From Kiritimatiellia bacterium (lineage in GTDB: Bacteria; Verrucomicrobiota; Kiritimatiellia; RFP12; UBA1067), in contig JAQUEX010000012.1 in assembly GCA_028684935.1 (NCBI GenBank), positions 1 through 36,216 on the forward strand: a stretch of 36,216 bases of DNA. The letters are read 5' to 3'. The notes below the pieces were generated by a model. It was given only the letters and a program-made list of their open reading frames with translations, ran no database searches and was not told the DNA's origin. This document shows, one piece after another, positions 1 to 36,216 of the stretch; the stretch's first letter is position 1; the number at the start of each line of letters is the position of its first letter. The translations under genes were made by a program, and so were the position numbers.

Positions 1-2
1 TG

Positions 3-563
3 GGCATGGCGGCGCCCGGTTACGATCTGGATCTGGTGGATGCGGACGGGCGGTCGTGCGAGTGCGGCGAAGAGGGGCAGTTGGTGGTGCGAACCGACAT
101 CATGCGCCCGCTGGGCATGTTTGACGGCTATTACCGCGACGCCGATCTCACGCGCAAGGTCTGGCATGACGAGGTGTATTACACCGGCGACATGGCCTGG
201 CGCGACGAGGACGGCTACTACTGGTTTGTGGGACGCGCCGACGATGTGATTAAGAGTTCCGGCTATCGCATCGGCCCGTTCGAAGTGGAAAGCGCCCTGC
301 TGGAACATCCGGCTGTACTGGAGTGCGCGATCACCGGCGTGCCTGATCCTGACCGCGGCCAGATCGTCAAGGCGACCGTCGTGCTGGCACAAGGCTTCGC
401 GCCTTCGGACGATTTGGCGAAGGCGCTGCAGGATCATGTCAAGCATGTGACGGCGCCCTACAAGTATCCGCGTATCGTGGAGTTTGTGCCGGAGCTGCCC
501 AAGACCATCAGCGGTAAGATCCGTCGCGTGGAGATCCGTGAAAACGACGGGGCTCGGGGATAG
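3..563 (+). CDS. Acyl-CoA synthetase (AMP-binding enzyme), C-terminal part
   Basis: The frame is open to the left edge, so this is the last ~186 codons of a longer gene and the true start lies outside the window. Visible are the AMP-binding motif [20 protein letters not shown] (about residues 60-79), the hinge-like run [17 protein letters not shown] and the C-terminal [10 protein letters not shown] with the catalytic lysine of acyl/acetyl-CoA synthetases. Family knowledge: these enzymes activate a carboxylate with ATP to an acyl-adenylate and transfer it to CoA in the cytoplasm. The spacing and wording of the motifs fit the medium-chain/acetate-type branch better than long-chain enzymes, but the substrate cannot be read from this fragment. 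The next gene starts 9 bp after the stop, so they are probably co-transcribed. Confidence 0.9.
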
Positions 564-572
564 GATGACACA

Positions 573-2711
573 ATGACCGCCGATCGCCAGCACGTCCGCG
601 CTTCAGCGGCCGCTGTGTTCTGCGGCTCGTGTCTGCTGTTTTTGATTCAGCCGCTGCTGGGACGCACGCTGCTGCCGGTGTTCGGCGGAAGCGCCGCTGT
701 CTGGACCGTGTGCCTGGCTGCTTATCAGCTTCTGCTGCTGGCGGGTTACGCCTATGCGCACGGCATCGCGCGCCGTCGCCCGTCGGCGCAACGTACGATT
801 CATCTCGCGCTGTTGTGCGTGGCGTCGGTGTGGACGGTGGTGTTTGCCGCGCTGCGTCCCGCGCTGCGCGCGGTAGCGGGGGACACCGGACAGCCGGCGC
901 TTGAGGTGCTGCTGTGCGTGCTGGTGTGCGCAGGCATTCCGTATGTGGCACTCGCCGCCGGATCGACGTTGGTGCAGGGGTGGCTGGCTGCGTGCGGCGT
1001 CGAGGTCGCCGGCGGTCAAAAGTTGCAGGCTTCATCCGGTTCTGCCGCTTCTGTGTATCGGCTGTACGCGGTTTCAAACCTTGGATCGTTCGCCGGATTA
1101 CTGGTCTATCCGTTTGCGCTGGAGCCGTTCGTGTCGCTGTCGGTTCAGTGGTGGGCCGTGGCGCTCGGGTTTTGCGGGTATACCGGGTTGATGCTGCGTC
1201 TCGGCCGCATCGTACGGGAGAAAGTCGCAAACTGCGCGGCGGCTGACATCGTGTCTGAGGATGGGATGGCCGCGCGGCGGCCGGTGCGGGTCTGGGCTTG
1301 GTACGTGTTGCCGGGCGTGACGGCATTCCTGTTGAATGCCGTTGTCGCGCATCTGTTCACCGATGTGACGCCGCTGCCGCTGGTGTGGGTCGCGATGCTT
1401 TCGGCGTTCTTGTTGAGCTACGTCGTCGGTTTCTCAGCCCGGCGATGGCTGACGTCATCCGTTGGAATCGCTCTTGCGGCTGTGTCGCTGTGCGGAGCGG
1501 CGGTCGCCCACGGCAGGTGGGGCACCGGCAGTTTCCTGCCGAACGCGGCCGCCGGTCTGTGCGTTCTCTTCTTCGTCGGGAGTGTGCTGCACGGCTGGCT
1601 GTATGAGGAGCGTCCTGAGACGGTTCGCCTGAGCCGCTACTATCTGGCGATCGCGGTAGGTGGCGCGGCCGGAGGGCTGTTGGCTTCGCTCGCGGCGCCG
1701 CTCGTGTTTTCGCGCGTGACCGAGTATCCGTTGGCCTTGTTCCTGTGTGCGCTGCTGTTGGCCATGCGTCTGCCCTGGCCGCGGCGGTTTGGCCGTCTGA
1801 GAGCGGCACGCCCTTTGTTTGCGACGTGTTGCGCCGCGATGTGGCTGATTCTGTTCGTTGCCCTGTCGCGGCATACGGCGTCGCGCACGCTCTTTCAGGC
1901 GCGCAACTTTTATGGAACCGTGCGGGTCACGCAGACGTTGGAGCCGTTCGGCCAGGCTGGCGCGTTGCCCGTGCACTACCTGTGGTGCGGACAAACCACA
2001 CACGGCCTGCAGGTCAGGTCGCCGCTGTTCGCCGGGCGCGGCACCTCATACTATGGCGCGACCGGCGGCGGCATCGCATTCTCTTCGCACGCCGCCTACA
2101 GGGAGGGGCGCGGCGTGAAGGTCGGCGTGGTGGGGCTCGGCGCGGGCTGTCTGGCCTGTTACGGGCGGCCCCAAGATCTGTTCCGTTTTTATGAGATCAA
2201 TCCGCTGATGATCCAAGTGGCCGGCGCGCCGCGGCTCTTCTCGTTTCTGGCCGACGCCCCGATGCGGATCGATCTGGTCCCCGGCGATGCGCGCAAGATG
2301 CTCGAACGCGAACAGGCGGCGGGAGACCCGCGCTACGACATCCTGATGATCGATGCGTACAGCGGGGATGCGGTGCCCTATCACTTGGCGACGCTGGAGG
2401 CGTTCCGCCTGTATTTCGAACGCCTTGAGGAGGACGGCATCCTGGCGGTGCATGTCAGCAACTGGCATGTGGACCTGCTGCCGTTGTGCAAGGCGGTTTC
2501 CGGGGCACTCGGCGTCCATCCGTACGGCGTGGTCGGCGTGGCGGAAAACCACGTGACGACCGATGCCATGTGGGTGTTCATGACGCGCCACCCGCATCGC
2601 TACCACTTTCTAGGCCAAGCGTCTGTGCGCGAGGTCGCGTGGGAACGTGTGCGCGACATCGCCGTGCCCGCCGACGATAGGGGCAGCCTGTTGCCGCTGT
2701 TGCGCCATTAA
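573..2711 (+). CDS. Fused multi-span membrane / spermidine-synthase-like protein
   Basis: The 712-residue protein has two parts. Residues ~10-440 are a series of hydrophobic spans (about ten) beginning with a run rich in Leu/Gly around FCGSCLLFLIQPLLGR, typical of the so-called fused MFS/spermidine synthase family. Residues ~450-700 are a Rossmann methyltransferase-like domain with VGVVGLGAGCLACYG (nucleotide-binding glycine loop), an acidic RFYEINP strand and DILMIDAYSGDAVP. The latter matches the spermidine synthase fold, where an Asp acts in aminopropyl transfer. The real substrate of these fused proteins is not established, so polyamine synthesis should not be assumed. It follows the acyl-CoA synthetase gene by 9 bp and its stop codon overlaps the convergent PHP gene's stop by 3 bp. 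Confidence 0.85.
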   Translation: MTADRQHVRASAAAVFCGSCLLFLIQPLLGRTLLPVFGGSAAVWTVCLAAYQLLLLAGYAYAHGIARRRPSAQRTIHLALLCVASVWTVVFAALRPALRAVAGDTGQPALEVLLCVLVCAGIPYVALAAGSTLVQGWLAACGVEVAGGQKLQASSGSAASVYRLYAVSNLGSFAGLLVYPFALEPFVSLSVQWWAVALGFCGYTGLMLRLGRIVREKVANCAAADIVSEDGMAARRPVRVWAWYVLPGVTAFLLNAVVAHLFTDVTPLPLVWVAMLSAFLLSYVVGFSARRWLTSSVGIALAAVSLCGAAVAHGRWGTGSFLPNAAAGLCVLFFVGSVLHGWLYEERPETVRLSRYYLAIAVGGAAGGLLASLAAPLVFSRVTEYPLALFLCALLLAMRLPWPRRFGRLRAARPLFATCCAAMWLILFVALSRHTASRTLFQARNFYGTVRVTQTLEPFGQAGALPVHYLWCGQTTHGLQVRSPLFAGRGTSYYGATGGGIAFSSHAAYREGRGVKVGVVGLGAGCLACYGRPQDLFRFYEINPLMIQVAGAPRLFSFLADAPMRIDLVPGDARKMLEREQAAGDPRYDILMIDAYSGDAVPYHLATLEAFRLYFERLEEDGILAVHVSNWHVDLLPLCKAVSGALGVHPYGVVGVAENHVTTDAMWVFMTRHPHRYHFLGQASVREVAWERVRDIAVPADDRGSLLPLLRH

Positions 2712-3742
2712 TCCGGCATGAAGCCGAAGGGATTGGTGTATGTCGTACCGCCCTGACTTGAAATTTCTGCGCGGACATAACACAGGCTGAGTTCTAATTT
2801 TCCGTAGTCGAGTACGCTGCCCTCGCCTATTGTGCGGCCTTCAGCGAGCCATCGGTAATGCCCTGAGCCAAGAACCTCCCCGTCGGCTGCCGCCATCACA
2901 TGAAGCGTGCGCGCGGTTGAGTCATGCGCCAGCGAGATAATGACCGGAGGCTCATGTTCAAAGCGCTGCGACATTGTAGGGGATCGCGCACTGAAATAAT
3001 AGCTGCCTGTGGTCATGACACTCCTTACTTCTTTTTCATTTAGGGCATCCAGCAACAAAACCTCCCACCCTTTTGCTATCTGGCTTGCCTTGTGCATGTC
3101 GTCGTTGGCAAACCCCCACACCGGACGCTCGGGCATGAATACGCCTAAAAGCGAGTCCCACAGGTCAATATCATGCTTGAAAAAACTGTTTGCATTTATG
3201 ACCTCCAGGCCCAGCAAACACGGGTTTTCCGAAAACAGGCTGCGGTATCGTGTCAGCGTATCCGGCGGAACCATGCCATTTACGCCGGGAATCCAGTAGC
3301 GTCCGGGATGATTGAGTATCGCCAATCCTTCATCGCGGCCTACATTTTTTAAGAGGTTCTGGATGTTTTTTGTGTGCTTGACGCGGTGCACAAACAATCC
3401 GCTGACATGCTGGCTGTCAGAAAATTCCTGTCCCTTCACCTGAAGGATGCCGAACTCTTTGAGCGGGTCAATATCCGACTTGCCCCATTCCGTACAAAGA
3501 TTATGGTCCGTAACGGCCAGAACCGTATACCCGTTCCTCGCGTACTCCTCATAGGCTTGCCGCAAGAAAAGGTGCCCGCCGCTTGCGACCGTGTGCGTGT
3601 GCAGATTGGCTTTGTGCTGTGTCACGCTGTCCCAATCGACTCCCGCATAGGGATTTGACACCAGTTTCAGATGTCCGCCGAAAACAGATAGCGACATGCC
3701 GGCGAACACAATGGCCAACCCAATTTTATTCCGACTGTTCAT
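2708..3742 (-). CDS. Secreted PHP-domain metal-dependent phosphoesterase-like protein
   Basis: A 344-residue protein. I chose the ATG at 3742 because it gives a clean signal peptide (MNSRNKIGLAIVFAGMSLSV) and because a TATAAT box sits 6 nt upstream; an ATG seven codons earlier would overlap that box. After the signal peptide comes KANLHTHTVASGG, the H-x-H metal-binding start of the PHP fold, then AVTDHN (Asp-His), and later a GFANDDMHK segment that can supply further metal ligands. PHP domains usually hydrolyse phosphoesters with two or three metal ions; secreted versions are common in PVC bacteria with unknown substrates. The C-terminal ~90 residues look like a beta-rich add-on. Convergent with the upstream membrane/spermidine-synthase gene. 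Confidence 0.85.
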   Translation of the reverse strand: MNSRNKIGLAIVFAGMSLSVFGGHLKLVSNPYAGVDWDSVTQHKANLHTHTVASGGHLFLRQAYEEYARNGYTVLAVTDHNLCTEWGKSDIDPLKEFGILQVKGQEFSDSQHVSGLFVHRVKHTKNIQNLLKNVGRDEGLAILNHPGRYWIPGVNGMVPPDTLTRYRSLFSENPCLLGLEVINANSFFKHDIDLWDSLLGVFMPERPVWGFANDDMHKASQIAKGWEVLLLDALNEKEVRSVMTTGSYYFSARSPTMSQRFEHEPPVIISLAHDSTARTLHVMAAADGEVLGSGHYRWLAEGRTIGEGSVLDYGKLELSLCYVRAEISSQGGTTYTNPFGFMPD

Positions 3743-3748
3743 GGGCCT

Positions 3749-3754
3749 ATTATA
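3749..3754 (-). promoter_or_regulatory. -10 box of a probable leaderless promoter for the PHP gene
   Basis: Read on the minus strand this is a perfect TATAAT, ending 6 nt before the ATG at 3742. With transcription normally starting 6-8 nt after the -10 box, the mRNA would begin at or within a base or two of the start codon. No clear -35 hexamer is seen. The same geometry recurs at 5966, 14811 and 16587. Confidence 0.55.
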
Positions 3755-3796
3755 CAATCTCATTCGCCTGCGAACCAGTGGCAGACCGTTAAACTT

Positions 3797-3846
3797 GTGT
3801 AATCTTGCCTTCTTGCTTTCGCGGCCGATTACACGCGCCGATTACA
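3797..3846. promoter_or_regulatory. Putative operator: repeated GATTACA half-sites upstream of the GH5 gene
   Basis: GTGTAATC (3797-3804) and GATTACAC (3827-3834) form an inverted repeat, and GCCGATTACA occurs twice as a direct repeat (3824-3833 and 3837-3846, 13-bp period). TGTAATC/GATTACA half-sites resemble operators of LacI-type sugar regulators, but the arrangement of direct repeats ending 2 bp before the -35 box would also suit an activator. The site lies between the divergent PHP gene and the glycosidase gene and could serve both. The regulator is not encoded nearby. Confidence 0.45.
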
Positions 3847-3848
3847 TT

Positions 3849-3877
3849 TTGCTTTTGTCGTACGTGTTAGATATTAT
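3849..3877 (+). promoter_or_regulatory. Sigma-70-like promoter of the GH5 gene
   Basis: TTGCTT (3849-3854), a 17-bp spacer and TATTAT (3872-3877) give a plausible housekeeping promoter. The predicted transcript has a leader of about 80 nt before the ATG at 3965, which is preceded by purine-rich GGAG about 13 nt upstream. In contrast to several neighbours this gene is not leaderless. Confidence 0.5.
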
Positions 3878-3964
3878 TTTCCTCCATTCCTTGGGAAGAG
3901 GTTAGGAAACCGGTAGCGACACCGCGCAGCCGTTCGCTCAAGAAAATGGAGATGGGGACTGAAA

Positions 3965-5920
3965 ATGACAACAGATAAGATCGCCGCTTGCATGTCGGCG
4001 CTACTGGCGGTATGGGGTTGCTCTGTGGCTCCGGTGATCGCTGTCGCGGATGAGGCCTTGCCGCACAAAAGCAAGTCGGTCGCAATGGGGCAAGGCTTCG
4101 AGCATTTCGTGACGCGCGACGGCAACCATCTGATGGACGGCGCGCGCGAGTTCCGGTTCATGGGCGCCAACATGCCGGGGCTGGTGGTGCCGTATGACTT
4201 CACGCTGCGCCTGCCGGAGCGGATGACATTGCCGACGCCGTGGGAAATCGAGGACGCGATGAAGACCCTGGCGCACATGGGCATGACGGTCGTGCGCACG
4301 TGGAATCTGCCGATGCGCGGGCCGCAAGAGCCCCCTCAACCTTGGCATTACGTGCTGGCCCCTGGACAGTTCAACGAGGCGGCCTTTGTGACGATGGACC
4401 ACACGCTGGCGCTTGCCAACCGGCACGGCGTGCGTGTCATGATCTGTCTGACGGCCGGCTCGGGCGATTATCTCGGTGGCATCGGAACGTACGCCGCATG
4501 GCACGGGAAAAAACGCGCCGCGTTCTTCACGGACCCGCAGTTGCGCGAGGATTACAAAACAACGCTCCGCTTTGTGTTGAACCGCGTGAATACGGTGACG
4601 GGGATTCCCTATAAGGATGACCGGGCGATTTTAGCCTGGCAATTCGGTAACGAGATCTGGAATGCCGAGCCGGCCTGGCTGACCGAGATGGCCGCCTATA
4701 TGAAGTCGCTGGATCCGAATCATTTGGTCGCCGAGACGCGCCACTCGCCGGCTTTCGCCGCGCAGTTAATCGATCCGAACATCGATCTGCTGACCCGCCA
4801 TTACTACACGAACTATAAGGATTCGGGGACCAACTGGGTGGCGGCCGTGCAACGCGAGGTCGCGCAGATCAAGGGGCAGCGCCCGTTCTTTGTCGGCGAG
4901 TTCGGTCCCTATATCGACGGTAAGGTGCTGACGCGCGTGAATGTTCAGGCCTCGTTGCGCGCGTTTCTCGACACCTGCATCGCCACCGAAGGGGTGAGCG
5001 GCGCCCTGCTGTGGAGCATGTATTTCCACCATGAGCGCGGCGGTTATTATTGGCACCAGATCTTCACCTACCCCAGTGTCTGGTCGTATCACTACCCCGG
5101 CTTCGCCAGCGCCGACGCGCAGGCCGAGATCGAGATCATGCGCGAGATGCGCGAGGCGGCGTTCCGCATCCGCGGGCTGCCGGTGCCGCCCGTGGCGCCG
5201 CCCGACCCGCCGGTGCTGCTGCCGTTCGAAGATCTGGCGCTCTTCTCCTGGCGCGGCGCGGCGGGCGCGTCAGGTTACGACATCGAGCGCGCGCCTTCTC
5301 CCGAGGGCCCCTGGGCGCTGCTGGCGGAACAGGTTTCGGATGCGGAGGTCGCCTATCGGCCGCTCTTTTGCGATGAAAGTGTACGGACGGGCGAGACGTG
5401 GTGCTACCGCGTGACGGCGCGCAACGCCGGCGGTCGGTCTGTGCCCTCGAATGTGGTGGGCCCGGTCAAAATGCGCGCCGCCTGCTTTGTGGACGAGTTC
5501 GTCGATCTGTCGCGCGCGGTCGCGCATTCGGAGGGACTGACGCTGGACAACACCTATAACGCGCGCTATGCTGAGCATCTGTTCCGCGTGTGCGGGACAA
5601 CAAACGCGTGGATTGACTATGCCGTTCCCGGGCCGGCGCGGGAGGTGCGCGTCACCGCCTTTTTCGCCGTGTCGCAGGGCGAGCCGGCGGCGCCGCGTTT
5701 CTTGGCGTCGCGTGACGGGCAGTCGTTTGCCGAGGTGCAGCGTGTGCGGGCGGCTGAACGCGCTCACATCGCGCCGCCGCACGCGGGCGACGCGAACCGG
5801 CAGACGCAAGTGGATTACGCAGTCGCGTTGCCCGAGGGCACGCGTCGCGTGAAGATGGTCTGGACACGGCAGATGGCGCTCGACCGGGTGGAGATCGAGC
5901 ACACAGGCGCCGTCCGATGA
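3965..5920 (+). CDS. Secreted GH5-type (mannanase/cellulase-like) glycoside hydrolase with C-terminal beta domains
   Basis: A 651-residue protein with a signal peptide (residues ~1-29). The catalytic TIM barrel spans about residues 38-400: it carries the GH5 acid/base glutamate in WQFGNEIW (E230) and the nucleophile in FFVGEFGPY (E312), with MTVVRTWN and HYYTNY strands expected of endo-beta-mannosidase-like GH5 members. The barrel is followed by a proline-rich linker, an Fn3-like domain (~420-510: SGYDIERAPSPEGPW, WCYRVTARNAGG) and a last beta-rich domain (~520-650) that may bind carbohydrate. Family role: cleavage of beta-1,4-linked mannan or glucan outside the cytoplasm; the precise polysaccharide is inference. 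It has its own promoter and putative operator, which suggests sugar-dependent control. Confidence 0.85.
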   Translation: MTTDKIAACMSALLAVWGCSVAPVIAVADEALPHKSKSVAMGQGFEHFVTRDGNHLMDGAREFRFMGANMPGLVVPYDFTLRLPERMTLPTPWEIEDAMKTLAHMGMTVVRTWNLPMRGPQEPPQPWHYVLAPGQFNEAAFVTMDHTLALANRHGVRVMICLTAGSGDYLGGIGTYAAWHGKKRAAFFTDPQLREDYKTTLRFVLNRVNTVTGIPYKDDRAILAWQFGNEIWNAEPAWLTEMAAYMKSLDPNHLVAETRHSPAFAAQLIDPNIDLLTRHYYTNYKDSGTNWVAAVQREVAQIKGQRPFFVGEFGPYIDGKVLTRVNVQASLRAFLDTCIATEGVSGALLWSMYFHHERGGYYWHQIFTYPSVWSYHYPGFASADAQAEIEIMREMREAAFRIRGLPVPPVAPPDPPVLLPFEDLALFSWRGAAGASGYDIERAPSPEGPWALLAEQVSDAEVAYRPLFCDESVRTGETWCYRVTARNAGGRSVPSNVVGPVKMRAACFVDEFVDLSRAVAHSEGLTLDNTYNARYAEHLFRVCGTTNAWIDYAVPGPAREVRVTAFFAVSQGEPAAPRFLASRDGQSFAEVQRVRAAERAHIAPPHAGDANRQTQVDYAVALPEGTRRVKMVWTRQMALDRVEIEHTGAVR

Positions 5921-5965
5921 AAGGGCCGTCTGTGGCTGCGGCTGTACGTGCGAGCCGGTTTTCGG

Positions 5966-5971
5966 TATACT
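5966..5971 (+). promoter_or_regulatory. -10 box of a probable leaderless promoter for the alkaline phosphatase gene
   Basis: TATACT ends 6 nt before the GTG at 5978. Transcription would start at or next to the start codon. No Shine-Dalgarno sequence is seen before the GTG, and an in-frame ATG at 5948 lies upstream of the box and would not be transcribed from it. Confidence 0.5.
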
Positions 5972-5977
5972 GAATCC

Positions 5978-7309
5978 GTGAGCGAAGAACGTCAGAGACT
6001 GGCGGCCTTGCACCGCACGCGATCCAGCCGGGTTCGGGGCTGGGCGGTATGCGCGTGCTGGGCACTTTTCGTGACGCGCGCGGGGGCTGCGCCGGTGCGG
6101 AATGTGATTCTGTTTGTCGGTGACGGCATGGGGCTCGGCCAGATTGAGGCCGCGCGCTGTTACGCCGGGGAAACGCTCTTTTTCGAGTCATTCCCGTTTC
6201 GAAGTCTGATCGATACGGCAGCGGCAGGCGGCTGGATCACCGATTCCGCGGCGTCCGGCACGGCGCTGGCGACCGGCTACAAAGTCAACAACGGAGTGGT
6301 CAGCCTGGCCATACCGGGTGACGAGCAGGAATTGGAAACCGTGCTGGAATATTTTCAAGGGTGGGGTAAGGCGAGCGGGCTTGTCACAACCTCGTATCTC
6401 ACGGACGCGACACCCGCGGTGTTCGGGGCGCATGCCGCGTATCGCTTCGACTCTGAAATGATCGCATGGCAGTATCTGAACCGGACGCGACCCGAGGTGT
6501 TGATGGGCGGCGAGGCGGCGGGCCTTTCCCTGGCAGTCGCCGAAAGCGCGGGGTATCATGTGGTGACGGATCGACTGTCTCTCGTGGCTGCTCAGACCGG
6601 GACGGTCGCGCGCCTCTGCGGGCTCTTCGGTGCGGGCTATTTGCCGTATGAATATGACGGGTTGGGTGAGAGGCCGAGTCTTGCAGAGATGACCGCGTGT
6701 GCCTTGAGCGTGTTGTCGCGCGACCCCGACGGATTTTTTTTGATGGTGGAAGGGGGACTGATCGACATCGCCTGTCACGGCAACGATCTGGCGCGTTGTG
6801 TGGCTGAGACGCTCGCGTTTGACAGGGCGGTTGAAACCTGCGCGGCCTGGGCGCACGGGCGGGATGACACCTTGATTCTCGTAGTGGCCGATCATGAGAC
6901 CGGCGGATTGTCGGTCGTTCGGGATGCCGGGCCGGGCCTTTTGCCGGAGGTCAGTTGGAGCACGACCGGTCATACGGCGGCGCCCATCGCGTTGTTCGGC
7001 TGGGGGGCGAACGCCGAGTGGGTTGAGGGCGCGTCAGACAACACGCACGTCGCGGGCCTGATGCGGCGCCGGGTGCCGCTGCCGGGCGAGGCGGTGTCGA
7101 TCACGCGCACATCCGTCGACCGGCTGCAGGCCGTCTGGGCCGCCCTGAGCGGGACCGTTTATCGTATCGAACAGAGCGCGGCGTTACGTCCCGCGGCTTG
7201 GCAGACGCGGGAGATCGTCACGGCGGTCACGTCGCGCGTGACCCTGGAACATGTGGTTGGGACAGAGCCGTCCTGCGGTTTTTTCCGAATGGTGCCGATG
7301 GCACCGTAA
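5978..7309 (+). CDS. Secreted alkaline phosphatase (PhoA superfamily)
   Basis: I use the GTG at 5978 (443 residues), set by the adjacent TATACT box. A long basic N-terminus is followed by a hydrophobic stretch ending in AGAAP, a likely signal peptide. All hallmarks of PhoA-type enzymes are present: NVILFVGDGMG (metal-binding Asp), TDSAASGTALATG (nucleophilic Ser that is transiently phosphorylated), EGGLIDIACHGND (Asp and His ligands), VVADHETGG (Asp/His ligands) and TGHTAAP (final His). The enzyme releases phosphate from monoesters outside the cytoplasmic membrane. The C-terminal ~60 residues, rich in Thr and Val, look like a small added beta domain. The cupin gene starts 25 bp after its stop, so they may share a transcript. 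Confidence 0.9.
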   Translation: MSEERQRLAALHRTRSSRVRGWAVCACWALFVTRAGAAPVRNVILFVGDGMGLGQIEAARCYAGETLFFESFPFRSLIDTAAAGGWITDSAASGTALATGYKVNNGVVSLAIPGDEQELETVLEYFQGWGKASGLVTTSYLTDATPAVFGAHAAYRFDSEMIAWQYLNRTRPEVLMGGEAAGLSLAVAESAGYHVVTDRLSLVAAQTGTVARLCGLFGAGYLPYEYDGLGERPSLAEMTACALSVLSRDPDGFFLMVEGGLIDIACHGNDLARCVAETLAFDRAVETCAAWAHGRDDTLILVVADHETGGLSVVRDAGPGLLPEVSWSTTGHTAAPIALFGWGANAEWVEGASDNTHVAGLMRRRVPLPGEAVSITRTSVDRLQAVWAALSGTVYRIEQSAALRPAAWQTREIVTAVTSRVTLEHVVGTEPSCGFFRMVPMAP

Positions 7310-7334
7310 CCCAGACAAACAAGGAGAGATGAAT

Positions 7335-7670
7335 ATGGCGACACCGGATGTGCGCGGACAGGCGATTCACATGCGCGAGCATGTGGCGTATGCAGACGGA
7401 GCGGTGGTCAGCAAAACGCTGCTCGACAAGAAATCAGGCACGTTAACGCTGTTCTCGTTCGACAAAGGCCAGGGGCTGAGTGAGCATACCTCGCCGTATG
7501 ACGCGACGGTGCTGATCGTCGACGGGCAGGCCACACTGGTGATTGGCGGTAAGCCGGTCACGGCCAAGTCTGGCGAGTTGGTGATCATGCCGGCCGGCGT
7601 GCCGCATGAACTGCGCGCGGACGAGCCGTTCAAGATGCTGCTGATCATGATCCGCGAGCAGAGCGCGTGA
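7335..7670 (+). CDS. Small cupin-domain protein
   Basis: A 111-residue single-domain cupin. AAGGAG (7321-7326) lies 8 nt before the ATG at 7335 but only 2 nt before the ATG at 7329, so 7335 is preferred. The cupin motifs are visible: GLSEHTSPYDATVLIVDGQA resembles motif 1 although the second metal-binding His is missing, and VIMPAGVPHELRA is motif 2. Such proteins bind a metal or small sugar/acid ligand in a beta barrel; no specific reaction can be assigned. Its 3' end overlaps by 26 bp the convergent YkgJ-type gene. Confidence 0.85.
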   Translation: MATPDVRGQAIHMREHVAYADGAVVSKTLLDKKSGTLTLFSFDKGQGLSEHTSPYDATVLIVDGQATLVIGGKPVTAKSGELVIMPAGVPHELRADEPFKMLLIMIREQSA

Positions 7671-8028
7671 CGCGCTCCGGCCAGGAATAGCCGCAGGGAA
7701 TGTCAGGCGCCACGAGATCGCGGTCCGCGAGATCGCGCGCGTCGATCGGGAAGCTGCAACAATTCGGCAGCCGGTACAGCGTGTAGAGGCGGCACGAGGA
7801 TTGTCCGTCTTTATCGAAGCGCAGCGCGCCGCAGGTGTTGGCGACCAGATGGCAGCAGACACCGCAGCGTCGGCATTCGCCTTGCCGGCGCGCCAGGCTT
7901 TCGTGGACATACCGTTTGTTGAACACGTTCAAGAAAAAACGCCGTGCCACACCGCGCAGCAGGATCAAACGGATCCTGAGCGTGGCGTGACGATAATAGG
8001 AGTCAATCGCAGGGGCAGGGTTGGCCAT
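7645..8028 (-). CDS. YkgJ-family cysteine-cluster protein
   Basis: A 127-residue protein whose second half has the Cys pattern of the YkgJ/CxxCxxCC family: CRRCGVCCHL, then C in NTCGAL, C in SSCRLY, NCCSFP and IPCGYSW. This family is thought to bind zinc or an iron-sulfur cluster; its function is not established. The first ~45 residues are basic with no membrane segment. It is convergent with the cupin gene and overlaps its last 26 bp; upstream lies 80 bp of spacer and then the kinase gene's stop codon, with both genes reading leftwards. Confidence 0.8.
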   Translation of the reverse strand: MANPAPAIDSYYRHATLRIRLILLRGVARRFFLNVFNKRYVHESLARRQGECRRCGVCCHLVANTCGALRFDKDGQSSCRLYTLYRLPNCCSFPIDARDLADRDLVAPDIPCGYSWPERVTRSARGS

Positions 8029-8110
8029 CGTTTTTTTCTCATTCTCTCAGCCGGTCTGGTGCAAAAAAGAGTAACATCGTAACGCGACATGCCTGTGCCT
8101 GCAAGCGCAT

Positions 8111-11100
8111 TTAAGGTGCGGTGGCAGTCAGCGCCTCGATGACCGCAGACAAAAGTTTGGCGACCGGATAAGGCTTCGGCAGGAAGTGGAACCCTTCCTT
8201 CTGGATGGATTCCCAGCGGACGGTGTCGTCGGCGTAGCCGCTGCACAGCAGGCAGGGCAACTCGGGGATTTGCCTGCGAAGATCCAAGGCCAGGTCGATG
8301 CCGTTCTGTCCGATCAGCACGACATCGCTGAACAGCAGGTTGATCCGCGCGTGTTCTTTCGCGAAAATGGCCTTGGCCTCGTCGGCGCCGGTGCAGACAT
8401 GGACTTTGTAGCCTGCGCCCTGCAGGACCAATGCGGCGAGATTGCGGACGCCCGGCTCGTCTTCCACAAGCAGGATGGTCTTGCCGATGCCGGGCAGTGT
8501 GGGGGGGATATCCGCGAGTTGGGAGGTGTTTTCGACAGGAGTCTCCCCCTTCGTTTCGTTGGCAGGCAGGTAGAGCGAAAATTGCGTGCCGGCATCTGTT
8601 GACGATGAGACGGTGATCCATCCGCCGCACTGTTTCACGATCCCGTAAATCACCGAGAGCCCCAGTCCCGTGCCTTTGCCGCGTTCTTTCGTTGTGAAAA
8701 ACGGCTCAAACACGTGCGGGAGCATTTCATCGGGGATGCCGCTACCGGTGTCAGACACGGTCAACCGCACAAACGTGCCGGATTGGGCTTCCGGATGCGA
8801 GGCCGCTGCAGCGTCGTCAAGTACCGCCATGTCGGTTCGGAACATGAGCTGGCCGCCGTTGGACATTGCGTCCTTTGCGTTCACCGCGAGGTTGAGTAGG
8901 ATCTGCTCCATCTGGCTCGGGTCGAGCAACACGGTTTTCAGGTCCGGATGCAGGTCGAGGGTGATGAGAATCGTATCGCCCATAAGGCGGCTGAGCATTT
9001 TTTCGGTTGAGAGAATGGTTTGATTCACATCGAGGACCTGCGGTTCGATGCGTTGTTTGCGGCTGAAGGTCAGCAATTGCCGCGTCAGATCGGCCGCACG
9101 TCTCGCGGCGCGTTCGATCTCTTTAAGATCGCCATGCTGCGGCGACCGTTCGTCCATACCGGACAAAAGGAGTTCGGTATAGCCGAGGATCGCTTGCAGC
9201 AGGTTGTTGAAGTCATGCGCGACGCCGCCCGCGAGCCGGCCGATGGCATCCATCTTCGTCATTTGCTGAAGATGCTGCTGCAGCTCGATTTCCGGCGTGA
9301 TGTCCCGGGCGATGCCGACCAGACCGATGCACGCGCCGGCCGTGTCCTGAATCGGGGCTTTGGATACGGAGTCCCAATGCGCTTTCCCCGACGCGTCGAC
9401 AGTTTTTTTGACCTGCGCCAAAAGCGGTTTGCCGGTCTGCAAGATGGTGCGCTCGCGCTCCATGGTGCGGCTCGACGCGTCATCGGACAACAGGTCTTCC
9501 AACGTCTTGCCGATTGCCTGAGCCGGCGCGGCGAGACCCAATTCGCGGGCCTGTTCTTTGCTGACCTTGATAAAGCGCAGGTCCGCATCTTTGAAAAAGA
9601 TCCGGTCCGGGTGATTGTCCATTAGCGCATAGAGCAGATTGCGCTCATAGAGCAGCGCGTTCTCGGCCCGTTTCTGGTCGGTCACGTCGGTGAAAATGAT
9701 TGCGACCTGGCGATCCAAAGGGCGGAACAACGTGCAGTCGAAATACTTGTTCAGGAGCTCGAAGAAAAATTGGGTGCGCACGGCGTCGCCGGATTCCAGC
9801 ACACGGTCCATGTCTGCGGTCAAATCGGCGGGGATGGCCAGCGAACGGCCGAGTGAGTGTCCGATCAGTTCAGACGGCTTCTTGCCGGTCAGTTTTTGCA
9901 GGGCGGGGTTTGCCGCGCGGATGATGAAATCGGAAGCGGCCGCGCTCGCCGGGCGCTCGACCAGCAAAAAGCCGTAGTTCATTTCATTGAACAAGGTCCG
10001 GTAAAGCTGTTCGGTACGGTACCATGCGGTCACGTCGTAAATCGCGATGACCACGTGTCGCTGTCCGTTCAGCATGACAGGGGCCGCGCCGAATTTCACG
10101 TGGTAGGTTTCATGCAGGCCTTGCCGCACGGTTGTCAATGTCATGTCGCGGTCAAAGACCGGTTCGCCCTGCGCGGCGACTTCGAGGATCGTATTACGCA
10201 ACGTGCAGGTTTTGCAGGGGCGCGCATGTCCGCAGCCAGCAACCGCCAGCGCATGGTTCGCGCAGGTGAGAAACACGCCGCACGGTTCGCTCCGACAGGT
10301 CAGGATCTGGTTGCTGACCAGCCGCTCCGCCCGCGGGTTGGCATCCAGCACGCGGGTTTCACGGTCCACCAACATCATGGCGACCGGTGCCGCACTGAGA
10401 ATACCGGAGACTTTCTCGTGCGCGAGCTTTAACTCTTCGGTCCGCGAACGGACTTCGCGTTCGAGCAGGAGACGGCGGCCGTTCAGAAAAATGAGAAAGG
10501 CGGTCATGACTGCCGTCAGCAGCAGTCCGGCGACGGCTGCGGTCACGCCTTGGCGCAATGGATGGGCGTCCAGCCAGGCGGGAGAGGCCTTGACGATCAT
10601 GCCGTAGGTGTTGCCGAACGCGAGGAACGATAGATGGACAGCCTGCCAGCCGTCCAGTGGGTTCCACTCCGCAGGCCGCGAGGAGCGGGGGGCCGTCGTG
10701 CCGGTGGCGGCCAGGAACATCGGCGGGACGCCGGATTCGAGATGATACAGTTCGATCATGAGTCCCTGATTGTCGGCGGAAACGGCTACTCGGTTCAACG
10801 GAATACTCAAGGCATTGACCACGCTATAGACGGCTGCCACCACGCCGGTCTGCGTAAATGAGGCCGCGTGCTGGTAAATCAGGATGCCGGTCGGGTTGTT
10901 CGAGACAGCCGTGAGCGTCAGCGGCCGCGTTGCGATGGGCATCGCGTTCTCCAAGGCGCGCAGCAGGCCGTCCCGACGGATCGGGTCGGAAAGCTGGTTT
11001 AGCCCGAGTGACCGCGCGTGCCCCTGCAACGGCTCGATGAAGCGGATCGGGTAGAGAAAAGGGCTCGGAGCGGCAGGCCGCTCCGCGGTTCGTGCGGAGC

Positions 11101-12172
11101 CGGCGTGCCACACGCGATAGTTCGCCAGACCCGATGCGCGCGCGTCCGCCTCCAAAGCGGTCACTTCGTACGGCTGAACGGCGGGGGACCACGTTACGGC
11201 CTGAATCAGGTAATCAGAGACCATGTGCGAGGTGAAAAAAGAGAATTCTTTTTCTGTGATCGTGTCGCTGGCTTGGAACACAAACGCCAGCCCTTCGAGG
11301 CTTTTGCGGATCGCCTCGAATTCATTCGCGATCAGCGACGCCTGCTGCTGGGCCGCCGTCAACAGCAGTTTCGATCGCTCGTGGGTCTCCGCGATACGGT
11401 AGTGCCATGCGACCGCACCGGTGAGCAGCAGGAGAATTAACGCGCAGAGAACCGTTTCGGCATAATGGCGGTATACGCGCGGCGCGCGCGAGGCCGGAAG
11501 CCTTTTCCGGATGGTCAGATGCAGGATCCACAGCACGGCGATGAGGGCCGTCATGAAAGCGGCTGAAAACATCCGGACTCGCAGTAGGCGCTTCCGGAAA
11601 ACCGGCAGGTTCATGTCCGCAGCCAGCAGGAAAGCGGTTTTGCCGGAACGGGGGTCCAGGACCGGCACAAAAGCAGTGATGAAAAGTCCGAACTCGTCTG
11701 AAAACAGCGGGGTGACACGGGGCAGGTACTCTGCGAAAACGAGCGGCACTTCGGCTGGAGGATTCATGTAACGGGTGCCGGGGACCGTGGCGTATGGGTG
11801 GTTGGACGGATAACTTTCGGGACCGAAAACGAATTGACCGTCGCGTTGCGCGACGGTGAACAGGCCGGTCAGTCCAAGATGATGGGCTGCGGCAGCCAAC
11901 TGAAAATGGAGGGCGTGGTAACACGGCAGATTCGTGTCACCAGCCGTGAATGTCAGCTTGCGAAACTGCGCGGGCGAGAGGGACCGCGCGACGGTGGCCG
12001 CGTGCGCCAGCAGCGTCTCTTGCTCGTGGCGCGTAACACATTGCGTCAGACGGCGCGTCTGCCAGACGCCGGCCAGCAAGACGATGCCGATTGCGGCTGT
12101 TGTGACGGCCAGCAGGTAACGCGGGCGGTGCCCGGCGGCTGGCGAATTGGGAAGCGTTGCGGTCGATCTCAT
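8111..12172 (-). CDS. Large membrane hybrid sensor histidine kinase (CHASE, PAS, HisKA, HATPase, REC)
   Basis: 1353 residues from the ATG at 12172; a TTG 13 codons upstream would overlap the preceding gene and is less likely. In order: a membrane span (~18-38), an outer sensor region (~40-200), two close spans (~200-255), a CHASE-like outer domain (~270-510), another span (~550-575), several PAS domains (~590-950; one begins DNHPDRIFFKDADLRF), HisKA with the phosphoacceptor in GGVAHDFNNLL (~985), HATPase with GTGLGLSVIYG (~1170), and a receiver domain with ILLVEDEP and LLFSDVV (phospho-Asp). A middle PAS region carries a Cys cluster (CRSEPCG, CGHARPCKTC), possibly metal-binding. Lacking its own output domain, it probably phosphorylates another protein. 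It starts 16 bp after the ATPase gene and is probably co-transcribed with it. Confidence 0.9.
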   Translation of the reverse strand: MRSTATLPNSPAAGHRPRYLLAVTTAAIGIVLLAGVWQTRRLTQCVTRHEQETLLAHAATVARSLSPAQFRKLTFTAGDTNLPCYHALHFQLAAAAHHLGLTGLFTVAQRDGQFVFGPESYPSNHPYATVPGTRYMNPPAEVPLVFAEYLPRVTPLFSDEFGLFITAFVPVLDPRSGKTAFLLAADMNLPVFRKRLLRVRMFSAAFMTALIAVLWILHLTIRKRLPASRAPRVYRHYAETVLCALILLLLTGAVAWHYRIAETHERSKLLLTAAQQQASLIANEFEAIRKSLEGLAFVFQASDTITEKEFSFFTSHMVSDYLIQAVTWSPAVQPYEVTALEADARASGLANYRVWHAGSARTAERPAAPSPFLYPIRFIEPLQGHARSLGLNQLSDPIRRDGLLRALENAMPIATRPLTLTAVSNNPTGILIYQHAASFTQTGVVAAVYSVVNALSIPLNRVAVSADNQGLMIELYHLESGVPPMFLAATGTTAPRSSRPAEWNPLDGWQAVHLSFLAFGNTYGMIVKASPAWLDAHPLRQGVTAAVAGLLLTAVMTAFLIFLNGRRLLLEREVRSRTEELKLAHEKVSGILSAAPVAMMLVDRETRVLDANPRAERLVSNQILTCRSEPCGVFLTCANHALAVAGCGHARPCKTCTLRNTILEVAAQGEPVFDRDMTLTTVRQGLHETYHVKFGAAPVMLNGQRHVVIAIYDVTAWYRTEQLYRTLFNEMNYGFLLVERPASAAASDFIIRAANPALQKLTGKKPSELIGHSLGRSLAIPADLTADMDRVLESGDAVRTQFFFELLNKYFDCTLFRPLDRQVAIIFTDVTDQKRAENALLYERNLLYALMDNHPDRIFFKDADLRFIKVSKEQARELGLAAPAQAIGKTLEDLLSDDASSRTMERERTILQTGKPLLAQVKKTVDASGKAHWDSVSKAPIQDTAGACIGLVGIARDITPEIELQQHLQQMTKMDAIGRLAGGVAHDFNNLLQAILGYTELLLSGMDERSPQHGDLKEIERAARRAADLTRQLLTFSRKQRIEPQVLDVNQTILSTEKMLSRLMGDTILITLDLHPDLKTVLLDPSQMEQILLNLAVNAKDAMSNGGQLMFRTDMAVLDDAAAASHPEAQSGTFVRLTVSDTGSGIPDEMLPHVFEPFFTTKERGKGTGLGLSVIYGIVKQCGGWITVSSSTDAGTQFSLYLPANETKGETPVENTSQLADIPPTLPGIGKTILLVEDEPGVRNLAALVLQGAGYKVHVCTGADEAKAIFAKEHARINLLFSDVVLIGQNGIDLALDLRRQIPELPCLLCSGYADDTVRWESIQKEGFHFLPKPYPVAKLLSAVIEALTATAP

Positions 12173-12188
12173 GATGGATGCCGTCCTG

Positions 12189-14651
12189 TCAGGTAGGGGT
12201 GCCGGTTTCAACCGGTTTGCCAGAAAACACCTCGGGCGGCACCCAACACAGACCGAACGTCTCGATCAGGATATCGGATTTGCGCGGCCGGATGCAACGC
12301 GTCTCGACCTGCAGCGTTTCGGGATGCGGCGCGGCGCTCAGGGAGGCGGTCGCCGTCTCGAACTGCTGCTCCAGATCGAGCAGGCGCTGCTGCAAGACCT
12401 CCAGGCTCTCTTGGGCACGCGCGACATCCGCGCGCTCCTTGCCGATCCGGCTCGCGCTCTTCATGGCCGTCGCGGCACGCCCCACCGTGCCGATGCGGGA
12501 GCGTCCGCGGCCCAGAAACGCGCCCAGAAGCGTGGCGCCGACCGACAACATCGTGTTCATTTTCTGCTGTCCGGATTGCGCCCGCTCGCGTTCAACCTTC
12601 TCTTCGGCGCGCCGGATCTGGTCGCTGAGCGTCCGCAGCGCCGGCGCGTATTTGGCTTTCAGTTTGGCCACCTGTTCGTCGTGGCGTTCGCGCAGGATCT
12701 GGCAGACGCGGACGCGGAAATCGCCGAGAGGCTCGCCGGATCGTGACACCATCCTCAACTCCGGGAAGGCGAACACGTCGAGGGTCGCCTGCTGGTGCAG
12801 GGCCGCCGCCAGCGATTTCGACCAGCCGGAAAGAGCTTTGGGACGCGTCACGCTCGCGGGAAGCGCCGCGTAACCGACGTGCGGGGGCGCCGCGCGGAGA
12901 AGGTCGCGGTCTGCGGTTTCGCACAGTACAGGCTCGTCCCACACCGGTTCATCGGTCGTTGTTGCGAAGGGCACGAGCCATGTGCGGCCGACCCAGTCGT
13001 CGACGGCGGCTTTCGCGTCGACAAAGTGAAGCTTGTACGAAGCGACCAGGGAGGGCACGTAGGTGCTTGGGGCAGTGTTTTCACGTGCGCGCAGGAAGAA
13101 AACCGGCATATCCGGCGGCACAACAGGCGGCAGGGCAGACGGCGATTTCGGCGCCGTCTTCTGCGGGGCAGTCGCAGCGGGCGAGGGCGCAGGCGACGTT
13201 TGCGCGGCGGAAGGCGGTCGCTTGGCGGCAGCGGGCTCAGGCGCGTTGGCGGGCAGGGCGGCCAGTTGGGGAAGCGTCAGCGGACCGCGCAGATAACTCA
13301 TGGCCCAGCGCGTCTGGAAAAGCACAGGCGCGTCGTCATGGACATTGCGCATCAGGAAGACACGGTTGCCGAGCCCGGCCAGCAGGCGTTCCATGGCGTC
13401 ACGGTCAAAGCCGCCTCCGGTGCTGGCGGCCGCGCCTTCAAGGCCCTCCATCACGCGCAGTTTGTCGCGCTCGGTCTGAAGCCGTCCGATGAACCAGGTG
13501 CCGCAGTTTGAGAGGCCTTTGTAATCCAGATCAACCGGATTCTGCGTGGAGAGCACCACGCCCAAGCCAAACGCGCGCGCCTGCTTGAGCAAGGTCAGCA
13601 TCGGCAGTTTCGAGGGCGGTGTGGCGGTCGGAGGGAAATAGCCGAAAATTTCATCCATGTAAAGCAGCGCCCGCAAGCTGCTCGTGCCGGGCTGTGTACG
13701 CATCCAAGCGAGCACTTCGGTGAGCAGGCGCGTGACAAAAAACATCCGTTCCGCGTCCGAAAGGTGGGCGAGGTAGAGGATCGAAACGCGGGGCTTGCCG
13801 GCCGGCGTGTAGAGCAGCCGCTGAATGTCGAGCGGTTCGCCCTCCATCCAGGCTGAGAATCCGGGAGAGGCCAGCAGGTTGTTGACGCGCATGGCAAGGC
13901 TGAAACGCTCTTTTGACGGGTAGAAGGACTCGAGCGCGAACACGCCCACATGGTCGAAGGGCGGCGTCTGAATCGCATGGATCAGTGCCGTCAGGTCCAC
14001 ATCCCGTCCTTCGCGCCAAGCGTGGTCGAGTATGTTGGACAGCAAAATATGCTCGCGGCTCTGGACCGGATCCGCTTCGACGCCGAGCAGACCGAGCAGC
14101 CCGGAGACCGCCGATAGCACGCGATCACGCAGCGCGGTGGCGTCGTTCTGGAGTGCCGCCGGCGGCGCGTTGAACGAGCGCAGCAGTTGCAGGGGGCGCC
14201 CGGCCGCGCTGCCCGGCGTGTAAACGGCAAATGCCGCGGCCGCCTGGAGGCGGCGGATGCGGTCGCCATCCTGTCCCCACTGCGCGAGCCCGGCGCGCCA
14301 GGTTTCGGCGGTTTTTGCGGCGAACGCCTCCGGCGACACTCCTTTGCGCGCCGCTTCCGCCTCGTCCACCCACGGACGGAAATCCTCAGGCTTCATGTCG
14401 GGGAACTGCAGCATGAGATTGCCGAGATCGCCCTTTGGATCAATCAGGATCGAGGGGATGCCGTCAATCGCCGCCTCTTCCAGCAAGGCCAGCGCGAGCC
14501 CGGTCTTGCCGCTGCCGGTCATGCCGACCAGCATGGCATGGGTGGTCAAATCTTTCGCGTCATAAAGCAACAGGCGGTTTTCGTTAGCGGCTGCTTGCGG
14601 TTCCACCTCCTTGCCCAGATAAAAAACGCCCAGCTTTTCGAAATCTTGCAT
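12189..14651 (-). CDS. HerA/DUF87-type P-loop ATPase with C-terminal coiled coil
   Basis: An 820-residue protein. The P-loop GMTGSGKT is at residues 43-50, followed by ILIDPKGDLGNL; a Walker B-like ALLYMDEIFGYFPP is near residue 330, and STQNPVDLDYKGLSN resembles the sensor region of HerA/VirB4-like DNA-pumping ATPases. A Pro/Ala-rich linker (~475-520) leads to a C-terminal part with two charged heptad-like stretches (~655-690 and ~745-790) separated by a Gly/Ala segment that might sit in a membrane. This domain plan matches widespread bacterial ATP-binding proteins of unknown function. Start: ATG 14651 has AAGGAG about 6 nt upstream and a promoter at 14715-14743. Being followed by the kinase within one transcript is unusual, but a functional link is only inference. 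Confidence 0.8.
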   Translation of the reverse strand: MQDFEKLGVFYLGKEVEPQAAANENRLLLYDAKDLTTHAMLVGMTGSGKTGLALALLEEAAIDGIPSILIDPKGDLGNLMLQFPDMKPEDFRPWVDEAEAARKGVSPEAFAAKTAETWRAGLAQWGQDGDRIRRLQAAAAFAVYTPGSAAGRPLQLLRSFNAPPAALQNDATALRDRVLSAVSGLLGLLGVEADPVQSREHILLSNILDHAWREGRDVDLTALIHAIQTPPFDHVGVFALESFYPSKERFSLAMRVNNLLASPGFSAWMEGEPLDIQRLLYTPAGKPRVSILYLAHLSDAERMFFVTRLLTEVLAWMRTQPGTSSLRALLYMDEIFGYFPPTATPPSKLPMLTLLKQARAFGLGVVLSTQNPVDLDYKGLSNCGTWFIGRLQTERDKLRVMEGLEGAAASTGGGFDRDAMERLLAGLGNRVFLMRNVHDDAPVLFQTRWAMSYLRGPLTLPQLAALPANAPEPAAAKRPPSAAQTSPAPSPAATAPQKTAPKSPSALPPVVPPDMPVFFLRARENTAPSTYVPSLVASYKLHFVDAKAAVDDWVGRTWLVPFATTTDEPVWDEPVLCETADRDLLRAAPPHVGYAALPASVTRPKALSGWSKSLAAALHQQATLDVFAFPELRMVSRSGEPLGDFRVRVCQILRERHDEQVAKLKAKYAPALRTLSDQIRRAEEKVERERAQSGQQKMNTMLSVGATLLGAFLGRGRSRIGTVGRAATAMKSASRIGKERADVARAQESLEVLQQRLLDLEQQFETATASLSAAPHPETLQVETRCIRPRKSDILIETFGLCWVPPEVFSGKPVETGTPT

Positions 14652-14714
14652 GCCGATCTCCTTGCCGTTCCACGCGCTGCGTCATGGATTGCACATCCGC
14701 ATGGATCGCCTTTC

Positions 14715-14743
14715 ATTTTATCAGGCAGGCTACGGCCTGTCAG
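14715..14743 (-). promoter_or_regulatory. Sigma-70-like promoter for the ATPase-kinase pair
   Basis: On the minus strand: CTGACA (14743-14738), 17-bp spacer, TAAAAT (14720-14715). The predicted leader is about 57 nt and ends with a Shine-Dalgarno AAGGAG before the ATG at 14651. It is divergent from the leaderless-type box at 14811. Confidence 0.5.
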
Positions 14744-14810
14744 CAGACAACTTGAAGCCAACCCATTGCCCGAACGTTGTTTTGCCGCTGGCCGTCGGGC
14801 GTGCTTCTGA

Positions 14811-14816
14811 TATACT
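14811..14816 (+). promoter_or_regulatory. -10 box of a probable leaderless promoter for the solute-binding protein gene
   Basis: TATACT ends 7 nt before the ATG at 14824. There is no Shine-Dalgarno sequence between them. The frame stays open upstream to 14650, but starts there would lie ahead of the box and inside the divergent gene's leader. Confidence 0.5.
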
Positions 14817-14823
14817 GCCGAGC

Positions 14824-16566
14824 ATGAAATGGGGCTTGGCGATTCTCTTGGCGGGCGCGGTGGTCGCGCTGCCTTTCTTCTTCCGGCGTGCGCCGGAGGT
14901 GGGGGACTGGCGCCCGGGAGACCCCGAGTTAATCATCGTCACGCCGCATAACGAAGCGATCCGTCATGAGTTCGGCGAGGGATTTTCGCGCTGGCATCAG
15001 GCGCGTTTCGGCCGTCCGGCGCGCATCGATTGGCGGGTGATCGGCGGCACGACGGAGATCATGCGCTATCTGGCCTCGGAATACGCGGCCTCGGCCCGGC
15101 GATTTTTCAAGGCGCAGGGCGTGACGTGGCCGGCGGACGGTGCGCAGGCGGTGCTGTCCGGCAGCCGGCCGGATGACGAGACGCGGTGGGCGTTGTGGCA
15201 GGCCTTTCGCGCGTGCGATGCGCCGGACGAGATGACCTGCCGCATGGATCTCTTTTTCGGCGGCGGCGTGTATGATCACGCGAAGGCGGAGCGGCAGGGG
15301 CTGACCGTGGCGGCCTGGGGTGCGGCGGGGCCGCCAGAGGGACTTTTCGAGGACGCCGCCGGGCGCGTGTTGATCCCCGCTGCCATGAACGGCGAGATCT
15401 GGCGCGGCACCGCCTACTACGGCTGCGTGCTAAGCGCCTTCGGCATCTGCTACAACGCGGATCGCCTCGCGGATTTGGGCATCGACCGCCCGCCCGAGGC
15501 GTGGGAGGATCTCGCGGATGCGCGGTATGCTGGCCATCTGGGGCTGGCAGATCCCACCAAGAGCGGCAGCGTGGCCAAGGCGTACGAGATGATCATCCAT
15601 GCCCGCTGCGCGCGGCATGTGGCGGAGGCTGGGTTCAGCCGCGAGCAGGTCCAACGCTACGAGGCGCTTTTCGCGCAGGCGGCGGCCGTGACCAACGGCG
15701 TGCCGGCTGGCGTGCCGCCCGCCTATCAGGAGGCGGTGGAGCAGGGGTGGCTGGCGGGCGTCAATCTGGTGCGGCGCATCGGTGCCAACGCGCGTTACGT
15801 TACGGATGCGGCCGGCAAGGTTCCGAATGACGTCGGGATGGGCGCAGCGGCGGCCGGCATCGTGATCGATTTCTACGGGAGGCTCCAGTCGGAGCTCTCC
15901 TCGCCGCCTGGCCGTGCGCCGGTCATGACCTATGTGACGCCGGTCGGCGGATCGAGCGTGACGGCCGATCCGGTCAGCCTGCTGCGGGGGGCACCGCACC
16001 GCGCGCTGGCCGTGCGCTTCATCGAGTATCTGCTGGGGGAAGAGGGGCAGAGGCTGTGGAACTACCGTGTCGGCGCGCCCGGTGGCCCAGTCCGGTACGC
16101 GTTGCGCCGCCTGCCAATCCGCCGCGATTTTTATCCCTCGGCCGATCCGCTGCTGCAGGCCGCTCAAGAACGGCATCGGCCGCATCTGGCCGACCCTCTG
16201 TGGCAGCCGGAGGTCGACGCGTATCGGCTGGGCGAGGCCTTTCACTATGAGGCGCGCTGGACCGGCCGTCACTTCGGCATCCAGCGCGAACTGATTCGTG
16301 CCATGTGTCTGGATGCCGGCGATGAACTCAAGCGCGCCTGGCAAGCGATTTTGGAGAACGGGGGGCCTGCGGCCAATCCCGAGGCCATGCGCCTGCTGGA
16401 GGCGATGCCTGACGCGCCGGTTCCGCTGGGCTGGACCAGCGCGCTTGCCTACTACGCGCGACAGCCGCGTCTGGACGTGCTGAGCGCGTGGACCGCATTT
16501 TTCCGCAGGCACTACCGGCTGGCCGAGGCGGCGGCCCGCCAGCGAAATGAGAACGGACGTTTGTAA
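14824..16566 (+). CDS. ABC-type extracellular solute-binding protein (Fe3+/thiamine-like class)
   Basis: 580 residues from the ATG at 14824, chosen because the TATACT box is 7 nt upstream and the N-terminus then becomes a normal signal/anchor (MKWGLAILLAGAVVALPFFF). Motifs such as ELIIVTPHNEAIRHEFGEGF at the start of the mature protein and DPTKSGSVAKAYEMI (~residues 244-258) are typical of the periplasmic-binding-protein class that includes iron(III) and thiamine receptors (COG1840-like). It is longer than the usual ~340 residues: residues ~430-580 form an extra C-terminal region. No ABC permease or ATPase gene is adjacent, so it may be an orphan receptor. The next gene starts 101 bp later. 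Confidence 0.8.
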   Translation: MKWGLAILLAGAVVALPFFFRRAPEVGDWRPGDPELIIVTPHNEAIRHEFGEGFSRWHQARFGRPARIDWRVIGGTTEIMRYLASEYAASARRFFKAQGVTWPADGAQAVLSGSRPDDETRWALWQAFRACDAPDEMTCRMDLFFGGGVYDHAKAERQGLTVAAWGAAGPPEGLFEDAAGRVLIPAAMNGEIWRGTAYYGCVLSAFGICYNADRLADLGIDRPPEAWEDLADARYAGHLGLADPTKSGSVAKAYEMIIHARCARHVAEAGFSREQVQRYEALFAQAAAVTNGVPAGVPPAYQEAVEQGWLAGVNLVRRIGANARYVTDAAGKVPNDVGMGAAAAGIVIDFYGRLQSELSSPPGRAPVMTYVTPVGGSSVTADPVSLLRGAPHRALAVRFIEYLLGEEGQRLWNYRVGAPGGPVRYALRRLPIRRDFYPSADPLLQAAQERHRPHLADPLWQPEVDAYRLGEAFHYEARWTGRHFGIQRELIRAMCLDAGDELKRAWQAILENGGPAANPEAMRLLEAMPDAPVPLGWTSALAYYARQPRLDVLSAWTAFFRRHYRLAEAAARQRNENGRL

Positions 16567-16586
16567 CGGATGCGAGATTGTCCGTG

Positions 16587-16592
16587 TATACC
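16587..16592 (+). promoter_or_regulatory. -10-like box (TATACC) before a short upstream ORF
   Basis: TATACC ends 7 nt before the ATG at 16600, the same geometry as the other leaderless candidates in this window. It is the only promoter-like element I see in the 101-bp gap before the alpha/beta hydrolase gene. Confidence 0.35.
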
Positions 16593-16599
16593 TGATCAC

Positions 16600-16674
16600 A
16601 TGCGTGCGCGGTTCGAGTTGAAGCGTGCCGGGCGGCGGTACAGTCGCAGAGAGGAGCGGATATCAGGATGGTGA
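16600..16674 (+). CDS. Possible 24-codon leaderless upstream ORF overlapping the hydrolase start
   Basis: The ATG at 16600 opens a 24-residue basic peptide (MRARFELKRAGRRYSRREER...) whose TGA (16672-16674) overlaps the ATGGTGA start of the next gene at 16668. If transcription starts from the TATACC box this peptide would be translated without a leader and could couple ribosomes to the hydrolase start, which also has its own GAGGAG at 16651-16656. No homology is recognised; it may be chance. Confidence 0.25.
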   Translation: MRARFELKRAGRRYSRREERISGW

Positions 16675-18374
16675 GAGGAATCGGGGCGGCCGTGATGGCT
16701 GCCGGAATCGCGTGCGCACAGCCCGCCGCGCAACAGCAGCAGCAGCCAGAGCGTGTCGAGGTGCCGGCCAAGGACAGTTTCAACGGCCAGACGTTCACCT
16801 ATACGCGGCTGCTGCGAGAACGAAATCACCGGCATGAGCGGTATGACGTCAGCTATCCGTCGCCGGAAGTGACCGATTACGAGCCGAACAACACGGTGCC
16901 GGCCGAACTCTACCTGCCGCTGGGCATGAGCCGCGACCGCGCGTTTCCGGCGGTGGTCTGCCTGCATATCTTTCACGGCAGCTTCGATTTGGAGCGCATG
17001 CTCTGTGCGCGGCTGGCCCAGAACGGGGTGCCCGCGCTGTTTTTCAAGCAGCCCTATTACGCCGAACGCGGCGGGGCGGAGGGCAAGGCGCGGCTGGTCT
17101 CGGACGCGGAGATCTTTGTGCGCGGCCTGGAGCAAGGTTTGCAGGATGCCCGGCGCGCGGTGGACATCATGCAGAGTCTGCCCGAGGTGGATCCGGCGCG
17201 GGTCGGGATCACCGGCGTCAGCATGGGCGCCATCCAGTCGGCCAGCGTCTGCGGCATCGAGCCGCGCATCCACAAAGCTTTTCTCATGCTGGGCGGGTGC
17301 GACGTGCGCCAGATTGTCATGACGGCGCATGAGACGCGCAAGCTGCGCGCGTTTATCGAAAAACTTCAGCCGGAAGCACGCGAACGCGTGTTCGCCTGCC
17401 TGGATCGGCTCGACCCCATCCGCGCGCAGGACGGACTCAAGCGCTTGGCGCAGGCTGACCGTCTGCGCATGACCTGCGCCGAACTGGATCAGGTGGTGCC
17501 GCCGGCGTGCAGCCGCCGGCTGGCGGAGGCCGCCGGGTTCGCGGACCGTGTCACTTGGCTCAACGGCATGGATCACTATTCGGCGATGGCCGGCTTCCCG
17601 CAAATCATGGAGGAGGTTGTCGCCTTCTTCGGAAAAGATGTGCCCGCAGCGTGGCAGCCGCCCCAGACGAACGGCGAGAAGAGCGCCTCCGAGCTGCTGG
17701 GCGGTTTTCTGTCCGGCCTGTCAGCCTTGCTGGGCGGCGAGCCGGCCGAGGAACGCGCTCACATGGCGGGCGTGACGGCGGAGGTTACGGTCGACGGCAA
17801 ACGGTATGCCGCCGCGTTCGATTTCCTGCGCGGCACGCACGGACGCTTCAAGCTGACCGGCACCTTTCCCGAAGTCGGCAAGGCCGGTTTGGGACAGGGG
17901 GCGTATCCCTGGCTGATCGGGGCGGGCAAGCGGGTTTTTTGCGGCACCGAGGCAAGCAGCAACGTTCTGGCCGCCGCGGCGTTGATCCATCCGCAGCGCT
18001 TGATGAAGATGCGGGTGGCGGTGGGCGCGCTCGCGGCCGCCTCCTTTTCGCCCGAAGCGCTCAAGCAGTACTACACGCTGGGCGAGCTGAAACGCTCAAA
18101 CGGTGATCGCGTGGTCGAGGTTAAGGTGGATCATAAAAAGACGCGCGGCCGGCTCGAGCTGACCTTCAGCGCCGACGGTACGCCGCGGGGCGCCTCTTGG
18201 GCGTTCGGCGACGCGGTGGGCACGGCGCGTTTCAGCCACTGGCGCCTGCACGCCGTGACGGATGACGCCTTGTTTGAGCCGCCGCCTGACCTGCCGCGCC
18301 AGGCGGTGCTGCAGGAAGATGTGCTGCGGATGTTCGCGGCGGTGTTTGAATTCGCGGTGGAGGCAACGGAATGA
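16668..18374 (+). CDS. Secreted alpha/beta hydrolase with extra C-terminal domain
   Basis: 568 residues with a signal peptide (~1-20) followed by a poly-Gln tract from CAG/CAA codons. The hydrolase domain (~45-330) has the nucleophile elbow GITGVSMGA, a later acidic residue in ELDQVVPP and the catalytic His in NGMDHYSAM, in the right order for a dienelactone-hydrolase/acetyl-xylan-esterase-like fold. Residues ~350-568 form a separate domain, probably beta-rich, ending in a helix. Substrate is unknown; a secreted ester cleavage role is inferred from the fold. The start is supported by GAGGAG 12 nt upstream. Its stop overlaps the next gene's ATG by four bases (ATGA), so the two are translationally coupled. 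Confidence 0.8.
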   Translation: MVRGIGAAVMAAGIACAQPAAQQQQQPERVEVPAKDSFNGQTFTYTRLLRERNHRHERYDVSYPSPEVTDYEPNNTVPAELYLPLGMSRDRAFPAVVCLHIFHGSFDLERMLCARLAQNGVPALFFKQPYYAERGGAEGKARLVSDAEIFVRGLEQGLQDARRAVDIMQSLPEVDPARVGITGVSMGAIQSASVCGIEPRIHKAFLMLGGCDVRQIVMTAHETRKLRAFIEKLQPEARERVFACLDRLDPIRAQDGLKRLAQADRLRMTCAELDQVVPPACSRRLAEAAGFADRVTWLNGMDHYSAMAGFPQIMEEVVAFFGKDVPAAWQPPQTNGEKSASELLGGFLSGLSALLGGEPAEERAHMAGVTAEVTVDGKRYAAAFDFLRGTHGRFKLTGTFPEVGKAGLGQGAYPWLIGAGKRVFCGTEASSNVLAAAALIHPQRLMKMRVAVGALAAASFSPEALKQYYTLGELKRSNGDRVVEVKVDHKKTRGRLELTFSADGTPRGASWAFGDAVGTARFSHWRLHAVTDDALFEPPPDLPRQAVLQEDVLRMFAAVFEFAVEATE

Positions 18375-19540
18375 AGCGGCAGACGGTTTTGTGGGGGGTG
18401 GCAGCAGTGATGATCGGCAGCGCGGCGGTGCGCGCGCAGGAGGCGTTGCAGGTGGTCGCGCGCGACCCGGACGGCCAGGGCCTGCTCGGCCAGGTGAACG
18501 GCAAGCGGGTGCTGATCGTGAGCGGCACGCCCGAGCAGATGGGCCGCGCGCACGGTCGCCTGCTTGCCGAACTGGTGCCGAACGTGATGCCGCGCACGAT
18601 GGCGCTGGTCGGCGCAGGGCTCGCCGTGCAGAAGGGCGATTGGTTTTACGACCGGATCGATGAGATTTACCGTCGTGCCGCTCCGCACACGCCCGAGCGC
18701 TTCCTGCGCGAATGCCGCGCGATGGCGGCCGCGGCCGGCATTACGGAGCGGGCGGCGATCGGCGGCAATTTCTTTCCGGAACTCTTCCACTGTAGCGGGG
18801 TCGCGGTGCGAAATTCGGCCAGCGCCGACGGCCGCGTGGTGCATGCGCGTGTGCTGGACTACATGCGTGACATCCATCTGCAGAACTACACCGTGCTGCA
18901 GGTGTTCGTGCCCGAGGGCGGCATCCCTTGGATGTCGGTGGGGTACGCCGGTTTTCTGGGCACGGTCACGGCGATGAACGTCAAGGGCTTGGCCATCGGC
19001 GAGATGGGCGGCAAGGGAGAGGGGGATTGGGACGGCATGCCCATGACCTTCCTGATGCGTGAGATCGCGGAACGCGCCGAGACCGTCGAGCAGGCGCTCG
19101 CGATCCTGCGCGCCGTGCCGCGCACCTGCGAGTATTACTACGTCATCAGCGACGCCTCGCGCAACATGGCCGGTGTCTATGCCACGCCCGGCGCGGTGCA
19201 GGTGCTGGAGCCCGGCCAGCAGGACGAGCGCCTGCCGACCGTGCCCAAGGACACGGTGATGTTTTCGGCCGGCGGGCGCGCCAAAGCGCTCTCCGAACGG
19301 CTCCACGCGCGGTTCGGCACGATCACGCCGGAGGTGATGATCGCGATCATCAAGCGTCCGGTGTCGATGCGGTCCAACCTGCACAACGCCGTGTTTATGC
19401 CGGAGACGCTCGACATGTGGTTCGCCGACGCCGGCAAGAAGACGCCGGCCTGCGACGAACCGTACACGCGGGTCAACCTGCGCGCGCTGCTCGATTTCTA
19501 CGCGCGGCAGCGCGCGCCGGAATACGGTCGCTTCTGGTAG
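18371..19540 (+). CDS. C45-family autoproteolytic acyltransferase/hydrolase
   Basis: 389 residues with a signal peptide (MKRQTVLWGVAAVMIGSAAV...). EQMGRAHGRLLAELVP near residue 57 is the conserved start of the family; FHCSGVAV holds the expected N-terminal nucleophile Cys (C141) that becomes exposed after self-cleavage in Ntn-type enzymes such as isopenicillin N acyltransferase and C45 peptidases; HARVLDY and GYAGFLGTVTAMNVKGLAIG follow as expected. Such enzymes cleave or form amide bonds on small acylated compounds; the substrate here is unknown. It overlaps the preceding hydrolase gene by four bases. The stop codon is followed immediately by a perfect hairpin that may end the transcript. 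Confidence 0.85.
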   Translation: MKRQTVLWGVAAVMIGSAAVRAQEALQVVARDPDGQGLLGQVNGKRVLIVSGTPEQMGRAHGRLLAELVPNVMPRTMALVGAGLAVQKGDWFYDRIDEIYRRAAPHTPERFLRECRAMAAAAGITERAAIGGNFFPELFHCSGVAVRNSASADGRVVHARVLDYMRDIHLQNYTVLQVFVPEGGIPWMSVGYAGFLGTVTAMNVKGLAIGEMGGKGEGDWDGMPMTFLMREIAERAETVEQALAILRAVPRTCEYYYVISDASRNMAGVYATPGAVQVLEPGQQDERLPTVPKDTVMFSAGGRAKALSERLHARFGTITPEVMIAIIKRPVSMRSNLHNAVFMPETLDMWFADAGKKTPACDEPYTRVNLRALLDFYARQRAPEYGRFW

Positions 19541-19584
19541 GGACGCCTCGCCGAGGCGTCCGCGGCGGTCTCGGCGAGACCGCC
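19541..19584. repeat. Two tandem perfect hairpins (REP-like / bidirectional terminator)
   Basis: 19541-19561 is GGACGCCTC-GCC-GAGGCGTCC and 19564-19584 is GGCGGTCTC-GGC-GAGACCGCC. Both have 9-bp perfect stems and 3-nt loops, two bases apart, starting right after the stop codon at 19540. The two loops/stem tops share CTCGNCGAG-like cores, which suggests one repeat family in two versions. There is no U-run, so a REP-type role (mRNA end protection or a mobile REP) is as likely as termination. The 79 bp that follow up to the convergent isomerase gene hold nothing I recognise. Confidence 0.6.
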
Positions 19585-19663
19585 CTGCCGGGTGCGTGTT
19601 CGTGTCGCGCTCTCCAGATTGTGCTTCGCATCAAACACGCGCCCGACTCGCCTTCCCCTGTCG

Positions 19664-20641
19664 TTAGCCGATGACGCCGGCCGCGTGCATTTTGGCAACC
19701 GACGCTTTCATCTTATCGAGGCCGGTGCGCGCGGTTTCGGGCGCAGGCCGCCGCCAGTAAGCGGCGTTGAAAAGCTCGACAGAGAGCCAGACGCTCGCAC
19801 GGTTTTCCGCGAAGGACGAAAGGATCTCCGTGAGGGGCGCGATGCCGTCGCCCGGCCAGACGCGGTCGCTGTCCTTGAGGGCCTCGCGCGCCGGCTGGGC
19901 GGGGTAGTCGTTCATGTGGAAACAGTGCGTCGCGCAGCGGCCGAGCAGCCGCAGTGATGCCGCCTCGCTGCCGCCGCGGTACATGTGGTAGGCGTCCGCC
20001 AGCACGCAGGCGTCGGGATGCGCGGCGCGCGCGGCGACATAGAGGCACTGGTCGACGCGCGCCAGATTCGCGGCGGCGCCCCAGAACTCAAGCTGCGGAA
20101 TCACGCCCATGTCACGACCCAGTTCCAGCACGGCGCGGTAACGCTCGGCGGCGCGGTCGAGGTCGAGCTTGACGTCGGCTTTGTAGACGCCGGCGGGCGA
20201 CGCCGCGATATGGGTGCCGCCGAGCTGCGCGACGAGGTCCATGTCCCGTTTCATCTGCTCCATGCCCTTGGCGCGCGCGGTGTCGTCGTCCACGGCCCAT
20301 GCCGCGAAGCCGATCGCGCTGATCACCGACAGTCCGGCGTCGGCACACTGCCGCTTCAGCGCGCTGAGCGGGGTTCCGCCGGCGGCGGCCTTGGCGATGT
20401 CCTCGACCCACGGTTCGATGCCGGTGTAGCCGGCCTGGGCGGTCAGGACGATCTGGTCCGCGAGCGGCAGCTTGTAGCCGCGGAGAGTGGCGGTGTTAAG
20501 CGCGTAGCGGAAGGCACCGCCCGCAGCCGGGACAGCGGAACCCGGCGCGGACCAGGCTGACGTGGGCGTCCCGACCGCCGTCCGGCCTTTCCAAATAGGC
20601 CGTTTTTCCTGCTTGAAACCCGTGTATCCCCTGTGTAACAT
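19664..20641 (-). CDS. Sugar-phosphate isomerase/epimerase (xylose-isomerase-like TIM barrel), N-terminus doubtful
   Basis: The TIM-barrel domain begins at FRYALNTATLRGYKLPLADQ (~residues 44-63) and runs to the end, with GYTGIEPWVED, GGTHIAASPAG, PQLEFWG, ADAYHMYRGG, HCFHMNDYP and VWLSVELFN, the expected metal-binding Glu/His/Asp positions of the AP-endonuclease-2 superfamily. Related enzymes interconvert small sugars or inositol derivatives. The first ~43 residues do not look like a normal start: the ATG at 20641 has no ribosome-binding site, while a strong AAAGGAG with an ATG at 20660 leads into another frame that ends at 20496. Secreted relatives carry a Tat leader here, which is missing. 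The gene may be frameshifted or its 5' end replaced. Confidence 0.7.
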   Translation of the reverse strand: MLHRGYTGFKQEKRPIWKGRTAVGTPTSAWSAPGSAVPAAGGAFRYALNTATLRGYKLPLADQIVLTAQAGYTGIEPWVEDIAKAAAGGTPLSALKRQCADAGLSVISAIGFAAWAVDDDTARAKGMEQMKRDMDLVAQLGGTHIAASPAGVYKADVKLDLDRAAERYRAVLELGRDMGVIPQLEFWGAAANLARVDQCLYVAARAAHPDACVLADAYHMYRGGSEAASLRLLGRCATHCFHMNDYPAQPAREALKDSDRVWPGDGIAPLTEILSSFAENRASVWLSVELFNAAYWRRPAPETARTGLDKMKASVAKMHAAGVIG

Positions 20642-20657
20642 TCAGATCAATGGCTCG

Positions 20658-20673
20658 CATTCAACTCTCCTTT
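20658..20673 (-). promoter_or_regulatory. Strong Shine-Dalgarno with ATG out of frame to the isomerase
   Basis: On the minus strand AAAGGAGAG (20673-20665), four bases, then ATG (20660-20658). It opens a 54-codon frame (MRAIDLNVTQGIHG...) ending at 20496 that has no recognisable domain. It is one frame off the isomerase frame, so it marks either the original isomerase start before an indel or the start of a lost gene. Confidence 0.45.
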
Positions 20674-20705
20674 CGTTACGGAAAATCGAATTTTCTGCGT
20701 TTCAT

Positions 20706-20754
20706 GCCTGAAAATCAAGCGTCCGGTTCGCTTCCGTACGCTTGGTTTTCAGGC
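20706..20754. other. Long 17-bp-stem hairpin in the divergent gap
   Basis: GCCTGAAAATCAAGCGT (20706-20722) pairs with ACGCTTGGTTTTCAGGC (20738-20754), 16 Watson-Crick pairs and one G-U type mismatch, around a 15-nt loop. A smaller palindrome GAAAAT-CGA-ATTTTC lies at 20681-20695. The hairpin lies between the leftward isomerase start and the rightward guaA fragment, so it ends neither known gene; on the plus strand it is followed by AACTTTTCC. It could be an attenuator-like leader, the terminator of a lost gene, or a small inverted-repeat element. Confidence 0.5.
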
Positions 20755-20808
20755 AACTTTTCCGCGTTTCGCCGAAGAGCCGAAATATGATTCAGCCGTG
20801 ACGGAAGT

Positions 20809-21081
20809 TTGAAACTGCCGGACTACACGTCGGTCTGGCAGTCCTTCGCCGTGCTGCTGCCCGTCAAGACGGTCGGCGTCATGGGCGACCAGCGCACCTA
20901 CGAGAACGTCTGCGTCCTGCGCGCGGTGGACAGCATCGACGCCATGACCGCGGACTGGACGCGTGTGCCGTACGACACGCTGGCCCGCATCTCGAACCGC
21001 ATCATCAACGAGGTGCGCGGCATCAACCGCGTGGTCTTCGACATCAGCTCAAAACCCCCCGCCACCATCGAGTGGGAATAA
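20809..21081 (+). pseudogene. guaA: 3' fragment of guaA (GMP synthase, C-terminal dimerization domain only)
   Basis: These ~90 codons match the last ~88 residues of GMP synthase: [59 protein letters not shown] and the invariant [10 protein letters not shown] end. Full GuaA is ~510-525 residues (glutaminase, ATP-pyrophosphatase, dimerization); the first two domains are absent and a stop lies in frame just upstream (about 20788), so this cannot be a working enzyme. The TTG at 20809 is only a formal start. The remaining sequence has no internal stop and looks highly conserved, so the truncation is probably recent. The lower-GC gene cluster begins 12 bp after its stop codon; guaA 3' ends are a known attachment site for genomic islands. 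Confidence 0.9.
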
Positions 21082-21093
21082 GGGAGGTTTGCG

Positions 21094-22431
21094 CTAATCC
21101 CCAATGCGCAGTCCAAAAAGCGCATTGGGCCAGTCTGGAAAATAGTCGCCGACTCCGGTAACACGACGCACACGTCCCGTTTCTTCCCATGCCAGAAGGA
21201 AGGGGGACTGCGAGAACTCGCCGAACACGATTTTGGTTCGTTGTGCCGTGTCCGTATCGAACCCAAATTCTTGAGGATAAAACGCCGGTGCCAACAGCAC
21301 CACGTTTGATGCCGACGCGGTGATATTCCTCACCCGCTCGGGCGTCATTCCTTGCGGCTGCCCCGTCATAACGACCGTCACTCCTGACAGCTTTCCGGGC
21401 AGATACTCAAGCGACCTTACGACCCCAATGCTGAAATCGGACGGACGGTCAACAAGATAGCCGCGCAAGGTCTTTGCAAAACTCTCGCCGCCGAGGTCCT
21501 TTTCACCCGCAACCAGCCATGCTTTCGGCGTACCGGAACCTATAACGACTGAGTTGCGGCCGCCTCTGACGCGGGAGTCCGCGAACCGTCCCTTTGTCCA
21601 CAAGCCGACACACAACAGCACAGACAGCCCAATAAGTCCCGACCAGCTTCTTAATAAAGGCCATTGCCGCAACCGCACACGGGACACAAGCACGGCAAGT
21701 AATGCCGCCGTCGGGATACCCCACAGCCACGGCGATTCCGCAACGGAACTGAAAAAAGAAGCTGCTCCAAAAGCCGTCCATATCCCTAGCGGCACCGCCG
21801 CCCACCGCGTCGCCCCCCCCGCCCCGCAGAGCAGGATCACGGCCAACCACCCGGACAGGTAAAAGCCCCGCAATAGCCAACCGAATTCGACCAGCCATGT
21901 CAGATGGCTGTTCACAAGCGTGCGGTATCGTTCCGTGCGATCTAAGGGCTGATACCACTGCATGTAGGCTTTTCCCGCATTCCCCGCGCCCCATCCTTTG
22001 GGAGCATCCGCCATCATCGCCGGTGCGGCCTTCCACAGCGTCATGCGGTTTGTGATCGAGCGATCCTCCCGCAACACGCCTTGGGCATAGCGGCGGTGCG
22101 CATCCATCCGGACCGCACAGACCGCAATCGCCGTCACGGCAAGCAGAACCGCCAGCGCCTTCCGCCGGGGCCACGGTCGTGGCGCAAAGGCAACCAGCAC
22201 AGTCAAGCCCGCACAGCACGCCGCCAGTCCGCCCCGGGAAAACGTCAGGACAAGGCAACAGCCCAGCACCGTGAAAAGGAACGCGGAAAGCCAAAACAAC
22301 CGTTGCCGGATATAGGCCAATACCCACACCGCCACCATCCCTTCGGCAATCAGCGCGGCGGTCTTGTTCGGGTTTCCTAACCCCCAGTCCAACCGTCTCA
22401 CTCCCTCAAAAAAGAACTCGGCTCCATCCAT
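21094..22431 (-). CDS. O-antigen-ligase-like membrane protein with C-terminal soluble domain
   Basis: 445 residues. About eight hydrophobic spans in residues ~25-265 with LTFSRGGLAACCAG (the SRG signature seen in Wzy/WaaL-type O-antigen ligases and polymerases) and a periplasmic-type loop with RSITNRMTLWKAAP, GWGAGNAGKAYMQWYQP and LVNSHLTWLVEFG that matches the conserved loop of that superfamily. The usual first spans are lacking, so the protein may be shortened at its N-terminus. Residues ~285-445 form a soluble domain beginning RNSVVIGSGTPKAWLVAGE that I do not recognise; it resembles an alpha/beta hydrolase-like Rossmann fold. These ligases attach glycans to lipid or protein acceptors; here the acceptor could be a product of the operon, which is inference. 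It is the last gene of the cluster, 9 bp after the preceding gene. Confidence 0.7.
   Translation of the reverse strand: MDGAEFFFEGVRRLDWGLGNPNKTAALIAEGMVAVWVLAYIRQRLFWLSAFLFTVLGCCLVLTFSRGGLAACCAGLTVLVAFAPRPWPRRKALAVLLAVTAIAVCAVRMDAHRRYAQGVLREDRSITNRMTLWKAAPAMMADAPKGWGAGNAGKAYMQWYQPLDRTERYRTLVNSHLTWLVEFGWLLRGFYLSGWLAVILLCGAGGATRWAAVPLGIWTAFGAASFFSSVAESPWLWGIPTAALLAVLVSRVRLRQWPLLRSWSGLIGLSVLLCVGLWTKGRFADSRVRGGRNSVVIGSGTPKAWLVAGEKDLGGESFAKTLRGYLVDRPSDFSIGVVRSLEYLPGKLSGVTVVMTGQPQGMTPERVRNITASASNVVLLAPAFYPQEFGFDTDTAQRTKIVFGEFSQSPFLLAWEETGRVRRVTGVGDYFPDWPNALFGLRIGD
21100..21129 (-). terminator. Inverted repeat at the 3' end of the cluster
   Basis: CCCAATGCGC (21100-21109) and GCGCATTGGG (21120-21129) form a perfect 10-bp stem with a 10-nt loop, located inside the last codons of the O-antigen-ligase-like gene. 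No U-run follows on either strand. It may end the long leftward transcript, or mark the island border next to guaA. Confidence 0.4.
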
Positions 22432-22440
22432 ATGCCCATC

Positions 22441-23937
22441 TCACTTCTCGAGTTTCCAGACGTCGGCCAAATTTTGGGTCGGAAGATCGACACGGAAAGC
22501 CGCCGGAACCCGCTCCGACTTGTCGGACGGAAAGACCTCCTGATTCACCACGTCGCCGACACATGCCGGAGACCTGAACGACTCCGGCCATGGGCGTTCC
22601 TGATTTACGCTACCCGCTTTCTTAACCCCAGAATGCATACCTTTCATGGCATCCTCGAACGCCGACTTTTCATCCCGCAGGCTCAGCGCGTATTCAAAAA
22701 AGGCCAGCCCCAACCTTTCAGCAACGGGATGCCCCTGATGTCCCAACCCAGGAATCGCCTTATAGACGATCGGATACCCCATCTCCCTACATGCAGAAAG
22801 GAAATGGAGGGAGCGCTCATAGCCGCTCTCGTTCTCCCCCGTCGTCAGGCACCACAGCACTTGGCTTGCCTCGCGCGTCGGCTTGTCGAAACTGCTTGGA
22901 ATATGCACATGCACAGCCAGGAAATACTGGGGCTTCCGCAAGGCCAGCCTTTGCGCGTACTGCGCCGAACCGGACACGCCCCACAGCAGAAACCCCTTCT
23001 CCGGCATCCCGTATTTTCGCGACAGATCCTCGACGCCACGCGCCCACGCCGCCGCCACCTCGTCGAACGTCTCGTCCATCCGCTTACCAACCGCTTTGCT
23101 CTGCTCGTCCCAATTCGTCCGCGGATCCCAAAGCGAACGGGAACCCCAGCAAAGGATCACCAGCTTATGTTTTTCTGCGAAACGCAGGACGCTCCCCACG
23201 TCATCTTTGGCCTCCACCACCTGCAGGCGGCGCTTGATCTCATCCACGCTGTTGGCCAGAAGGCACATCGCCAACACCCCGTCCGCCTCTGAAACGTCCG
23301 TCATGCCGAGGGGCGGCCGCATCAACAGGGTGATCTGCGGCTGTTTGGCGCTGCGCGTTTTGACCACATATTGTATGACCGGGTCCGTAGCCGCCTCTCG
23401 CCGCACCCGCTCGGGCTTGTCCACCTGAGAGCGTTCCGGGAAGTCGTACGCCGCGACCAGTCCGCTCGGATACGCTGCCGCCGCGGCGGCCAGTTTGTCC
23501 CCGAAAACCGCGACGGCTTTCCATCCCTGCGAGTTGACGACCTTCTTGGGCACCGCGAAATAGAGCGTCTCGTCCTTGTTTTTCTCAAAAAAGACCGGCA
23601 TGGGGTAGGGCTTCGTGGAACCGCGCACGACCGGAAACGGCTTGTCGCTCTTCTCCGTCAGTTTTCCAGACCTGTCGTAGTAGTAGACTTTGGCATAAAC
23701 CGTTTCGGACCGCGCGCGCTCACCCGTTCTGACCGTCACCTCCAGATACGGGAGAAAGACCCGTTCTTTGGTCTTGTCCGGTCTTACGGTCTCCTGATAG
23801 AGGAAGTCTCCCTTCCGAGACGGCTGATCGACAAACTTGACCGAATGGATTTTGAAAAAATCTATCCCCTGAGCCCATGCTGAGCTGGCGAATGCTAAAG
23901 CCAAAAAAACGATGCCGTATGTCAAAAGCCGTTTCAT
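22441..23937 (-). CDS. Secreted alpha/beta-hydrolase-fold protein
   Basis: 498 residues with a signal peptide (MKRLLTYGIVFLALAFASSA, cleavage after WAQ). Residues ~25-150 form a beta-rich N-terminal domain with conserved-looking RTGERARSETVYAKVYYYD. Residues ~200-450 resemble an alpha/beta hydrolase: GFLLWGVSGSAQYAQRLAL has the nucleophile elbow G-x-S-G-S and PGLGHQGHPVAERL provides the late catalytic His; GENESGYERS may hold the acid. It may hydrolyse an ester or a peptide; no substrate is indicated. Its ATG (23937) lies 1 nt after the preceding gene's stop, and the ligase-like gene follows 9 bp later, so it is tightly embedded in the operon. Confidence 0.7.
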   Translation of the reverse strand: MKRLLTYGIVFLALAFASSAWAQGIDFFKIHSVKFVDQPSRKGDFLYQETVRPDKTKERVFLPYLEVTVRTGERARSETVYAKVYYYDRSGKLTEKSDKPFPVVRGSTKPYPMPVFFEKNKDETLYFAVPKKVVNSQGWKAVAVFGDKLAAAAAAYPSGLVAAYDFPERSQVDKPERVRREAATDPVIQYVVKTRSAKQPQITLLMRPPLGMTDVSEADGVLAMCLLANSVDEIKRRLQVVEAKDDVGSVLRFAEKHKLVILCWGSRSLWDPRTNWDEQSKAVGKRMDETFDEVAAAWARGVEDLSRKYGMPEKGFLLWGVSGSAQYAQRLALRKPQYFLAVHVHIPSSFDKPTREASQVLWCLTTGENESGYERSLHFLSACREMGYPIVYKAIPGLGHQGHPVAERLGLAFFEYALSLRDEKSAFEDAMKGMHSGVKKAGSVNQERPWPESFRSPACVGDVVNQEVFPSDKSERVPAAFRVDLPTQNLADVWKLEK

Positions 23938-23938
23938 G

Positions 23939-24832
23939 TCATGGGGTCGTCCGCACCTTTACGCCTGTTTCAAAACTTTGCGTCTTCGCGCCTTGGCGGG
24001 AAACCTTTCCCAATGACTGCCATGCGGAAAAAAGTCCCGCATCCGGCAGCCACCCCGTTCCCGTCGGATGAATCTTTCTGATCTTCTCATCCGCAATCGC
24101 CCGCGTCTCGACATCGACCCAAAGCCCGGTTTTCCCGCCGCCTTCCGCCATCCTGCCCAGAACGGCCGAGAAATAGTCTCTCACGAACGCCTCGACCCGG
24201 CCATCCGGCGAGTGCTCGTTGCCCGGGACGCCGATCCAGAGCCACGGCTTTCCCGCCGCACGGCCCTGCTTGAAATAGCTGAGTGAAGCTCCCAGACGCT
24301 CGTCCTCCTCGCCGCACGCGACGATCCCGGTCGGCATGACCTCAGACGGTTTGGGCTCATCCCACCAACCGGCTGAATAGGCGCACCACGCGGCTACGCG
24401 CTCCGGCTTCCATTCCGCAAAACGCGACACGAAATGCGCCCCGCCCGAAAAGCCATAGAGCAGAAACGGCAGGTTTCGCACAAAGAGCCGGTCCAGCGCG
24501 GCCAGCAAGAGCCGACCCGATCCGTTGCCCGCGTAATAATAGCCACTGCCGTTATGCAGGTCATCCAATTCCGAAGCGAAAGAGACCCCAACCAGTGCCA
24601 AATTCCGCTCTTTGGCGAACGCCTGCCACGCCGGAGAGGCCGCAAGTGCCTCTCCGTTTCCGTTGCATCCCGGCGTAAGCACAAGCACCGCCGAAACATT
24701 GCTTACGGACACAACATACAATTCGGCACGCGTCATACCGGGCGCAGGAGTGAGCACATGCCGGATCGGCGTTTCGGCCCGCAAGATCCCGCACACCGCC
24801 ATCCCGATCACCCAGCAAAATGCCCGCCTCAT
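23939..24832 (-). CDS. Secreted esterase-like alpha/beta hydrolase
   Basis: 297 residues from the ATG at 24832, which overlaps the preceding gene's TGA by four bases; an upstream ATG would lie far inside that gene. After a signal peptide (MRRAFCWVIGMAVCGILRA) comes PAPGMTRAELYVVSVSN, then VLVLTPGCNGNG (likely oxyanion region), LLYGFSGGAHFV (G-F-S-G-G nucleophile elbow) and PGNEHSPDG (late His). It resembles PHB-depolymerase/feruloyl-esterase-like hydrolases. The extreme C-terminus (SRQGAKTQSF...) is low in conservation signals. The N-terminal third is repeated as a broken copy at 28036-28248 in the same position relative to a CarboxypepD_reg gene, evidence that the gene pair was once duplicated. 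Confidence 0.75.
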   Translation of the reverse strand: MRRAFCWVIGMAVCGILRAETPIRHVLTPAPGMTRAELYVVSVSNVSAVLVLTPGCNGNGEALAASPAWQAFAKERNLALVGVSFASELDDLHNGSGYYYAGNGSGRLLLAALDRLFVRNLPFLLYGFSGGAHFVSRFAEWKPERVAAWCAYSAGWWDEPKPSEVMPTGIVACGEEDERLGASLSYFKQGRAAGKPWLWIGVPGNEHSPDGRVEAFVRDYFSAVLGRMAEGGGKTGLWVDVETRAIADEKIRKIHPTGTGWLPDAGLFSAWQSLGKVSRQGAKTQSFETGVKVRTTP

Positions 24833-25422
24833 TTCACAGCCTTGTCGGCCTTCTTGAGCACGATGTCTGCTATGATCTTGTTGCCTTTGCATGGCTTTAC
24901 GCACATAGGTTCCGCAGCCGCAGGACCAAAGGGCCTATAAAAAAACGACTCGATCCGCGCCAACATGAGGTGTCGCCGCGTCATTAGCGGTACTTTGTAT
25001 TCATAGTTGATGCCTTTTGCCGCAACACATATACGCACATCAACGGATTTAGGATAAGCACTATGATCCGTCTCCCCCGCCAGATATAGCGCGATCGAAC
25101 CCGGCCCACAGGGAAAGAACGGCCCCACTTCATAAACCCCATCGTTATCTGACATTGAAGAACAAACAAAAACACTACTCGAATTGTCAGTCGCTCTGAC
25201 ATGTGCCCCCGTAACCGGGTTCCCTTCTCCATCCGTTATGCGACCTCTGACATACACCCGGTCCGGGAGAGTCTTCACCGCCACGATATAAGAGACAATG
25301 GGTAAACAAACAACCAAACAGGCCAACAGGAACAACCGCGAAAGCATCCACCGCACTGTTTTTGGGGCGATGTACCACCGGTATAACCGGCGGAAAAATG
25401 AATCTTGATAATCCAATCTCAT
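24829..25422 (-). CDS. Membrane-anchored carboxypeptidase-regulatory-like protein
   Basis: 197 residues. A single membrane span (~28-50, LFLLACLVVCLPIVSYIVAV) is followed by a carboxypeptidase-regulatory-like beta-sandwich: VYVRGRITDGEGNPVTGAHV, then SDNDGVYEVGPF. The C-terminus GNKIIADIVLKKADK repeats a tail found at the end of the two other CarboxypepD_reg proteins in this cluster (25598 and 28252) and of a remnant at 25440. The fold is a binding or spacer module, not an enzyme, usually at the cell surface or in the periplasm. Start ATG 25422 has GGAG upstream. Overlaps the esterase gene by four bases (ATGA). Confidence 0.75.
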   Translation of the reverse strand: MRLDYQDSFFRRLYRWYIAPKTVRWMLSRLFLLACLVVCLPIVSYIVAVKTLPDRVYVRGRITDGEGNPVTGAHVRATDNSSSVFVCSSMSDNDGVYEVGPFFPCGPGSIALYLAGETDHSAYPKSVDVRICVAAKGINYEYKVPLMTRRHLMLARIESFFYRPFGPAAAEPMCVKPCKGNKIIADIVLKKADKAVK

Positions 25423-25439
25423 AGCCCCACCCTCTCCTT

Positions 25440-25559
25440 CTATTCTGCCGTTTTCCTGCTTTTCTCGAGTACGATATCCACTCCAATGATCACATTACCT
25501 TTGCTCTTTGGCAGATTGGCATCTTTCTCAACCTTGTCAGCGTGTCCTTCCTTCCGCGT
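25440..25559 (-). pseudogene. Remnant: C-terminal tail of a CarboxypepD_reg protein
   Basis: Read leftwards, ~39 codons end in DANLPKSKGNVIIGVDIVLE followed by KSRKTAE and TAG at 25440-25442. This matches the tails of the intact family members (FPKSEGNVIFVPDIVLKK and LPKSSGNTIFAPDIVIKK) closely, but a stop precedes it at 25560-25562 and no body of the protein is present. It fills most of the 175-bp gap between two intact genes and shows that at least one more copy existed. Confidence 0.7.
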
Positions 25560-25597
25560 TCACGCACGTCCTGTCCAATCCTGCCGGATTAAAAACG

Positions 25598-26527
25598 TCA
25601 CTCCGTCTTCTTTAGCACGATGTCCGGCACGAAAATCACGTTGCCTTCACTCTTAGGGAATGAAAGTTCTTTCCGTTCGGAAAGGTCTTTCCCCATTGTG
25701 CGACTCAAGATACCATTCGCAATTATATTCATCCGCCGCGCCGGTTCCAGTTGTTCATCGGTCACAAGGGCAACCACGAGGGATTCTTTCGGATAGGCGT
25801 ACCCGTGCTTATTAACGCTCACCACAAAGGCCCCTGGCACATGCAGAGACTTTTCGTCCGTCAAATACCAAGCCACTTTGAGCCAATCCGCCGGAACAAC
25901 ATCGTTGATCTCATACCGACCCTCGTTATCGGTGACCGTTCGCCGCTCGAATTCCGAAGTTTCTGCCCCCTCAGGCCAGATGAGTACACTGGCATATGGA
26001 AGCCCTTTTCCCTGTTCGTCCACCACCCGTCCTTTCATTGTTATCTGATCATTTCGTAATTGCAGCCAAATGTCCTTCGTTCCCGAAAAGAGGGTTATTT
26101 CAGTTCTCGCGGTGGCCGTGCGGCAGACACCGCGAACCCCGGTTGGCATGTCGGGTTTCACTGCGCACATGGTGTACCGTCCCGGCGGAAGATTTTCAAA
26201 CCGGAAGAATCCATCCGGGTTACTCACGGCCGTCTTTTGGACTCCCATCCCTTCAAGTTGGACTTTCTGTCCTCCGGCCTTACGCAGAGCGATACCATTC
26301 GTGCTGTTGATGGTTTCCACCAAGTTTGTAATGCTGTCGATTTTCATCGCCTCCAGCTTGTCAAGAAACGCATGAACGTCACGTTCAACAATCGTCCCTG
26401 TGATACTCACACTCGCATGTTTTTCAGAAACAGTTTTCTTTTGAATTGGATTTGCCTGAATGTCGCAAATCGGCACCATGCAAAGCGCCAAGAACCAGTT
26501 TCTTATTGTTTTCAGTCGTGTGCTCAT
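25598..26527 (-). CDS. Secreted protein with two carboxypeptidase-regulatory-like domains
   Basis: 309 residues with a signal peptide (~1-25). Domain 1 (~40-150) contains KVQLEGMGVQKTAVSNPDGF and FENLPPGRYTMCAVKP; domain 2 (~160-240) contains MKGRVVDEQGKGLPYASV and VTDNEGRYEINDV, both standard CarboxypepD_reg/Cna-B-like signatures. The end FPKSEGNVIFVPDIVLKKTE is the tail shared by the family in this cluster. Such domains act as beta-sandwich spacers or binding modules outside the cell; no catalytic residues are seen. GGAG precedes the ATG at 26527 by 7 nt. It lies directly downstream of cysteine-rich protein 1 (29-bp gap), as its paralogue lies downstream of cysteine-rich protein 2. Confidence 0.8.
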   Translation of the reverse strand: MSTRLKTIRNWFLALCMVPICDIQANPIQKKTVSEKHASVSITGTIVERDVHAFLDKLEAMKIDSITNLVETINSTNGIALRKAGGQKVQLEGMGVQKTAVSNPDGFFRFENLPPGRYTMCAVKPDMPTGVRGVCRTATARTEITLFSGTKDIWLQLRNDQITMKGRVVDEQGKGLPYASVLIWPEGAETSEFERRTVTDNEGRYEINDVVPADWLKVAWYLTDEKSLHVPGAFVVSVNKHGYAYPKESLVVALVTDEQLEPARRMNIIANGILSRTMGKDLSERKELSFPKSEGNVIFVPDIVLKKTE

Positions 26528-26556
26528 GATAGACTCCGGTCGTTAAGTTTCATTAT

Positions 26557-27705
26557 TCATTCCGCTGGTGGCGTCGAGTCCAGAGGAAAAACAGTACATG
26601 CGTCAGAATCAGGGTTCCAGCTTTCCTGATCGCCTCCCGAACATCCGCCACCCGGGCATTCGTCTTCTGGCGGCAACCCGTTAGGGCATTTATCCTCCGT
26701 TCTTCCCCCTCCTGGACAATCGTCCTTTTCCGGCGAACCGTCGGGGCATTCATCGAAAGCATCGGTGCCGCCAGGGCAATAGTCGTCGTCGTTTGGAACT
26801 CCCGCTTCACAGGTGTCGACCGCCGAAGATCCGCCTGGGCATGAGTCACCCAAACCATCTTGTTCTACTTGCCCCTGCCCATTACAAACATCTTGTTCCG
26901 GAGTGCCATCGATACACTGGTCCGAACCCGTGCTTTGACCGGGGCCATCATTGGGGCTTGTATCACAAAAGTCGTCCCCGCCAGCCCCCTCAGGATGATT
27001 TTGTCCATTAATACAGGTGTCATCGTCTGTAAGTGTGCATTCATCTTGCGATTCACCGTTGACCTCATGGCAATCATTCTCGTCCCCGGTCCCTATAAGC
27101 CAAGGAATTGTCCGTGGCGGGCAGTCATCTCCATCGGCAACCTTTCCCGTGTCGCATTCGTCCTGCTCCTCACCGTTGGTCATATGGCCACCGCCGAAAC
27201 ATTTGTCCCCTTGAGCAATCGTCCCATTCGGCGGACAGTAATCCATTGATTTCTGCCCGTTCGGACAATTGTCGCGTGGGGAGTTTGCATCGCAAACATC
27301 GTCAGCGGTGGTTCCCGATTCGCATTGGTCTGAGTCCAATTTTTCAGCCTCGTTGCAAACGTCGGCTGTTTTGAGCCCGGAATTGCAGACATCTTCGTTC
27401 CTGTCCCCGTTTGAAGGACAATAGTCTTGTGGCGGATTCTCTCCCGGACATTTATCCGGATCAAGAAAGCTACACACATCCTCCGCATCCACTCCTCCCG
27501 GACAATCATCCGTAATTCCCGCAACGGGATCGCAGGTTTCAGGCGACGGAAGAGTTGTGGCCAGTCCATCGCCGCCCAGCAGCTTGAAATGCGCAAAAAC
27601 TCCCAACCCGACCATCTTCGCGATCCCGCCCGCGAAATGGCGACGCGACACATCGGCCTTTTTCAATCCTGTCACATTTGATTTGCTGTTTATTCCACAT
27701 TTCAT
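26557..27705 (-). CDS. D-x-C repeat cysteine-rich protein 1 (putative modified-peptide substrate)
   Basis: 382 residues, not recognised as a known family. Residues 1-~50 form a leader with SRRHF at 20-24 and a weakly hydrophobic run after it (AGGIAKMVGLGVFAHF), a Tat-like signal. From ~58 on there are about 28 units of 8-17 residues, most often like CPGGxPxED-x-C; all but three Cys of this region have Asp at position -2 (e.g. EDVC, PDKC, QDYC, SDQC, DDVC, KDDC). Exceptions are ETC, NDC and GGGC. Asp, Gly and Pro dominate; basic residues are few, so the protein is very acidic. Upstream is a broken copy of the SPASM maturase; the intact maturase lies 2.6 kb away in the same transcript direction. 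Modification by that enzyme is inference. Confidence 0.8.
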   Translation of the reverse strand: MKCGINSKSNVTGLKKADVSRRHFAGGIAKMVGLGVFAHFKLLGGDGLATTLPSPETCDPVAGITDDCPGGVDAEDVCSFLDPDKCPGENPPQDYCPSNGDRNEDVCNSGLKTADVCNEAEKLDSDQCESGTTADDVCDANSPRDNCPNGQKSMDYCPPNGTIAQGDKCFGGGHMTNGEEQDECDTGKVADGDDCPPRTIPWLIGTGDENDCHEVNGESQDECTLTDDDTCINGQNHPEGAGGDDFCDTSPNDGPGQSTGSDQCIDGTPEQDVCNGQGQVEQDGLGDSCPGGSSAVDTCEAGVPNDDDYCPGGTDAFDECPDGSPEKDDCPGGGRTEDKCPNGLPPEDECPGGGCSGGDQESWNPDSDACTVFPLDSTPPAE

Positions 27706-27975
27706 AATACACCGCCCTTTCCTTCTATTTGCTGCCCATGCGCACCTTCCGTTCTTCCGCCTTCAACCGCGTATAAAACGCCACCGCTTTCTTGATGTGT
27801 TTCTCCATCTGCTCACAGTGGCGGTCGCTGAATTTGAAGGAGCCATCCGCCTGTGCGATCTCCCACGGGCACGGCCCCTTGCACTGCGCCCACAACCAGC
27901 ACGATTCGCATTTAACTGCCACGCACGCACGATAGTCGCGCCAGAACTTTTTGCACCGTCCGTAATCCGGTCCAT
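27626..27975. repeat. 350-bp perfect direct repeat, copy 1
   Basis: Identical base for base to 30258-30607 (offset 2632). It covers the first ~27 codons of cysteine-rich protein 1, the 19-bp gap with its ribosome-binding site, and the 3' end of a maturase fragment. Single mismatches begin just outside both ends. Identity includes non-coding and third-codon positions, so it reflects recent duplication or gene conversion. Confidence 0.9.
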
Positions 27976-28039
27976 CCTCGATTGTTCCTATTCTCCAGGC
28001 TTCCATTCCCACAAACCTGTGGCACGGGTACAGCATGCC
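27725..28039 (-). pseudogene. Broken copy of the radical SAM maturase: SPASM C-terminus only
   Basis: About 104 codons equal to the last part of the maturase at 30357-31844, from DGMLYPCHRFVG to the KVRMGSK end, with only a few changes (all near its 5' end). The radical SAM core is absent. It is joined at 28036-28040 to the 5' part of an esterase gene in a different frame, with a short shared TGGGG at the junction, so no sensible fusion protein is made. Its 3' end still delivers the ribosome-binding site region of cysteine-rich gene 1. Confidence 0.85.
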
Positions 28040-28248
28040 ATCGCCCCACTGTCCCCGTTGCATCCCGGCGCAAGTACCAGCACCGCCGATGGGTTCTGGT
28101 GCATCACCACAACCAGCTCTGCCCGCGTCATTCCCGGAACAGGAACAAACGTATACCGGACAGGAACAAACGTATACCGGACGGGCGGAACAGCGCACAA
28201 GCGCCAAGCCATGAATACAACCGCCGCCGCACCAATACCTTTTCGCAT
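28036..28248 (-). pseudogene. Broken copy of the esterase gene: signal peptide and N-terminus only
   Basis: The ATG at 28248, 3 bp after the CarboxypepD_reg stop, starts a signal peptide and then PVPGMTRAELVVVMHQNPSA and VLVLAPGCNGD, clearly matching the start of the intact esterase at 24832 (PAPGMTRAELYVVSVSN..., VLVLTPGCNGNG). Similarity stops at the junction with the maturase fragment. The Ser/His active-site part is missing. It contains a 21-bp tandem duplication at 28139-28180. Confidence 0.8.
28139..28180. repeat. 21-bp tandem duplication
   Basis: Two perfect adjacent 21-bp copies (28139-28159 and 28160-28180), each beginning ACAGGAACAAACG, encode a doubled VRYTFVP in the esterase fragment. 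The intact esterase has a single equivalent. It is probably slippage in a gene no longer under selection. Confidence 0.9.
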
Positions 28249-28251
28249 CTC

Positions 28252-29196
28252 TCACTCTGCCGTCTTTTTGATCACGATATCTGGCGCAAAAATTGTATTT
28301 CCTGATGATTTTGGAAGCTCATCCTTCGTCTTATTGCTGAGGTGTTGCGAACCTTTGCCCCATCGGGCTTGCACGGCGTTCATCGCGCCATGAAACCTTT
28401 GGGCCTGCTCTAACAAACTTTTTGAAACCAATGGCATCCTCGGACAAATCCCCTTTCCAGAGTCATTTTCAGCGTATATCTCGAAGTAGAAAGGGTTTTG
28501 CCCCACCGTTGGATCTCCCCCGTTCAACCAGCCTCCGGCTGCCCAGACGGACGGTTGCGGAATATCTTTTAGATCGTAGTTTCCGTCCTTGTCTGTTACA
28601 GCCTTGAATGTCCGCTCGGCTCCCTGTTCCGGTCGCGGGACACCATATCCCGTCACTCTGGCTCCCGCAACGCTCTTGCCCTCGGCATCGACAACCTTGC
28701 CTTTGACCGCCATACGCTGTCTTTCACCCAATGTCATTTCAAGATGCGCATGCCGAGTTCCAAGTTTGACTTTTTCCTTCGCCGTGAACGAAACCCCTCC
28801 GCGCCCGAGAATATCCCGTTTTTTTTCAACCGAGACTTCGTAGTCACCTGGCTGGAGATTTCCAAACTCAAAATTTCCCCATTCATCCGTCCGGGTTTCC
28901 AATTTCATTCCTTGTCCCAATAACCGTACCACAGCGTTTGACGACCATGTTCCAAAATGCGCGAACACAGCGCGTTCTAATGCTGCCGGCGTATTAATCC
29001 GTTTCAACTGCTCGGCGGCCGCCTCCGTGAATTCGACCTCGCATTCCGTCACACTCCCGGATAGGCCCAACCTAATCGTCTGATTTTTATCTGGGACACG
29101 AGCAGAACCGTCCACAGCCCGACAATGACTCAACAGACCGATTGCCAGAAAAACCACATATCCCAATCGCTTCCATGATTTGTGTTGCCTTTTCAC
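28252..29196 (-). CDS. Secreted protein with two carboxypeptidase-regulatory-like domains (paralogue)
   Basis: 314 residues from a GTG at 29196 preceded by GAAAGG. Signal peptide ~1-28. Domain 1 (~45-150) contains LETRTDEWGNFEFGNLQPGD and YEVSVEKK; domain 2 (~160-245) contains VKGKVVDAEGKSVAGARVTG and VTDKDGNYDLKDIP. The tail LPKSSGNTIFAPDIVIKK matches those of the proteins at 25598 and 24829. Overall plan equals the 25598 protein, but the sequences are well diverged. It sits 28 bp after cysteine-rich gene 2, mirroring the other copy, so the cysteine-rich/CarboxypepD_reg pair is a unit. A role in binding, exporting or displaying the modified protein is plausible but unproven. Confidence 0.8.
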   Translation of the reverse strand: MKRQHKSWKRLGYVVFLAIGLLSHCRAVDGSARVPDKNQTIRLGLSGSVTECEVEFTEAAAEQLKRINTPAALERAVFAHFGTWSSNAVVRLLGQGMKLETRTDEWGNFEFGNLQPGDYEVSVEKKRDILGRGGVSFTAKEKVKLGTRHAHLEMTLGERQRMAVKGKVVDAEGKSVAGARVTGYGVPRPEQGAERTFKAVTDKDGNYDLKDIPQPSVWAAGGWLNGGDPTVGQNPFYFEIYAENDSGKGICPRMPLVSKSLLEQAQRFHGAMNAVQARWGKGSQHLSNKTKDELPKSSGNTIFAPDIVIKKTAE

Positions 29197-29224
29197 GTTA
29201 ACTACCTTTCAAGAATCTCTGCCG

Positions 29225-30337
29225 TTATTCACCCAAATCCGGTGGCCTTGACACGCATGTGTCATGCGGAATGATATTGCACTCATCCGGGGCAATATAT
29301 CCTTCTTCTTGGTCACCGCCTGCGCACCCCTGCGCGGATGTGCATTCATCTTCCGGAGGATCCCCCGTCGGACATTCGTCTTGCGCAGGTTGCCCTCCAG
29401 GACATTCGTCGACATCTCCCCATTCCGGGTGACACTCATCGTTGTTAGCCTCCATACCAACACAAACATCATCACTGGTGTTCGTACAATGGTCTACCGC
29501 CTGCCCCCCCCCTGGACAAGCATCGTAAGCACCATGGTCCGTGCTATTCGAAAGGCACCGATCTGCATCATCTGTTCCATCGCCACAATCATCACTCGCG
29601 ACCCAAGACCCCTCACACCAATCGTCACCTCCATTTTCTCCACGTCCAGCATTGGTGCCATTAGGGCAAGAGTCATCATCAAAAACATCAGGAAATGTTG
29701 CACATTCATCAGGGTGATCATGTTTACAGTCATCTTCCAATGAATGTGATCCTCGGCTACATTGGTCACCACCACTTGGGCCTGACCCTTCTGGATCACA
29801 AGTGTCCAACCCATTAGGAGTGGGATCACCTCCGGGACATTGATCCCCCATGGCATCGGTACCATTCGGCGGACAATTATCTGTGTCATTCTGACCAGTC
29901 GGGCACTGGTCAGCGGGAGGAGTATTGTGAGAACACTCATCATCGGCAGGAAGTCCCGATTGGCATTGATCCGATAAGGGGTCGGACGCCTCATTGCAAA
30001 CATCCTCCGGAGCGGGACCACCTTGGCACACGTCCTCTTCCCTATCCCCTCCCGATAGACATATATCTTCAGGTGGCTTCGCCCCCGGGCATTTGTCTGG
30101 ATCGGCCCCGGGCATGCAATTATCTTCTTCGTCTCGTCCTCCGGGACAGGCATCCTCAGTTGAGGACATCCCCCAATTCACCATATTTTCCGCTTTTAGC
30201 TCTCTTCCCAGTAGTGTGAAATGCGAAAAAACGCCCAAGCCGAGAACCCGCGCGATTCCGCCCGCGAAATGGCGACGCGACACATCGGCCTTTTTCAATC
30301 CTGTCACATTTGATTTGCTGTTTATTCCACATTTCAT
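29225..30337 (-). CDS. D-x-C repeat cysteine-rich protein 2 (putative modified-peptide substrate)
   Basis: 370 residues. Residues 1-29 are identical to cysteine-rich protein 1, including Tat-like SRRHF (20-24). From ~62 on I count 28 D-x-C units with spacings of 8-17 residues (commonest 10): EDAC, EDNC, PDKC, EDIC, EDVC and so on to HDTC. The one exception in the repeat region is QGC near the end, matching the GGGC exception in protein 1. The x residue is free (A, N, K, I, V, Q, E, T, D, W, R, H). The first six or so and the last few units align with protein 1, while the middle differs in sequence and spacing. No cofactor-binding family (metallothionein, EGF, ferredoxin) fits. It is 19 bp downstream of the intact maturase gene with a GAAGGAAAGGGCGG ribosome-binding region. 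Confidence 0.85.
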   Translation of the reverse strand: MKCGINSKSNVTGLKKADVSRRHFAGGIARVLGLGVFSHFTLLGRELKAENMVNWGMSSTEDACPGGRDEEDNCMPGADPDKCPGAKPPEDICLSGGDREEDVCQGGPAPEDVCNEASDPLSDQCQSGLPADDECSHNTPPADQCPTGQNDTDNCPPNGTDAMGDQCPGGDPTPNGLDTCDPEGSGPSGGDQCSRGSHSLEDDCKHDHPDECATFPDVFDDDSCPNGTNAGRGENGGDDWCEGSWVASDDCGDGTDDADRCLSNSTDHGAYDACPGGGQAVDHCTNTSDDVCVGMEANNDECHPEWGDVDECPGGQPAQDECPTGDPPEDECTSAQGCAGGDQEEGYIAPDECNIIPHDTCVSRPPDLGE

Positions 30338-30607
30338 AATACACCGCCCTTTCCTTCTATTTGCTGCCCATGCGCACCTTCCGTTCTTCCGCCTTCAACC
30401 GCGTATAAAACGCCACCGCTTTCTTGATGTGTTTCTCCATCTGCTCACAGTGGCGGTCGCTGAATTTGAAGGAGCCATCCGCCTGTGCGATCTCCCACGG
30501 GCACGGCCCCTTGCACTGCGCCCACAACCAGCACGATTCGCATTTAACTGCCACGCACGCACGATAGTCGCGCCAGAACTTTTTGCACCGTCCGTAATCC
30601 GGTCCAT
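30258..30607. repeat. 350-bp perfect direct repeat, copy 2
   Basis: The partner of 27626-27975. It covers the start of cysteine-rich gene 2, the intergenic ribosome-binding region and the last ~83 codons of the intact maturase gene. Confidence 0.9.
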
Positions 30608-31844
30608 TCCCGATTGTTCCTATCCTCCATGCTTCCATCCCAACAAACCTGTGGCACGGGTACAGCATGCCGTCGGCCCCAACGGTCGTCGTTCCCCGGC
30701 ACGCCCCGCATTTGAACGGACTTACCTTGCGGGCCGTCGTTTTAACGCTTTTCTCCTGTTCTTCCACGAAATAAGAATAGGGATAATACTTAGGCCTCTC
30801 TCCGTGCGCCAGTTTGTCCAGCATCCACGGGACAATCTCCTCATTCGCCTGACGCTCGCACGATGCGAAATCGTCGTCGGTGAAATCCACCGGGCTTTTG
30901 TGAACCGGGTTTACTACCCGTCCCAGAACAATGCGCGTGAACCCGAACTCCTCAAAATAACGGACCAAATCCAGCATCCGAGGAACCGGATGTGCCATGG
31001 TGCAACGTACCGTCACGGCACGTCGCCGGGCCATGAGTCGCCTTATGCCAGTTGCAGCGGCGTCAAAGGACCCTTCCCCTCCCCTAGTCGGACACTGCGC
31101 GTTATGGATTTCCGGCGGCCCGTCGAGGCTCACCATCAGACCGAAATTGTATCGCTTGATGACCGTGATGACATCGTCGTCCAGCAGAGTCCCGTTCGTC
31201 GTCATGGAGTAAAAGACTTTCTTTCCATGAAGCTTCCCCAATTTCTGACTGTATTCGACGGCGAACATGAACACGGGTTTATTCAATAGCGGTTCGCCCC
31301 CGAAAAAGGTGATGCTGACCTGCTCGCTCTTTCCACTCACGGCGAAAAGCCAGTTAATCGCCTGCCGCGCCACCGTCTCGCTCATCAGACCTTGGTTCGG
31401 CAGTATGTCACGGCAGGTCCCGCAGTAGCAGTAGGTACAGGCCAGATTACAGGTCTCTGCCAACGCAAGTTCCAGCTTGTTCCACGGCGTGGCGTCGTAC
31501 CGATGCCGCAGCTCTTTTTCAAGACGGTCCGAACTCACAGAATAATCGGGCCGTTTGAAAAGCCCGTTTCTTGCCAGAGCGCGGACTTCGCTCGCCACGC
31601 TCTTAACGGTTGATTCCGGGAACTCTCCCTGTCCGAGCATGACGCCCTTGGCATCGTCAACGGAATGGCTCTGGCAGAGTTCCAGAAAACGTAGCGTCGG
31701 CGGATCGATGCGGATGAAACGACAAGACGTAGTATCGTAGACAAAGCTATCTTCCCCAGCTTCAAAGACACGATATGGTGGTGGATTACAGACCGTTGAG
31801 GGCTGCGTTCTGGGTTTTGAATTTGTACTCATGTTCGTCATCAT
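30357..31844 (-). CDS. Radical SAM/SPASM peptide maturase
   Basis: 495 residues from ATG 31844, preferred over GTG 31853 because GAGGTG (31856-31851) lies 6 nt before it. Residues ~15-115 resemble the N-terminal recognition region of peptide maturases (PYRVFEAGEDSFVYD, FIRIDPPTLRFLEL). The radical SAM core carries CNLACTYC (Cys ~132, 136, 139: C-x3-C-x2-C, binding the SAM-cleaving cluster), FFGGEPLL and a LMVSLDGP strand. The SPASM region (~375-480) has KCGAC, MLYPCHRFVG, GRC, then CESCWLWAQCKGPCPW and RHC, enough for two auxiliary iron-sulfur clusters. YPCH(R/Q)FVG is a feature I know from SCIFF- and QhpD-type thioether-forming maturases. The likely substrates are the D-x-C proteins downstream. 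The gene starts 5 bp after the stop of the YD-like gene. Confidence 0.9.
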   Translation of the reverse strand: MMTNMSTNSKPRTQPSTVCNPPPYRVFEAGEDSFVYDTTSCRFIRIDPPTLRFLELCQSHSVDDAKGVMLGQGEFPESTVKSVASEVRALARNGLFKRPDYSVSSDRLEKELRHRYDATPWNKLELALAETCNLACTYCYCGTCRDILPNQGLMSETVARQAINWLFAVSGKSEQVSITFFGGEPLLNKPVFMFAVEYSQKLGKLHGKKVFYSMTTNGTLLDDDVITVIKRYNFGLMVSLDGPPEIHNAQCPTRGGEGSFDAAATGIRRLMARRRAVTVRCTMAHPVPRMLDLVRYFEEFGFTRIVLGRVVNPVHKSPVDFTDDDFASCERQANEEIVPWMLDKLAHGERPKYYPYSYFVEEQEKSVKTTARKVSPFKCGACRGTTTVGADGMLYPCHRFVGMEAWRIGTIGNGPDYGRCKKFWRDYRACVAVKCESCWLWAQCKGPCPWEIAQADGSFKFSDRHCEQMEKHIKKAVAFYTRLKAEERKVRMGSK

Positions 31845-31849
31845 ATCTG

Positions 31850-33136
31850 TCACCTCAAATACGTATGCGCCAACGCCTCGCCTTCCGCCGTGTAAACACT
31901 GAGCAACTTGCCATTATTCACCAGGGCGGCCTGCGTACCGTTCGCCCCGTACACGAAGAACATGTCATCCTTCGCGTTTTTGAACCGAAACATTTGCCCT
32001 TTCTCGTTGTAGAAATACTCGCCGGTCGTGACACGCTTACCGTCCGTGACCTCTTCTGTTTTACGCAGAAGCCCGCGCAGTCTTCCAGACGTGAAGCGCG
32101 TTTCAATCTTCCGGATGCCGTCACCCCCTTCAACCGTCAGAACACCCTTTGCCCGGTCGTCATGCCAGAACGCCTTCTGGCCCTTGCCATTCACGCGCCC
32201 GATGGTCGCCGTATCCCCTTCTGTCTTAGCGGACATCACCGAATACTGCCACCCTCCGTCTCGCACGATCAGCTTGGAAGCCGCACTCCAACCGATCTCC
32301 TTTTCTGGCAGACGCAAAAATTCGTTTGTGCCCCGCACCTCATACCGAAATGTTCTCTCCGTCCCGTCCGTCAGCATCAGCCGACCCAGACTCAGCACAT
32401 TCCCGCAAGTAACAGGTTTCCCTTTGACAACCCTCACCTCGGGGCGTTGCGCCAATTCAAAAGAAACTCGGTTACCTCCCGACCACTCGAAACCTGTCAC
32501 AGCACCTTTTTTCTTGTCAACCACAGTACGCAGAAAATCCTGCCCGTTACGTTGCACCCGGTTCACAACATTCCCGTCGTACAAAAACGTAAACTCTCCG
32601 TCAGGGATAGTCATCTTTACCAGTTGCCCACGACGAAAGACCAGTTCGGGATGGACATGGTCGGCACCGTAATTCCTGCAAGAACAACGAACCGTGATGA
32701 CATCCCCCCTGATTTTTCCGCCCCAAGGGCGCTTGGAGAGCAGAAGGGATGTGTCTTTTTTGTCACGCACGAACGCCCTCCGGAACCCATCGGGCTGAAA
32801 CACCCAGAACACGGTTTCCGATGTCTGCACGATCCTGGATTCAAAAAACGGCACGTTCCATCCATAACCCGCCATCGGCGAACGATTCGCGCTGTCCGAC
32901 CGGAAATATGCGTAAATAGCCAGCGGTCTTCCCGGCCGACCCCTTTTTTCGAACTCGGCCAGTTTTTCAATTACAAGGGCATGGCCTTTTTCGTCCACAC
33001 CCTCAAACGGTCCTTTAAGCTGCCAAAGTTCATGCCAGACGATCCCACCAGCGGATAACTGACGGGGAACAAAAAGAATCCCCGCCGCCAGAAAACAGGC
33101 GGTCAACACCGCCCGGCTATGGAAAAGACATCTCAC
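31850..33136 (-). CDS. Secreted RHS/YD-repeat-like protein
   Basis: 428 residues from a GTG at 33136, the first gene after the promoter; signal peptide ~1-29 (VLTACFLAAGILFVPRQLSA). SPMAGYGWNVPFFESRIV resembles the 'GxGW' start of RHS/YD proteins, and FLYDGNVVNRVQ, FRYEVRG, GEYFYNEKGQMFRFKNAKDD and FFVYGANGTQAALV are YD-like beta hairpins. It is short for an RHS protein (usually over 1000 residues) and lacks the hyperconserved core and toxin tip, so a toxin role is not supported. It may form a small beta shell or binding domain outside the cytoplasm. Its stop is 5 bp before the maturase ATG. Confidence 0.7.
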   Translation of the reverse strand: MRCLFHSRAVLTACFLAAGILFVPRQLSAGGIVWHELWQLKGPFEGVDEKGHALVIEKLAEFEKRGRPGRPLAIYAYFRSDSANRSPMAGYGWNVPFFESRIVQTSETVFWVFQPDGFRRAFVRDKKDTSLLLSKRPWGGKIRGDVITVRCSCRNYGADHVHPELVFRRGQLVKMTIPDGEFTFLYDGNVVNRVQRNGQDFLRTVVDKKKGAVTGFEWSGGNRVSFELAQRPEVRVVKGKPVTCGNVLSLGRLMLTDGTERTFRYEVRGTNEFLRLPEKEIGWSAASKLIVRDGGWQYSVMSAKTEGDTATIGRVNGKGQKAFWHDDRAKGVLTVEGGDGIRKIETRFTSGRLRGLLRKTEEVTDGKRVTTGEYFYNEKGQMFRFKNAKDDMFFVYGANGTQAALVNNGKLLSVYTAEGEALAHTYLR

Positions 33137-33494
33137 TTCCCGGCTATGCCCCTCGCAGAATCCCGAGCGTGTCAGAGAGTGCTGACAGAACGCATCAGGA
33201 TGCTCTTAACCCATGTTTATGGCATGTATTATACGGGGAGGGGTAGCAAAGTCAACGGCCTTTTTTATTATTTTTCCGTTTCGTCAGCACAGAATACGTC
33301 TCTGCCACGCTATGCGCGGAGATAAAGTACTCGCCCTTTTTAGTGGAGAGATTGCAAGACAATTCACTCTGGCATTCAATCCGCATTGCCGTGTATCATG
33401 GCGCTGTCGTGGAGCGTTCGTTTTGCAAAGGACGTGTGCGGATTGAACGCATGCCGATACGGCGCCTCTGAATTTGCGGGAGTTGGGGATCGTC
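33137..33494. other. Intergenic region between the island and the right flank
   Basis: 358 bp with the leftward operon promoter at 33228-33255 and an AT-rich patch (33261-33290). I see no RNA gene, no attachment-site repeat of the guaA end and no convincing rightward promoter; TATCAT near 33393 is a weak possibility. GC rises again towards 33490. Confidence 0.5.
33228..33255 (-). promoter_or_regulatory. Sigma-70 promoter of the D-x-C/radical SAM operon
   Basis: On the minus strand: TTGACT (33255-33250), 16-bp spacer, TATAAT (33233-33228), near consensus. Transcription would start about 33221, giving an ~85-nt leader before the GTG at 33136. Since the following genes are tightly spaced on one strand, this may drive the entire 12-kb cluster. 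Confidence 0.65.
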
Positions 33495-33584
33495 ATGAAA
33501 CGGTTATGGGTTATTCTCCTCTACGGAATGGGGGTCACGCTCGCGGCGCGAAGCGGAGGGGTTCGCTTTGACGTCGAGTCTTGA
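33495..33584 (+). CDS. Short signal-peptide-like ORF, possibly a frameshifted 5' end
   Basis: 29 codons: MKRLWVILLYGMGVTLAARS followed by GGVRFDVES and TGA. It looks like a secretion signal with a few mature residues. The next frame (33568-33786) continues without stop to the dehydrogenase, so a single indel would join them into a ~90-residue secreted protein. No homologue recognised; it may also be chance. Confidence 0.3.
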   Translation: MKRLWVILLYGMGVTLAARSGGVRFDVES

Positions 33585-33786
33585 TTACGGCAAAAAGGCG
33601 GGCGAACGCTTGAATCTGTCGGGCGATCGCGATACGGACGGTTTTGCGGCGTGCGGCCGTGATCAGGCGCGCGAAACGAAGTATCAGGCGAGGCTTGCGC
33701 GTGAGCTTCGCGTCTACGGGGCGATGCGCGAGGGGCGCCACGTTTACGATGAGGAACAACGGACATGTGAGGAGGCGACACGATGA
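33568..33786 (+). CDS. Doubtful 72-codon ORF coupled to the dehydrogenase gene
   Basis: Formally starts at a TTG and encodes a charged, non-membrane sequence (DYGKKAGERLNLSGDRDTDG..., ELRVYGAMREGRHVYDEEQR). Its TGA overlaps the dehydrogenase ATG by the four-base ATGA pattern, which favours real translation. The start codon lacks a ribosome-binding site, so it might be the rest of the ORF at 33495. I do not recognise it. Confidence 0.3.
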   Translation: MTSSLDYGKKAGERLNLSGDRDTDGFAACGRDQARETKYQARLARELRVYGAMREGRHVYDEEQRTCEEATR

Positions 33787-35069
33787 CAACGGTTTCACGG
33801 CGCGGCTTCTGCCGCGCGTTGGCGGGTGCGGGAGCCATGACGCAGATGCCCGCGGCCGTGCGCGGCGCGGCGACGGCGCACACGGTCAGGCTGGGCCTGA
33901 TCGGGTGCGGCTGGTATGGGATGGTCGATGTGCAGGCAGCCTTCAAGGCTGGCGCCGTCGACATCGTGGCGGTGTGTGATGTCGACAGCGAGCATCTTCG
34001 GCTCGCGGCCGATGAGGTTGCCAAACTTCAGGGCCGGCCGCCGTTGACCTTCAAGCACTATGACGACCTGCTGCAGGTCGAGGGGCTGGATGCCGTGATC
34101 ATCGCGACCCCGCCGCAGTGGCATGCGCTGCCGTTCATCGCGGCGGTGAAGCGGAACCTTGATGTCTACTGCGAGAAGCCGCTGGCCTATGACGTGCGCG
34201 AATGCCGCGCGATGCAGAATGCCGCGCGCGCCAGCGGCCGTATCGTCCAGGTGGGGTTCCAGCGGCGCCAGAGCCCTGCGTTTCAGGCGGTGCGCGACTA
34301 CCTGCGCGAAGGCAAGGCGGGGCGGCTCATTTGCGCCGAGGCCGCCATTCACTACACCGCAGGGGTCAAGGACCCGTCGCCGCAGCCGCCGCCGGCTTCG
34401 CTCGACTGGGATCTGTGGTGCGGGCCGGCCCCGCTGATTCCGTACAGCCAGCAGGTCGGGCATAAAAACTGGCGGCTGGAGCAGACAACCGGCCACGGCC
34501 ATTTGGTCGACTGGGGCATTCATCTGATCGATGCGGCGCGCATGATTCTCGGCGAGGCCGCGCCGCGTTCGGTGTCGGCGGCCGGCGGCCTGTATGCCCT
34601 CAAGGGAAAAATCACCACGCCGGACGTGCTGACCGCGCATTTCGATTTCGCCGCGTGCCCGTTGACGTGGCGGCACCGCATCTGGGGCGCGGCGGAACAT
34701 GCGCCGGAGGTCGCAAACGGCCTCTTCTTCTATGGGGACCAACAGACGGTGTTTGTCACGGACAATCGCTGGGTGGTCATCCCCAAAGGCAAGAACGCGG
34801 AGCGCCAGGAGCACACTGTCAAGGCGGACACCGGCGTGCTGCACATGGCGGAGTTCCTCAACGCGGTGCGGACGCGCCAAGCGCCGGGATGTCCGATCGA
34901 AGAGGGGGCGAACTCCACGGTCGCGGTGAAGCTCGCCATGATCGCCTACGAGACCGGGCGGCGGGTCGACTGGGATGCGGCAGCCGAGTCGGTGGGCGAG
35001 AACCCGGAGGCGGCCGCGCGGCTTCTTCGCGTCTACCGAACACCCTGGAAACATCCCTTCATGGTATGA
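33783..35069 (+). CDS. Tat-exported Gfo/Idh/MocA-family oxidoreductase
   Basis: 428 residues. The N-terminus TTVSRRGFCRALAGAGAMTQ carries a twin-arginine motif and hydrophobic run, so the enzyme is probably folded with its cofactor and exported. The Rossmann domain follows: VRLGLIGCGWYGMVDVQAAF (glycine-rich NAD(P)-binding loop), AVCDVD, DAVIIATPP and VYCEKPLAYD (the EKP motif, catalytic Lys). The C-terminal alpha/beta domain contains HGHLVDWGIHLIDAARM, which carries the conserved Asp/His of the family. Such proteins oxidise or epimerise sugars and cyclitols; exported versions are abundant in Planctomycetes and Verrucomicrobia. GAGGAG precedes the ATG by 8 nt. Its TGA overlaps the next gene's ATG by four bases. 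Confidence 0.9.
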   Translation: MTTVSRRGFCRALAGAGAMTQMPAAVRGAATAHTVRLGLIGCGWYGMVDVQAAFKAGAVDIVAVCDVDSEHLRLAADEVAKLQGRPPLTFKHYDDLLQVEGLDAVIIATPPQWHALPFIAAVKRNLDVYCEKPLAYDVRECRAMQNAARASGRIVQVGFQRRQSPAFQAVRDYLREGKAGRLICAEAAIHYTAGVKDPSPQPPPASLDWDLWCGPAPLIPYSQQVGHKNWRLEQTTGHGHLVDWGIHLIDAARMILGEAAPRSVSAAGGLYALKGKITTPDVLTAHFDFAACPLTWRHRIWGAAEHAPEVANGLFFYGDQQTVFVTDNRWVVIPKGKNAERQEHTVKADTGVLHMAEFLNAVRTRQAPGCPIEEGANSTVAVKLAMIAYETGRRVDWDAAAESVGENPEAAARLLRVYRTPWKHPFMV

Positions 35070-36216
35070 CAGACGGACAAAAACCCCGTACCATCCATCA
35101 GCAATATCTGAACAGGTTGTCGTTGGCCAACCTGGTGGCGTTGTTAATCGTGTTCCCGCTGCTTTTTGCTGAAAAACGACGGGTTCTGCTTGATGATATC
35201 GACAGCACGCTGCGTGCCGTCGCGCTCATGGCGCGCAGTGCGCTGCCTGCGGATTATCATGACCGGATTGAAGGTCCCGGTTCGGTGTCCGATGCGGCGT
35301 ATGAGGAGATCGTGTCGCGCAACAACCAGCTCTGCACAGCCATCGGGTTGGAGTACATCTGGAGCGTGATGCTGGTGGACGGGCGGATCGTGTTCACCAC
35401 GTCGACGTCGCCCGACAAAATCGCGGCAAACCGGCGGCACGCCGCCTTTTTCGAGGGACATTCGAATCCCGCACCATATCTCAAGGCCTTTAAGACGATG
35501 CAGCCGGTGTGCCAGACCAACGTCGACAAATGGGGCAAGATCCGGCTTTGCCTGCTGCCGGACATCGACCGGCACGGCCGGAAATTTCTGTTCGCGTCCA
35601 GTGTGGCTATCGATGTTGTGGAACAGGCTTCGGTCCGATCCGCCTTCGAGTCCTTGGCGCTTTGCCTGATCTTTTTTGGAATCAATATGATTCTGGGGCG
35701 CTGGATCGGACAGAAGCTCTTCGGCCCGCTTGAAAGGCTGACGGCGGTTGTTCAGGCGATCAATCAGGGGGAATCTGGAAGCACGGCGTCTGAAGAGGGC
35801 GGCTATGAAATGGCCACGCTCGCGCGGGTGGTGAACCGCATGAGCCGTGTGCTGCACGACAAGATCGATGACCTGACCGCCTCGCGTGACGCTTTGATCG
35901 ACCGTCACGATGAGCAATCACGCTTGACCCAACATGAGTTGGACAGCCGTGAGCGGCGGTATTTCGGTCTGCTCAATTTTGCAGTGGACGGGATTCTGAT
36001 CGGCAACAAAGAAGGTGTGATCACCGAGGCCAACGAGTGCATGTGCCAGTTGTTCGGCTTGCCGCGTGAGAAGATTGTCGGTCGCCATATTAAAACGATG
36101 CCCTTTGCGACGGAGGAAAATGACAAAAATCCGCTACGTTTCGATCTGGTGTATGCGGGTGAGACGGTGACGCGGGAACGCACGATCCGGCGCGCGGATG
36201 GCACCGAAGTCATCGT
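35066..36216 (+). CDS. Membrane sensor protein with HAMP and PAS domains (N-terminal part, probably a histidine kinase)
   Basis: Open to the window end: 383 codons seen. ATG 35066 overlaps the previous stop (ATGA). A membrane span at ~18-36 (SLANLVALLIVFPLLFA), an outer sensor domain ~37-190, a second span ~192-208 (LALCLIFFGINMILG), a HAMP-like linker (~210-265, GPLERLTAVVQAINQGE, MATLARVVNRMSRVL), a charged helix (~265-298) and a PAS domain from ~299 (YFGLLNFAVDGILIGNKEGV, ITEANECMCQLFGLP). Such a layout is usual for sensor kinases or diguanylate cyclases; the output domain lies outside the window. Coupling to the exported dehydrogenase is notable but a functional link is inference. Confidence 0.8.
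   Translation, partial: MTDGQKPRTIHQQYLNRLSLANLVALLIVFPLLFAEKRRVLLDDIDSTLRAVALMARSALPADYHDRIEGPGSVSDAAYEEIVSRNNQLCTAIGLEYIWSVMLVDGRIVFTTSTSPDKIAANRRHAAFFEGHSNPAPYLKAFKTMQPVCQTNVDKWGKIRLCLLPDIDRHGRKFLFASSVAIDVVEQASVRSAFESLALCLIFFGINMILGRWIGQKLFGPLERLTAVVQAINQGESGSTASEEGGYEMATLARVVNRMSRVLHDKIDDLTASRDALIDRHDEQSRLTQHELDSRERRYFGLLNFAVDGILIGNKEGVITEANECMCQLFGLPREKIVGRHIKTMPFATEENDKNPLRFDLVYAGETVTRERTIRRADGTEVI

Follow-up and report, generated by a model that had tools for sequence, protein, structure and literature searches.

Radical SAM stapling has so far been known for short peptides and for one small enzyme subunit. What, then, does a radical SAM/SPASM maturase make when it is encoded next to large proteins built on a Cys/Asp repeat? 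This question is raised by a gene cluster in a stretch of DNA of 36,216 nt (the window) from a Kiritimatiellia bacterium (contig JAQUEX010000012.1).

Organization of the gene cluster

All of the genes considered here lie in one operon, which runs on the minus strand from position 33136 to 21094. The features are as follows:

33228..33255, minus strand: candidate sigma-70-type promoter, TTGACT-N16-TATAAT (11/12 consensus matches; consensus match only)
31850..33136, minus strand: YD, secreted YD/RHS-fold protein, 428 aa, first gene of the operon (weak domain match and fold)
30357..31853, minus strand: MAT, radical SAM/SPASM maturase, 498 aa (domains, family models, CteB alignment)
29225..30337, minus strand: DXC1, Cys/Asp repeat protein with a Tat signal, 370 aa, 29 core Cys, 28 D-x-C (sequence)
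28252..29196, minus strand: CPD1, secreted CarboxypepD_reg protein (domain E 7.3e-14)
27725..28255, minus strand: MATfrag, broken duplicate of the maturase 3' end with an unrelated N-terminus in front (sequence identity)
26557..27705, minus strand: DXC2, Cys/Asp repeat protein with a Tat signal, 382 aa, 29 core Cys, 26 D-x-C (sequence)
25598..26527, minus strand: CPD2, secreted CarboxypepD_reg protein (domain E 1e-16)
24829..25422, minus strand: CPD3, short membrane-anchored CarboxypepD_reg-like protein sharing the DIVLKK-type C-terminal tail (domain E 4e-6, below cut-off)
23939..24904, minus strand: HYD2, secreted alpha/beta-hydrolase-like protein with a GFSGG motif (sequence only)
22441..23937, minus strand: HYD1, secreted alpha/beta hydrolase with an extra N-terminal beta domain (predicted fold)
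21094..22431, minus strand: WZY, membrane protein of the Wzy_C (O-antigen ligase/polymerase) family (Wzy_C domain)
27575..28047, no strand assigned: 473-bp direct repeat, copy 1 (DXC2 start and MATfrag), 95.8% identical to copy 2
30207..30679, no strand assigned: 473-bp direct repeat, copy 2 (DXC1 start and MAT 3' end), 95.8% identical to copy 1

The genes that a preliminary description had placed in this minus-strand cluster are all present at the coordinates it gave, and domains or folds support several of them. A candidate for its single good promoter is also there: the TTGACT-16-TATAAT sequence, about 90 nt upstream of YD, is the best promoter match of the region, in which the promoter total is no higher than expected by chance. 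Gene spacing is operon-like. Of the 4-bp overlaps described earlier, that of YD and MAT is seen directly (31850-31853), and that of CPD3 and HYD2 is obtained if HYD2 begins at an internal ATG at 24832, which is probably its true start. Other terms needed adjustment. The three tail-sharing CarboxypepD_reg proteins are two (CPD1 and CPD2) plus a short membrane-anchored variant with a weaker match (CPD3); the two secreted alpha/beta hydrolases are supported by a predicted fold in the case of HYD1 and by sequence in that of HYD2; and the D-x-C proteins, once called giant, are large only.

MATfrag corresponds to about the last 100 codons of MAT (91% identity over 117 aa). This fragment and the 473-bp repeat together indicate that the cluster contains a tandem duplication of the unit MAT tail-DXC-CPD. 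Between the copies, the leader and the MAT tail are 96% identical at the DNA level, while the D-x-C bodies have diverged (51% protein identity overall between DXC1 and DXC2), and loops vary in orthologues as well; a constant leader with a variable core, as required of RiPP precursors, is therefore found here. The near-identity of leader and MAT tail could stem from recent gene conversion. Neither the ORF at 27725-28255 nor the repeat appears in the preliminary description.

The remaining proteins are of several kinds. YD matches RHS by sequence with an E value of 0.001, and its AlphaFold model (pLDDT 82) has Foldseek matches to Rhs cores (E 1.8e-11); no toxin part was seen on this 428-aa single piece. 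The predicted fold of HYD1 is best matched by an esterase and by S9 peptidases, including the lasso-peptide isopeptidase AtxE2, and makes no choice between them. The nucleophile motif of HYD1, G-x-[SC], carries Ser in most homologues and Cys in two, His is invariant, and the N-terminal beta domain is shared by the window and two relatives introduced below (L041 and L043). Sequence searches returned no solved relatives of HYD1 or WZY. The Wzy_C domain of WZY scores 51.3 bits against a cut-off of 31.7 (E 1.4e-13); the protein has few predicted membrane segments, a soluble C-terminal region and a conserved NSH-F-T-W-L-V-E region, whose Ser-His part resembles the catalytic-His region of O-antigen ligases. 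It is plausible that the HYD proteins trim the precursor and that WZY adds a glycan.

The maturase and the Cys/Asp repeat proteins

MAT contains a Radical SAM domain (PF04055, E 2.5e-15) and a SPASM domain. Its nearest solved structure is CteB (5wgg, E 1.6e-52), and the two can be aligned over their full length, from the N-terminal region, which falls on the RRE region of CteB, through SPASM; Pfam returned no PqqD/RRE match on MAT. For all 12 maturases of a 12-member alignment the best models were QhpD, PapB, nif11-type and SCIFF, with QhpD and PapB at the top. MAT itself scored 240.8 bits with the PapB model NF047865 (cut-off 340), 199.6 bits with the QhpD model TIGR03906 (cut-off 453) and 190.5 bits with the SCIFF model TIGR03974 (cut-off 425). 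As these curated cut-offs were missed, membership in the PapB, QhpD or SCIFF family was rejected, and the enzyme is not filed as PapB in spite of its score. All maturases checked in detail lie below the curated equivalog cut-offs, among them that of the Chloroflexota locus L055, whose highest family score is with QhpD (280.2 bits, below 453).

QhpD forms three Cys-to-Asp/Glu thioethers in QhpC, including Cys41-Asp49 (PMC7876137), and PapB forms six Cys-Asp links, accepting Cys-X0-6-Asp in both in-line and nested arrangements (PMC9413430). Because of the homology of MAT to such thioether formers and because of the substrate pattern, we infer that Cys-to-Asp thioether formation is the best-supported chemistry for this enzyme. 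That MAT would instead install another SPASM modification, such as a C-alpha sactionine or links to other residues, with the Asp residues serving e.g. in metal binding, seems rather unlikely to us. Such a reading draws on the chemical diversity of SPASM enzymes, on the sactipeptide maturase models that also match MAT (more weakly), and on the composition of the window cores, about 16% Asp and 8% Glu. However, both of the best-matching characterised families use Asp/Glu acceptors, and Cys and Asp alternate strictly in series of 2 to about 30 units.

Within cores of about 330 aa, Asp stands at position -2 of 28 of the 29 Cys residues of DXC1 and of 26 of the 29 of DXC2. This repeat is far above chance: in 20,000 shuffles the mean numbers of D-x-C were 4.6 and 4.7, and the maxima 14 and 15, respectively. 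No family in Pfam or NCBIfam matches these proteins. When five orthologous big proteins were aligned, the invariant columns were mostly the approximately 25 D-x-C pairs, with variable loops; an internal stretch that corresponds to C332-C338 of DXC1 usually lacks Asp in the big proteins. Core Cys numbers among the precursors are often odd (29, 29, 27, 31, 17, 13 and 19), and such proteins are therefore poorly suited to paired disulfides.

Both DXC1 and DXC2 start with an SRRHF Tat-type signal, in line with the Tat export assumed in the preliminary description, and TatC is encoded in the window's own genome, so that the twin-arginine signal and the translocase by which Tat substrates are recognized from sequence are both present. 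The signals are of the SRRxF type; the strict RR is missing in the precursors of three relatives (L043, L029 and L040). Judging from these signals, DXC1 and DXC2 would be exported by Tat. Since Tat carries folded proteins as a general rule, stapling in the cytoplasm before export would fit this route.

Relatives of the maturase and their neighbours

Among 115 genomes of the window's family, an orthologous maturase is found in 12 others (45-54% identity), the next best match reaching about 30%. YD, MAT and HYD1 are kept in all 12 loci, and WZY in 11, within the sequence stretch examined. At the DXC position these loci encode a short peptide in which Cys and Asp alternate and whose N-terminus is Tat-like (for example in L034, ...NPCNGHGKADQCHGNGAKADTVEPPSACKSNARMGQDQTPPPPCRSARGNEDHTE). 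These precursors are RiPP-like, with about 88-114 aa and 2-6 C-X(n)-D pairs. There is no copy in four other genomes of the window's own genus; the gene set is therefore patchy. The contrast once drawn with short RiPP precursors holds for the window proteins, which are large, but not for the operon as such, which carries short precursors in Kiritimatiellae. As this operon occurs with either kind of precursor, the large D-x-C proteins look like expanded RiPP-type precursors.

A broad scan covered 84,980 species genomes. A large D-x-C protein lies directly downstream of a close maturase in a groundwater verrucomicrobium (L041, 68% identity), in 'Planctomycetes GWF2_42_9' (L042) and in Akkermansia muciniphila CSUN-56 (L043). 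The full order YD-MAT-DXC-CPD-HYD2-HYD1-WZY is seen in L041 and in the Akkermansia locus; the co-occurrence of maturase, D-x-C and CarboxypepD_reg proteins that had been proposed as a check thus extends to a whole seven-gene operon. Among the sampled genomes of the Akkermansia family, a close copy occurs in a single one. In L042, MAT is preceded by genes for an ECF sigma factor, TatA, TatC and a FecR-domain protein, which places both Tat genes upstream of the maturase/precursor pair. Beside more distant maturases, D-x-C or D-x-x-C proteins were found in Chloroflexota (L055-L058), Myxococcota (L059), Planctomycetota (L060-L066, L071, L090) and other verrucomicrobia (L069, L140). MAT and the Cys/Asp protein are the sole content common to all phyla, and for this reason form the conserved core; the remaining genes are a Verrucomicrobiota-type accessory set.

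In a tree of 78 SPASM maturases, a branch supported at 99% SH-aLRT separates MAT and 34 others from the rest. Of these 35 clade members, 33 adjoin Cys/Asp-alternating, mostly Tat-signal proteins, in Verrucomicrobiota (including Akkermansia), Kiritimatiellae, Planctomycetota, Chloroflexota and Myxococcota; 32 of the 33 pairings had been labelled before the tree was built, and one (L075) was found afterwards. The same screen detected no such protein beside the 43 other SPASM enzymes of the tree. Single short proteins give modest values in it (p 0.02 for L060 and 0.008 for L065), the Kiritimatiellae peptides are individually non-significant, and short proteins, including these peptides, were assigned by reading their sequences. 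The two exceptions have Cys-rich partners that lack the Cys/Asp alternation: in L138 an IS110-like transposase gene appears to interrupt the precursor, which contains CxxC repeats, and in L139 the partner is a short peptide. The preliminary description had predicted a conserved pair of maturase and D-x-C protein, and had named in advance, as evidence against it, maturase homologues that regularly occur without such a protein; this pattern is absent inside the clade. The idea that the pair is an oddity of one assembly was rejected, as it recurs in several phyla.

The same pairing bears on whether the D-x-C proteins are substrates at all. Cys-rich acidic secreted repeat proteins exist, and the modification of D-x-C proteins is predicted here from sequence, so they could be disulfide-rich or metal-binding surface proteins that lie beside the enzyme by chance. 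We consider this very improbable in view of the recurrence of the pair across the clade and several phyla, the Tat signals, and the short RiPP-like forms at the equivalent position of the locus. Disulfides in particular are contradicted by the odd Cys counts and by the pairing with a maturase.

Direction of the putative rings and proposed pathway

A Cys-Asp staple could run forward from Cys to the next Asp or back to an upstream one. The last Cys is followed by Asp in 22 of 22 big and 12 of 12 short precursors (L059 being read through one in-frame TGA), and in big precursors outside Chloroflexota the final Asp usually lies 0-6 residues from the C-terminus. On the other hand, the first Cys has no canonical upstream Asp in 10 of the 22 big precursors. 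Set against the internal rate, this lack gives P values of 0.002 and 3e-5 for two spacing types with relatedness ignored, values which are weakened by the phylogenetic non-independence of the precursors. Short precursors retain the downstream Asp, mostly without an upstream one. Ten Kiritimatiellae-family peptides show a C-D-C-D-C-D-C-D order in which C-X6-8-D is conserved and the residues preceding most Cys vary; two of their three junctions have linkers of about 4-9 residues. The L040 precursor carries two C-X(n)-D units, and D-x-C is absent from it. For the Planctomycetota type the median n of C-X(n)-D is 12, as against 7 for Verrucomicrobiota, Chloroflexota and the short forms.

In the big proteins, the spacing from Asp to the next Cys is one residue in 122 of 138 cases and that from Cys to Asp varies. 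This near-invariance would suit a staple from Asp to a Cys at position +2 or +3 (D-x-C, D-x-x-C), that is tiny rings with variable loops between them, and NxxcA offers a precedent for an upstream acceptor (Asn20-Cys23; PMC8326336). We nevertheless regard this arrangement as unlikely, and D-x-C was demoted as the cross-linked unit by the tests on end units and short precursors. On the same two grounds we favour forward rings, each closed between a Cys and the first Asp after it, so that D-x-C marks where one ring adjoins the next. Forward rings explain both the big and the short series, and the constant linker length of one residue in the big proteins may reflect an enzyme stepping along its substrate. 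The Cys/Asp repeat beside a maturase stands as first described, and D-x-C itself is probably a junction.

Based on these observations, we think it reasonably likely that the product of the cluster is a secreted acidic protein with a large number of staples, whose thioether rings are formed by MAT in the cytoplasm before export by Tat; both the thioether chemistry and the ring direction are what we infer from sequence patterns. In the proposed pathway, the RRE-like region of MAT would bind the N-terminal leader of DXC1 or DXC2 in the cytoplasm, and the radical SAM cluster with the SPASM auxiliary clusters would join each Cys sulfur to the next downstream Asp, at a side-chain carbon that is probably C-beta. 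The product would bear about 25-30 C-X(n)-D thioether rings, in which n is mostly 5-9 with a median of 7, joined by a one-residue linker, and the sequence would read D-x-C because this one residue separates successive rings. The rigid stapled product would then leave by Tat. In Verrucomicrobiota, the YD/RHS, CarboxypepD_reg, hydrolase and Wzy_C proteins might, more speculatively, work at the envelope, either upon this product or together with it.

A wider hypothesis, which we put forward with some doubt, is that protein-scale thioether polymers form a widespread and previously undescribed class. Its members would be acidic 'necklace' proteins exported by Tat, in which as many as about 30 Cys-Asp macrocycles follow one another. 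A single, possibly processive maturase would make them; they would share descent with short RiPP peptides and act as structural or envelope material, maybe with glycans attached. If the proposed pathway is true, the reach of radical SAM stapling extends to exported materials of protein size that carry tens of thioether rings, and the stapling enzyme is potentially processive. The natural size series in the same operon, from 2 to about 30 units, might be helpful in understanding how peptides become structural proteins, and the class is experimentally accessible in cultured bacteria, including human-gut Akkermansia.

Comparison with known systems

A description of the MAT/D-x-C system was not found in open-licence papers, and its novelty is provisional. 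Like ranthipeptide systems, it sets a radical SAM/SPASM maturase beside a Cys-containing precursor. It shares with PapA/PapB (freyrasin, a ranthipeptide) a SPASM maturase, the C-X(n)-D logic and probably the product, which in PapA has several Cys-Asp/Cys-Glu thioethers (PMC9413430), and the L064 precursor resembles PapA in its C-X3-D repeats (CQQGDANC). Whereas PapA is short and carries six links, the proteins described here reach about 30 units over about 330 residues, with larger putative rings, a Tat signal and a different operon.

QhpD staples Cys to Asp/Glu within a protein subunit before export, and its Cys41-Asp49 link is of the C-X7-D type. QhpC, however, has three links and a CTQ cofactor and is exported through an ABC transporter once its leader has been removed (PMC7876137), in contrast to the Tat signals found here; no QHNDH alpha/beta subunits, QhpE, QhpF or QhpG are encoded in the operon. 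CteB, the maturase of CteA (thermocellin, a SCIFF peptide), has radical SAM and SPASM domains as MAT does, and an RRE region to which the N-terminal region of MAT can be aligned, but SCIFF peptides are short, with six Cys in about 45 residues as compared with 29 core Cys for DXC1 and DXC2, whose cores measure about 330 aa. The operon partners share the Rhs/YD fold and the Wzy_C domain with known Rhs and Wzy_C ligase proteins; in the open-licence literature, no Rhs/YD or Wzy_C proteins tied to radical SAM products were found.

The system would be best filed as a radical SAM thioether maturation near, but outside, PapB, QhpD and SCIFF, from which it appears to be set apart by the size of its substrates, Tat export, its operon partners and the size series from 2 to 30 units.

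Genes flanking the operon
The operon of the window is flanked by two genes that are apparently unrelated to it:
33783-35069, Gfo/Idh oxidoreductase-like gene
19664-20641, sugar-isomerase-like gene

Possibly disrupted precursor genes
At L138, a locus of the maturase clade, the Tat-type N-terminus of the precursor, whose core consists of CxxC rather than C/D repeats, is separated from its remainder by an IS110-like transposase gene (L138:7437-9401). The Myxococcota D-x-C reading frame (L059:10699-11694) runs on beyond a single in-frame TGA for six more D-x-C units; this codon may represent a sequencing error, a pseudogene or a recoded stop.

Neighboring genes and short peptides
The verrucomicrobial maturase is followed by a Branch/GT25-like glycosyltransferase and one further, unassigned protein (L140:5925-9316), which hint at putative glycosylation partners. 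Distinct short Cys- and Asp-rich peptides, devoid of Tat signals, are encoded beside SPASM enzymes outside the clade (L092:5208-5522, L093:9125-9514 and L070:12214-12489). Close to the Chloroflexota maturase/precursor pair, a short ORF ending in MYEAPEIVYEGDLEIQAGSPLSLPEFPDLTELDW (L058:11181-11423) looks like an additional RiPP precursor.
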